Assembly (NCBI GenBank): GCA_015178975.1
Contig: WHVD01000090.1
Span: 248,001-312,000 of the forward strand
DNA: 64,000 bases
Source: Hysterangium stoloniferum
Lineage: Eukaryota; Basidiomycota; Agaricomycetes; Hysterangiales; Hysterangiaceae
Direction of reading: 5' to 3'
Of the stretch, positions 1-64,000 are shown piece after piece. Below the pieces are notes generated by a model, which had not been told where the DNA came from, ran no database searches, and worked only from the letters and a program-made list of their open reading frames with translations. The position numbers were made by a program, and so were the translations under genes. How positions within the stretch are numbered: position 1 is the first letter of the stretch; each line of letters starts with the position of its first letter.

Positions 1-361
1 GCAATAATCTAAAAAACAGTCAAAAATTGGGTGATCTGTGATGCCAAAATACATGTACAGATGAAGACACATCCTGGATCCTTGCCACTGAACTTGGAAA
101 TGCACTGGAAGTCATTCAGGAATTTCATACTGCAAACCTGGACAAGCTGGGTCCTCTTTCAACCATTTAGCAACTTATAGTCAGACCCCTGAATTTCTTT
201 TAAACTCATCCTCACTACTCCCTGTTGCCTTATGTCTCTCTTCTGTTTATATTATTCTCATTTTCCTTTTTAGCCCCATCCTTTTTTCATCCTACTCAAA
301 TAATACTCTGGCATCATGTTCTAGAAAGGTCTCAAAGGGTCTTGGTCTAATGGGAGGATAC
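1..361 (+). mobile_element. 3' end of a Ty3/gypsy chromovirus
   Basis: The first 170 bases translate on the plus strand to the end of a gypsy chromodomain (readable stretch ALEVIQEFHTANLDK, matching the family pattern in which a Trp-Pro/Ala block is followed by A-x-E-x-I-x-EFH and a Pro/Lys-rich tail). After about 180 bp of non-coding sequence comes a purine-rich run (AATGGGAGGA) directly before TGTTAGGATC at 362, the usual polypurine tract and 3' LTR start. The rest of the element lies left of the window. It is a fossil copy with very few CpG dinucleotides. Confidence 0.7.
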
Positions 362-1075
362 TGTTAGGATCCTCATCATTTTGGACCCCCATGAGTTGTT
401 TTAGTCTTGAAACCCTCCATTGTCCTGCTATCAGTACCCCCACTCACAGTAGCACCACTCTGACACTTATTTTGTTGTATCATGACATCTTAGCCTTCCA
501 TCCTATCTCCATTCCATTTGCTCCCCCATCACCATTCCACATATATATCCCATTTGCTACCTCATACCTTTTAGTATACTTTGCTATATTGTATTTAGTC
601 TTCCTTACATCCCCATTTTCCTTCCCTTACTTCCTTTTGACCCATCATCACTCTCACTTCTCTGATTGCCACTCCAATCATCTGTCTCCCTGTAGTATGG
701 AGTCCTTTCATGTATCCTACAACTTCTTCAGTTTGAAATCATCTTAGATTACCCCCTGCTAATCCTTGGCCTTTTCCCTCTCCTCATAATGCCCCCTAGG
801 CATCTTCAGCAAGCCACAATCCCTTACCTCATGACTTTTAGTATTTCAGCCCTCCAGTCAATTGAGCCAAGTGTTGATCTTCATCTCCTATTTTACTATC
901 TGCTCTGTTTGAAATACTGGAGCACCCAAACAGTTCATACAAGCACAACCCATACATTGAAGCCAAGCTCCACTACATTTATAGAGTCAGGCCTCCTGAC
1001 TAGTATGATCTCTATTGTTGGCCCCCTGATTGACTTAGTTACTATCATCGGCCACCCTGACTAGAGCCCCCCTTC
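362..1075 (+). mobile_element. probable 3' LTR of the chromovirus
   Basis: The start is set by TGTTAGGATC right after the polypurine tract. The body is C/T-rich on the plus strand and has no credible coding region; short open frames here are low-complexity. The right end is not certain because the other LTR is outside the window and no flanking duplication can be compared. The end given is an estimate. Confidence 0.45.
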
Positions 1076-1129
1076 TCCCTTTTAGCATAGATCTTCAGAG
1101 CCCATCAATGCATGTTTTGATAAAGTAAA

Positions 1130-1425
1130 CTGAAGCCTGGGGGATCACACTATGAGGAGCCTCTAATCAGGAGTGTAGCCACTAAGAGTAGAGTGGTGTA
1201 GAAGCAAACCAATGATATAACTAGGCTTCTAGTTGAGATTTCTACTCCTCAACTAGATGTAACTATACATATACTAGATAGATGGTCTGTGCACTGGTCT
1301 GTGTGTAAACCTTATTAGCAAGAGACTTACTAACAAGGTTTACCAGGCTACAGAAAACTAAACTAAATATACTAATCCAGACATCTCCAGATATTGGCTA
1401 ACCAATGGCAGTTGCAAGATGAGAT
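1130..1425 (+). mobile_element. LTR-like relic related to 45578-45870
   Basis: This block shares a diverged but co-linear order of words with 45578-45870: AGAGTAGAGT, then GATATAACTAG, then a run of ACTATA/TACTAGA, then TGGTCTGTGCA. The shared order over about 250 bp suggests two old copies of one LTR, probably copia-type because the second copy begins TGTTGGAGC. Both are on the plus strand. No coding sequence. Confidence 0.45.
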
Positions 1426-2376
1426 ATGAGACTAGTACTAATGGAATATTCACATATTCTAACATGTTTGGTCCAGGTGATCAAGTGTGGCTCCATCATG
1501 GTGTCTGCTACATACCTGACAATCTCATGTATAATGTCCTGCAGTGAGCATAGGATATTCTTTCAGCTTGGTAACCTTGACCTCAGCCAGGTTGAGGGCT
1601 GTCTGATTGTGGCATCTCATGCTTCCTTGTTTGATGGAAGGGTGGTTTTTGGTGGTGTGGAAAGTATAATGATGGGACTGTGTAGTTGGTGGTAGTGTCA
1701 GTATCAGTGTCTGAGGACTCAGGTTTGGCTGTAGTGGGTGTAGGGCACAGAAATATCAAGTTGTCATTAGTGTTCACTAGAGGTTTTACAAGGAAAGGAG
1801 GTAGTCCAAGTTGGCATCTCCATCTCATCTCTGCATGGGTGAGGAGCAGTGTAGGTGTCAATGGTAGTTGAGACACTGTGGCAGTTAAGTTGTCGATGTC
1901 AAAAAAAAAGTGAAAGGCTGTTGTTAAACAGCCTTACTCGCTCGGTGACAGACAGGACAATAATTTGTATTTTTCTTTTCTTGGTGACAATACAAGGGAG
2001 ATTATGTTTACTATGGCCGTGGTAAGACAGTCAGGATTACAGTCCATCTACATATCAAAGCTTGATACATCACATTTCATCCTGTACATTCGCGTTTTAA
2101 ATATGGAGGTGAGAGTTTCAGCTGTTATTCTGAGTATAAAAACCTCCAGATATTCGAATTAATGTTTTTTTTTCTTTATCCACAACTTGTATGTCGATTC
2201 GTCGGCCATTATTCATCACTACCCCGGAAGATTCAAATACCGAAATTGCCGTTCTTCAAAAAATGTTGAAGGTCGCAGAACTTCAACAAAAATGACAGAG
2301 GATCAGGAATTCCAGTTGTAATAGAAACCCTCCATGTATGCATCCTTAACAAGAGGCCCTTATATACATGGGGGAG
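1426..2376. other. no recognisable gene; old repeat debris
   Basis: Open frames of up to 97 codons exist on both strands at 1583-1876 but have biased Pro/Thr/Ser content and no domain I recognise. A small hairpin-like inverted repeat (AAGGCTGTT/AACAGCCTT) lies at about 1914-1937. From about 2160 the CpG content rises, which suggests a different, less decayed sequence before the solo LTR. Confidence 0.4.
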
Positions 2377-2381
2377 CATAG

Positions 2382-3202
2382 TGTTAGGATACACACACAG
2401 GGCGGGTTTCCGGAGAAACCCGCGGAATATCCGGTAGGACTTGGCTTCAGCTTATAGGCTGCGCCCTCGCTAGATCGTGTTGTCCAATTTCAGACAGGCA
2501 GACGGGAATCCCGGGGAGTCCGGGCGGGGGTTCGTGGGTCGTGAGTCGTAGGTCGTGAGTCGAGAGTTGTGAATCGAGATAGTCGAGAGAGATAGATGCG
2601 CCGGAGCCCGTGGGCTCCGACTAGTGCGAGCGGTCTGATAAGAGTAGGGTTTTTAGAGAGGAAAATGTATTAGATTACTGGGGGGAATCTAAGCTAATTT
2701 TCTGACTGGATTGTATGTACAACATCTGCCAGTTTATATAGACTGTGGAATGCATGACATACCGAATCCAGTAATAATGAGACGAAATGAGCAACACATA
2801 AAACGGGAATAGTAAACACCAAATTGGTGTTAGGAACGGGACGGAACGGAGTGGAGTCCAAATCGTGACAAAGCATAACCCATAACGGGAAACGGAGCGG
2901 GAGCGGAGTCCTAAATCGTGACAGGTCATTTGACTAAAACGGGAACGGGGCTCAATTAGAGCGGTGACGGGATTCTAAGCGGGTTCCGATGACTGATGCG
3001 TGGGACGAAGACGGACATAGACAGAGATGGGGTCCGGGGGAAGTCTGGTGACTGATATGTGTCTTAATGAGGTCGAACGTAACGAGTCTTGACGTAACGG
3101 AGTCCGGGCGGGAAATCCTATAAACAGACGATTGGTGCTTGTAGCGCGTGGGGGCGTACGAGTTAGTGCCCGGAGTCCGGCGGGATTTGTCCGGTCGTAA
3201 CA
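2382..3202 (+). mobile_element. solo LTR, gypsy family A (CpG-rich copy)
   Basis: The block runs from TGTTAGGATA to GGTCGTAACA and is flanked by the 5-bp direct repeat CATAG (2377-2381 and 3203-3207), so it is a solo LTR of 821 bp. It aligns along its length with the minus-strand LTR at 9884-10728 and in part with 46100-46440. Unlike those copies it keeps many CpG sites, which suggests it is the youngest of the three. Confidence 0.85.
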
Positions 3203-5230
3203 CATAGGTCAAAAAAAAACACCTAAAAATGATGACACAATAATGATGCAATATGGTGTGAGTCATTTCTGAGTCATCATAATAACAAATATTAGAAAAG
3301 CTATGAATAATAAAAGGGGGAGGCTGCACTAAACCACATAGAGGATGACAAACAAAAGATGAGATCAGACATATGATAGGGATAAATGGGGAAATACAAT
3401 AGAACAACAGGGGAGACTGAGTCAGACAATACGAGAGATGGAGCAATATGAAGAATAGAAGTGATGGCTGATGAAACATTGATAATAATGAGTCCCATGG
3501 TAACATGTTATCCTCAAATACTATGCTTGTATTTGAAATCTTGACAACATTACCAATTGATGACCAAGATTGGACGTGTTCTGTTTCTAATCTTGCAATA
3601 TAAGGTGGGAGCAACCAATATCAACATTAATACCAGATGGAGAATACAGTCCTCAACCATACAAGGAACACAAAATGACAATGACAACAACAAGGCTCTA
3701 CTTGACTTCCTTCTGGAACTGGGTATGACAGCAATGATGGTCCTCTGTGATCTCCTACTGGAGTAAACATTGTCTCATAAAAGCTTTCCTGTGATGGTAG
3801 GGAACAATCTTACTAGAGTACCCAATTGAATTGATAGTGGAAGACTTCATGGGAGTCATTGTTTATACAAATAAAGACAGGGTCATCAGGAGCATATGGG
3901 GGTTGAATACCTTGTTGATGGAGAAAATGAAGGTGTTCTTTGGAGTAGTATAAGTAGGCTGTTTGGGGCTTGGGAACAGTTTCTGAGGATGAGGAAAAGT
4001 GAGATATTATTGGCTAGAGTTCTATTTGGAAGTGAAAAGTTGGCTTTGAGTAGGAACTGAGGGTTACTTTGAGTGACAATTGTTATGACCATGTCACAAC
4101 CCAATAGTCCCCGATGATACTATTGTCCATCTGTGCTTCAAGTTACTGGCCAAGGTTATCATATCAGAAACTGTCAGTAAGGAGGATAACCCAAAACTTT
4201 AAAAGTTATTTATCCACTAAAGTATATATATTTATATTGTTTGTTGTAAAATTAATATTTAATAAAATTCAGTTGATTAGGTATCACTCTGAAGAATGCA
4301 AAAATATTAATACTTATCCTATATCTGACAAAATTTAGTCAAACAATCATCTGTAGATTATTCTTTTGGAATAAATTGCACAATGGAAATTGATACCCCA
4401 GATAGTTCTGGTTAACTCTCTAAACCAACTAAATTTAAATTATATGAAATATATTTGAAAGTTTGCTTGTATACAAGAGAATACATCATAACCCAAAGAT
4501 TAAGTCATAACCCAAATAATCTTGTTTAACCCAAATGATCTAGGTTAACCCAAATAATCTTTTGTAACTATGTCATTTGTGTGTATTTTAAAAAGGCATG
4601 CATATTTTAAAGATGAAATTTCAGGTAATTAAATATAAACTCATAGAATAAGTTGTCATGGCCAGAAGGAATAGACTCACTTAGAAAATATAAGGATTAT
4701 TCAGTAAAATTTTGTACATTCAATAAAGTGTGACCATCCTCCTAAACTGACACTGATGTATACCCTCATGGCGATCAAACCCCATTTATGCCCCTGTCAA
4801 GTTATACTCATACCATCTGGTTATGCTTTGATATGTCCTCTTTTACTTATGCTGATCCATTCCATGCTATGTTTCACCTATGCCCATATATACTTGTAAT
4901 ACTTGGACTATTTCCTTTTCTTGTAATCCTGCTCTCAGTTAATCGTGGCTTCCAATCTTATTGTAGCCTTCTGGTTTCTAGTCAAGTTTATCTGTCAAAT
5001 AGTATTTCCACTCTTCTCTTAGTTAGTATTTTCTAGATACCAATAACTCATATATAAACCTGCTGTAAATGTAGTTACTAGGCAATCAGAATATCAACTC
5101 AGAACACTTGTACACATCTCTCATAGTTTCGCTCTAAGTATTCCACTCCCCACCTTTGCTTGCACTCACTCACTCTCAGTCTCCGACACCATTGACCGAC
5201 TCTCAACTTATCCTTCAGTTCCTGATCAGT
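3203..5230. other. no recognisable gene
   Basis: About 2 kb of AT-rich sequence with scattered short open frames (up to 74 codons) but no domain, no convincing splice pattern and few CpG dinucleotides. The target site of the solo LTR lies at its left edge. A short tandem repeat at 4487-4567 is listed separately. The stretch is probably old transposon debris, but I could not name a family. Confidence 0.4.
4487..4567. repeat. short imperfect tandem repeat, about 20 bp x 4
   Basis: Four consecutive near-copies of a unit with the core AACCCAAATAATCT (variants AACCCAAAGATT and AACCCAAATGATCT) spaced about 20 bp apart. Seen directly; no function known. Confidence 0.7.
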
Positions 5231-5660
5231 AACTCACCGTGGGGTACTAGATAGGATTAAGTTTTTGCCCACCTGAAATTTAAGGACACATAATGGTAAC
5301 TTGCAAGGGTGCAGCATATAAGCTGAAGCCAAGTCCTTCTGTTCAGTTCCCATCGGTCTACCAACTTCAGTCAGTTTTCTGTTCTTAACAACAATGCAGT
5401 ATTGGACATGATGAGGGGTTTTAGTTTGTCTGATGGATGAAACTGATTTGGCTGTGTAAAAGTCATCTTGAATGCCAAAGTATATATAGGAATTTGTGCT
5501 TGTAATGTGACTTGAAACTATAGCCATATACATAGGTTGCCTTCTGATTGAACTCTCTATATCAGAAGGGAGACTTAGAGGGCCAGATAAAACCTATTGC
5601 CAAATATTTATCCAGGAACTCTTGGATAGAGGAAAGTTCTGATTGAGACATTGGGTAAAT
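5231..5660 (-). mobile_element. gypsy fragment (reverse transcriptase edge), left of the Tc1 insertion
   Basis: The stretch 5565-5660 reads on the minus strand as the start of a gypsy reverse transcriptase (residues like SELSS, FLDKYLAIGFI, PSKSP) and aligns with 55375-55470 of the better kept relic. Near 5320-5345 is a short piece resembling gypsy family A LTR. The same gypsy element continues on the other side of the Tc1 insertion at 9269, so the two pieces are one fossil split by that insertion. It is broken in many places. Confidence 0.7.
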
Positions 5661-5937
5661 ACAGGGGTCAAAAAACTGCCCCAATATTTGTGCACTTTAG
5701 AAAGATTGATATTGTGTGAAGGAATGACATCAGCAGAAATTCTGAAAAATTCACATGATATACTAGAATATGTTGGCTATCTACCAACTTAAGAAATCAT
5801 GTGATTGCAATCAAAACTCATTTCTCAATAAATCAAACAAAATAATCACTCATTGGGGCAGTTTTTTGACCCTTTATTATTTTACAATCTAATACTTTGT
5901 ATGACCCCCCTTTGCCTTTAAAACTGCCTGGATCCTC

Positions 5938-7314
5938 CTAGGCATACTTTCTATTAGCTTCTGGCATATCTCTGTAGTATTTCAGTCCACTCTGCCACCC
6001 TGTCCCATAATTCATGCACTCCTTGGGTGGTATGTCATATTGTTGGATTTTGGCCTTGAGGTGTTGCCAGAGGTGTTCAATGGGATTTAGATCAGAGGAT
6101 TGGGCAGGCCACTTAATGGGAATGATGTTATTGTCAGAAAACCACTGGTCTCCCTTTTTTGAGGTATGTTTTGGATCATTGTCCTGTTGGAAGTACCACT
6201 TATCCTCAGCCATCTCCAAACTTTCAATGCTCTCCTCCACTCCCTCCTCCAAAATCTCACAATACTGCTCTGCATCCATTTTTCCCCTGCACCTCTATCA
6301 GCTTCCCCATCCTATTCCAGCCCATACACCTCCAAACCATCAAGTTATTCCCCCCTCCATGTTTGTGACATGAATCAAATTTCCTTTGATTAAGTCAAAT
6401 AATAATCATAATATATTCTACAAAACCAAATACAGAAGCCTCATTCAACAAAGTATAGATTCACCCTGTCAATGGGGTGAGAGGCTAATACCAGTCACAA
6501 AGGCTCACAGATGTTAATGTCAAAGTGTTTTGACAATCATGAAGAATAAGATCAAGAGTAGATTAAGAATACAGATAATTAATATACAATGGAGAGATTT
6601 TCTGATTAAAGTCCTTCACTCTTCTGATTGCCTTTTTATGCCTTTCTTCGTTAAACTATGATTAAACTATGACCTATGAATGAAATCATATGTGACATTG
6701 AAATGAGACAAGTCAAAGATAAGTAGAATGTTACCTTGAATGTTTTTGTGACAATGTTGTGACTGTGACTGTTTGACAGTTGGTGTGGTGGTCCTGTCTG
6801 ATACTGGTTCCCCTTATTGCTTCCAAACATATACCTTCCCATCCAACCCAATCCTATTGATTTTTGTCTCATCAGTCCACAACACCCTCTTCCAGTCCTC
6901 CATAGTCCAATTTTCATGGTATTGGGCAAACTTTAGACATTGCTGATGATGAGACCCCTTGAGCACAGAGACTTTCTTCTTTGTTGCTGACCTAAAGCCA
7001 GCTTTCTTCAACACATTCCTAACAGTCTGAGGAGTGACAGAGGTATACATGATGGAATTTATGAATTGGGTGGCTTGGACAGCATTGTCAAGCTTCCCAG
7101 AGCTGATTTGATAGATAATTGACTGTTTATCATAAGGGGAAAGCTTGGAAGGATGGCCACCAGGATGATTTTCCTTATCCCCCTCTACCTCCCTACTGAT
7201 CCTGCCAATAGTACCCTTCCCCAAGCCAGTCCTAGCTTGAATGTGATGATGGGAATACCCCTCATTGAGGAGAGAAATAACAGAAGAATGCTTTTCAGCA
7301 GAGATGGATTTCAT
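5938..7314 (-). pseudogene. Tc1 transposase of Tc1-A, split by a 375-bp insertion
   Basis: The protein would cut and paste the element as a DD34E transposase. Reading leftward from 7314: an N-terminal helix-turn-helix region (EKHSSVISLLNEGY, then KGTIGRISRE), a second paired-like helix block ending VRNVLKKAGF, and the catalytic core with the first aspartate in LWTDETK, the second in FQQDNDPKHT, and the third acidic residue in DLNPIEHLW. All three catalytic motifs are present. Between the first and second motif, reading TPTVK on one side and HGGGNNLMVW on the other, a non-coding block (6371-6745) interrupts the gene. Removing that block with one flanking repeat restores a continuous frame, so the insertion is the main visible damage. 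Confidence 0.9.
6363..6753. mobile_element. small insertion in the Tc1-A transposase, 8-bp flanking repeat
   Basis: About 375 bp of non-coding, AT-rich sequence (6371-6745) is flanked by the exact 8-bp direct repeat TTGTGACA (6363-6370 and 6746-6753). An 8-bp duplication is typical of hAT-type elements, but I see no clear terminal inverted repeats, so the family is left open. It may be a short non-autonomous element. Confidence 0.6.
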
Positions 7315-7949
7315 AGTAGTGGTAAGGAGTCAAGGAGATGAATGAACAAAGTTTAACATGCCAAATTGATACAAATAAGGTCACATGACATATTGATGAC
7401 TCACATGACCCACTCCTACCTTATACTGGTGTGTAACATTGAAAATCAGAGAAACTAATAGAGGGTCAAAAAACTGCCCCAATGAGTGATTATTTTGTTT
7501 GATTTATTGAGCAATGAGTTTTGATTGGAATCACATGACTTCTTAAGTTGGTAGATAGCCAACATGTTCTAGTATACAGTGACTCAAAAAACCCTTCCAA
7601 TGTTTGGTACTTCAGATGTATATCCTTGATACCTCAGAGGAGAAAATTGCAAAAATATCAAAAATATTTGTGAATATGCTCTATCATATCTAGATTGTTG
7701 AAATACAATTCCATTACATAATCTCCAAATATGGAAATACTACAAATATATATATACAGGAGGCTCATTGGAAGGGTTTTTTGGCTGACAACTCTGACCC
7801 ACAAAACTACTAATATTCAGTACTTAATATGGCTGTCCTTTGCCTTCAACATACCTGCAACCCTTCTAGGCATACTCTCAATCAAATTCTGACACACCCC
7901 TACATCAATCTTGTTCCACTCCTCCTCCACCCTCTCCCACAACTCCAGT

Positions 7950-8859
7950 CTACCTTAGCCTCCTCTTTTTATGATCCCATAAGTATTCAATGGGGTTGAA
8001 GTCTGGAAACTGTGCTGGCCATGGGAGGACATTAAAATCATTATCTTGAAACAAAGTCTGGGCCTTCTTGCAGGTGTATTCAGGGTCATGATCTTGCTGA
8101 AAGATGACATTACCCACATATTTTCCATAATAGCTGAGGCTGGTTTGAAGATTCTCCTCCATAATCTCGAGATAAAGGTACCCATCCATCCTCTCATCTA
8201 TCTTGAAAGAATACCCAGGTCCTTCCCACAGCATGTAGCCCCATAATATCACAAATCCATCTCCAAACCTCACAAAAAGTCCCTTCCAATGAGTCTCCTA
8301 TATATAAATATTTGTAGTATTTCCATATTTGGAGCTTATGTAATTGCACTGCATTTCCATAATGTAGATATGATAGAGCATATTCACAAATATCTTTGAT
8401 ATTTTTGCATTTTTATTCTCTGAGTTATCAGGGATGTAAATCTGAAGTACCAAACATTGGAAGGGTTATTGAGGCACCAACCATATTGAGACTATTGCAC
8501 ACAGTTTGGGTACAGATGGACTGGTTGGTGACATTCTTAAGAGCTTTGGCCACATCAAAAGCAGTGTCAGCCTTCCCAGAGCTGATGAGATGCTGTGCGT
8601 AGTGAATATTGGTAGGGGAAAGCTTGGAGGGGTGACCACCAATAAACTTAGAGAGATGACAACAATGCTTGGAGTAAAGTCTAACGACTGTGCCAATGCC
8701 ATAACCAGTAAGAGCTGCAATGTGGCCAGCTGTATGGCCAGCATCAAGCAGTGAGAGGATATGATTCTGGCTGGCAAGAGACAAAGTGCACATTTTGGGA
8801 ATTGGGACATTGCTAGTTGCTAAAGGCCATGTATTTATACTCCAGCACAATGTGGTCAT
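7950..8859 (-). pseudogene. Tc1-C transposase with its middle replaced by a repeat copy
   Basis: Reading leftward from 8859, the N-terminal DNA-binding part is clear (SQNHILSLLDAGHTAGHIAA, then GGHPSKLSP and QTVCNSLN). The frame then runs straight into a terminal-repeat-like block (8275-8475). Beyond it the C-terminal core resumes (GDGFVILWGYMLWEGPGY, then IFQQDHDPEYTCKK and DFNPIEYLWDH). The segment that should carry the first catalytic aspartate (W-S/T-DETK) is missing, so the gene cannot be active even apart from other changes. Confidence 0.85.
8275..8475 (+). repeat. extra internal copy of the Tc1-C terminal repeat
   Basis: This block matches the right terminal repeat of Tc1-C (8970-9171) almost throughout, in the same orientation, from CCCTTCCAATGAGTCTCC to ACATTGGAAGGGTTATTGAG. 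It replaces the central part of the transposase gene rather than being added to it. It could be a gene-conversion or aberrant repair product, or a short non-autonomous derivative that inserted with loss of sequence. Confidence 0.8.
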
Positions 8860-9268
8860 GTGACATCATGTGACATCATGTGATTTTGTTGATAGGACCC
8901 AGTTGGAGGTGAACAATCAACAAGGTCACATGACTATAAGCATTTATAGTCATCAAGGCTGCCAGCCAAAAAACCCTTCCAATGAGTCTCCTGTATATAT
9001 ATTTGTAGTATTTCCATATTTGGAGCTTATGTAATGAAATTGTATTTCCACAATCTATATATGATAGAGCATGCTCACAAATACTTTTGATATTTCTGCA
9101 TTTTTATCCTCTGAGTTATCAAGGATATACATCTGAAGTACCAAACATTGGAAGGGTTTTTTGAGTCACTGTATTATGAATTTTTTAGAATTTTTGCTGA
9201 TGTCATTCCTTCACACAATATCAATCTTTCTAAATGTACAAACATTGGGGCAGTTTTGTGACCCACTG

Positions 9269-11370
9269 TAGGTCCTAAAGGAGAGTTTGAACTAGGCTCA
9301 ATATTAATTTTTAAGTTGTAAGGCCTATGAAGTGTAAGTTAGTCAGCTTTCTGCTTACTGAAAATGTCTATGAAATCATGATATTTTTCAGAAACTCCTT
9401 CCAGATTGGCATTTAGATTCAATAATTCTGGAATGGCAAAATATCTGATACTTCATCAGTTTGTAGACTAATTGAAAAACACTGAGAACTGTCCAATTTA
9501 CTCACTCTAACAAATGCCATAGCATTGATGAGGGAAATCTTTGGAGGCTTGGAGGATTTCAGAGAAGCTGGAATTGCTATAGTGACTGAAGAGCTTCTGG
9601 CCAGAATAAATACTGCAGGAGGAATGGAAGTGTCAGGAATCCAGAAAGTTACAGTATACTGCCCAATAACTAGTCAATCAACAGATTGTGTCAGATGAGC
9701 CAGTCATATTCTAGAACAACAGAACAACTAAAGTCCAACTATGTTATAAAGAATGTAACTGTCTGAAATATTCCACATGGGAATCAAATAGGCATATGTA
9801 TTGCAAGCTTGAGTAATACAGTAGCTAAATTGCTGGTGCTATCAAACAAACATGAGAAAGTTGTGGATACAAATTGGAGTCTCTATTATGACCAGAAAAT
9901 CCACCGGACTCTGGACACTAACTTATATGTACCCGCACCCTACATGCACCAGTCATTGGTTTACTGGAATACCTGCCAGACTCCAGATGTCAGACCTGTC
10001 CATGCTCAACCTTCATTACTTCATGTATCAGTCACTGGAATGCCTGCCAGGACCCGCACCTGTCTATCTCCAACCCTGTCTCACACACCAGTCACTGGAC
10101 TCCTCTCAGAAAACCTGACAACTCTCTAACTGAGCCCTGTTCCCATTATGGTCAAATGACCTATCATGTTTTGGACTCCACTCCTGCCCCATACCTATTA
10201 TGGTCTAATGACCTGTCATGATTCGGACTCTGCTCCGCTCTGTCCCATTCCTAACACCAAATTTGGTGTTTACTTATCTCGTTTCATATTTACTAGTTTG
10301 GATTTCATTATTACTGGATTTGGTATGACATACATTCCACAGTCTATATAGTCTGGCAGATGTTGTATATACAATCCAGTCAGAAAATCAGCTTAGATTC
10401 TCCCCAGTAATCTCAGTACATTTTCCACTTTAATCTCCTCTTTGAAACACACCGCTATTTACCTCATCAGGGCTCCAACCTATCTATCACCTGACCTCTG
10501 ACTCATCTCCACCTGACCCCTCAATTTCTGCGGGGTTCCCACAGTCGACTCACCTGATCCCTCAACCCACCAACTACTCCTGGACTCCCTGGGATTCCCA
10601 TCTGCTCATCTGAAATTGGACAATACGATCTCACGAGGGTGCAGCCTATAAGCAGAAGCCAAATCCTACCAGTTTTCCTGTAGGTTTCTCCAGAGATCCT
10701 CCAATAAGCTCCACACATGTCCTTAACAGTCTCGGATTGTGTTTTATGGCAAATTGATATCTACAATGAAGTGTGTGGAGCCAGAATGTATGAGAGCTCA
10801 GAGCACTAAATTTCCAAGAAGATCATAATTGAATTTTACAAATAATGAGTTGGGATTAGAAAGAGCAGAAGCATTGAGATACATAATCCTGGAAATATGG
10901 GAGTCAATATAACCCTCTGTCCACCTTAAATCTGGAAAGTTGCTTACTCTTTTTTTTGGCTTGGTGGCCAATTTCTCCTTTGATATAGTTACCATGGAGG
11001 AGTCGCTACATGAGTCTTACAAGAATTTGCCTTAATGGTGCATTTGGAAACCTTATATCCACCTTTTCCACAGAATAGGCAGAGGTCATTATCCATGCAT
11101 CATTATTTCTCCTTGGGTATGAGTTTACCATCAGAACCCAACAAATGGAATGTATCAGGTTTTTTGGAAGTTGACTGTTTGCCCTTATTGCTAATTGCAT
11201 ACTTCTTGTCATTCTTCTGATCAGAATTTGATTTGCTGGTCTTATTATTGCCAGAGTTGCCAGAGCTATTGCCAGAACACTTGCTTCTTGACACCTTGTT
11301 TCCTTGAGCAGTTGTGTGAAACTTTCCCATGGCCCATTTATATTGACTATTGTGGGCATTTGAAGTCCAC
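9269..11370 (-). mobile_element. decayed gypsy element, protease and gag part, split by a solo LTR
   Basis: 9269-9883 and 10734-11370 align, in order, with 55470-56660 of the relic at 54700-57010 (for example the block around AGTGTGTGGAGCC, matching 56105 onward). They represent the protease region and the gag end with its Lys/Ser/Asn-rich segment and zinc-knuckle neighbourhood. Together with 5231-5660 this is one minus-strand gypsy fossil interrupted by Tc1-A and by the LTR at 9884-10728. It is heavily decayed, mostly by CpG to TpG/CpA type changes, so it looks old. Confidence 0.8.
9884..10728 (-). mobile_element. solo LTR, gypsy family A (CpG-depleted copy)
   Basis: On the minus strand it runs from TGTTAAGGAC to GGTCATAATA (845 bp) and is flanked by the 5-bp repeat GTCTC (9879-9883 and 10729-10733). 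The gypsy sequence on both sides joins at this point. It is co-linear with 2382-3202, but at many places where that copy has CG this one has TG or CA. Confidence 0.88.
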
Positions 11371-11374
11371 AACT

Positions 11375-11440
11375 GACTCAGGCCATGTCTTCACAGGATG
11401 CACAAGACCTTAGCTGTGCCAAAAAGATGCTATTCCGGAG
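11375..11440 (+). pseudogene. fragment of the DUF6535 gene 5' end
   Basis: About 65 bp closely resemble the start of the DUF6535 genes at 12395-12460 and in the right arm: GACTCAGGCCATGTCTTCACAG and CACAAGACCTTAGCTGTGCC compared with the intact start. It lies between gypsy debris and the palindrome edge. It is a third, stray copy of only the first exon and shows that this gene family was once repeated further here. Confidence 0.6.
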
Positions 11441-12048
11441 GATACAGGGCGGCCTATTCAGCGTTTTTCATTCTCGACATGAATTGACTGTAAGGAGCCT
11501 GCAGGGTAGAGCTAACGTTGGGCAGACAGACTCATAAAACAGGACGCGATACACACCTCAATCCAGGCCTTCTCATGACCACGCAGACGACGGTATGGTA
11601 ATCATTATCCTACCGCATTTTGAACTCCCCGCTCTCTTTTATTCCTATGAAATGAGGCATTGACTGAGAGACTGTGAAGTGACATTGTGACGGGAGTGGT
11701 CACTCCAACAAAATCATGACCGTGACAGCGATCGCCATTGTACGATCCGGTGACAATTATAACTCACCTCTGCGTCTGATTACACAAGTGGAATATAAAT
11801 GGAAAAATGGGGGAAATCAACGCTAACAGAAGATATGCATGTTCAACAAAGATCGCCAGTGAACTCACCGACAACTTAGAATGGAAATTCTGCTATATAA
11901 AGGTTGTTTGTCTAAAAGGGCCAGAATAACTCCTCGTCTTTGCTCTCGGAAAATACAACAGAAGTTACTATGTATGAAGGACGGTCCATTTCTTCTCCTG
12001 GGACAAATATCGCGAGTAGAACATGCGTTAAACAGGTGCTTTAAGAGA

Positions 12049-12396
12049 TTAACGTAAATGGGCGTCTCCCAAGAAGTCCCACGATTCAACAGCGGTCTTC
12101 GCGAAGGCGGTTTGCCTCAAGAAACATGCGTTACAGACAGAATTGAGTACGGCTTGAGCCTCTTTTTTTTTTGTTTGACCAAAGCTGGCACAGCAAAGTC
12201 TTCTGCAAAAGTACAGCCTACAAGGATACTGGCAAGGGACGCTGTCGCGGTAGAAATAGAAGAGGATAATAGATGCCAAATAACCTTTAGTCAACGCGCG
12301 CCACTCGATGGCCAACGTTGATTCTCGTGCACGGCCTGATTTTGGGCGTTCATCCAAATGAAGCACATTTCCGTTGTTGCCGTTGGAATCCTCCAA
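12049..12396 (-). CDS. possible small divergent gene upstream of DUF6535
   Basis: An open frame of 115 codons runs leftward from 12396, starting only about 13 bp from the start of the rightward DUF6535 gene. It has a charged N-terminus (DSNGNNGN, HLDERPKSGRARES) and a cysteine-rich middle with aromatic residues (ILFYFYRD, CRLYFCRRLCC). The counterpart in the right arm is interrupted. No domain is recognised. It may be only the promoter side of the DUF6535 gene read backwards. Confidence 0.25.
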   Translation of the reverse strand: MEDSNGNNGNVLHLDERPKSGRARESTLAIEWRALTKGYLASIILFYFYRDSVPCQYPCRLYFCRRLCCASFGQTKKKEAQAVLNSVCNACFLRQTAFAKTAVESWDFLGDAHLR

Positions 12397-12408
12397 CCGA
12401 CTCAGACC

Positions 12409-14413
12409 ATGTCTACGCAGTATTCACAAGACCTTGGCTCCGCCGAATCACAGATGCCGTTTGTCTCAGGTATTAAATCAGAGTTTACACTTATTCTAAA
12501 CTGAAAGAGAGAAGGAACAACCAACCACCAATCTTCGCCTAGTTATCCATCAAGCCCAGTATACAGTGCCGATAATCGCTTAGAACCCGAGGACGATAAC
12601 CCTTATAGCAAGCACGTTCAATCCGATTCAACCATATGGTCATTATACCTCAAGGAAACGGGAGAAGATGACAAAGAGCTTGCCACCTCATTGCAAGTCG
12701 GTGTCGACGAGCTTCTCATATTCAATACGTTTTCCTTTATGGATATTTAATTAATTCACAGTTTTTCAGGCCGGTTTGTTTGGAGCGATTCTTACTGCGT
12801 TCCTGATCGAAAGTAGGAAGGATTTGCAGGTAGATCCTCTTCGGGAAATCCTTCAGGCGCTTCAAAATCCCCTCGCTGTAACTACTTCTCAGCCATTTCA
12901 AGTCTCCAAATCATCCCTTGTTGTCAACTGTTTGTGGTTCATTAGTCTCGGTCTGACTCTCTTCAGTGCGCTTTGCGCTGTACTTGCAAAAGAATGGCTG
13001 GCGAAGTATATTCCTGTATCCCCCGGAAGTCGCTCAAATGATGCATGCCAACGTCACCTTCGTGTTAGGAGAGCACAGCAATGGCGTCTCAAGTCAGTTG
13101 TTACTGGAATCCCGCTTTTGATTCAACTGGCTCTCTTTCTTTTCTGTGCAGGTCTCGTCTTATTCAATAGCAGCGTAGCTTTGGGCGTTCTTATGCTTTT
13201 TTTGACCATATTGGCAATCGTGCTATATATACTTGGCACCGTTTTTCCCTTGTTTTCCCCGCTTGTCCCTTTCAGACAACAATGTCACGGTTTTTCCCAG
13301 TCGTCTCTGCAAGCGCAAAGTATGAGACGTCTACATCAGACTACTATGGTTTTTTTTCACCGAAAAGGGCGTATACATTCAGCATTTCTGAATGGCTAGA
13401 CCGCCTTTCTCGGTTCTTGGTCGAAACGCATCACAAGCCTCAACGGGCCGAACTTGAAGCTGATATCCTGGCATGGGTGATTCAAAAATCCACATCGAAG
13501 GAGGGGATTTACGAGGCACTTAGGGCGGTAGCGGGTGCTAAGCAATCTGAACAGTTGCGGATTGCCTTGTGCCAACGGGCTGTCACGGAGAAATTGTGCA
13601 AAAATTTGGAGAACTGCTTTGACACCGCGGGGGTCCTCACTGTCCGTGATGCAGCACTTGCGGAAGTTTCTCTCCTTGCAATGTCACGATTCCTATCGCC
13701 GCCAACAGACAAACTCAAGGACAAAGAGTACCTTACGCCCTTCAAAACACTCCTAGATAATGGGGGACCATTACATCGGTTGGACAATTTAGACCCTTGC
13801 GTGAAGACGTTGGGGTGGGCGGCTCATATTGGGATTTGGGTAAATATGGATGTCGACAACCCAGAGGTGCCGACAGGCCCACACATTCAAACGGTGGCCA
13901 ATATGGGTGCAGCAGCATACGAACGAAGGACATTGATGACGGCGGCTATGGATGGAGCATTGTCAGAAAAGAAGGGCTTGCGTGCGACATGCGAAGGGTT
14001 AATGGTGGCATATTGGTCTCGTAGTAGGGACTTTTTCCATGGCTCCGGGAAAGAAACTGATTGATAAGCAGTGGATTGCCGGAGAATGCTCAAAGAAAAA
14101 GGTTTCATACCTGGTAAACTATGGAGTTGTCATAAGTCAAAACGCACCTAATGTGTTATCATAACAGGAAAAAAAAGAGAGTGGATGAAGAAAGCGATTG
14201 AAAAAGCAGATGATCCTGATGAGCGATTACTATTGGAATGTGGTGAGAAGATGCCAAGTGGAAAAGGGGTGCGATATAATATTCACTGGTGTTTAGCTAG
14301 ATTCCCGACTGGCATCGTTGGTGCTATTCCCAACATTGTTGCACTGTTGAAGGACTCTCACAACTTTATTCAATCAAGTGGAGTATCGGCCCTGGCGAAG
14401 TTTTCAGAGCAGG
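12409..14413 (+). pseudogene. DUF6535 membrane-domain gene, left-arm copy (damaged 5' part of the HEAT gene)
   Basis: Exon 1 is 12409-12469 (MSTQYSQDLGSAESQ), intron 12470-12511 with branch-like CTAAAC, then exon 2 (acidic region with DNRLEPEDDNPYSK and TIWSLYLKE). The main exon from about 12770 encodes the DUF6535 membrane block: LFGAILTAFLIESRK, then hydrophobic spans around SLGLTLFSALCAVLAKEWL, LIQLALFLFCAGLVLF and GVLMLFLTILAIVLYILG. A 48-bp intron at 14021-14068 (branch-like CTGAT) and one at 14114-14167 lead in frame into the HEAT array (EWMKKAIEKADDPDERLLL). Two lesions stand out against the right arm: the GTACAT donor after exon 2 is deleted, and one C is missing in a C-run near 13257, shifting the frame after the last span. 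The family is common in agaricomycetes and has no known function. Confidence 0.8.
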
Positions 14414-17400
14414 GTACGGTGTGATAATGAGATCAGAATCCACCTGATATTTGACCACAGCCGAATGTCGAGCCGCCATTGCGCCTGCCATTCCCGACAT
14501 TATTGCACTGTTGAAGGAGTCCGACCATTCCGTTCGATCAAGGGCGGTATCGGGCTTGGCGAAGTTTTCAGAGCAAGGTGCGGTGTGGGATAATGGGATC
14601 CGAATCCAGCTGACTTTACCCGCAGCCGAATTTCGAGCGGACATTGCGCCTGCCATTTCCGACATTGTTGCACTCTTGAAAGACTCCAACGGTTCCTTGC
14701 GACCAAGGACCTTTTCTGAATGGTGGAAGGACCGCGACGATTCCTTTCGATCAAGTACAGTGTCGGCCCTGGCGAAGTTTTCAGAGCAAGGTGCGGTGGG
14801 TGATAATGGGATGGGAATCCGGCTGACATTTGACCACAGCCGAATTCCGAGCCGCCATTGCGCCTGCCATTCCCGACATTATTGCACTGTTGAAGGACTC
14901 CGACCATTCCGTTCAATCAAGCACAGTATCGGCCCTTGCGAAGTTTTCAGAACAAGGTACGGTGTATGATAATGGGATGGGAATCCAGCTGATATTTGAC
15001 CACAGCCGAGTTTGGAGCGGCCATTGCGGATGTCATCCCTGATATTGTTGCACTGTTAAAGGACTCTAGCTCTTATGATCTATTACGTGCAGTATCGGCT
15101 CTGGCAAAATTTTCACGGCAAGGTGCGGTGTGTGATAATGGGATGGGAATCCAGCTGACATTTGGCCGCAGCCGAACTTCGAGCCGCCATTGCGGGTGTT
15201 ATTTCCGATATTGTTGCACTGTTGAAGGACTCTGACTATTCCGTTCGATCAAAGACTGTTTTGGCCATGGCGATGGTTTTAGAGCAAGGTGCGGTGTGTC
15301 ATAATGGGGTGGGAATCCAGTTGACATTTGACCACAGCTGAATTTCGAGCCGCCATTGCCCCTGCGATTCCCGATATTGTTGCACTGTTGAAGGATTCTC
15401 GCACGTTCTTTAGATCAGGGGCAGTATCAGCCCTGAGGAAGGTTTCAGAGCAAAGTATGTGTGACAGTGAGATGGGAATTGGGCTGACATTTGAACACAG
15501 CTGAATTTCGAGCCGCCATTGCCCCTGCCATTCCCGATATTGTTGCACTGTTTAAGGATTCCGACAAATTCGTTAGATCACAGGCAGTATCGGCCCTGGC
15601 GATGTTTTCAGAGCAAGGTGTGGTGTATGATAATGGGATGGGAATCCAGCTGACATTTGACCACAGCCGAATTTCGACCCACCATTGCGGATGCCATTCC
15701 TGGCATTGTTGCACTGTTAAAAGATTCTGACGAGTTCGTTCGATCAAGGACAGTATCGGCCCTGGCCATTGTTTTAAAGCAAGGTGTAGTGTGTTGGAAT
15801 CGGATCGAATCCAGCTGACATTTGACCACAGCCGAATTTCGACCCGCCATTGCGCCTGCCATTCCCGATATTGTTTCACTGTTGGAGGATTCTGAAGAGT
15901 CCGTTAGATCAGAGGCAGTATCGGCCCTGGCGAAGTTTTCAGAGGAAGGTGCGGTGTATGATAATGGGAGGAATCCAGCTGACATCTGACGACAGCCGAA
16001 TTTCGACCCACCATTGCAGATGCCATTCCTGGCATTGTTGCACTGTTAAAAGATTCTGACGAGTTCGTTAGATCAAGCGCAGGATCGGCCCTGGCGAAGT
16101 TTTCAGAGGAAGGTGCGGTGTATGATAATGGGAGGAATCCAGCTGACATCTGACGACAGCCGAATTTCGACCCACCATTGCAGATGCCATTCCTGGCATT
16201 GTTGCACTGTTAAAAGATTCTGACGAGTTCGTTAGATCAAGCGCAGGATCGGCCCTGGCGGAGGTTTCAAAACAAGGTTGTCCAATAAATCTTGTTGAAA
16301 GATTTGTCTCAAGTCTCCATAGGGGAGTTTCTCCCTCTCGTTAGGGTTAGCATACGCGCGGCTATAGCTCTCTCTGACAACATGCGACCAACCCTGCGTG
16401 AGTCATCTTGAAACCCACTTCGAAGCCTGCACATCCCCTCTTTTTCCCCATCTCATTCTGATCCATATCGCGGTAATCTAGCAAATACGCAAAATATACC
16501 ACACTTCTCTGGATTGTCAACCCGTCCTCTGTCGTCAACTGTAGATCTCTTCCACAGTACTGATAATATTTCGCGTCGTGAAGACATCAAGATCATTCAA
16601 TGCCTAACAATGACATGTACGTGAAGAGAGCTCATATATTGTTCATTCCCTAATTTCTTCACCACTTGCAAGCGTGGAATTTTGACCTTCCCTTATCCAG
16701 GTTAGACCTCACAGTGCAAAAAGGAAAGTTAGCTCTAGGAAAGGTGGTCACTGCTCTACATATGTTTAGTCCGTGCAATAATTCCTTATAAATTGCCGTA
16801 ATTCATGGACATGCAGAGGCATTTGAATCCGCCATTGCCCGTGCCATTCCGGACATTCTTGCACTGTTGAAGGACTCTGACAATTCTGTTCGATCAAGCA
16901 CAATATCGGCCCTGGCCAAGGTTTCAGAGCAAGGTGTCATGTGCGATAACAGGATGAGAATCCATCTAACGTTTGACCACAGACAAATTTCGAGCCGCCA
17001 TTGCGCCTGCCATTCCCGAGATTATTGCATTGTTGAAGGACTCCGACCGTTCCGTTCGATCAGAGGCAGAATCGGCCCTGGTGAAGTTTTCAGAGCAAGG
17101 TGCGGTGTATGATAATGGGAGGAATCCAGCTGACATTTGGGACCACAGCCGAATTTCGACCCACCATTGCGGGTGCCATTCCTGGCATTGTTGCACTGTT
17201 AAAAGATTCTGACGATTCCATTCGATCAACGGGGACATCGACCCTGGCGACGTTTTCAGACCAAGGTCCGGTGTGTGATAATGGGATGGGAATCCAGCTG
17301 ACATTCAACAACAGCTGAATTTCGAGCCGCCATCACGCCTGCCATTCCCGACATTATTGCCCTGTTGAAGGATTCTGACTGGTTCGTTAGATTAAGCGCA

Positions 17401-19105
17401 ATATCGGCCCTGGGGAAGGTTTCAGAGCAAAGTGCGGCGCGTGATAATGGGATGGGAATCCAGCTGACATTTGACGACAGCTGAATTTCGAGCGGCCATT
17501 GCGCCTGCCATTCCCGACATTATTGCACTGTTGAAGAAGTCTGACTATTCTGTTCGATCAAGGACACTATCGGCCCTGGCGAAGTTTTCAGAGCAAGGTG
17601 CGGTGTATGATAATGGGATGAGAATCCAGCTGACATTTGACCACAGCCGAATTTCGACCCACCATTGCGGGTGCCATTCCTGGCATTGCTGCACTGTTAA
17701 AAGATTCTGACGGTTCCATTCGATCAACGGGAGCATCGGCCCTGGCGATGTTTTCAGAACAAGGTGCGGTGTGATAATGGGATGGGAATCTATCTGACAT
17801 TTGACCACAGCTGAATTTCGAGCCGCCATTACGCCTGCCATTCACGACATTATTGCACTGTTGAAGGACTCCGACCATTCCATTCAATTAGGGGTAGTGT
17901 CGGACCTGGCGAAGTTTTCAGAGCAAGGTGCGGTGTATGATAATGGGATGAGAATTCACCTGATATTTGACCACAGCCGAATTTCGACCTGCCGTTGCGG
18001 GTGTCGTTCCCGACATTGTTGCACTGTTGAAGGACTCTCACTATTTTAATCAATCAAGCACAGTATCGGCCCTGGCGAAGTTTTCAGAGCAAGGTGCAGT
18101 GGGTGATAATGGATCAGAATCCCGCTGACATTTTACCACAGCCGAATTTCGAGACGTCCTTGCGCCTGCCATTCCTGACGTTGTTACACTCTTAAAGGAC
18201 TCTCGCTGGGTTGTTCGATCAAATGGAGTATCGGAACTGGCGAAATTTTTGGAGGAAGGTGCGGTGGGTGATAATGGGATCAGAATCTAGCTGACATTTT
18301 ACCACAGCCGAATTTCGAGCCGCCATTGCCCCCGCCATTCCCGACATTGTTGCACTGTTAAAGGACCCTTCCGAGTACGTTCGATCAAGTGGGGTATTGA
18401 CACTGGCGAAGCTTTCAGAGCAAGGTGCGGTGTGTGATAATGGGATCGGAATCCGGCTGACATTGGACCCAGCGGAATTTCGACCCGCCATTGCGCGTCT
18501 CATTCCCAACATTGTTGCCCTGTTGGAAGACGCAGATTTTCAAACTCAAACAAATGTTCTGGACCTGGTCGTTCGGCTAGCAGCCCATGGTGTGTGCATT
18601 GACACACACAAGTCAACATCTCCTTAACGTTTTCAAAGATTGCCTTCGCGAAGCTATTATTGGTTGTAAATTAGAACGTCACTGTATATCCCTTGTCAAT
18701 AGCAACGACGACGAAGTGGTTTCAAATGCTGGAAAATTGTTTGTAGCTTTTGCTCAATATGGTAAGCTTTAATTCTTTCCACCATTGACTCCTTTTACCG
18801 TCTTGCAGGTTACTTTACCGACATTAAGCTGCACATAGTCATCTCTGCATTGTGCCACTTGTATTTACCTGAACCACCTCTGCAACATCGTGGCACGCTG
18901 ATTGAAATCCTCTTGAAGTCTCGTAAGTGTTTACCTCATCGAGTTGTGATGAATACCGATCTTGGTAGCTTGTACAAGCCATGCCATTCTTGAAGTTGCT
19001 CATATTATATCCTTCATTACACATTTCATGGAGGACATTTCTGCTGAGCGCATTTGGGCTTTCATCGTGCAAATGGATAGACACGGACTATTAACAACAT
19101 TGTAG
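14168..19105 (+). CDS. HEAT-like repeat array, one repeat per exon, left-arm copy
   Basis: Exon 14168-14413 ends in a first HEAT-like repeat. Then follow 22 exons: 14461-14577, 14626-14790, 14840-14956, 15006-15122, 15172-15288, 15338-15454, 15501-15617, 15667-15783, 15832-15948, 15996-16112, 16160-16276, then after a spacer 16817-16933, 16983-17099, 17149-17265, 17315-17431, 17481-17597, 17647-17763, 17811-17927, 17977-18093, 18142-18258, 18308-18424, 18473-18589. All but one are exactly 117 bp. Each encodes 39 residues as two helices: AEFRAAIAPAIPDIIALLKD, a variable DSDHSVRSS-like turn, then VSALAKFSEQ. Three unlike exons finish the protein (18639-18761, 18809-18922, 18969-19105; stop TAG at 19103). 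Introns are GT-AG, phase 1. Exon 2 has an in-frame 48-bp extra piece absent from the right arm. HEAT solenoids usually bind proteins; the target here is unknown. Confidence 0.85.
14461..18589 (+). repeat. tandem exon-plus-intron repeat, about 166-bp unit, 11 + 11 copies (left)
   Basis: The repeating unit is a 117-bp exon plus a 47-50-bp intron. The introns are copies of one another: they begin GTGCGGTGT, carry a GATAATGGGATGGGAATCC-like core and CTGAC branch-like motif, and end TTTGACCACAG. The exon begins CCGAATTTCGAGCC or CTGAATTTCGAG and ends TTTTCAGAGCAAG. The break falls after the first base of an Ala codon (G|CC or G|CT) every time, so units can be added or lost in frame. Confidence 0.95.
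16277..16816 (+). other. 540-bp spacer in the middle of the HEAT array (left)
   Basis: After unit 11 the next unit starts 540 bp later. The spacer is conserved in the other arm. Read without splicing, unit 11 continues for about 22 residues (CPINLVERFVSSLHRGVSPS in the left arm, nearly the same in the right) to a stop at 16342. It also begins with GT and ends with ATGCAG at a phase-1 acceptor. Either it is one long intron, or a first gene ends here and a second array gene starts with a separate promoter (TATAAAT near 16787). Confidence 0.6.
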
Positions 19106-20384
19106 TCTCACATAGTTTGTGGATTGGTAGAATGGTGACAACTCCAGTCCACCGTTATATATGGTTTACGCCACATCCACATGTATTCGCTACATTGACC
19201 CATTTGTTGTTCCTCATATATTTCTCGTGTCCCTTCCGAGTTTTTGGAAATATCACGAATATCCAATGGACAGACCTACGTTTACTGTTGATCTGACAGC
19301 CACCGCAAAACCTATGCCTGTGACCAAATATAACTTTTAATATGAATGAATAGCGAAGGAACTACGACAGGGTGACTTGCCTCAGTGCATACGAACACTG
19401 GAATCGACTGAGGTATTGAGTATTTAGGAAATTGGGAACAATGGATACTATGACGACAAAAGCAATGTTGGGAACAAAGACAAGGAATAAATGCCTAAGA
19501 CATGATCGAAAGTACATGTCATTCTGAAATCACAGTGGTTTTCCACCAGGGAAACGAACTGTATGTCTAACTGCAAAGTGTTATACGTACTCAAATCCCT
19601 ACCGGGAAATGCGAGCTTCGAATTCAGAGCCTGTTGACTGTTCACGGCTAATCGAACGAGATCTGTTAGATTTAGTGATTCGGCACATTAGCTACATGCT
19701 GTGTACCACCCTGGGCATAGTTAATGTTGGTTATCACATGGAAATGTACAATTAGGTCGACGCCTACCTGTAGCTAGCTATTTTACCCTGGCTAATTATC
19801 ATACTGCTGTACACCGAATATCGTCGATTAGGGATATGAAGGTACTGAGGAAGAAAGAGGAGTCATGCCTTGGTCTTTAGCATGTTCAGATGCCGCAGAC
19901 AGGTTGGCCTTAATCGACCTCACTCGATCAATACCAGACAGGACAATGTAATATCTTTAAGTCGCGGGTGAATACAGCTGGGTACGATAGATGCACTGCT
20001 ACGATGGTCGAATAGCTACCCGAGAGATCAATAAACTTCGGTGGATACATTAGTGAGCAACTTTATCATCAAGGGTCGGAGGAGTCAATTACGGGAAAGT
20101 GAGTGATCAAGGAGTGAGGTCAATGTGGTAAGCTGGCCGGGGAACACAGGGACTTTTGACCAAGAGTGGTAGGATGACTCGCCACTTAGGATATATATGA
20201 GAAAAAAATGTATTAATTTTATTAGGTGCTTGGAATAGATAAGTCAGAACAGCAACTAGTTCCAATAAACACACAGTACAATGATGAAGAGGTGAAAACA
20301 TGGTAATCAACTTCAAGGAGGCGGTGTGAACATTTTTCATGGCGTAGGGGGAGAGATTAGAAAAAGAACTTGCCCTCATCTGAT
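19106..20384. other. non-coding stretch between HEAT array and DUF3632 gene (left)
   Basis: The right arm has the same stretch, where one frame stays open for 69 codons (33857-34063); here that frame is not kept. An imperfect hairpin surrounds CCTCAGTGC...GACTGAGGT at about 19380-19412. The site near 19615 is where the right arm has taken an extra solo LTR. No other gene seen. Confidence 0.5.
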
Positions 20385-21559
20385 TCAGCCCAAGACCGGG
20401 ATCGGGAATGATATATCACACGTCCATACGATCTCCATCTGCCTCATCCATCGCCCCGATGGCGGCCTATCAAAAACGAAGAAAAGAATCAACGACAACG
20501 CCAACCAACACGGTGAACGCAAAAACCTTAGCAGCAAGTACGACCGCCTCTCTTTGCACTTCCGCGTTTTCCACGACGCCGCCTTCCAGCCGGGCCAACG
20601 CGAGGTCCCTTCCGCATCATTATTCACAAGGCGCAACATGTCATCCGCGGCAATAGTCATCCAAATAGCAGCAGCTTCAACTTCCAAAGCGCACGGTGTC
20701 TTGATACGGTCGTTGTCGTCCTCGAGGTCCAAAGAAAGGTCATTGATGAGATCATCATTGGGGTCATAGTCCTCGTCATCGCTCCCACCATCGCTGGCTT
20801 GGTCGACTTCGTCAAGAGTTATCACATGTTCGCGTAGCGAGTCGTCATCAGTGTCGTCCGGGGTGCCAGGCTCGGAGGTCATGGAGACCATGCTGATATC
20901 CAGATCTAACTCACGGGCGCCTTCGCTGACCTCGAGACCGAGATGTACGATATCAAGGGCCAACACTCTAGGGAAATCGACATGGACCTCGTGCCAGAGC
21001 CGAACCGCGAAGCGTTGCAGGTTGAGATATCCCTGGCTGGCTTTAAGAGGTCGGGTGCAGAAGAGGGCTTGGGCGCATCGCCGGCTAGGATATCCCGGAC
21101 AATTTGGGATGTATCACTCACAGTAGGAGGGATATTCGGCACTTCGTAACCAACATGTCAACATTTGAGGGTCGGTGACTGAAGCGGCGCCCACTCACCA
21201 TTCCAAATATCCTTGGCCACGTCGCCTAATAGCGGCAGGGTATTCCACCCCCCCTTCACATCCCTCACAACCCATTGCTCCCCCGCCTCACTAGCTTTTG
21301 CATCCTTCAAAAAGGTGACAAGCCTCTCCTGCACGCCCTCGTCACCTTCCTCTGCCAGTTTATAAACCCCATCCCACAGCGCCCAGAAGAAACTATCAAC
21401 GCCCGCCGTATCACGTCTATGTGTCTTATCGGTGTCGTTGGCGTTCGCTATGCATTGGAGTGAAAGAGCGATGGCAGTCGAGGTAAGTGATTCAATGGGG
21501 ATGGTAGAGTCGCCAAGGGCCGCCAGAATGCTTTGGACAACTTCAAGGGTCGTCGACAT
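20385..21559 (-). pseudogene. DUF3632-like gene, left-arm copy
   Basis: Exon 1 is 21559-21199 (MSTTLEVVQSILAALGDS, then FFWALWDGVYKLAEEG), with a 57-bp intron 21198-21142 (GTGAGT...GAAG). Exon 2 runs to a stop at 20385. Exon 2 carries VPNIPPTVSDTSQIV, an acidic stretch (DDTDDDSL, DDEDYDPNDD) and a C-terminal LEVEAAAIWMTIAA block with W-x-x-W, features that resemble the fungal DUF3632 family, whose function is unknown. Against the right arm, 10 bases are missing near 21045, which shifts the frame early in exon 2, whereas exon 1 is intact here. The family call rests on pattern memory only. Confidence 0.6.
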
Positions 21560-22099
21560 GTTGCGGAGAATGTGGTGATGATGGTGGAAAGAGGGAGAGT
21601 TGTGAGTAGGTGGTCAAGTTGCGAGTGAGTTCTTTGATATGTGTAGCAGGCGCCAGGGGGGATACATGTGGTCCCAGCGTTTGGCAACGTATCGATTTCA
21701 GCTATATGAGGCAAGCGAGAGCACCTATAGGAACCTATAATTATAATTTACTTTACTGTCAACAATGACGATGGAGGAGCTAAAATGGTACGTACAGACA
21801 GATAACCTCCAAGTCGATTTAAAGACGGGTTTGAGGCATTCTAACAAATTTTGAGTACGCTAGTACTCCATTATCACTGAGACGTCATATAAGAGGGCTA
21901 ATTTGAAGTTTAGACTGAGAGAGACACGATAATGATGGTCGTGAAAAGCAGAACAAGCAATGTAGACGCTTAGGCGAAAGAGACGCCCAGTCTTCATCGT
22001 GACGGTGTCACTCTTATGTAAGTCGCTTTACTCTTACGTAAGTCGCGTAACATCAGTTTGATATTTTTTCCTCTTTTCTTTTGTACAGCCACGTGGAGG
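21560..22099. other. promoter side of the DUF3632 gene; no gene seen
   Basis: Co-linear with 30780-31296 of the right arm. It contains an imperfect direct repeat (ACTCTTATGTAAGTCGC then ACTCTTACGTAAGTCGC at about 22009-22045). The right end is the target of the solo LTR at 22100. Confidence 0.5.
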
Positions 22100-22185
22100 T
22101 GTTAATAATCAAGTCTTCGCGTAAAATGTAACCGAAATATGGATCCGATGACGAATATATGCGCATATATGCGCATATATTGAGG

Positions 22186-22587
22186 TATTAGAGTTAAGAG
22201 TCTAGATACAACAATTAATACTCAGTATTTGCGCGCAGTATGCCAAATAGCTGAGTTGATTACCTAGATACAACAATTAATACTAGGTAATAAATGAGTA
22301 AGAAAGATAAATAAAAGTAGTGATAACTATCTCACCTCAGTATTTGTGCGCAGTATGCCAAATAGCTGAGGTGATACTAACTAAATTGTCCTGTATTTAA
22401 ACTGTCTAGTAGCCAAGAGAAATATCCATATAATATATAATATCAAGACAAGGGTACGAAATGACTATTGTTACCAATGTTTATATCGCCGTAAGGCCAT
22501 ATTGCGGCCTTTGCATGACCGTATGACCGTGTGGCCGTATAGCCGAATACGGTCATCGCGGACTATTTCATGCTTGTTGATCCAACA
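22186..22587 (-). repeat. 3' LTR of the copia element
   Basis: 402 bp, on the minus strand starting TGTTGGATCAAC. It contains two related inner blocks each with AGTATGCCAAATAGCTGAG. Nearly identical to 26972-27373. Confidence 0.95.
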
Positions 22588-22589
22588 CT

Positions 22590-25500
22590 CCCCTTCAAGC
22601 TGTAGATAGTCCTAATTCAGAAGCGAAGTGTTTGACTTTCGCGGATGGAAGTGGCTTTGTGAGCGTATCGGCAACCATGTCACCGGTTGGGCAGTAAACA
22701 AGGCGGATTGAGCCATTTTCTATGATCCAGCGGATGAAATGAAAACGTATGTCGATATGTTTCGTGCGAGCGTGGTACTGATGATCTTTCGTGAGTGCAA
22801 TGGCCGATTGATTGTCTGAAAACAAAGTTGTGGGTGTATCTGGGGGTCCAAACAATTGACTAAGCAAAGAACGCAACCAAAGCGCTTCCTTAGATGCATG
22901 GGTCGCTGCAACATATTCACTCTCGGTCGTAGAGAGTGAAACTATCTCCTGTCGCTTTGCACTCCAGGATACGGCGCCACCATTTAACATAAAGGCGTAG
23001 CCAGAAATGGCATGACGATCTTCAGCCATACTACCATCGGCGTCAGCATATCCAGTAAGTGTTCGATTGTGATCTTGCTTCCTGTATGTTAACCACAAAT
23101 GGTTGGTACCTTTTAGATAGCGGAAGATTCGCTTCACGGCCTCCCAGTGGGCTCGACCTGGATTGTTGGAAAATCTCGAAACTACTTGCACAGCGAAGGC
23201 AATGTCAGGACGAGTACCCATTGCAGCGTACATAAGGGAGCCAACAGCCTCATGATAAGGTATATCACGCATTTCAGCGCTTTCTTTCGTGGTCGAGGGA
23301 GATTGAGATGAAGATAAGTGCATGGTATGGTCCATAGGAGTGGATTTTGGTTTTAGATCTTCAAGGTGATAACGACGGAGGATGGAATCGATGTAGGAAC
23401 GTTGAGATAAGCGTAAGGTGTGTTGTTCCCGTTCACGAGTTATTTCGATTCCTAATAGCCAGTGCAGGTTTCCCATATCACTGATCTCCACATGAGTAGC
23501 AACGTCATGTTTGAAGGTAATAATGGTATCGTTTGAGGTTGAAGCGATTGTGCAATCATCCACATGAACCAGCACAATTGTCAGGATACTGTGCTTCATA
23601 CGATAAAACACGGCCTGATCAACATCACTGCGAGTGAATTCTAACTTTTCCATGATCTCCACTAACTTTTGATACCAGCGTCGTCCGGACTGTTTTAAAC
23701 CGTACAGTGTCTTTAAGAGGTGGCACACTTGCCCTTTCGAGTCTGGAGCGTGATATCCAGGTGGCTGCTTCATGAAGATTGTCTCGTCGTTTGTGAGTTC
23801 ACCATTTAGATATGCACCTTTAATGTCAATCTGGTGTAATTCGAGGTTCAGTGCAGCTGCCATTGACAACACAGTGCGAATTGAAGCAAGTTTTGCGACG
23901 GGTGCAAATGTGTCGAAGTAATCAACACCAGGTACTTGGGAGAAGCCTTGCACAACCAAACGGGCCTTGTACCTGACGACGTTTCCTGCAGCATCCTTTT
24001 TGGCACGAAAGACCCATTTCGATCCGACTATGTTGGCACCTTCAGGAGGGTTGACAAGCTCCCAGGTGTGTGCAGTCCGCAGTGTTTCTAGCTCTTCAAA
24101 AATGGCCTGTTCCCACAATGGCCAGTCGGGACGATGCTTGGCTTCAGTCAAGGAACGTGGTTCAATTGCCTCAGCATTGCTGATTTCGAGAGCTAGTGCG
24201 TGTTCTTCTTGCATTTCCGTTAACATCATCCAGTTTGCTGTGCCTTCTCCTTCCAAGACTTCGGTACTGCTGTTCGCAGGTTTGCTGGTAGGCAATTGGA
24301 TGCCAGTGGTGAGTTTGGGGTCAGATTGCCAGTGCGTACTGACACCAGTGCCATGTAAAATGTCCTGAATACGCTGGCTAGCTTTTCTGGTACGTTTTTC
24401 TGTGGTGATTACTCCAGGTTGCAAATTTTCGCTGTTCTGCATAGGAGTGGTGAGTAGCTTCAGTTTAGTGTCAGTTTTCGTTTCGATAAGGTTCCATTCC
24501 TCCCCTTCGAGACGAGAGGCTGACAAGTTATTGTAGTACACGTTGCGTTCGACTGTTACAGTCTGCTTGTCTGGCCAATAAACGCGTACACCGTTACTTC
24601 AATCGTCGATGCCCACCCAGTTTCCTTCGCGTACTCGTCCTCCAAGTTTATCACCACTTGCCACCCTTACCCAAACCCTTTCACCCCATTCGCGCAAATC
24701 CTTCAAATTTGGCTTGGTTTTGAAGTCTGCTTCATATGGTGTAGTGTCGCCAACAGCTTTTGTGGTTGTGCGATTCAATAACCATATGACATGCCGAGCG
24801 GCTTCACCCCACAGAGATTTCGGTAACACACTGGCATGCAGGAGGGCTCGTACTCGTTCTAGGATGGTGCAGTTTCGACGTTCTGCAATGCCATTATGCT
24901 GTGGAGTGTCGTGTGTGGTAAGTTTCTGCTCAGTGCCTTTGATTTTGAGATGGTGCTCAAAATCTTTGCTGAGGAATTCGCCGCCACGATCTGAATGCAG
25001 TTTCTTTATGGGCGCATTAAGTTGTGTTGCACACCAGGCTTCAAATTTCAGGTAAGCATCAAAAGTGTCTGCCTTGGTTCTGAGAAGTTGCAAGTGAGTA
25101 AAGCGTGTGTTATCATCTGTAAAAGTCACATAATAACGACGACCTCCTAGTGTTTGTGTGGGTGCAGGCCCCCACACGTCTGTGTGTATTTCTTCACCAA
25201 ATGCTTCAGCACGTGCGCCTTGGCGGATTTTTTGGATCGGCTTCCTGGTGGCTTTAGCATAGATACAAGATTTGCAGAAAAATGGATCTCCACTCGGTGA
25301 GTATTTCAATTGAACACCGGTAACAAAACCCTTTTTTACCAGGCGGTGTGCAATGTCTGGGGCTATATGGCCCATTCGGCGATGAAATTTTTCAATGGTA
25401 AGATCTTCATCAACCATATTCGCCGAGTCGATTTCACTGACATGCTTGTACAGATTTCGCTTTGACTTGGGTATTTCACCAACAGTGTTGCCAGCTGCAT

Positions 25501-25680
25501 CGCGGATGACACATTTTCCACTGCCAAAAGTTACAGAAAAGCCGTTTTCATCGAGTTGGCCAACAGATATTAAGGTATATCCAACCTCGGGAGAGTAGAG
25601 CACCTCAGTAAGGTGCAATTTTGAGGTTAGGCCATTATTGGGTAAGTCTAGGACAAGTTCTCCTTGGCCGACTGCCTGAA
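22590..25680 (-). mobile_element. copia pol region: integrase, reverse transcriptase, RNase H
   Basis: The integrase part (about 24.6-25.6 kb) shows the family's HRRMGH...C-K-S-C zinc-binding block, HTDVWGP and SDRGGEF. The reverse transcriptase part (about 22.6-24.5 kb) shows the copia signatures KWVFRAKKD, LHQIDIKGAYLNGEL, YGLKQSGR, HVDDC, GSLMYA and the RNase H TESEYVA and TKHIDIR blocks. Together they would copy the RNA and insert the cDNA. Treated here as part of a fossil element. Confidence 0.92.
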
Positions 25681-25739
25681 AACTGCCCCTATTTGCAGCG
25701 CGAAAAAACTTTGGGGAAATATCCGTGAAGTTTAATAAA

Positions 25740-26935
25740 TCATCTCAATATGGCGTCATAGAACAAGAGCACCCAGAGTCAACTAACTCGGTGCGGGTAT
25801 GTATTGCAGGTTGCTCGGCATCGGAGATGGTTGCGGCAACAATGTTGTCATCATTCTCTCTGGAGTGTTCATCTAACACATCAGAATCCCAGGTACTGGC
25901 CGACATATCGGGGTGATCTTCGCCAATAACAGGGAACCAGTCTGATGCGCTGTCGTCAAGGTCGTTTATAGGGTAAGAGGAGTCAGAAATGGATCCACAT
26001 TCCGGTATAGATTCTTCATCTACAACAAATACACCCTCACTTTCAGAATCGGAGTCTACAGCGGCATTGGCAGAGCCACTAGGTTTCGTAGGTGAGGTGT
26101 CATTCTTCTTCTCGACTTTCTTGGCTTTGGGACAACTGTCCTGTTTATGACCTTTTTCGTTGCAGTTCCAGCACACTCCACGAGGTTTCCGGTCACGGTT
26201 TTTGCCCTTCCCTTTGTCAGATGAACCAGCAAACAATGCCTCATCCCATTCATCATCTTTTGTCTTTCCGGAACGTCTAGATCGCAGCATCTTCTGGCGC
26301 TCGTATTCTTCGGAGATCAGCATGATGAGTTTATCAGGTGAGATAGTACCAGTGGGGCTCCACATTCGTGCTGCTGCTAATTGACTTGACGCGAAGTTGG
26401 ACAAGGCTATGGGGAGAGATGAAATGATAGTGGATCGGTAATCCTTTTCATCTATGTCAACTCCCACTGATGCTAACTCTTCTCTTTTGACCCGTAGGGT
26501 ATCAAGGAATTCCCGAACATTCGCCTTTTCCGCACACCGCATTTCGAGGAATTGGGATCTCAAATCAGTTTGAGCATACGTGCCTTTCTCTGTGTATTCA
26601 GAGACAATTGAGTCCCATCGTTCCTTCACGGTTTTCTTGGAATGCACCCTCATCAGGGTTGAGTCGGGTATTTTCTGGGTGAGCAAGGATTTGGCAGATT
26701 TCTCGTTTTTGTCCCACAATGCAATTGCGGCTAATTATTCTTCACTAGGTGTTGCAGTTGCAGAAGTTGGCCGCAGGGTAGTGCCATTAAAATGACCCCA
26801 AAAACCTTTTGCTTCAACAGCGTCCTCCAAACGGACTGCAAATATACCCCAGTTTACACCGCTGCTGTCAAGCTTGGGAACAGTGGAAGGAAGGGAGTCG
26901 GACAAGGAAGTAGCAGTAGTGGTCATCTTGTGATA
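25740..26935 (-). mobile_element. copia gag region
   Basis: Capsid-type gag of copia elements on the minus strand with a CCHC zinc knuckle (CWNCNEKGHKQDSCP) followed by an acidic linker and the start of the protease region (ELVDSGCS). It lies just inside the 5' LTR. Confidence 0.9.
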
Positions 26936-26971
26936 TCAACTGTGCGTAGTGTAGTTCGGGGCCCAATAACC

Positions 26972-27373
26972 TATTAGAGTTAAGAGTCTAGATACAACAA
27001 TTAATACTCAGTATTTGCGCGCAGTATGCCAAATAGCTGAGTTGATTACCTAGATACAACAATTAATACTAGGTAATAAATGAGTAAGAAAGATAAATAA
27101 AAGTAGTGATAACTATCTCACCTCAGTATTTGCGCGCAGTATGCCAAATAGCTGAGGTGATACTAACTAAATTGTCCTGTATTTAAACTGTCTAGTAGCC
27201 AAGAGAAATATCCATATAATATATAATATCAAGACAAGGGTACGAAATGACTATTGTTACCAATGTTTATATCGCCGTAAGGCCATATTGCGGCCTTTGC
27301 ATGACCGTATGACCGTGTGGCCGTATAGCCGAATACGGTCATCGCGGACTATTTCATGCTTGTTGATCCAACA
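26972..27373 (-). repeat. 5' LTR of the copia element
   Basis: 402 bp, nearly identical to the LTR at 22186-22587. It is followed internally by a primer-binding-type stretch next to position 26971. Confidence 0.95.
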
Positions 27374-28027
27374 TGAGGTGCCGTTAGGAGGGGAATAACT
27401 CCTAATTTCCTTAATGATGCAATGGACTAGAAATTTCGAGTATCTAATTTCCCCTATTTACTCCCCTAATAACTCTCCTAAAATAATTAGAGAGTAGATG
27501 AAAAGTCGCGATATTTCGCCATATACCTCAGTGAAGTTTACTCACTCACTCACTGAGGTATATGCATAATCATTTATTATCATTCTATTACTTATAAACA
27601 TCTTGTAGCTTCGCAAACAGGTACTATAATATATAGTGAAGTTTACTTACTCACTCACTGAGATTCGCAAACAGACTCAATATCCTTCCGAATTATTGTC
27701 TCCTACTTAACAGGAGGACGATGGGGAAAATAGGATAACCGTCCCAGTCTAGACTTAACCTGTGGCCGACCATGTTATTAGTGCCTGCGAGTAACTAAAA
27801 AATAGGCCTCCGAAAAAACAGTCGTTTTGAGTGATATATCCAAATATAAGAACTATACAACCACTGATGTAGATATAAATAATCCTTGCAGCCCTTCGCT
27901 TTCAACGTGCTAAGTGTGTAGTATCAGCCCAAGACATTAGCTGGATATCCTGATTCTTCAATGTTACTTATTGTCGAGTGCATAGAATAACTATTTTCTG
28001 GGGTATATATAACCAAAGCCCTTCAGT

Positions 28028-28470
28028 CCTGGGGTTCGCCTTGTGCAGCCATCGGCCGATCTACCGAGGGTGTCGCGATTCTCGACAGAAGATCGCTCAT
28101 CTCTTCAGGACAGTAATCCACGTAAGGCTGGAAGCTATACCTATCCGTACAATCTAAAACTGTCGAGAATATTGAAGAAAGAGCGAAGATTCCTCCTCCT
28201 TGTCGGAGCGAATTGCACAGAGCTTCAGGATCTGACCTTGGTCCAGTAATGCACCGACAACTCCCAGGATATCCCAGGTAAGTTTAAACCATATCTCGGT
28301 AGATGTAGGTTCCCTAATCACGAATGAGGACAAAGCACTCTCGATGTAAACGAAGGATATACCTCAGCACATCAAACATCAGTCTGATGATGCCGTCGCA
28401 AATCTCATCACTATTGGCAACCCATTCGCAATTGGACAATTCCCTCAAATTTTTGATAGTTCCCAGTAGA
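28028..28470 (-). pseudogene. 3' fragment of the axial gene, left-arm copy
   Basis: On the minus strand this matches the last part of exon 3 and exon 4 of the gene at 29480-30475, ending where the palindrome arm ends. The intron and the C-terminal block are recognisable. The final stop differs between copies (TAG in the right copy reads CAG here). It lacks the 5' half entirely, so it is a truncated copy made by the inversion-duplication. Confidence 0.8.
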
Positions 28471-28484
28471 TCTGGAGCTTAATA

Positions 28485-29070
28485 GTATATTTGAACTCAA
28501 ACTCACCACTTGCTCATCATCCCAAGTATAAAGCCATTAATGGAGATCCACCTATTCTTCTGTCTCCTGTCCAGCTCTATACTACCCAACAACTTTTCAC
28601 TTCAGCTCAGCCCACTGCATCCACCTCTAAAGACAACTTCATTGAAGTCCCTGACACAGCAGTAGGTTCTGAGTGAAGAAGTCACTCCAGTAATTCTCCT
28701 AAATGCCTTGGGAAACTAGAACATCTTGGGGAAAGACAAATAACCTGCTTGTGGGAAGATCAAAGAACCTAAACCATTATCCTGCAAGGATCTGAAAGGT
28801 GCAGAATGTCCTTCTACAATGTCATTTCTGTCTTTTTTTGAGATTGAGCCATCTGCTTTTAGGAATGATAGTCAGAAAATCAACCTCCCTCTTTCTGACC
28901 TTAAGGATGCCACACAGCATTGGTTCAAACCAGGACTTTCTAGACAATCTAATGAAGTCCCCATTTGGCTTGAGGATTGAGATGCTTTCATCAAAGAACT
29001 TGATACTAATTTTGGACCATATGATGAAGCCTGTGATGATAAACACAAAGGATCGGTCAACTGTTTCTTC
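28485..29070 (+). mobile_element. gypsy gag fragment on the palindrome axis
   Basis: The plus-strand stretch 28860-29040 reads as a gypsy gag core (residues like LPLSDLKD, HWFKPGL, FIKELDTNFGP). It lies between the inner end of the left arm and the 5' part of the axial gene. It is CpG-poor and clearly broken, an old fragment. Confidence 0.75.
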
Positions 29071-29084
29071 CTCTACCATCACAC

Positions 29085-30475
29085 CAGGATATTACGGCAA
29101 CAAAGGGTTAGAATGGACCGGGAGAAACACACTCAATGCCATTGAAAAGTCCCTCCTGTACATGAAATTCTGGCAGCATCAGAGTACCTTTGAGAAGGAT
29201 CATACAGGCGATTATACAGCGAGGTTACAGCTCCAGTATCGTTGGCTAGGCAAGAAGCATACCATGCCGCTATCTTTTATCAAAAGTGAGCGAAAGCTCT
29301 CGCGGATGCTTCAAAATACACTGGAAATGACGCAGTAAGTTATTGATATCCATGAAATCTCTCGACTTCCTGATCTTTGTTTCCCCCCCCCCTCTCTTCC
29401 CTTTCTGGGATTACTACTCTACCGCTGTTCAACGGCGCGCACTCGATACACTTAACAGCGCCTGGCGGGTCGACTCTTAGCAGTCTGCCCCTTACCGCCT
29501 CACTACCGAGCTTTGCAAATCATACGTGTCCGCTTTAACTAACAATTCCCCGGAACAAGTCCGAGACAACCTCTTTGACGCGCTCATGAAGGCCCCCCTG
29601 GAGATTCATGGAGATCAAGCGGCTTGCGCGTTTATATCAGTGTTGTGCCGACATGTCATATATAGTCCCGAAAAACCTGGGTACACAGATTCGAAAGAGG
29701 CGATACATTTTCATATTTTATGTATGACAGTTAAGAGGCTTTTGGCGACGAGGCAGCTATCAAGCGATGAAATTTCGATGCTGTGGGATTTGGCGAAGCG
29801 CCGTGTTGACCAGTATCATCGTCCATAGGGTAATTTGTGGTTGCAGGTACACCGCTGAATTAAACCCCGACAGGGTCCGAATACTCTATGAGGTGGAGCT
29901 GTTCAGTTTATGTGCAGGACAGGACTCTAGATTCCGAGATTTATTCCTGTCCCCCCCGGGGATTCCACCCATCGTTAAGAATGCTCATATGAAAGTCGCT
30001 GAAAGGTCAGAATTTGGGGGTCTTCATATGCTCCTCGAGGGGGACATCAAAAATTTGAGGGAATGGTCCAATTGCGAATGGGTTGCCAATAGTGATGAGA
30101 TTTGCGACGGCATCATCAGACTGATGTTTGATGTGCTGAGGTATATCCTTCGTTTACATCGAGAGTGTTTTGTCCTCATTCGTGATTAGGGAGCCTACAT
30201 CTACCGAGATATGGTTTAAACTTACCTGGGATGTCCTGGGAGCCGTCGGTGCATTACTGGACCATAGGTCAGATCCTGAAGCTCTGTGCAATTCGCTCCG
30301 ACAGAGAGGAGGAATCTTCGCTCTTTCTTCAATATTCTCGACAGTGTTAGCTTGCACGGATAGGTATGGCTTCCAGCCTTACGAGGGTTACTGTCATGAA
30401 GAGATGAGCGAGCTTCTGTCGAGAATTGCAACACCCTCGGTGGATCGGCCGATGGCTGCACAAGGTGAACCCTAG
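29085..30475 (+). CDS. hypothetical gene spanning the palindrome axis
   Basis: Exons on the plus strand: a 5' exon ending near 29333 at a GTAAGT donor (KSLLYMKFWQHQ, then YRWLGKKHTMPLSF), then 29480-29820 (QVRDNLFDALMKAPLEIHGD, ending AKRRVDQYH), 29874-30140 (RILYEVELFSLCAGQDSR, FRDLFLSPPGIPPIVK), and 30190-30475 (IWFKLTWDVLGAVGALLD, stop TAG). Introns 29821-29873 and 30141-30189 fit the local pattern and keep frame. No domain is recognised. The first exon's start is unclear because gypsy debris abuts it. The part from about 30025 onward is duplicated, inverted, at 28028-28470. If the stop-containing stretch at 29475 is not spliced out, the gene is broken. Confidence 0.55.
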
Positions 30476-31296
30476 GACTGAAGGGCTTTGATAATGTTTA
30501 CCCCAGAAAATGGTTATCCTATGCACTCGACACTAAGTAACATTGAAGAATCAGGATATCCAGCTAATGTCTTGACCCGTTACTACACACTTAGCACGTT
30601 GAAAGCGAAGGGCTGCAAGGATTATTTATATCAACATCAGTGGTTGTATAATTCTTATATTTGGATATATCACTCAAAACGACTGTTTTTTCGGAGGCCT
30701 ATTTTTAGTTACTCGCAGACACTAATAACATGGACGGCCACAGGTCAAGTCTGCTGGACAGATGGCTATGGTATTTTCGCCATCGTCTTCCATGGGGCTC
30801 TACAAAAGAAAAGAGGAAAAAATAAAGTCAACATCAAACTGATGAAAACCGACTTGCGTAAGAGTAACACCGTCACGATGAAGACTAGGCGCCTAAGCAT
30901 CTACATTGCTTGTTCTGCTTTTCACGACCATGTCTCTCTCAGTCTAAACTTCAAATTAGCCCTCTTATATGACGTCTCAGTGATAATGGAGTACTAGAGT
31001 ACTCAAAATTTGTTAGAATGCCTCAAACCCGTCTTTGAATCGACTTGGGAGGTTATCTGTCCGTACGTACCATTTTAGCTCCTCCATCGTCATGGTTCAC
31101 ATTCAAGTAAATTATAATTATAGGTTCCTATAGGGGCTCTCGCTTGCCTCATATAGCTGAGATCGATACGTTGCCAAACGCTGGGACCACATGTATCCCC
31201 CCTGGCGCCTTCTACACATAAGAGAACTCACTCGCAAATTGACCACCTACTCACAACTCTCCCTCTTTCCACCATCATCACCACACTCTCCGCAAC
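30476..31296. other. intergenic stretch between axial gene and DUF3632 gene (right)
   Basis: Counterpart of 21560-22099 plus 27713-28027. It shows the unoccupied target site for the left arm's solo LTR near 30775. An open frame at 30488-30997 has no recognised domain and is not kept in the other arm. Confidence 0.5.
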
Positions 31297-32480
31297 ATGT
31301 CGACGACCCTTGAAGTTGTCCAAAGCATTCTGGCGGCCCTACCATCCCCATCGAATCACTTACCTCGACTGCCATCGCTCTTTCACTCCAATGCATAGCG
31401 AACGCCAACGACACCGATAAGACACATAGACGCGATACGGCGGGCGTTGATAGTTTCTTCTGGGCGCTGTGGGATGGGGTTTATAAGCTGGCAGAGGAAG
31501 GTGACGACGGGGTCCAGGAGAGGCTTGTCACCTTTTTGAAGGGTGCAAAAGCTAGTGAGGCGGGGGAGCAGTGGGTTGTGAGGGATGTGAAGGGGGGGTG
31601 GAATACCTTGCCGCTATTAGGCGACGTGGCCAAGGATATTTGGAATGGTGAGTGGGCGGCACTTCAGTCACCGACCCTCAAACGTTGACATGTTGGTTAC
31701 GAAGGGCCGAATATCCCTCCTACTGTCAGTGATACATCCCAAATTGTTCAGGACATCCTAGCCGGCGATGCGCCCAAGTCCTCTTCTGCACCCGATCTAT
31801 TCGCAGTCGTCAAAGCCCGCCAGGGATATCTCAACCTGCAACGCTTCGCGGCTCGGCTTTGGCATGATGTCCATGTCGATTTCCCTAGAGTGCTGGCCCT
31901 GAATATCGTACATCTCGGTCTCGAAATTGGTGAAGGCGCCCGTGAGTTAGATCTGGATATCGGCATGGTCTCCATGACCTCCGAGCCTGGCACCCCGGAC
32001 GATACTGACGACGACTCGCTGCGCGAACATGCGATAACTCTTGACGAAGTCGACCAAGCCAGCGATGGTGAGAGCGATGACGAGGACTATAACCCTAATG
32101 ATGATCTCATCATTGACCTTTCCTTGGACGTCGAGGACGAGAATGACCGAATCAAGACACCGCGCGCTTTGGAAGTTGAAGCTGCTGCTATTTGGATGAC
32201 TATTGCCGCGTACGACATGTTGCGCCTCGTGAATAATGATCCGGAAGGGACCTCGCGTTGGGCCGGCTGGAAGGCAGCGTTCAGGAGCGTCGTGGAAAAC
32301 GCAGAAGTGCAAAGAGAGGCGGTCGTCTTTGTTGCTGAGGTTTTGCGTTCGCCGTGTTGGTTGGCGTTGTCGTTGATTATTTTCTTTGTCTTTGATAGGC
32401 CGCCATCGGGGCGATGGATGAGGCAGATGGAGATCGTATGGATGTGTGATATATCATTCCCGATCCCGGTCTTGGGCTGA
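31297..32480 (+). pseudogene. DUF3632-like gene, right-arm copy
   Basis: Same gene as 20385-21559. It begins with ATG at 31297 (MSTTLEVVQSILAA), but a 10-base deletion near 31340 shifts exon 1. From the intron onward the frame is intact: GPNIPPTVSDTSQIV, then KARQGYLNLQRFAARLWHDV, VLALNIVHLGLEIG, an acidic insert, and LEVEAAAIWMTIAAYDML followed by a hydrophobic SPCWLALSLIIFFVF segment; stop at 32478. The Y-x-N-L-x-x-FAARL and EVEAAAIW blocks are what suggest DUF3632. The lesion differs from that of the left copy. Confidence 0.6.
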
Positions 32481-33232
32481 ATCGGATACGGGCAAGTTCT
32501 TTTTCTAATCTCCCCTACGTCATGAAAAATGTTCACCGCCTCCTGGAAGTTGACTACCTTGTTTTCATGGCTTCATCATTGTACTGTGTTTATTGGAACT
32601 AGTCGCTGGCTGACTTGTCGATTCCAAGCGCCTAATAAAATTGATACATTTCTTTCTCATATATATATCCTAAGTGGCGAATCGTCCTCCCCATTCTTGG
32701 TCAAAAGTCCCTGTGTTCCCTGGTCAGCTTACCACATATTGACCTCACTCCTTGATCACTCACTTTCCCGTAATTGACTCCTCCGACCCTTGATGATACA
32801 GTTGCTCATCAATGTATCCACCTAAGTTTATTGATCTCTCGGGTAGCTATTCGACCATCGTAGCAGTGCATCTATCGTACCCAGCTGTATTCACCCTACC
32901 GTTCCGCTGCTTAAAGATATTACATTGTCCCGTCGATTAAGGCCAGCCTGTCTGCGGCATCTGAACATGCTAAAAACCAAGGCATGACTCCCCTTTCTTC
33001 CTCAGTACCTTCATATCCTTAATGGACGATATTCGGTGTACAGCAGTATGATAATTAGCCAGGGTAAAATAGCTAGCTACAGGTAGGCGTCGACTTTATT
33101 ATACATTTCCATCTGATAACCAACATTAACTATGCCCAGAGTGGTACACAGCATGTAGCTAATGTGCCGAATCACTAAATCTAACAGATCTCCTCCGATT
33201 AGCCATGAACAGTCAACAGGCTCTGAATTGGA
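32481..33232. other. non-coding stretch (right)
   Basis: Counterpart of 19620-20384 in the left arm. Short open frames only. The LTR target sequence TTGGA lies at its right end. Confidence 0.5.
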
Positions 33233-33574
33233 TGTTAAGTTTTGAGACAAGGATACGAAAGGATTGAGTCTGTATATGCGGCTCAGTGAGTGAATAACTT
33301 TCACTATATATTATAGTACCTGTATATATGATAGTAAATGATTGCACACATACCTCAGTGAGTAAATAACTTTAGGGGAATCTTTAGGAGAGTAAAAAGG
33401 AGAAATTTAGATACTCGAAGTTTCTAGCTAATTGCATCATTAAAGGAGATATATATAATCAAAGGAGTTAGTTCCCCCTTATGGCACCATATTATATACG
33501 CATATATGCGCATACACTCGTCATTGCGGGTCCAAACTCGGCCTAGGTTTCTGCGAAGACTTGTATTATTAACA
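33233..33574 (+). mobile_element. solo LTR, family B, right arm
   Basis: 342 bp from TGTTAAGTTTTG to TATTATTAACA, flanked by TTGGA (33228-33232 and 33575-33579). It matches the split LTR at 22100-27712 over most of its length (shared CACTGAGGTATGTG-type and GATGCAATTAGCTAGAAA-type blocks). The left arm is empty at the matching position near 19615. Confidence 0.88.
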
Positions 33575-33856
33575 TTGGAAGCTCGCATTTCCTGCTAGGG
33601 ATTTGAGTACGTATAACACTGTGTAGTTAGATATACAGCTCGTTTCCTCTGGTGGAAAACCACGTGTGATTTTAGAATGACATGTACTTTCGATCATGTC
33701 TTAGGCATTAATTCCTCTTCTTTGTTCCTAACATTGCTTTTTCGTCATAGTATCCATTGTTCCCGATTTCCTAAATACTCAATACCTCAGTCGATTCCAG
33801 TGTTCGTATCGACTGAGGTAAGGCACCTGTCGTAGTTCCTTCGCTATTCATTCATA

Positions 33857-34063
33857 TTAAAAGTTATATTTGGTCACAGGCATAGGTTTTGCGGTGACTG
33901 TCAGATCAACAGTAAACGTAGGTCTGTGCATTGGATATTCGTGATATTTCCAAAAACTCGGAAGGGACACGAGAAATATATGAGGGAACAAATGGGACAA
34001 TGTAGCGAATACATGTGGATCGGGCGTAAACCATATATAACGGTGGACTGGAGTTGTCACCAT
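33857..34063 (-). CDS. possible small protein downstream of the HEAT gene
   Basis: From the ATG at 34063 a frame of 68 residues runs leftward (MVTTPVHRYIWFTPDP, then HIFLVSLPSFWKYHEYPMH and TVDLTVTAKPMPV). It starts about 25 bp past the stop of the HEAT gene and is open only in this arm. It could be a small gene, part of the 3' untranslated region, or an alternative last exon. No family recognised. Confidence 0.3.
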   Translation of the reverse strand: MVTTPVHRYIWFTPDPHVFATLSHLFPHIFLVSLPSFWKYHEYPMHRPTFTVDLTVTAKPMPVTKYNF

Positions 34064-34088
34064 TCTACCACTCACAAACTATGTGAGA

Positions 34089-37000
34089 CTACAATGTTGT
34101 TAATAGTCCGTGTCTATCCATTTGCACGATGAAAGCCCGAATGCGCTCAGCAGAAATATCCTCCATGAAATGTATAATGAAGGATATAATATGAGCAACT
34201 TCAAGAATGGCATGGCTTGTACAAGCTACCAAGATCGGTATTCATCACAACTCGATGAGGTAAACACTTACTAGATTTCAAGAGGATTTCAATCAGCGTA
34301 CCACGATGTTGCAGAGGTGGCTCAGGTAAATATAGGTGACACAATGCAGAAATGACTATGTGCAGCTTAATGTCGGTAAAGTAACCTGCAAGACGGTAAA
34401 AGGAGTCACAGGTGGAAAGAATTAAAGCTTACCATATTGAGCAAAAGCTACAAACAATTTTCCAACATTTGAAACGACTTCGTCGTCGTCGTTATTCACA
34501 AGGGATATACAGTGACGTTCTAATTTACAACCAATAATAGCTTCGCGAAGGGAATCTTTGAAAACATTGAGGAGATGTTGACTTGCGTGTCAATGCACAC
34601 ACCATGGGCTGCTAGCTGAACGAGCAGGTCCAGAACATATGTTCGAGTTTTAAAATATGCGTCTTCCAACAGGGCAACAATGTCGGGAATGAGACGGGCA
34701 ATGGCGGGTCGAAATTCCGCTGCGGTCCAATGTCAGCCGGATTCCGATCCCATTATCACACACCGCACCTTGCTCTGAAACCTTCGCCAGTGCCAATACC
34801 CCACTTGATCGAACGACCTCGTCAGGGTCCTTTAACAGTGCAACAATGTCGGGAATGGCAGGGGCAATGGCGGCTCGAAATTCGGCTGTGGTAAAATGTC
34901 AGCTCGATTCTGATCCCATTATCCCCCACCGCACCTTGCTCTGAAAATTTCGCCAGGGCCGATACTGTGCTTGATCGAGTGAAATGGTAAGAGTTCTTCA
35001 ACAGTGCAACAATGTCGGGAATGACACCCGCAACGGCGGGTCGAAATTCGGCTGTGGTCAAATATCAGCTGGATTCCCATCCCATTATCATACACCGCAC
35101 CTTGTTCTGAAAACTTCGCCAAGGCCGACACTGTCCTTGATTGAACGGAACGGTCGGAGTCCTTCAACAGTGCAATAATGTCGGGAATGGCAGGCGTGAT
35201 GGCGGCTCGAAATTCAGCTGTCGTCAAATGTCAGCTGGATTCCCATCCCATTATCATCCACCGCACCTTGTTCTGAAAACTTCGCCAAGGCCGACACTGT
35301 CCTTGATTTAACGGAACGGTTGGAGTCCTTCAACAGTGCAATAATGTCGAGAATGGCAGGCGTGATGGCGGCTCGAAATTCAGCTGTGGTCAAATGTCAG
35401 CTGGATTCCCATCCCATTATCACACATCGCACCTTGCTCTGAAAACATCGCCAGGGCCGATGCTCCCGTTGATCGAATGGAACCGTCAGAATCTTTTAAC
35501 AGTGCAAGAATGCCAGGAATGGCATCCGCAATGGTGGGTCGAAATTCGGCTGTGGTCAAATGTCAGCTGGATTCCCATCCCATTATCATACACCGCACCT
35601 TGCTCTGAAAACTTCGCCAGGGCCGATACTACCTCTGATCGAACAGTATAGTCAGACTCCTTCAACAGTGCAATAATGTCGGGAATGGCAGGCGCAATGG
35701 CCGCTCGAAATTCAGCTGTCGTCAAATGTCAGCTGGATTCCCATCCCATTATCACGCACCGCACTTTGCTCTGAAACCTTCCCCAGGGCCGATATTGCGC
35801 TTAATCTAACGAACCAGTCAGAATCCTTCAACAGTGCAATAATGTCGGGAATGGCAGGCCCAATGGTGGCTCGAAATTCGGCTGTGGTCAAATGTCAGCT
35901 AGATTCCCACCTCATTATCACATACCGCACCTTGGTCTGAAAGCATCGCCAGGGCCGACGCTCCCGTTGATCGAATGGAATCGTCAGAATGTTTTAACAG
36001 TGCAACAATGCCAGGAATGGCATCCGCAATGGTGGGTCGAAATTCGGCTGTGGTCAAATGTCAGCTGGATTCCCATCCCAGTATCATACACCGCACCTTG
36101 CTCCGAAAACTTCGCCAGGGCCGATAGTGTCTCTGATTGAACGGAAAGGTCGGAGACCTTCAACAATGCAATAATGTCGGGAATGGCAGGCGCAATGGCG
36201 GCTCGAAATTTGTGGTCAAATGTTAGCTGGATTCTCATCCTGTTATCACACATGACACCTTGCTCTGAAACCTTGGCCAAGGCCGATACTGTGCTTGATC
36301 GAACAGAATTGTCAGAGTCCTTCAACAGTTCAAGAATGTCCGGAATAGCACGGGTAATGGCGGATTCAAATTCGTCTGCAAGTCCATGAATCACGGCAAT
36401 TTATAGGGAATTGTTGCACGGACTAAACATATGTAGAGCAGTAACCAGCTTTCCTAGAGCTAACTTTCCTTTTTGCACTGTGAGGTCTAACCTGGATAAG
36501 GGAAGGTCAAAATTCCGAGCTTGAAAGTGGTGAAGAAATCAGCGAATGAACAATATATGACCTCTCTTCACGTACATGTCATTGTTAGGCATTGAATGAT
36601 CTTGATGTCTTCACGACGCGAAATATTATCGGTACTATGGAAGAGATCTACAGTTGACGACAGAGGACGGGTTGACAATCCAGAGAAGTGTGGTATATTT
36701 TGCGTATTTCCTAGATTACCGCGATATGGATCAGAATGAGATGGGGAAAAAGAGGGGATGTGCAGCCTTCGAAGTGGGTTTCAAGATGACTCACGCAGGG
36801 GTGGTCGCGTTTGGTCAGAGAAACCTATAGCCGCGCGTATTCTAACCCTAACGAGAGGGAGAAACTCCCCTATGGAGACTTGAGACAAATTTTTCAACAA
36901 GATTTATTGGATCACCTTGTTTTGAAACCTCTGCCAGGGCCGATCCGGTGCTTGATCTAACGACCTCGTTAGAATCTTTTAACAGTGCAACAATGCCAGG

Positions 37001-38987
37001 AATGGCATCCGCAATGGTGGGTCGAAATTCGGCTGTGATCAAATGTCAGCTGGATTCCCATCCCATAATCATACACCGCACCTTGCTCTGAAAACTTCCC
37101 CAGGGCCCATACTGCCTGTGATCTAACGAACTCGTCAGAATCCTCCAACAGTGAAACAATATCGGGAATGGCAGGGGCAATGGCGGCTCGAAATTTTTCT
37201 GTGGTCAAATGTTAGCTGGATTCTCATCCTGTTATCACACATGACACCTTGCTCTGAAAACTTCGCCAGGGCCGATACTGCCTCTGATCTAAATAACTCG
37301 CCAGAATCTTTTAACAGTGCAACAATGCCAGGAATGGCATCCGCAATGGTGGGTCGAAATTCGGCTGTGGTCAAATGTCAGCTGGATTCCCATCCCATTA
37401 TCATACACCACACCTTGCTTTGAAAACTTCGCCAGGGCCGATACTGCCTCTGATCTAAAGAACTCGTCAGAATCTTTTAACAGTGCAACAATGCCAGGAA
37501 TGGCATCCGCAATGGTGGGTCGAAATTCGGCTGTGGTCAAATGTCAGCTGGATTTCCATCCCATTATCATACACCACACCTTGCTTTGAAAACTTCACCA
37601 GGGCCGATAATGCCACTGATCTAACGAATTTGTCAGAATCCTTCAACAGTGCAACAATATCGGGAATGGCAGGGGCAATGGCGGCTCGAAATTCGGCTGT
37701 GTTTAAATGTCAGCCCGATTCCCATCTCACTGTCACACACCGTACTTTGCTTTGAAACCTCCTTCAGGGCTGATACTGCCTCTGATCTCAAAGATGTGTG
37801 AGAATCCTTCAACAGTGCAAGAATATCGGGAATGGCAGGGGCAATGGCCGCTCGAAATTCAGCTGTGGTCAAATGTCAACTGGATTCCCATCCCATTATA
37901 ACACACCGCACCTTGCTCTAAAACCGTCGCCATGGCCAAAACAGTCTTTGATCGAACGGAATAGTCAGAGTCCTTCAACAGTGCAACAATACCGGAAATA
38001 ACACCCGCAATGGCCGCTTGAAGTTCGGCTGTTGTCAAATGTCAGCTGGATTCCCATCCCATTATCGCATACCGCACCTTGCTCTGAAACTTTCGCCAGA
38101 GCCGATACTGCAGGTAATAGATAATAATACCTAGAGACCTCAAACAGTGCAACAATGTCAGGAATGACATCCGCAATGGCCGCTCCAAACTCGGCTGTGG
38201 TCAAATATCAGCTGGATATTCCCATCCCATTATCATACATCGTACCTTGTTCTGAAAACTTCGCCAGGGCCGATTCTGTGCTTGATCGAACGGAATACTC
38301 GGAGTCCTTCAACAGTGCAATAATGTCGGGAATGGCAGGCGCAATGGCGGCTCGAAATTCGGCTGTGGTCAAATGTCAGCCGGATTCCCATCCCATTATC
38401 ACACACCGCACCTTGTTCTGACAACTTCGCCAGGGCCGATACTGTCCTTGTTCGAACGGAATCGTCGGAGTCCTTCAACAGTGCAATAATGTCGGGAATG
38501 GCAGGCGCAATGGCGGCTCGAAATTCGGCTGTGGTCAAATGTCAGCCGGATTCCCATCCCATTATCACACCGCACCTTGCTCTGAAAACTTCGCCAGGGC
38601 CGATACTGTGCTTGATCGAACAGAATGGTCAGACTCCTTCAACAGTGCAATAATGTCGGGAATGGCAGGCGCAATGGCGGCTCGAAATTCGGCTGTGGTC
38701 AAATGTCAGGTGGATTCCTATCTCATTATCACACCGTACCCTGCTCTGAAATCTTCGCCAGGGCCGATACTCCACGTGATCGAATGAAGTTGTCAGAGCC
38801 CTTCAACAGTGCAGCAATGTTGCGAATAGCACCAACGATGCCAGTTGGGAATCTAGCTGAACATCGGTGAATATTATATCGCACCCCCTTCTCCACTTGG
38901 CATCTTCTCACCACATTCCAAAAGTAATCGCTCATCAGGATCATCTGCTTTTTCAATCACTTTCTTCATCCAGTCTCTTTCTTTCCC
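34089..38987 (-). CDS. HEAT-like repeat array, right-arm copy
   Basis: Mirror of 14168-19105: a first exon starting at 38987, units 1 to 11 starting at 38692 and going down to the spacer, units 12 to 22 from 36375 to 34603, and three last exons ending at TAG 34089. The same unit order can be followed in both arms (for example the unusual YYYLLPAVS unit 4 and the SLRSEAVSALKEVS unit 6), so the array was already this long before the arms separated. Unit 2 is a plain 117 bp here. One splice acceptor (before unit 13, near 36210) has lost its AG. Apart from that, most units keep the frame and both splice sites. Confidence 0.82.
34603..38692 (-). repeat. tandem exon-plus-intron repeat, 11 + 11 copies (right)
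   Basis: Same unit as in the left arm, at about 166-bp steps (exon starts near 38692, 38530, 38364, 38192, 38026, 37860, 37694, 37528, 37362, 37196, 37030, then 36375, 36210, 36046, 35880 and on to 34719). Introns are as alike as exons. Confidence 0.95.
36376..36915 (-). other. 540-bp spacer in the HEAT array (right)
   Basis: Counterpart of 16277-16816 with the same length. The read-through tail after unit 11 (INLVEKFVSSLHRGVSPS and stop at 36848) is kept, which argues that it may be a real C-terminus in some transcripts. Confidence 0.6.
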
Positions 38988-39162
38988 TGTTATGATAATA
39001 CATTAATTAGGTGTGTTTTGACTTATGACAACTCCATAGTTTACCAATGAAACCCTTTTCTTTGAGCATTCTCCGGCAATCCGCTGCTTATCAATCAGTT
39101 TCTTTCCCGAAGCCATGGAAAAAGTCCCTACTAAGATGCGAATATGCCACCATTAACCCTTC

Positions 39163-40776
39163 TCATGTTGTACGTAAGCCCTTCTTTTCTGACAATGCTC
39201 CATCCATAGCCGCCGTCATCAATGTCCTTCGTTCGTATGGTGCTGCACCCATATTGGCCACCGTTTGAATGTGTGGGCCTGTCGGCACCTCTGGGTTGTC
39301 GACATCCATATTTACCCAAATCCCGATATGAACCGCCCACCCCAACGTCTTTACGCAAGGATCTAAATTGTCCAACCGATGTAATGGTCTCCCATTATCT
39401 AGGAGTGTTTTGAAGGGTGTAAGGTACTCTTTGTCCCTGAGTTTGTCTGTCGGCGGCGATAGGAATCGTGACATTGCAAGGAGAGAGACTTCCGCAAGTG
39501 CTGCATCACGGACAGTGACGACGCCCATGGTGTCAAAGCAGTTCTCCAAAGTTTTGCACAATTTATCCGTGACAGCCCGTTTGCACAAGGCAATCCGCAA
39601 CTGTTCAGATTGTTTAGCACCTGCTACCGCCCTAAGTGCCTCATAAATCCCCTCGTTCGATGTGGATTTTTCAATCACCCATGCCAGGATATCAGCTTCA
39701 AGTTCGGCCCGTTGAGGCTTGTGATGCGTGTCGACCAAGAACTGAGAAAGGCCGTCTAACCATTCAGAAATGCTGAATGTATACATCCTTGTCGGTGAAA
39801 AAAAAACATAGTAGTCTGATGTAGACGTCTCATACTTTGCGCTTGCAGAGACGACTGGGAAAAACCTTGACATTGTTGTTTGAAAGGGACAAGCGGGGGA
39901 AAACAAGGGAAAAACGGTGCCAAGCATATATAGCACGATTGCCAATATGGTCAAAACAAGCATAAGAACGCCCAAAGGTACGCTGCTATTCCATGTGAAT
40001 AAGACGAGACCTGCACAGAACAGAAAGAGAGCGAGTTTAATCAAAAGCGGGATTCCGGTAACAACTGGCTCGAGACGCCATTGCTGTGCTCTCCTAACAC
40101 GAAGGTGACGTTGGCATGCATCATTTGAGCGACTTCCGGGGGATACAGGAATATACTTCGCCAGCCATTCTTTTGCAAGTACAGCACAAAGCGCACTGAA
40201 GAGAGTCAGACCGAGACTAGTGAACCACAAATAGTTGACAACAAGCGATGATTTGGAGACTTGAAAAGGCTGAGAGGTAGTTACAGCGAGGGGATTTTGA
40301 AGCGCCTGAAGGATTTCCCGAAGAGGATCTACCTGCAAATCCTTCCTACTTTCGATCAGGAACGCGGTAAGAATCCCTCCAAACAAACCGGCCTGAAAAA
40401 TTCTGAATTAATTAAATATCCATAAAGGAAAACGTATTGAATGTACAAATACGAGAAGCTCGTTGACACCGACTTGCAATGAGGTGGCAAGCTCTTTGTC
40501 CTCTTCTCCCGTTTCCTTCATGTATAATGACCATATGGTTGAATCGGATTCAACATGCTTGCTATAGGGGTTATCGTCCTCGGGTTCTAAGCGATTATCG
40601 GCACTGGATACAGGGCTTGATGGGATATAAGTAGGCGAAGATTGACGGTTGGTTGTTCCTTCTCCCTCTGTTTGTGTGCCTCAGTTTAGAATAAGTGTAA
40701 ACTCTGATTTTATACCTGCCACAAACGGTATCTGTGATTCGGCGGAGCTAAGGTCTTGTGAATACTGCGAAGACAT
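39163..40776 (-). CDS. DUF6535 membrane-domain protein, right-arm copy
   Basis: Three exons: 40776-40716 (start ATG, MSSQYSQDLSSAESQ), 40661-40447 (acidic, ending with ELLVF at a GTACAT donor) and 40392-39163, giving about 501 residues. The third exon has the whole DUF6535 block: LTAFLIESRK, hydrophobic spans around LGLTLFSALCAVLAKEWL, LALFLFCAGLVLF and LTILAIVLYMLG, then a soluble part with KPQRAELEADILAWVI and LLAMSRFLSPPTD. The frame ends early (KKGLRTT) compared with the left arm, where a Cys codon stands in place of the stop, and the following splice donor is changed. So this copy probably makes the membrane part alone, uncoupled from the HEAT array behind it. Likely an integral membrane protein; role unknown. 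Confidence 0.75.
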
Positions 40777-41365
40777 GGTCTGAGGAGGGTTGGAGGATTC
40801 CAACGGCAAGAACGGAAATGTGCTTCATCTGGATGAACGCCCAAAACCAGGTCGTGCACGAGAATCAACGTTGGCCAACGAGTGGCGCGCGTTGACCAAA
40901 GGTTATTTGGCATGTATTATCCTCTTCTATTTCTACCGCGACAGTGTCCCTTGCAAGTAGCCTTGTAGGCTGTACTTTTTGCAGGAGACTTTGCTGGTCA
41001 AACAAAAAAAAAAGAGGCTCAAGCCGTACTCAATTCTGTCTGTAACGCACGTTCCTTATCGGCACGGGCATCGGCCAGAGGCAAACCCCCTTTGTGAAGA
41101 CCGATGTTGAATCGTGGTACTTCTCGGGAGAAGCCCATTTACGTTAACCTCTTCTTAATTATGATGTTGTTGGAGTGACGACTCCCGTCACAATGTCACT
41201 CCAAGAGAGTACCTCATTACATAGGAATAAAAGAGAGCGGGGAGTTCAAAACGCCGTAGGATAGTGATTGCCACACCGTCGCGTGCGTGGTCATGAGATG
41301 GCCTGGATTGAGGTGTGTATCGCGTCCTGTTTTATGAGTCTATCTGCCCAAAGTTAGCTCTGTTG

Positions 41366-44300
41366 GACAACATGCATGCTATGGACGGTTCGCAAGCGTT
41401 CCTCTCGTTCCAGACGTAACCTTTCAGCACTGTCTCTGGATGTTTGGACAGATTGTTGAAGTCGAGTAGTCCCTGGGGGAATACCTGCTGTTGTACGAGT
41501 GGAGCGACGAAGAGGTGGATCATCCAAGGTGGCTGGTTCAGGTGGTGGGTCCAATATAATAGGGAGAGGTTCTGGCATATCGGTGGCAGAGATAGGATCT
41601 GGGACAACAATGGTAGAGCTGGGGGCAGTTGGTAGTTGAGGTACAGTGGTAGGGATATTAATTGCAGATTGGTTTGATCTGGTATGGCCTTCATGGCTCT
41701 TGAGGAACCGAACATGGTATGAACTATATAGCATTGATATGTTTTAGATTTTGCATCATATCCGACCAGTACACACTCAATAGAGCGTTCATAAATTTTT
41801 GGATTTGTTTTTTTTGGATGAGTACAAAAGCACGACATCCAATTTCTCGCATATAAGAAGTCAGGTGGTCAGCCATACCAAATTTCCAGGGAGTCTTGCC
41901 ATTAAGGGAAGTTGTGGTCATTTTAACATGTAGGTGAGCTGCAGTCTGATAAAATTCATCCCATAGGTATGAGAGTCCTATGCATGTGTTCAACTTGTCC
42001 AATGTGTGCTGATGTATAGGGTGCTGTGAACTGTTGTTCAGTGCCTCAGGATGCCAGCCAATTTGACATTTCATGGCTTTTTAGTTCGCCATTATCAGTG
42101 CAGTAGATACCAACTTTGTGCCCTGTTTCAATTTCTCTAGCTTGCTCCCAGATTTGGAGTTGTGAGAATGCACTGCTCTTGGTTTTTAATGGTATTGTCC
42201 AAATGAAACTTGTATCATCATCAACTATATTCATAATATAATTATTGCCAGTATGGGATGTCACAGCTTCTGGTCCTGATAAATTGACCCATACTTTCTC
42301 AAGTCTTCATTGCTTTATGCCCTATTCCCTCCTGACGTGTTTTTGGAACAGAGGATTTAGTTTTCCAAGGATACATGAGTCACATTTTGGAGGGGGTAAG
42401 GTGGAGGAAGACTGCACACCTTTGATTAAGCCGCTGTTGAGCATATCACTAATGGACTTATAGTTGGCATGTCCAAGACGGTGATGCCAAGTCTCAATGG
42501 TAGGTATACTATTGGAAATGAGAGCATGCTCGGCTTGGGTGGATTGCAATGACAGAGAATATAGATTTTTATGTGGGAGTAATTGTGAAGAGTAGTGGAA
42601 GTTCTAACCGTTCTATATACGAAGAATATCGACCGTTTAGGTACGACACTAAGATGTATTGACTACTCAGTTCAATACGGTAAGGAAGTAGCTATCTAGA
42701 ATAAGGTAGAGAGCTAAAATGAATAAGTAGAATCAACTGTCTAGTGCGATTCTGAACGACTGCTCGAGAGTAGGGTAGAGTACTAGAGAGTTGAATAATA
42801 GAATAGCGTGGATGTGGTCCACGCGAGTAGTGATAAGGATTGAGTTTCGACTGGTACAGTTCGAAACTCTGATAGAGTAGATAGCTAAAGCCCGTCTATG
42901 ACGGTCGAGACGATACACCAATCACAACTTACAGGACACTAATGGGTGTCTGGGCAAGTCATGGTTGCGGTGTAAAAAGTGTCTGAGTTCTAAACTACGG
43001 GTGCTAGAATACATAAGTCTGCGCGTGCGCCCACAAGAGTCGATGTACCGCATACATAGGTCATCGAACTAATTATAGATATAATAAAAGAGAGAAAATA
43101 GAAATAATAAAGGAGATATAGTAAGAGCTCATCTGACTATATTTCCTGAGTGTATTTCACCATACCTCTCACAGTAATGAACCATGAGCAATAATATAGT
43201 TAGATGACTTGTTGCTGAGCCAACAGGATTGATCATCAAAATGTACAATGACATTTGAATCCTTAGTAAGGCAATGAACCAATATTAGATGTACAGCTGC
43301 ATCAGGAATATAGAGTACGTTCTGAAGAATGATGTTCACTCCTCATCCTATATGTATTTTGATATTGCCAATACCAATGGCCCAGATGGAAGATCCTCCT
43401 AATCCTTTCACAGACCGAGGGGTGACAGACTTTAAAGTGAAGAAATCTGTTTGGTCTGGTGAAATGTGTATGGTAGCACCACTATCCAGCCAAAAAGGGT
43501 GAGTTTCAGTGGATATTGTTGTTCGTTTTGTTTGTGACAATGGTTGGATAGTGGATGTACTTAAGGCAGTAGGAAATGGCTGGCTGTACTCATTCCAATC
43601 AATTGTAGTTTTCAACTCCTCCTTGAGTGCAACCCAGCCATCATATTCAAAATTTTCTAGTTCAACAGGAAGGGGAGACAAATCAGAAGATGGTGCAGCA
43701 ACGATACCAGCAAAATTTGTTGATGTGGAATTGGCAGTGGATAGTTCAGAAGGGTCCATCTGGGCTATGTACATGTAGATGTGACCATCAGCCCCCTGTA
43801 TATGGACAGGGGTTTTGGTTTTCACAACCAGTGTGGTAGTAGGGGCAGGAGAAGAGGTCTTGGACTGCTTGGCTTCCCTGTTCTGTTGTCGCATAAGTTT
43901 AGACTCCTCAATAGTTTTCCCTGCCATTCCACCACCTGGAGTGATGCAGTAGTCAGTGGTGTGATGGTGTTTCTTGCAATTAGAGTACACAGGAGGGTTG
44001 GTAGATTTCGACAAAATGGGAAGAGCAATGGAGGCAGTAGTGGTAGAACATTTGGCAGTATCAGAATTTAACAGAGTTTGTTCACTGTCCAAGTAAGAAC
44101 GCAGTTGGGTAGATGTAAATGGTTGAGATTTAGTGGACCGTGAAATGTCGTGGGTTACAATGGAATGCAAGTGCTGAAAATCTGTACCAAAAGGATTCAG
44201 AAGAGCAATGCACTTGAAGAGATCCCATGAGATATCCCCCATGTCATAGGCACAGTCAACCATCGTGAAAATCTTCTCAGCCATTGTGGGCAGTGGTGTA

Positions 44301-44750
44301 TTGGATGAAAATTGGGCAATGAGAGCAGTTTGGAGCAGTTGTACCTGGCAAATGGGTCCTTCACTTTTGTGGCGGAGTAACAGGGTGTCCTAGCAAGGTT
44401 TCGCTCCAAGGTCTAAATCAATGTACTCCCATTCAGTTGGCTCAATGGTAGAGGCAATGAGGGTGGCTGTGAGGGAACTATTGCTGTCCCAGTTGGTCTG
44501 GGCATGAGGGTGTTCAGGACCAGGTTGGGAAATCATGCCCTTGACATAGCCGTAAAAGCCAGTTAATGTCAGAAATAGGGTGGTGGCTTGAGCCAGGGTT
44601 GATAGTTGGATTGGAGTTTGTCAAGTTTAGGATCAGGGTAGACGAGGTTAGTACAGAGAGCTGTGATGGATGGAGCAAGATCATCTGCAGAAGCCGTGAC
44701 AGAAGTGACCGTGGTGGAAGTGGCCATGATTTATATAAACGTGAGCTACA
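41366..44750 (-). mobile_element. old copia relic: gag to integrase and linker
   Basis: On the minus strand 44.3-43.3 kb carries a copia gag and the protease motif neighbourhood (HPFWLDSGATIHI), 42.5-41.8 kb an integrase part (ETWHHRLGHANY, FIWTIPLKTKS), and 41.7-41.4 kb the Pro-rich linker (PLRRSTRT). The reverse transcriptase part is missing, cut off at the palindrome edge at about 41365. CpG-poor and broken many times; much older than the copia at 22186-27373. Confidence 0.8.
42593..43135. mobile_element. CpG-containing insertion in the copia relic, possibly a solo LTR
   Basis: Between copia gag/protease and integrase sequence sits about 540 bp with no coding match and a different base texture: it keeps many CpG sites (TGCGCGTGCGCC near 43020) while the flanks have almost none. 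This suggests a later insertion. I could not find a clean flanking duplication, so the ends and the LTR interpretation are tentative. Confidence 0.45.
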
Positions 44751-44869
44751 GTCTAATTTGTCACAATGTATAGGCAGCTTATACAGACAATGTAAGGCCC
44801 ATAACCTGTTAAAATGTAACTCTAATAATCACTCAGTCTCGTATTGTGTATAATGGACTGAGCATCCAA

Positions 44870-45480
44870 ATAAACAATGACACATACATTAAGCATGTCA
44901 GAGAAAATATCGTTAATAAAATGTTGAAAAACAGACAGAGCATTGGTTAACCCAAAGGGCATTGCCAACCATTCAAAAGCTCCATAATGGGTCCAGAAAG
45001 TGGTTTCCCACTTGTCTCCCTCAGTGAACCAGACAAAGTGGTAGGTGTGTTTGAGGTCTATCTTGGTATAGATCTGGGTATTCTGCAGAGCATCAAGGAG
45101 ATCAGAAATAAGTGAGGCTATTCTCAGCTTCTCTGGTCAGGTCATATGGGCCAAAATTCATTTCCAATTCTTCAACAAATGCATTCTAATCATCAAGCCA
45201 TAATGGCTCTGCCTCAGTAAGTCTGCTAAAAGCTGGTTCAAACCATTTCAGAACAGATCCTGAGAGGTAAGAGAGTGCATAGTTGACTTTCAGGAGTCCC
45301 TGGAGAATGTGGCAGGTTGATCACAGAAGTTGAAGTGACATTGCATGGGGAAGGTGGACAGTTTGTTGGGGTTGGAACCTGTGAAGGGCTCCAGAGCATT
45401 GACTTGTGACTGTGGAGGTTCCTGTTCTTTCTTCTTCCATTTTCCAAACAGGTGAGCCATAAATTTATCCATAGTACCTG
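44870..45480 (-). mobile_element. gypsy relic: reverse transcriptase piece and gag piece
   Basis: 44870-45120 aligns with 55020-55260 of the gypsy at 54700-57010 (ACACATACATTAAGCATGTC and following words, in order). 45150-45480 reads on the minus strand as a gag-type N-terminal region (LFGKWKKKEQE). The two parts are closer together than in a whole element, so the middle is lost. Old and broken. Confidence 0.65.
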
Positions 45481-45577
45481 CTAAAACTTCAGAAGTGGGG
45501 TCCTTGATGTGTGGTCATTCCATAGTTGTGTTGAAATCTGCAAGCCTGGGTATCACAGTACGAGGACACTCTCTACT

Positions 45578-45870
45578 GTTGGAGCAAATACCCACTTAGA
45601 GTAGAGTGAGTAGATATAAAACCAGTGATATAACTAGTCTTCCAGTTGGGTATCTATAACTATATACTAGACTACATGGTCTGTGCAGAGGTCTGAGTAA
45701 GCCTCCATTGATCAGATTGATGGATGGCATGCTACTACGGAACTATCTAAACAGGTACTCTAATAATACAACCACTTGTGTGGACTGGTATAGAAATAGA
45801 CAATCACAAGATGAGATATGGTATTGTAACTAATTGTACATTACCATATCCTAATAAGTTGGGGGGTTTT
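45578..45870 (+). mobile_element. copia-type LTR relic
   Basis: It begins TGTTGGAGCAAAT and shares a co-linear series of words with 1130-1425. No flanking duplication was established. Confidence 0.45.
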
Positions 45871-46099
45871 CAACACCTTTGCCCTTGTCAGGGGCCACAG
45901 ACTCTTCCTCCTGCTCAGAGGCATCAGATTCTCCAATATTTCTTTAAAGTGGGATTCATCCATGGTGTCTGGGCTGTGTCTGGATGTCTGGCTGGTATAT
46001 AAAATGAGTGGTGACTGGACTGTAGTGGGCTCCAGTCATTCAGATGGTTTTTTTCTTGCAGGTATGGTCAAGAATCTGTGAGATTTGATCAGAAAATAC

Positions 46100-46440
46100 T
46101 GTTAAGCATGTGGCTCATGGGTGGGTCTCTGGGGGAAACCCACAGAAGTTCCAGGAAAGGACTTGGCTTCAGCTTATTTGCTGCACCCTTGCAAGATCAC
46201 AATGTCCAACTTCAGACAGGAGTGGATGGGAAACCTGTGGGTTCTGAGAATATGCAAAGAGCAGAAGACAAGTAAAAACTAAGTCAATTTTCTGATCAGA
46301 TTGTATGTACAAATAAATACTTGGCTATATAGACTAGTAAATTATTGTACTACTAAAACAGGCATACAAAAAGGACATAACAAGAGTACAATAACACAAT
46401 AAACCAGGTGTCAAATGGATTTGGAACAAGGGGCAGAACG
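46100..46440 (+). mobile_element. gypsy family A LTR, truncated
   Basis: It begins TGTTAAGCATG and follows 2382-3202 for about 340 bp (GGACTTGGCTTCAGCTTAT is shared exactly), then stops near GGGGCAGAACG, short of the full length. CpG sites of the young copy appear as TG or CA here. Confidence 0.75.
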
Positions 46441-46860
46441 TGATTTATCTTGAAATTATGCAATTTATTTTGTATCTTTATCTATTAAATTGAGCAAGAT
46501 ATGGAATTTCTATCTTTTATTCTTTTTTGATTAACATGTCATTTATTGGCAACTCAGCGCTTATGCACAATGTGTGAGAATATTATGATAAGTTGTCACA
46601 AACCTGACACTTGTCACAAACTCCGACAAGGACAAAATGCGATGCAAAATAATCACAGATAATCAAGGCAATATATATATTATTATAATAAAATAGTATT
46701 ATATTTATAATTAACTAAAAGTAAATATAATAACTATATAATAATATCAAACCGGCCACCTGGCACTTGTTACACAATGCACAGGAACATTATGTCATCA
46801 TGTATGCTACTGCAGAAAAAACCGGAAACTCTTGGAATATTCCAGTGGCTCCCAAAGGAA
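46441..46860. other. AT-rich stretch, no gene seen
   Basis: Very AT-rich (long TATATTATTATAATA-type runs near 46670-46750). Two short related pieces (GCACAATGTGTGAGAATATTATG near 46564 shortened, and ACACAATGCACAGGAACATTATG near 46773 shortened) may mark old LTR starts. Confidence 0.4.
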
Positions 46861-46917
46861 CAGTTAGAAATACATAGGTACAACAGTAGATAGAATATTG
46901 TAGAATATTCTATAAGG

Positions 46918-47080
46918 TTCTAGAATGTTCTATTATATTTAGAATAGTCTATAGTGTCTTAGAAATAGTTAGAACCTTCCATAATGCTCTAGAAACTTCT
47001 AGAAACTTCTAAATGACATCATTCAATCTTCTAGAATCTTCTAGAATCTTCTAAAATGTCTCAGACTAAAATGTATATAA
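46918..47080 (+). promoter_or_regulatory. heat-shock-element-like cluster next to a TATA box
   Basis: Alternating TTC and GAA triplets at strict 5-bp steps form three groups: TTC-GAA-TTC at 46918-46930, GAA-TTC-GAA-TTC at 46992-47009, and a perfect five-part TTC-GAA-TTC-GAA-TTC at 47029-47051. A TATATAA box lies at 47074-47080, about 22 bp downstream. This is the binding pattern of fungal heat shock factor. What is transcribed to the right is not clear; it may be the promoter of an LTR. Confidence 0.75.
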
Positions 47081-48248
47081 GGAGCTCAGCTCCAGCCTTG
47101 AATAGAACATCTTATCATCTTATCAACCCATTTACACCACATCTGTGTGTCACTGCAGCAAGCAGTTTATTGCCACCTCTAGTTGAGCTTCTGGCACCAA
47201 TCAGGATTCCCTGTCACCTCTTGTTGAGCTTCTGGTATTAATCCCATATTATAATCATCTCTTAATTGAGTACTGATTATTAGTTTTCTTTACATTGTTA
47301 TTTGTAGTCTAAGACTTCAGTCACCTCTAGTTGAGTAATTTGACCGTTTATTACATTGCAAATAATCCCTGTTCCATTGCTCATTTATTGTGAATCAGTA
47401 AAGCATATTCACATAATATCTTAAGTGTTTGAGCATAAATAAATACTGAGAATATCCTTGCAAGATCCTTAAGACTACATTAAGATCCTGATAAGTTAGT
47501 ATCACAGTAGACCCTGTAGGTTAGTGTAAATAAAGCATATATTAATCTAATAGTGTTTTATTCTATCTTATCTTTTGACCTGTTTATAAATATTTTTACT
47601 GTCTGATAAATAGTATAAAATATATATAAACTAGCTAGAATTGAAGTTAAATCTAGCTTCAGAATCAGTAAATCGTTATTCTTATTTTAATAGTTGTTGT
47701 CACAGAAAAAGAACAAGCTTGCACAAGCAGCTCTCAAAACCTTCTTTGTGAAGTTGGGTGCATATATTCAAGTAAACTCTTGACTTCAGGGGGGTTCTAA
47801 GTCTATTCAGGCTGCCACTGATAAATATCAAATACTTAAATTATTTTACCTTGCAGTGAATTGAGTATTTTCACATTTTGATAGAGCATTGGACTCCTTT
47901 TTTGGAAAATAGTATTAAAATAAGGCTAATACATACATCACAGGAGGGCAGATATATGCCAGAGTGTTTACGGATACTTGGAGTTCCAGAGAGGTCCGTA
48001 TGTCTGGAGTCCGGAGAGTTCTGGATATTGAGTGTACAGACAGACAGAAGGGATCAGAAACTAAGTTGAGATACAAACTAATTTGAGATTAAAACTAAGG
48101 AGTAAGTACATGACTATGGAAGACTATATAGATGTTTTCACTATTGTACTACAAACTAGGATTACAATAAGATAGATTAGGATGAAGATTCTGAAATGAG
48201 AATACAACAACAAATGAATGAATACTTGTTGACTGACAACTTGTTTCC
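47081..48248 (+). other. transcribed-looking but non-coding stretch; possible LTR remainder
   Basis: Downstream of the TATA box come several imperfect copies of CACCTCTAGTTGAGCTTCTGG (near 47175, 47216, 47263, 47322), then AT-rich sequence and short frames only. The stretch may be the R and U5 part of an LTR followed by element debris. No protein family seen. Confidence 0.4.
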
Positions 48249-48478
48249 AGTGTCTCGATTATACTGGTGATACGGTTCATCCTCCATCCCAGTGAACGGA
48301 ATGCCCAGCCAAATGACACACCTCACACAAGGGACCTGGAACCTTGTTCCTTATTAAAGGCAGCCGTGCAGAAATTCCCAAATACAATAATTGAAGATCT
48401 GGAAAATGAGGCGCTGGCCACCAGCCCATCTATGAATTCTGGGAATGTCTCCAGACATCGTTGTGTCGTCAGCTAGCA
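48249..48478 (+). pseudogene. fragment of a second DUF6533-type gene (last exon)
   Basis: It matches 51547-51760, the last exon of the DUF6533 gene: GTTTCCAGTGTCTC, then the RFIL-x-x-x-ERNAQPN region and IIEDLENEALA. The rest of that gene copy is missing upstream. The arginine-rich stretch of the family (RFFLDLRE) is altered (RFILHPSE). A remnant of tandem duplication. Confidence 0.65.
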
Positions 48479-48649
48479 AAGCTGAAAACAACCACTCATA
48501 TCCCATGGTCAATCTCGAGGAGTTTACATGAGCAGCAGGGCAATTAGATCACGTAGAAGGTAGGACCGGAAATAGTTTCGATTGAGGATTGAGATATTTA
48601 TATAGTGATCTCTTTTGAATTAGTGGTGCATAGTTTGGCACGTTCTGCA

Positions 48650-48870
48650 TCTAGTGTTGCGTGGAGAACACGTAGATCGGCATGGAAGATGTGGAATTAT
48701 TCAACAGAAGTGGACTGGACCCGTTCGATGGATTGTGGATACCTCAATTGATACTGAAAAAGAAGAACGTCACCTCGTCTACCGCCATCAATTATTTCCA
48801 TTAACATGTCCATGTCCATGTCCATCTCATCGTGGCCATTTTTGAGCCCTTCCTAACGGGTGCCGGTACG
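48650..48870 (-). repeat. module K, copy 1
   Basis: On the minus strand it begins with a methionine/aspartate run (MDMDMDMLM) and continues to QSIERVQSTSVE. Related to 49440-49650 and 53960-54180 by shared order: the ATGGACATG start, a GGTATCCACA-like donor region and the GTCCGCTTC/GTCCACTTC word. The coding frame is not kept. Confidence 0.55.
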
Positions 48871-49439
48871 GGATGCTAATGCATATATTGTGCTTGTGTA
48901 TCAGTTGTTTGGAGGTAGGGCTGCAATCCGGGTCTTTTTATGAAAAAATCCATGTAAGTGCCATCAACACGCGGACCGCGGCTCAACAAGGGAACAATCG
49001 CCAGCATCTTTTGAGTGATATATAATGTCAGTGCAGAATTCACATGATAAGCCATAATGTTTATTTTATGTGAGAATTCGAACCATACATCATTAGATTG
49101 GAGGAGCGTTAATTCCAGAATTTTTAACAACCATAAATCAACTTTGTCGTGTCACTTTCAAGATTACGTTTGAGATCAATTCAAGAAGCAGTAATGGTAG
49201 CTGGTACTTGGTTTCATTCTCTCCATTCTGAGTTGGAATTGAAACGAAGAACTTCGTTCAGTAAGAATAAGATTCCATATCTTTAATCAGTGGGTGGAAA
49301 TCCATCTCTTATGATTAGTCCGTGTCCATGTGGGCTACCGTTGCTATTTGCCTTTGATCATTACCCATTTAAGCACACGCTCGCGATATCTTCTGAATTA
49401 CTAGCGTGTCCTTTGGCGTGTTCATTGAGGAGCGTTGCG

Positions 49440-49650
49440 CGGAGGAGGCATAGTTCGGCTGGGGGGATTCAGGCAGCAGAAGCGGACTGTGTTTGTCCGC
49501 CGACTTATGCCCATGCCACCGGAAGCAGCCGGGGACCAAAAATGGTCTGTGAATACCTCAGTTGGAATCGAAAGGAAGAACATCACAGCTTCTCTTGCTC
49601 CACCGCCATGTACATGTCCATCTCATCTGGTGTACCTTTAGCTTGAATTA
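49440..49650 (-). repeat. module K, copy 2
   Basis: Second copy of the module, starting ATGGACATGTACATGG on the minus strand near 49624. The splice-donor-like region reads GAGGTATTCAC. Frame broken. Confidence 0.55.
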
Positions 49651-49802
49651 CGAGAGCTTTTGAGAGCAGGAGGAGCGTTCGGAGTAAGAGTAGGTATTGT
49701 CTTTGAAGTGGTGACACATGGTAGATGAACACTATTCGAAATTCGAAAAAGATACCATTAAATTGAGAAGTACTGATTTCTAATTCGATAAATCAACTTT
49801 TT

Positions 49803-50196
49803 TTAACATTCATGAATTTGTCCGGCATCAACGCAGGAAGTAGCGATTGTAACTTCTAAATTCTGGTTTAATTTATCCATACTGAGCTGAATTTGCAACC
49901 TATTATTACCTAATTTGTGTACTAAGTTTATACGCAGAAAGATCAGGCCTCCATTTAAGCAAAGGTGCTTGGGTATGAACCTTTTTTCCTCCCAGCCAAA
50001 TTTGGGATGAAACGTTATGTTTTCCAGGAACATTGACCCCCAGATCCCATCGGGCATTCGAATCACGGCTTATAATATGAGTTCCGAGATGATAATGGCA
50101 ATTGGTAACTTCGGCACTGGCCCTCGATGATGGCTCTTGACGACAAGCATGGAAGCCATCTCGGTTGCGAGATGCATCCTTATAATGTATCTTCAA
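49803..50196 (-). CDS. hypothetical small gene upstream of DUF6533 gene
   Basis: A frame of 96 codons runs leftward from 50196 (MKIHYKDASRNRDGFHAC, then SRDSNARWDLGVNVPGKHNV and SQIWLGGKKV). A second frame (49803-50066) continues with NNRLQIQLSMDKLNQNLEV; a short intron near 49900 could join them. It sits about 40 bp from the start of the rightward DUF6533 gene, a divergent arrangement. No family recognised. Confidence 0.35.
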
Positions 50197-50239
50197 TCGT
50201 GATTCAAAGTGTCAATTCCTTCCTCACTTCTCATTCAAT

Positions 50240-51901
50240 ATGTCATTCAACGCTGCTCATATTGTTTCCTTGGTGCAGGCAGAAAGTGACAAGTATGCGG
50301 GGCTAAGAGATGTTTTCATTGAAACTCATGACAGTTGTTAGCCAGTTCACTAACTACTGGACCATCGCTGGTTCTGGTACAAGCTAGTATTTTTCAATTC
50401 CACACACATATATTGATATTCTGTTCAGTGACTGCATTGTATGACACTATCCTGTCATTTCCTCAGGAAGTCCGGTATATTTGGACAGGAAAATGGCGGG
50501 TCGTGACCTTTCTATATGTGGCGACTCGGATGTCTACGCTTCTGTTTCAAACTCTCTACGCAATCTGGGCCCTCACTGGATGGTGAGAAAAGGTACGTAT
50601 TACCTGTTGGAGTATTCCTTCCCCTAAATATTTACATATTTTCCTTCAGTACCAAATCCTCTTGATTTCGGAGACAAGTGATTAATCTGATTGCTTCTCT
50701 TACTTACTGTGCCGTATTTGTGAAGGTTCTGTCTTTTATAATTTTCATCAACAAATTTTCATTTGGAGGTATGAACCCAATTATAAAAAGGATATGGTCA
50801 TAAATCTAAATCGGAATAGGAATTTTACTGGCTCGTGTCTATGCCATCATGCATTCACGGTGGTATCTGTTCTCAAGCTTGGCGATTGTATTCCTCCGTC
50901 CCAGAAATGTATGTGTCGCTTTACTGACCTCTCCTATTTGAACTTCTAACATGTGAAAACGAAGAGGTATTTATCTCAGAACCACCCACACACTTTCAGC
51001 ATCTCACCGCCTCGTAAAACAGCGAACTATATTAATAATGGAATGATATTATTGTACGATGTGGCGATATTCGGAGTGAGTGTGTATTACACATGGACTC
51101 TGGTAAGATCAATAGGGTCATTCACTGAGATGACTGGTGGAAAATCGCTATCGTCGCTAATCCTCAAGCAAGGTGAGAATAGGAGTTCTGTGATGAAATA
51201 CTCTGTCATCTTCAGATGTTGGATGTACCAGGTGTCATTCGCTTTATGTGCGAAATTTCGTCCACCAGCTACTCCCTTAGCACTGAACAATGTACAGAAT
51301 AATAGTGTCATGGGTAATTCAAGTCATCATAACCGACAACGTGAGTTCCATATGTTAACCGTTGAAATTTCTCGATTAATACTCAGCCTCATAATCCAAG
51401 CTGGTTCGAGTAAGACTGTCAATTATTCTTCATTCTGATTAAATCTTAAATTTCACAGCCTAGTCTTGCGGGTTTGACGGCAGGTATTGAGAGACCGTAT
51501 GTATACTGCATTACCCGGTAATAACTCGCATGAGTCACCTGTTGTTTCCAGTGTCTCAGTGATACTAGTTTTACGGTTCTTCCTCGATCTTCGGGAACAG
51601 AATGCCCACCCAAATGGCACATCTCAAACAAGGGACGACGTACCTTGTTCTTCATTTAAGGCGGCCGCACGCGAATTCTCAATTCTCAAATGCAATAATT
51701 GAAGATCTTGGAGATCCGGAAGATGAGCAGTTTTTCAGCCGCCAAGCTACAAGTTCCGGGACTGTCTCCGGACGAGTGTTGAGTCTCGCTAGTGACGCTG
51801 AAATCAATGACTCATCTCCTGCGGTCAATATTGAAGAGTTTCCAGGGGTAGCAAGGAGATCAGAGGACGCAGAACCTCGAACTGGAACCGACACGGTTTG
51901 A
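50240..51901 (+). pseudogene. DUF6533-type fungal membrane protein gene, probably damaged at the 3' end
   Basis: The first exon (ATG at 50240, or at 50328) leads to NYWTIAGS, then an intron 50377-50428 and the hallmark block VTALYDTILSFPQEVRYIWTGKWR (shown in part: LYDTILSFPQEV), followed by FLYVATRMSTLLFQTLYAIW. Further exons give more membrane spans (KVLSFIIFINKF, LLARVYAIMHSRWYLF, ILLYDVAIFGVSVYYTWTLV), at least five in all, and the cytoplasmic end RFFLDLREQNAHPN. Introns carry GT-AG ends (for example 51176-51216). Compared with the fragment at 48249, the last exon contains a 7-bp tandem duplication (AATTCTC twice, near 51677), which shifts the frame before IIEDLGDPED. Family function is unknown; seven-helix topology is usual. 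Confidence 0.7.
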
Positions 51902-52986
51902 GGACAATTAACGCCATGTGTGAGTTGAGGATCAAAGTTTTTATCAGAATGTCTGTTAAGAATTTGTTCAGGCAACTATAGGTTTTGGATCATGATTTGG
52001 TATGTAGCTACTGTATTTATATGTCTATGCACTTGCAGAAGCAAGTACACCAGGCATCTGTCTTGGATTTTGTTCGTGAGCGTATCGGATAGATAGACAA
52101 ATTGTGTTATGATAACAATGTACGACACTGGAAAGTCTATTATATTGTTGTATAACTAGCACCTGAATATTTACTTAATATTTCAACCGAATAAATTGTA
52201 ATGATATTATCCGAGTTTTTCCCCACTCGTTGTAACCCATTGAACGTCAAACAATATTTTTTCCTTATATACTTAACGTATGGAGTTCTGTATTGTTGCG
52301 TTGACCAGAGATTTCGTTGATGCGGCGACGACATAAATTGAGATGCGATTTTTGGATTAGTGGTATAGCTAAAGGTGAAGGGTCAGAACGAGGAAGGTAG
52401 CCTGACATGGTTCCCACGGCGTAGTTAGGGAGAATGTTTATGAACAGGGCATGTGCAGGCGATTTGTCAATCTTCTACTGATATTCCCGCGACTACACCG
52501 GCACCACAATACAGCGTGCATATAACACCGCCAAATTTCCCATGAAAGGTGTTGGCCTCATCCTTCCTGCCAACGACCTCTTCCCTCCTGCGCCACCCCC
52601 GTCTCAGTTGGGGTCCATCTACCGTCTATCTGCCGGCTCAGTGCCATCAACAAACGATGTATAATCTTTGGCATGGCTTGAGCGCCCATTGTGCATATTC
52701 CATATCAGAACTCAAATACAAAGCGTTCATTTTAAGATTTTTGACTTCCATCAATTATTTTGTCTGTTCAAACAGTTAGTATGTGCTGAACGCAAGAAGC
52801 AGGGATTTTAACTTGCACTAATTATCCCCGGACCTCCGAGAGGTAAAATTGAAACCGCGCCTATTCTTCGATTAATCTGTTTACGGAAGTTTCTACCGGA
52901 CAACCCCAATGCGTCAGCGTTAATACACAGTCACTGCGGGAAATTTACTCTCAGTGGTAATAACATTGTCTTTTTCCTTTCATCAT
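51902..52986. other. no recognisable gene
   Basis: Short frames only. Around 52550-52700 the plus strand has a C/T-rich stretch with a 76-codon frame but no family match. Confidence 0.4.
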
Positions 52987-53283
52987 TGTGTCTCAGAAAA
53001 TATAAAAGACCAGAAGACTCAACCTGTCCTGTGGCCTGCAGAGGTAAACCCTGTGAACACCCACACTGAGCAAACAGAAGCGCCCGCACCAGTCTCCAAT
53101 AAGAGGTGAATTACAGTACTTATTAAAATAGTATGAGTTGACTCTATTGCAATACACAATATACAAGGGTTTAATAAGCTTGTAATGAAAGTACTTGTAT
53201 CTCAATATCTTGTGTCAGTTAGTGTAGCACCTCCTGACAATATAGGTTTGGTGCTCTGGGAGGTGTATAGTGGTTCTGACACA
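52987..53283 (-). mobile_element. solo LTR-like element
   Basis: On the minus strand it runs from TGTGTCAGAACCAC to TTTTCTGAGACACA, inverted ends of the LTR type, with a TTTTATATTT motif near the end. No exact flanking duplication found, so the call is tentative. Confidence 0.45.
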
Positions 53284-53657
53284 CATTAGCCTCCAAATGC
53301 ATGGTCCACAATTAGCATCTTCATATGGAAAGTTGCAATAATTGGTGGACTCCCCCTATAAAAAGGTGTGTTTCATCATCAAATTTAACAGTACTCTGGA
53401 AGGAGAAGAGCGAATCTTTCTCAGCCCGGATGAAGACGGGAAAATGCCGAAGTTACCGGGCTCCACACCACTATGGTTCCAGAACAGCATGTTAATCCTA
53501 ACGTCCAGGGTGCATCTATCACGGCGCCAACTGCGTGTTTAACCATTCTCATTGATGACTATGATATAGTTGTTTTGCCCCTCCTCGGCTGAGATGACAA
53601 GACCTTTGTCTAGGTGGCCGTTAATATCCGTAGGTAGGGTGCAATAAAGTACTTATT
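53284..53657. other. duplicated short sequence, no gene
   Basis: The stretch at 53505-53540 (GGTGCATCTATCACGG, then GCCAACTG) recurs at 54440-54475. The surrounding frame is short and shows no family. Confidence 0.4.
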
Positions 53658-54155
53658 TCAGAAAGAATAAGAACAATAAAAGGCTAATGATCCTCTGAGT
53701 ACGCATTCGTTCACATTTCTTGACATTATTATCATATAGTAGTACCACTCTTCCTGTAGTGTCACACCTTCCTCCTCGCATATCCGCCCCCTCGCCCGCA
53801 TTACTGCTATCGTGGTGCAATGTACGTGCCATGTTACAGTCCTCGTAGTTTTCCACAACCCGTGGCGCGCAAGTACCTTTGTGATCCTCTCTGAGTTCAG
53901 CATCCTGCTCTTTAGTGAATTCCTGATCGAGCCGTGCACCGAGAAGACGAAGTTTGGCTTGGAGCACATGCAGTTGAGTGACGGAAGCGGACTGGGTTTG
54001 TTCGAGGAAGCGTTTTTGACCAGTCAACAGGCTCATCTCACAGAGGGCATCTAACGGAGCTTGGAACTAAAAAGGATTGTGGATACCTCCAATGGAAGCG
54101 AAAGGAAGTGAGTCACTTGGTCTACTTCGCGAACATCAATAATCGTTAACATCTC
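53658..54155 (-). pseudogene. module K, longest copy
   Basis: On the minus strand a first exon MDMEMLTIIDVREVDQ ends at a GAG|GTATCC donor near 54086, and after about 50 bp a frame of 127 codons runs from 54036 (SLLTGQKRFLEQTQSAS, then LQAKLRLLGARLDQEFTKEQ) with a heptad-like, Gln/Leu-rich helix. This may be a small coiled-coil protein gene of which 48650 and 49440 are 5' remnants. No family recognised. Confidence 0.4.
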
Positions 54156-54184
54156 CATGTCCATCTTATCATGACCGATTTTGT

Positions 54185-54516
54185 TCACTTGCCGACACTT
54201 TCAACACCGGGTGCTGATGAATCATTTGTGTCTGCGCTATCTGGCGATGGGGTGATGTAATCAAAGTCATTGCTATTTACAGATTGGATATGCCTAGCGG
54301 GTGGTCCTGGGATCCCTCTCTCGCAAGAGAATATACTTCCATAGTTCCAAGAACCAAGATGGATAGCAGGTTTAGAACTGCATCTCCAGCGTCTCCAAGG
54401 GCCAAGCGAATCCCACCGGCTTTCCAACTTCCCGAGCGATCTCCGGTGCATCTATCACGGTGCCAACTGTACGTGCCGGTTTGATTTGTTAGATTTCGAG
54501 CATCATACAAGCTCAT
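54185..54516 (-). CDS. hypothetical small gene
   Basis: Two overlapping minus-strand frames: 54516-54277 (SLYDARNLTNQTGTYSWHRD, then AVLNLLSILVLGTMEVYSL, one hydrophobic segment) and 54451-54185 (ending SVNSNDFDYITPSPDSAD). They may be one spliced gene. Part of it is duplicated at 53505-53540. No family recognised. Confidence 0.3.
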
Positions 54517-54699
54517 GTTCCTTTGTTCCTTTCCCCATTGTCGTCTTGTCTCACTGTTTTCCTCATTGGGATTCCTTTGTTCTTATTGTGTAGATATATG
54601 TAGCTATGTGCGAATAGAGCTCTCCGCGGGTTTGCGAGGGTCCCTGCTATACTCGGGTGAGGTCAAAGTCCATCTTATCTTAACATGATTATTATAACT

Positions 54700-57010
54700 A
54701 GTGACTGTGGTATAGTTGTCTTCCCACTCCTCACTGTCGGTTGCCAAGCCCTAAAATGATGGTAAAAGTTGGCGAAACAAAATGACTGAATGTCCTTGAC
54801 TTTCCGTGGTTCGGGGCAATCACGGACAACTTGAACCTTGGTTTCATCCATATGGAGACCCTCAGGTCCGATAATGAAACCTAAGTATTCAATAGAATCC
54901 ATATCAAAGTAGCATTTTTTACCGTTGGCGAAAAGACCGTTTTTATGGAGTCTTCAGAAGACTTCATGGACCTGTTCATCGTGAAGAGAGGGATTCTCAG
55001 AAAATACCAAAATGTCATCCAAATAGACTATAACACATACATCAAGTATGTCGGAAAATATATCATTAACAAAACATTGAAAAGTGGAAGGAGCATTGGT
55101 AAGGCCGAACTGCATAACCAACCATTCAAAGGATCCATAGCGAGTCCGAAAAGCAGTTTTTCATTCATCGCCCTCAGCAATTTGAACCAAATGATAAGCA
55201 TGTTTGAGGTCTATTTTGGTGTAGATCCGAGCTTTCCGTGGGGCGTCGAGTAAATCGGTAACGAGTGGAAGTGGATACTTATCTTTCCGGGTGATGGAAT
55301 TTAATCCTCTGAAATCGACACAGAGTCGAAGAGAGCCATCCTTCTTTCTGACGAAAAGGACGGGTGCTCTGTACGGAGACTTTGAGGGATGGATAAAACC
55401 TATTGACAGATGTTCATCCAGGAACTCCCGAATAGAAGAAAGTTCCGATTGGGATAATGGGTAAATAGGTCCTAACAGAGGGTTTGAACCGGGCTCAATA
55501 TTGATTTTTAAGTCGTAGGGCCTATGTGGTGCAAGCCTGTCAGCTTTTTGCTTACTGAAAATGTCTGCAAAATCATGGTATTTTTTGGGAACTCCATCCA
55601 GGTCAGCTTTTAACTCGGATAGTTCTGGAGTCGCAAAACGTCCAGATGCTTCATCAACTTTTAAGCTGATCAAAAAACACTGTGAACCATCCAGTTTACT
55701 TGCCCTAACAAATGCCGAAGCATTGATGAGAGAGATTTTTGGAGGCATGGAGGTTTTAGTAGAAGCTGTTGATGTCGTTGATGCCGAAAAGGCGTTGGCC
55801 GGAAGAGACGCTGTAGGAGGAACTGAAGTGTCGGGAATTCAGAAGTTAATACTGCCCAATACCCAGTCAATCAACGGATTATATCGGGTGAGCCAGTTGT
55901 ATCCAAGAACTACCAAACAGCTAGAGTCCAACTGTGTTACGAAAAAAGTAACCATCTGGGATGTTCCACAAGGGAACTGGATAGACATGTCACAGGCTTG
56001 TGTAATTGCTGTATTGCTAGTGCCGTCAAACAAACGCAAGGAAATTGTGGGAACAGAATGGAGTTTCAGATTATGTTTCGTGGCAAAGGTGGTATCTACA
56101 AAACAGTGTGTGGAGCCGGAATCTATCAGAGCTTGGAACACTAAATTTCCAAGAAAGTCAGAGACGGGTTTTACAAATAATGAATTGGGATTAGAGAGAG
56201 CGGACACATTGAGACGGATAACCTTGGAAACACAGAGAGAGTCAACACAACCCTCTGTCCGTGAAGATTCTGGAGGGTTGCTTACTCTTTTTTTGACTCC
56301 ATGGCAGGTTTTTCCTTAGACGTTGTAGTCGTAGTGGAAGTTGCCACGTGGGCCTTGGAAGAGTTAGATTTAACAGTACAGTCGGAAACCTTGTGTCTGC
56401 CTTTCCCACAGAAAAGGCAGAGGTCATTGTCCATACGTCGTTGTTTCTCCTTTGGGGTGAGTTTACCGTTGGTGCCCAACAAATGGGAAATGTTGGGTTT
56501 GTCGGAATTTGACTGTTTATCCTTGTTGGATTTCTTGTCTTTTGTCCAGTTGGAGTTTGATTTGCCAGTATTAGTGCCAGAGTTGCCAGTGTTATTGCCT
56601 GAGTTATTGCCAGAAGACTTGCTAGTCGACACTTTGTTGTTCTGAGAACGTTCCATCAGGTTCTCTTGAGAGACCTCGGCTTTTCATTCCCAATAATGGG
56701 CATCGGATGTTTGAGCTTTAATCCGCATGAGTTGGAGAGTTTTCGGCTTTCCATCTTTGCAGATCTCGTCTTTAAGGCATGACGGAAGTCCCATATAGAA
56801 ATGGTGCCTGAGGGTGGAATCGTCCCATCCACATCGTGTGGCGAGGGTATTGAACTTGACGAGATAATCGGAAACTCATTGATTGTCCTTCATCTTAAGT
56901 GTCATTAATTCATTTTCCACTTTGCCAGATTGATTGTAAGGTCTGAAATTAGTTTCCAGTTCTTCCACACGAAGGCGACACACAATAAGACTTGGGTAAC
57001 TACAGAATTA
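54700..57010 (-). mobile_element. gypsy relic: gag, protease and first part of reverse transcriptase
   Basis: The best kept of the gypsy copies here. On the minus strand, from right to left: gag with a CCHC knuckle (LCLFCGKGRHKVSDC) at 56.7-56.3 kb, a protease region with [13 protein letters not shown] at about 56.1 kb, and reverse transcriptase with YPLSQSELSSI, FVRKKDGSLRLCVDFRGLN and IEYLGFIIG at 55.7-54.7 kb. RNase H, integrase and LTRs are missing, so it is truncated at both ends, with several further breaks. CpG content is higher than in its relatives at 9269 and 44870. Confidence 0.85.
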
Positions 57011-57070
57011 AAGAAATAATGTTAGTCAGTTTCAATAGCATGCATTCAACGCCCAACTTACACACAAATC

Positions 57071-57256
57071 CTACGGTTCTGTGACTGCCTTGTCTTCAGG
57101 GAACTTCAGGCTGCCCCACTGCTTGCTGCGGGGTCCAGGTGCCAGCGTCTGCACAGGCTTGATCATGCTGCATGACCCTGGTGGCAGGTTTTGTGACCCT
57201 TGCTGCGGGATTGCATGCGGAGTGCCGTCAGTCTGATGCCTAGGTGCACCAGACAT
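57071..57256 (-). CDS. hypothetical 61-residue frame
   Basis: Gln/Pro-rich (GAPRHQTDGTPHAIPQQGSQ, then PGPRSKQWGSLKFPEDKAV). It lies right next to the gypsy relic's 5' side. It could be the first exon of a host gene cut off by the gypsy insertion. No family recognised. Confidence 0.25.
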   Translation of the reverse strand: MSGAPRHQTDGTPHAIPQQGSQNLPPGSCSMIKPVQTLAPGPRSKQWGSLKFPEDKAVTEP

Positions 57257-57529
57257 GATCAGTCAGCTGGCTCAAGACTTGAACGTTTGAACAGCGATCA
57301 GGATTTTCGGACTTTTCCGACACTTCTACCTAGCCCCACCTTCAACTTTCTCCACATAGCAGGCCAGTTCTCCATGCAGACCTTTTGGGTATGTATTCAT
57401 TTTTTTTCAGTCGTAGATCGTTATATAATGTTTTGAATTACGGCAATCCTTGAAGTTATAGGAGCAGAAATATCTTTCTTAAATCACCGTTTGAGAACTT
57501 GGAGGACTAAGGAGGCCATCTTTGGGATA

Positions 57530-58250
57530 TCAAAATTCTGGATGATGTTGTAAGTTTTACCGTTGCTGTTTTTGGAGAATGGCCGAAATGAGAAACACGC
57601 AGATACGATCGAAACAAACCTGAACACATAAAACTGCTTGACGCGCAAATATCGATTTTCCCCTGCTGTTTTACACAGGATCCTTGGCTTCGCAGAAATA
57701 GATTCATTTGCATGTGCCGACCTTTCTTGCTACATCACCTATAAGTGCATAATAAATGAACTCAATGCATTATTTGAGGATGTCACATTGATGGCAGAAA
57801 ACATTGAACAAAATAGTATCATTGTTTCCATCGGGGCTAAAATGTTGCATTGAGTCCACAGTTGCACCCTCGCGGACCTGTCTCAAAATGATTCGGCCAT
57901 CAGAATGCTAATTCGGACCCCAAAACCAACCCTTCATTGTGTGGTGGCGCCGAGCAGCGAATAAGGGGCTCAGCGTCGTTAATTTCACAGTCTCCAGAAA
58001 CCGAAATTGTGTGTACGGCAGTGTGAGAGGATAGCCCAATACCTGCTCTCCACGATTTCCTGGACCTTTCTGAGAGGATTGCCTATATGCGTAGAGGGGA
58101 GAGGTTGGTGAGGGGGTTGGATGATTTGATTCACTCCTGTGTCTGCTTGCGACTCCATTTATCAGGGTCTCAACAAGTTCTAACAAAAACTACTTAGCCG
58201 TCTTGAAGAAGCACGGACGAGGGTGTGACTAGACTGTTCCATACAACCAT
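57530..58250 (+). repeat. module J, free-standing copy
   Basis: Matches 61945-62722 in order and orientation: AAATTCTGGATGA, TTTGGAGAATGGC, then a coding-like block (DSFACADLSCYITYKCIINE and ENIEQNSIIVSI), a CTCGCGGACCTGTC block, and GTGACTAGACTGTT at the end. Here it stands alone, tail to tail with gene H copy 1. The frame is not kept throughout. Confidence 0.6.
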
Positions 58251-58257
58251 ACTTTGC

Positions 58258-59385
58258 GTTACTCTTCGAAGAATCTTGAGCTAGGTCGAACATCATTTAG
58301 GTAATAAGTAAAATGTTGGAGGTCTTCATCTGATAGGCCCCGTCCATCATGCACCTCCCTAATAATGAAGGAAAAACGGCCAGTAATAGTAAAATATAGT
58401 GGAGTGGTGAGGGTGGCAGCCGATGGGCTACAGAGGTATTTGCCAAGGTGTGGTATAAATATCGAGGCGACAGCATAGCAGTCCCCAGGAAGTTGCGACC
58501 GGGCCAGAGCAGTGAAGAGCATAGGAACCGTTTTACCTGGCGCATCCTCAATCATCGCCATGAATCCGATCACAAACGCCATCTCTACTATGATTCTGCT
58601 GATCTTCATTTCTTCACTAGTATCAAACCACTATGTAAAGGCGGCATAAGTGTTCAGAATAAGGGAACTCGCCCGATGTCGGATTTTACGTGGGTAAGAT
58701 GGTCTTCATTAAACTGATTTCAGCATGCAATGAATGGTCATCATCAGAAGCGAACATGCCTCAAGAGATCTACCCCCTCTTTAACTATTATGCTCATTTG
58801 CCGGACAGTTAGCTGTTTGTTAAGCAGTCTAGTCGTCGTCATTTCCTCGCCTGTGTTCCTGAGCCTGAGGGCGATTCTTTGGTACTCCTCCACACGTCGC
58901 GTGTTGAACAAGCACCTTCCCACCAAAATGGATATCTTGGTGCCGTACAGTAGCTTTGTCCCGATCCACTCCATTGCCAGACCACAAATATAACCGGGCT
59001 CGGCTTCGACTTCCGCGGGGAATAACGGGTTCCATCCATGCCGCTATGGCGTCGCCCTCAACGTCGGACATGCCTTGATTAATTCCTGGCGATTCCAGAA
59101 AGCCTCGCGGCGGTTCTACGCAAATTGCAAAATCAGGACACTAAGCGGGAAAAAAAGTCCGACACCTGGGAGTCGATTCTCGAAACAAAAGATTAACCTA
59201 CCCGCTGCTGAACCCACGAATCAAGTGCGTCTTTGCTGATCGATATATGGTCGTCATGACCTGGTCTGTGGTAACAGAGGCCGTGACCCTGTACATTTAC
59301 ACGGCCATTGTCTCTGGAGTACGCCCCGAAATTGACTTTCGAGGACCGTGATCCGTTGAGATTCCAGGGCAACATGCGTAAATAT
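58258..59385 (-). pseudogene. gene H, copy 1
   Basis: Unrecognised multi-exon gene on the minus strand. Landmarks in order: LESQRITVLESQFRG; KDALDSWVQQ before an intron; SDVEGDAIAAWMEPVI; WIGTKLLYGTKISILVG; RRVEEYQRIALRLRNTGEEM; NKQLTVRQMSIIVKEGVDLL; then ISRIIVEMAFVIGFMAMIED and ARSQLPGDCYAVASIF; and the end LSDEDLQHFTYYLNDVRPSS with stop near 58260. The hydrophobic FVIGFMA segment and C-terminal helices suggest a helical protein. Its 5' end joins directly to the truncated 3' end of copy 2. Exons are broken by frame changes, so probably not functional. Confidence 0.55.
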
Positions 59386-60110
59386 CGAGGCGACAGCATA
59401 GCAGTCCCCAGGAAGTTGCGACCCCACCAGTGCAGTGTAGAGCATAGGAACCATTTTGGCTGACTCATCCTCGATAAACGCCATCAACTCGATTACATCC
59501 GTACTATGACTCTGCCGATCTTCACTTCTTCGCTAGTGCCAAGCCAATATCTAAAGGCGGTATACGTATTCATTAGAAGCCTTTCACGATATCGGATTTT
59601 AAGCGGATAAGATGGTCTTCATTAAAACGATTTCACCATGCAATTAATGGTCATCATAAAAAGCAAATATGTCTCAAGAGATCCACCCCCTCTTTAATGA
59701 TTCTGCTCAATTACCGCACAGTTAGCTGTTTGGTAAGCAGTCTAGTCGCCGTCATTTCCTCGCGTGTGTACCTGAGGCTTCGGGCAACTCTTTGGCACTC
59801 CTCCACACGTCGCGTGTATAGAAAGCACTTTCCAACCAAAATGGAAATCTTGGTGCCGTATAATAGCTTTGTCCCGATCCGCTCTAATGCCAGCCGCAAA
59901 AGTACCCGGGGCCGACTTCGACTTCCGTTGGATTACAAATAACGGGTGCCAACCACCTAGTCATGGCATCTCTTTCACAGTCGGACATGCCTTGCTCAAT
60001 ACTTGATGAATCGAGAAAGCCTTGCGGCGGTTCTACGCAAGTTGCAAAATCACGGGACTAAACGGAAGAAAAAGTCCGAAACATGGGAGCAATATTAACA
60101 TACCCGTTGC
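59386..60110 (-). pseudogene. gene H, copy 2, truncated at its 3' end
   Basis: Starts within an intron near 60110 and carries SDCERDAMTRW-like, ERIGTKLLYGTKISILVG, RRVEECQRVARSLRYTREEM, and SQLPGDCYAVASIF, where it stops abruptly at about 59388 and continues as the N-terminal exon of copy 1. This head-to-tail junction looks like the product of unequal exchange between copies. Confidence 0.55.
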
Positions 60111-60164
60111 TGTCGTCAGTTTTGTGGTTCTTGTGGTAAAAATAAGTCACAACTAACGAGTTAT

Positions 60165-60284
60165 TTATTGATATTTGAAGTCAGGGAAGGCAGGAGGTGA
60201 AGACTTTGGCCTCGGCACAGGATCCAGGCTGCTCATAAGCTCGTCCTGCAAGCCCACCGCGCCCAGTCCCGTCGTGTGAGGGAA
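60165..60284 (-). CDS. last exon of an unidentified gene
   Basis: On the minus strand, after an acceptor AATTCAG at 60285, an open frame encodes FPHTTGLGAVGLQDELM, SSLDPVPRPKSSPPAFPDF and ends KYQ-stop. A matching intron (GTACGTTCC...TTCAG, about 53 bp) lies upstream, but the earlier exons are not recognisable. The compact Pro-rich end looks like a genuine C-terminus, possibly a remnant of a conserved gene. Confidence 0.4.
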   Translation of the reverse strand, partial: FPHTTGLGAVGLQDELMSSLDPVPRPKSSPPAFPDFKYQ

Positions 60285-60743
60285 GATCCTGAATTTAATG
60301 AAGGTTAAGGACGGATGAGAGAAACAAGTGGTGGAACGTACTGAGTACTAGATGATGAACCCCCCCAGATGCCCCTATACGAGATGTCTGCATAGACTTC
60401 TATATTTCCACAAAATATTAATTTCCCCAATGACACATTAGGATAAAGGAGTCACTATCTTCTCCGCATCCATGATCATTGATCCATTCACTGTCCATCG
60501 CGGTGGTGGTAGCGCTAGCGCTAACGTGCGGAGGGTCGAGTTGGCAAGACACAACATGGTGAACGAATGGGACAACCGGGAGCAACGCTATCACAGGCAT
60601 ATCTGCAATTATTGCGGATTTTGATGAGTCTTTGTAGATCCCTGCAAAGCAATGAAGTGCAGGAACCAAATGCTGGAGACAGGTCTGTCTGCATGCTCAT
60701 ACAGGCCAACACTTTCTGATCAGTGGCTTCATCGTCGTCGTCG
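60285..60743. other. no intact gene; possible shared promoter region
   Basis: A minus-strand frame of 83 codons at 60418-60669 shows no family. The stretch separates the leftward exon at 60165-60284 from the rightward gene H copy 3. Confidence 0.35.
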
Positions 60744-62760
60744 ATGAAGGAAGATTCTGTAAATAGTACGATAGTTGACATGCCTCATGTCTATATCTCA
60801 CGTTCCCCCAAGTCTGACCACGAGGTAGTACCCAGTTACCCTGACCATGTTGAAGAACCATCTCCGTCGATATCACCTGCTTCGTTGGATTCTCAAAGGA
60901 TCGAAGTCCTCGAAATTCAATTTCGGGGCATACTCTAGAGACTATGGACGTGTAATAGAGAGGGTCAGGGCCCCTGTTTCCACAGACCAGGTCATGACGA
61001 CCATATATCGATCAGTCAGGACGCACTTGATTCATGGGTTCAGTATTTTGTTTCGAGGATCAACTCTCACGTTTGGGACTGTTTCTTCTGTTTAGTGCCG
61101 TGATTTTGGAACTTGCGTAGAACCGCCCGCAAGGCTTGCTCGATTCATCAGGGATTGAGCAAGGCATGTCCGACATTGAGAGAGACGCCATTGCTGCGTG
61201 GGCGGAGCCCGTCATTCGTAATCAAACGGAGGTCGAAGTCGGCCCCGGTTACTTTTGTGGTCTGGCGTTAGAGCGGGTCGGGACGAAGCTACTGTATGGC
61301 ACCAAGATGGCCATTTTGCTTGGAAAGTGCTTTGTATACGCGCGGCGTGTGGAGGAGTACGAGAGAGTTTCCCGAAGGCTCTGGCGCACACGCGAGGAAA
61401 TGACGGTGACTAGACTGCCTAACAAACAGCTAACTGTGCGGTAATTGAGCAAAATAGTTAAAGAGGGGGTGGATCTCTTGAGGTTCTTCGCTTTTGATGA
61501 AGGCCATTCATTGCATACTGAAATCATTTTAATGAAGACCATCTTACCCCCGCAAAATCCGATATCGGGCGATATTGCTTCTCATGAATACGTATACCGC
61601 CTTTAGATCCCGGCTTGGCACTGGCGAAGAAGTGAAGATCGGCAGAGTCATAGTAGTGATGGCGTATGTGATCCAATTCATGGCGCAGTTCCAGCATGTG
61701 CCAGCTAAAATGGTTGCTGTGTTCTACACTGCCCTGGTCGGCTCGCAACTTCCTAGGGATTGTTATGCTGTCGCCTCGAAATTCATATCACACCTTGGCG
61801 AGTACCTTTGTAGCCCGTCGGCTGCCACTCTCACCACTTTAGAATATTCTATTATTACTACCTATTTTCTCCTTCATTATTAGGGAGGTGCATGAGGCAC
61901 AGCACCTGTCACAAGAAGACCTCAATGTGATTAAAAGCTGTCTCAAATTCTGGATGAGGTCCGAAGTTTTACCGTTGCTATTTTTGGAGAATGGCTGAAA
62001 TGAGAAATACGCAGATATGATCGAACCCAACCTGGACACATGGAACTGATCTACCTGCAAATGTCGATTTTCTCCTGCTGTTTCAAACGGGATCATTGGC
62101 TCCGCAGCATTTATGGAACTCTATTAGATGTAGCGCTTGACGTTTTACAGACCAAGATCAATTCATTTGCATGTGCGGACTCTTCTCGCTACATCGCTTA
62201 TAAATGCATTATAAATGAACTCGATGGATTATTTAAGGATGTCACATTGCTGGCAGAAAACATTGAACGAATTAATATCATTGTTTCCATCTGGGTTAAA
62301 ATGCTGCAGTGAGTCGACGGTTACACTATCGCGGACCTGTCGTCTCAAAATGATTCGGCTATCAGAATACTCATTCGGCGCCCGAAAGCAGACACTTCAT
62401 TGTTTCATGACGCCTCGATGCTAATCAGGGGCTCATCGTCATTAATTTCACAATCTCCGGAACCCGAAATTGTGTGCACGACAGTGCGAGCGGATAGCCC
62501 AATCCCTGCTTTCCACGCCTTCCTGGACCTTTTCTGAGAGGATTGTCGATATTCCCAAGGAGAATATTTTGGCGATAAGGTTGAGGTTTTTGATGAACGA
62601 CGTACATTCCCTCCTCTGTCTGCTTGCGACTCCGTTTGTAGGGGTCTCTCCAAGTTCCAACACAGACTACTTATCCCTTTTGGAGAGGCACGGACGGTTG
62701 TGTGACTAGACTGTTGCATATGACTAACATATTTTCTCATTACCTGAATATGTTCGATGT
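60744..62760 (+). pseudogene. gene H, copy 3, with module J inserted near its end
   Basis: The most complete copy, inverted relative to copies 1 and 2. ATG at 60744 (MKEDSVNSTIVDMPHVYISR), then SPSISPASLDSQRIEVLE; DIERDAIAAWAEPVI; RVGTKLLYGTKMAILLGKC; RRVEEYERVSRRLWRTREEM; LSKIVKEGVDLLR; then KIGRVIVVMAYVIQFMAQFQ and SQLPRDCYAVASKFISHLG. After HLSQEDLN the sequence changes to module J (about 61935-62722), after which HYLNMFDVA-like sequence, the natural end seen in copy 1, resumes near 62735. Frame changes are visible between blocks. No domain family recognised. Confidence 0.55.
61945..62722 (+). repeat. module J, copy inside gene H copy 3
   Basis: About 780 bp, co-linear with 57530-58250. 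It includes a coding-like block (INSFACADSSRYIAYKCIIN, then LLAENIERINIIVSIWVKML). The ends show no clear inverted repeats. It is absent from gene H copy 1 at the same point. Confidence 0.6.
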
Positions 62761-63380
62761 AGCTTAAGATTCTTCGACGAGTAACACAAAGTTTGATATC
62801 CGGAGGATGATTTCCTCAGTTTTTAAAGGGCTCAAATGATGATTCCAGAAAGAGGTTGCTACTCCGATAACTGTAGCTTACTCTAATTTTCTGTCTGTAC
62901 TTCCAGTCTCTCCACAAGGAGTCAATAACATCATGTTCTGGAATCCATGACTTTGTTAGAGATAAGTTATGATAGTGATTGTGTTACCACCATTTCACAT
63001 GCCATCTTTTGGAATCAGAATCATGATCAAGTCAAAGTAGCCACACAGGATAGTAATACTTCCCATGTAGGGCAAGGGCATCCAAACCAGGTCTAAATGT
63101 GATTAACATGCATTATGTGAAGTTCCATTCCTGGAGACTCCACAGAGTATTTCCCAGATATCATATCAGGTTCTGACCCATCTTCTGGACTAGTATCAAG
63201 ATCTGGAATCCACCAGAACCTGACCCTCATCCCTCAAGTACCCTTCAACTCAAATCCCATTCTGGTATTACTCTGCCCTTTGACAGTTGACTTCTCTACA
63301 TATCCTGAGTTATTTCCTGGCCTGGACTTCCAGTGGGACTCCTGGTGTTTATTCTAGAAACTTTGTGTTAGGATCCATTT
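62761..63380. other. no recognisable gene
   Basis: CpG-poor sequence with no family match, probably old transposon debris leading into the gypsy relic at the window edge. Confidence 0.4.
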
Positions 63381-64000
63381 CTGGATAGTATTGTTCACCC
63401 TTACATGCAAGGATACTCTGTGGAATTTTAATGATAAGTGTCAAAAAGCTTTCAATCTTTTAAAAGGTTCTTTTTCTTCAGCTCCAATTCTGTTGCATTG
63501 GAAACTGGACTTTCCACTCATTGTTGAGATGGATGCCTCAGACTATGCACTTGGAGCCATTCTGTCTATCTAGGACTCCAATGGAGAAGTCCACCCCATG
63601 GCTTTTCTGTCCCAGACTTTCACCAGAGCAAAGCTCAATTATGATGTTCATGACAAGGAACTCCTAGCAATTTTTTTAGCTTTCAAAACATGGCGACACT
63701 ATTTGGAAGGCTTGGGATTGCTGTTCAAGTTTTTCCGGTGAATTGGACATTGATTGATTAGCGCTTTTGGGCAAGTCACATCATTGACTGACAATATACA
63801 ATCTTTCCTTGGCTTTGCCAATTTTTACTGATGGTTTATCTGTGGATATTCCAAAATCATTGATTGACATTGTAACAGATCACAAGAACCTGGAATACTT
63901 TTCTACCACAAAACCTTTGACCTGCTGGCAGGCCCACTGGTCTGAATACCTATTAGCCTTCAATATGATTATCTGTTTTCGACCTGGTCACCTTGGCAGC
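63381..64000 (+). mobile_element. gypsy relic: RNase H region, running off the window
   Basis: On the plus strand the gypsy RNase H core is readable: FSSAPILLHWKLDFPLIVEM, DASDYALGAILS, then NYDVHDKELLAIFLAFKTWR and DHKNLEYF. Broken in several places and CpG-poor. The rest of the element lies right of the window. Confidence 0.85.

Follow-up and report, generated by a model that had tools for sequence, protein, structure and literature searches.

A putative family of DUF6535-HEAT membrane receptors encoded by exchangeable exon cassettes in Hysterangium stoloniferum

Comparison of a repeat-bearing gene of Hysterangium stoloniferum with its paralogs points to a genome-wide family of DUF6535-HEAT membrane proteins that probably serve as recognition receptors, their exon cassettes being reshuffled and their binding surfaces selected. 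The gene lies in the window, that is, the whole stretch of 64,000 nucleotides analysed here (contig WHVD01000090.1). A sequence-only reading had described its array of exon-plus-intron units without mention of the 540-bp spacer that splits it, and a second, inverted array had been overlooked. Such an array is not unique: matches to the unit are listed at 65 loci on 37 contigs of the same genome, and an array lies downstream of DUF6535 at 47 of the 69 DUF6535 loci. That earlier interpretation is supported in part, and both copies in the window appear to be broken genes.

Two broken copies in the window

The gene carrying array A is on the forward strand. Its exons 1–3 (12409–14023) encode DUF6535 (PF20153), whose presence upstream was borne out by profile matches of 126 bits in A and 123.9 bits in B (curated cut-off 23.9). 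Exon 4, of 42 bp (14072–14113), is flanked by introns GTAGGG..AAGCAG (48 bp) and GTAAAC..ACAG (54 bp). The array proper runs, exactly as had been proposed, from 14168, where an exon starts after ..AACAG, to 19105, where the stop codon TAG ends. It comprises 23 units rather than the 22 counted before. Unit 0 (14297–14413) forms the 3' end of the 246-bp exon 5 (14168–14413); units 1–11 make up a first block (14461–16276) and units 12–22 a second (16817–18589), with unit introns of 46–49 bp overall (47–50 bp had been given) and of 47–49 bp in the second block. The exon length of 117 bp claimed for all units holds for 21 exons, the exceptions being unit 0 and the 165-bp exon of unit 2 (14626–14790). 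The spacer (16277–16816) contains three non-repeat exons (16323–16397, 16482–16620 and 16701–16768) with introns of 46, 84, 80 and 48 bp, and three C-terminal exons follow the second block (18639–18761, 18809–18922 and 18969–19105, region 18639–19105). All inter-unit introns read GT-AG and are in phase 1, as stated earlier; the split codon is Ala in most cases, but units 12 and 13 have Glu or Asp there and unit 7 has Thr. There is no stop codon in any of the 23 units. Tandem Repeats Finder scores of 2647 and 2960 at period 166 for the window arrays exclude a chance origin, and a plasmid search with array A returned no match.

Array B belongs to a paralogous gene of the same layout (34089–40776, reverse strand), 20 kb from array A and in opposite orientation. 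On the same strand, profile matches define its first block (units 0–11, 36916–38856) and second block (units 12–22, 34636–36375, the last unit only partly covered), separated by a spacer homologous to that of A (36376–36915); the AG acceptor is missing at unit 13. Most units of A and B are in register, and the repeats of A and B taken together are 66% identical at the protein level. Both genes are disrupted 5' of the array. Relative to B, A has lost 1 nt from a C run in the DUF6535 exon (13257–13260) and 8 nt at about 12718, which removes the intron-2 donor; both lesions are common to the paralog C545:115825. B has a TGA at 39165–39163 and, compared with its paralogs, one extra G in the run 38888–38884, a 1-nt insertion. 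Among 11 arrays compared, the same shortened exon 3 is found only in A and C545b_115825; C212a_656390, considered as a further carrier of the deletion, was rejected, its exon 3 being open. A double stop after KETD was likewise dismissed as a lesion, since a 48-bp intron GTAGGG (or GTACGG) .. AGCAG explains it. An intron-2 donor six bases earlier was also rejected: GTACAT fits the Mycena sequence LLIFAGLF, and the six additional bases keep the frame.

A genome-wide set of exon cassettes

Sixteen arrays of the 65 listed loci, mostly from one subgroup, were analysed at the sequence level, and gene models were built for nine of them (outside this set are C121, C212b, C527b and four arrays without a 5' part). 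The models of C527a (33 exons, 23 units) and C545c (37 exons, 27 units, one acceptor missing) are open to the stop codon, and that of C545a_11899 is open but unfinished; internal stops in six of the nine are partly real lesions and partly perhaps model errors. Judged from these sequences, the family would consist of membrane proteins with a DUF6535 domain bearing hydrophobic helices, a linker, a HEAT solenoid and a conserved C-terminal part. The solenoid would contain 17–40 HEAT repeats of 39 residues (unit counts from 15 arrays), usually with a spacer between them; 14 of 16 arrays have the spacer, with two copies of it in the 40-unit array, which also has a re-used block. Fast change in repeat number had been proposed: the number does differ between paralogs, but 8 of 16 arrays have 22–23 units and A and B are mostly in register. 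This range, together with symmetric phase-1 exons suited to length change, might suggest that the proteins are structural scaffolds whose reach depends on the number of repeats, and that recombination only tunes length. Nebulin and collagen offer parallels among structural scaffolds. We consider this quite improbable, given the retention of 22–23 units in half of the arrays and the clustering of variation at surface positions described below.

Nearly every repeat appears to be encoded by a single exon of 117 bp, accompanied by an intron of its own. Exons measure 117 bp in 303 of 326 full units and a multiple of three in 317. Eight of the nine exons of other lengths, and eight of the nine units bearing a stop, fall in the near-identical trio C318/C414/C475, which represents one pseudogene in three assembly copies; outside it, a stop and a frameshift each affect 1 of 281 units. 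A neutral expectation is about 32 nonsense changes among 187 nearest-neighbour pairs, drawn from 265 units selected beforehand by length, absence of stops and exclusion of the trio, and the observed figure to be set beside it is instead the 1/281. The unit introns are 45–52 bp long (49 bp in 253/326), with GT donors in 318 units and GC in 8. AG stands at the expected place in 319; four non-trio arrays, C545c included, account for one each of the seven exceptions. A CTRAY branch site occurs within the last 25 intron bases of 302 units, against 33 expected after shuffling; this strict count replaces a looser one of 319/326, whose pattern also matches TTGAC of the intron. The donor GTGCGG is weak compared with the usual GTRAGT. 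A donor 5–9 bases downstream (GTGTGTG) was rejected, as most offsets break the frame and a canonical GTATGT stands exactly at the proposed site in unit 6 of A, and a non-coding satellite is ruled out by the frames, the stop counts and the GT/GC donors.

Whole units have recently been duplicated together with their introns: in C212b units 14 and 16, and 17 and 19, are identical with the intron included, and so are units 18 and 19 of C212a. The unit of duplication is therefore the exon plus intron with its splice sites, as the sequence-only reading had it. Its further point, that repeats can be gained or lost without harm, also stands, because 117 is a multiple of three and the unit introns are in phase 1, so that frame and splicing are preserved however many complete units are present. 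The arrays have a mosaic make-up, with tracts that come from other paralogs. On the reverse strand, B is 99–100% identical to C545:181526 over units 7–15 (35900–37700) and to C212:666834 over units 16–19 (35100–35700), and its 5' part (39000–41200) is 94–100%, mostly 97–100%, identical to C212:656390 in 200-base windows. We suggest that the reshuffling of exon cassettes results from unequal crossing-over and gene conversion between paralogs, and that A and B, as degraded members, may still donate units. The comparisons of repeat number are between paralogs; P0006 and C346 show the same spacing, with about eight units from one landmark to the other by manual count.

The introns might be near-neutral passengers carried along with the exons. 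They had been described as being as alike as the exons; they are more so, at 83.4% against 78.0% within array A, and the same holds in 16 of 16 arrays, where unit exons are 74–88% alike. Within arrays, similarity among introns is about twice that among synonymous sites, which does not fit neutral passengers; yet special constraint on them finds no support between arrays, the divergence of unit introns (0.054) and spacer introns (0.060) being similar. Interchangeable, in-phase junctions, with exons of 3n length in 317 of 326 units, would also permit any donor to join any acceptor, exon skipping then yielding many solenoids per gene and genomic shuffling being secondary; polyubiquitin UBC is spliced stochastically (PMC10809524). 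P0006, the one annotated close relative, mostly joins adjacent units when inspected by eye, and we regard this scheme as very improbable.

Variation among repeats and what it may serve

Six repeats of C527a score above the curated cut-offs for HEAT_2 (62.1 bits; 27.7) and HEAT (50.1 bits; 23.5). One of the cleanest repeats of P0006 is predicted, with modest confidence, to form two helices, at residues 1–20 and 23–37; the structure model is weak overall (mean pLDDT 51) and better in the clean C-terminal repeats (69–78). Five repeat positions, namely 22, 23, 24, 26 and 28, outpace synonymous sites, in contrast to a conserved hydrophobic core. Omega is 2.64 at these positions and 0.91 at the other 33 (nearest-neighbour pairs), 2.12 (1.56–2.98) in a split-half test for the variable positions, and about 0.2 at core residues L17, L18 and L33; for the DUF6535 exon it is 0.69 (exon-3 set without C121 and with the broken B included). 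Poisson p values range from 4e-5 to 1e-11, with the reservation that nearest-neighbour pairs are non-independent and recombination disturbs omega. The fast positions lie in the turn between the two helices and where helix B begins, in keeping with the hypervariability first proposed and as would be expected of a binding surface.

On the other hand, over whole exons dN/dS is close to 1 when arrays are compared (0.74–1.09; A versus B 1.03), and relaxed constraint would give the same. Lesions in both window copies and in several paralogs similarly agree with a relaxed, recently amplified family, in which unequal crossing-over multiplies units and paralogs that drift almost neutrally and then die, the variable positions being merely tolerant. 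This account seems unlikely to us: arrays outside the one pseudogene are almost free of stops and frameshifts, the core and the five positions differ as described, with the same reservation of non-independence, and a relative from Mycena albidolilacea is also variable at positions 22–24.

In that relative, P0001, a 39-residue repeat likewise lies beside DUF6535, a pairing that the sequence-only reading had suggested looking for in other basidiomycetes, with 41% identity along a 1053-residue query (DUF6535 and first repeat block). Positions 22, 23 and 24 are among its six most variable (17 of 22 repeats usable), while 26 and 28 are not. The variability of individual positions is only moderately correlated with that in Mycena (Spearman coefficient 0.42, p 0.008), and the coefficient is 0.24 (p 0.13) when C121 is taken alone.

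We favour a role as putative membrane-anchored recognition receptors, for self/non-self or for microbes, in which selection for new binding surfaces would retain the variants. In C545c, the families listed for its N-terminal 575 residues, its spacer and its C-terminal part include no NACHT or NB-ARC, and neither do the best 25 of 32 families for the six C527a repeats. More tentatively, these could be an undescribed, NOD-less family of receptors of mushroom-forming fungi, its roughly 65 loci here having arisen by cassette shuffling between paralogs and its diversity possibly multiplied by in-phase exon skipping in the transcript. If this is true, fungal immunity would gain a large receptor-like system that lacks a NOD domain; in basidiomycete NLRs only about 13–15% of N-terminal domains are annotated (PMC4986451). 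It would also be a natural case of introns framing the unit of exchange, binding repeats being added, lost or swapped with the gene intact, so that the role of introns in repeat-protein evolution becomes directly testable through breakpoints, splicing and selection, compared over hundreds of homologous cassettes within a single genome.

Comparison with known systems

The claim that such an array is undescribed stands in so far as no described case of this architecture was found in the literature searched on tandem exon duplication and repeat proteins; DUF6535 is named in one PMC paper. DUF6535-HEAT 'armadillo-type' Mycena proteins such as P0001 have the same order of DUF6535, 39-residue repeats, non-repeat insert and repeats, and a similar C-terminal end (insert and end compared by eye); compared at the protein level, P0001 has its own repeat consensus, with 23 of 39 residues in common.

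The repeats of the alphaRep HEAT-like binders are shorter, at 31 residues. Six of their positions are randomised (18, 19, 22, 23, 26 and 30; PMC3754942), and by hand mapping based on PDB matches these include three of our five variable positions and four of the six most variable in Mycena, so that randomised and naturally variable positions overlap, although the alphaRep constructs are engineered and intronless. In the Hessian fly SSSGP genes, non-coding parts are also alike while coding parts diversify (PMC2955719), but there the contrast is between clustered genes, and in the present case among exons within a gene. In polyubiquitin UBC, splice sites mark each repeat boundary and stochastic splicing gives variable monomer numbers (PMC10809524); its sites are dual-specific AGGT ones, unlike the separate 49-bp introns seen here.

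The closest analogue is the repeat domains of fungal NLR/STAND proteins, which are near-identical, exchanged within and between paralogs, variable in number and under positive selection at binding-surface positions (PMC4986451, PMC12222747). Like the HNWD het-d/het-e WD40 repeats and the ANK, TPR and HEAT repeats of Podospora NLRs, the present arrays consist of near-identical, superstructure-forming repeats, conserved within an array, exchanged between paralogs and varying in the manner of a binding surface. In the main text of PMC4986451 'exon' occurs once and 'intron' not at all, and neither word occurs in that of PMC12222747. The two systems differ in that here a membrane domain, DUF6535, is present, with no NACHT or NB-ARC in the family listings of the scanned pieces, and in that the piece being shuffled is an exon together with its intron.

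Two inverted arrays of exon-plus-intron units

Array A lies at 14168-19105 on the forward strand, where the exon start and the end of the stop codon were confirmed at the two limits given by the sequence-only reading. That reading described 22 units, each a 117-bp HEAT-repeat exon with its own intron of 47-50 bp; the 117-bp exons and phase-1 introns stand, but there are 23 units and the GT-AG introns measure 46-49 bp. Unit 0 is part of a 246-bp exon, unit 2 has 165 bp and 21 exons are exactly 117 bp long, and none of the 23 units contains a stop codon. A 540-bp spacer (16277-16816, forward strand) of three exons with ordinary introns divides the array. The same spacer occurs in array B, found by TRF at 34.6-38.8 kb on the opposite strand, most of whose units match A units of equal index. 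The DUF6535 domain reported upstream of array A was confirmed there and is likewise present upstream of B.

Among 326 full units from the genome, the exon is 117 bp long in 303, is not a multiple of three in nine and carries a stop in nine. Three arrays that lack their 5' part and are 99.7-99.8% identical to one another (C318, C414 and C475) hold eight of the nine frameshifts and eight of the nine stops; with this trio set aside, one stop and one frameshift therefore remain in 281 units. Unit introns are 45-52 bp long, with a GT donor in 318 units and GC, the commonest non-canonical donor, in eight. In 319 units AG occupies the predicted acceptor position, and the seven exceptions fall in the trio (three) and in C212a_666834, C545a_17180, C545c and array B (one each). 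Within 25 bases of the intron's 3' end, a strict CTRAY branch site is found in 302 of the 326 units, against 33 expected after shuffling. Splicing at the unit junctions is predicted from these signals.

The array exons are open in both A and B. In array A, the C run at 13257-13260 of the DUF6535 exon is one base shorter than in B, and a deletion near 12718 has removed the intron-2 donor; both lesions recur in the paralog C545:115825 and are therefore not sequencing errors in A alone. Array B is interrupted by a TGA at 39165 and by a G run at 38888-38884 that is one base longer than in its paralogs, either of which could be an assembly error; its unit 13 also lacks the AG acceptor, a defect that it shares with three paralogs. 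Both A and B appear to be broken gene copies. Nine gene models were built, with exon 2 ending six bases early, in frame, as judged by the Mycena sequence LLIFAGLF: two are open to a stop codon, one is open but unfinished and six contain stops. The two open models are C527:37131 (33 exons, 23 units) and C545:181526 (37 exons, 27 units), the latter with one unit intron lacking its AG, for which an AG 12 bases further on would, by reading, preserve the frame.

DUF3632 genes (20385-21613, reverse; 31314-32480, forward) adjoin both arrays, in opposite orientation. Between A and B lies a copia-type LTR retrotransposon (22186-27373) that encodes gag and reverse transcriptase domains; its two LTRs, of 402 bp each, differ by one mismatch, and TGAGGT adjoins both ends of the element, which is a very recent insertion. 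Remnants of a second copia-like element (41332-44389), Tc1-type transposases (5938-8865) and a reverse-transcriptase element (55161-56683) are all on the reverse strand, and two similar, mutually inverted ORFs (58259-58630, reverse; 61536-61883, forward) have no Pfam match.

A shuffled gene family

Unit searches of the genome (111 Mb, 554 contigs) gave overlapping sets of 269, 246, 567, 351 and 232 matches. Among the matches listed, at least 65 loci on 37 contigs have at least one unit match, and such a match follows at least 47 of the 69 listed DUF6535 loci on the same strand at no more than 9 kb downstream; these counts are lower bounds, yet some loci rest on a single match and a handful of small contigs could be duplicates from the assembly. 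In divergent members as well, the neighbouring matches listed are spaced by about 166 bases. The listed unit matches at G000:C1:1872327-1874680 and on C124, C140, C145, C17 and C129 have no listed DUF6535 match upstream, and are perhaps solenoids with another N-terminal domain. The 16 arrays with sequence hold 32, 22, 40, 22, 17, 17, 17, 23, 22, 23, 23, 5, 19, 27, 23 and 23 units, where the five-unit array is a fragment and the three 17-unit arrays represent a single locus present on three near-identical contigs.

Only 49 of the 326 units, 30 of them in array C121, have their nearest relative within the same array. Array B, judging by identity, is a patchwork of tracts from different paralogs: it is mostly 97-100% identical to C212:656390 at 41.2-39.0 kb, and 99-100% identical to C545:181526 at 37.7-35.9 kb and to C212:666834 at 35.7-35.1 kb, over a background of roughly 90-97%, with breakpoints resolved to about 100 bases. 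Its flank also matches C212:663928-665469 at 99%, so that the duplicated segment extends beyond the HEAT gene. In the 40-unit array the spacer is present twice and an earlier block is re-used, and whole units are identical in C212b (14 and 16, 17 and 19) and C212a (18 and 19). The rapid change in repeat number proposed earlier is thus borne out as turnover but not as speed, since many arrays keep unit order and number, and the units of A and B mostly correspond in position.

Divergence of introns, exons and repeat positions

Introns had been described as being as alike as the exons; their likeness is indeed high, but it exceeds that of the exons in all 16 arrays. Between arrays (trio and C121 excluded), unit introns diverge by 0.054 and spacer introns by 0.060, and unit introns are therefore under no special constraint. 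The exons may diversify while the introns are carried along. However, inside an array the introns differ from one another about half as much as synonymous sites do (0.059 versus 0.129 in C121), which counts against so simple a picture.

Whole-exon dN/dS is 0.74-1.09 between arrays (reciprocal-best unit pairs at distance <0.1) and 0.86 beyond 0.1, an average that masks two classes of position. In 187 nearest-neighbour pairs (265 of 326 units after filters), omega is 2.64 at repeat positions 22, 23, 24, 26 and 28, 0.91 at the other 33 positions and 0.17-0.24 at L17, L18 and L33. When positions were picked on half of the pairs (mean 8.4) and tested on the rest, omega was 2.12 (1.56-2.98). The DUF6535 exon gives 0.69 (seven of eight sequences usable, B included).

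In the structure model of a close relative, P0006, helix A takes up residues 1-20 or so and helix B 23-37 of the cleanest repeats, where pLDDT is 69-78 (51 overall); on this model the variable positions would occupy the inter-helix turn and the opening turns of helix B. The repeats match in sequence the alphaRep artificial HEAT-like binders, whose randomised positions are 18, 19, 22, 23, 26 and 30 (PMC3754942). Our alignment on the shared D..xxVRxx motif carries these to 23, 24, 27, 28, 31 and 35 of the 39-residue repeat, taking in three of the five variable positions here (p 0.02) and four of six in the Mycena protein P0001 (p 0.0025).

Relatives and known systems

The 39-residue repeat beside DUF6535 was also found in another basidiomycete: P0001, a Mycena albidolilacea protein of 1679 aa, matches the full length of the query (1053 aa, from DUF6535 through the linker to the first block of repeats) at 41% identity. 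Repeats start at 22 places in P0001, an insert without repeats is present and the C-terminus is similar. Its repeats are 70% alike among themselves and their consensus shares 23 of 39 residues with the Hysterangium repeat, the pattern that turnover inside each lineage would produce. In the 17 of 22 repeats that were usable, variability is greatest at positions 8, 22, 23, 24, 27 and 31, and position by position it correlates with that in Hysterangium (rank correlation 0.42, p 0.008; 0.24, p 0.13 for C121 alone). DUF6535 and HEAT are also paired in P0029 (Mycena latifolia) and P0002 (Mycena venus). P0006, named as Hysterangium stoloniferum, is 95-99% identical to stretches of C346:448.0-450.7 kb in this genome over 362 of 693 residues (89% at one end) and joins most units as in the present gene model. 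At residues 364-390 or so this public record reads through an intron (GAVCDNGMGIPLTFDES); the same intron is therefore present in its source genome, and gene models published for such loci may contain local errors. The record of P0030 (Coleophoma cylindrospora, an ascomycete) names a NACHT domain, and its repeats are 38% identical to Hysterangium units; such a protein may connect the HEAT arrays of NLRs with the DUF6535 ones.

The original observation is thus confirmed with corrections, and its interpretation as a hypervariable binding or recognition role is partly supported, the function of DUF6535-HEAT genes being one that we infer. Exon-intron duplication is an old idea, known from collagen, nebulin and kringles and from studies of the introns of repeat proteins; our literature searches found no description of an exon-plus-intron cassette in DUF6535 genes or in HEAT arrays of fungi. 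Among published systems, the repeat domains of fungal NLRs behave most similarly: their repeats are highly conserved internally and are exchanged between paralogs, their concave surface is under positive selection, and repeat number is polymorphic, with 3-12 repeats in one HEAT NLR (PMC4986451). The DUF6535-HEAT family resembles these NLRs in behaviour, but the domain families listed for its scanned pieces include neither NACHT nor NB-ARC, and the exon-plus-intron cassette is the trait that distinguishes its arrays from those domains.
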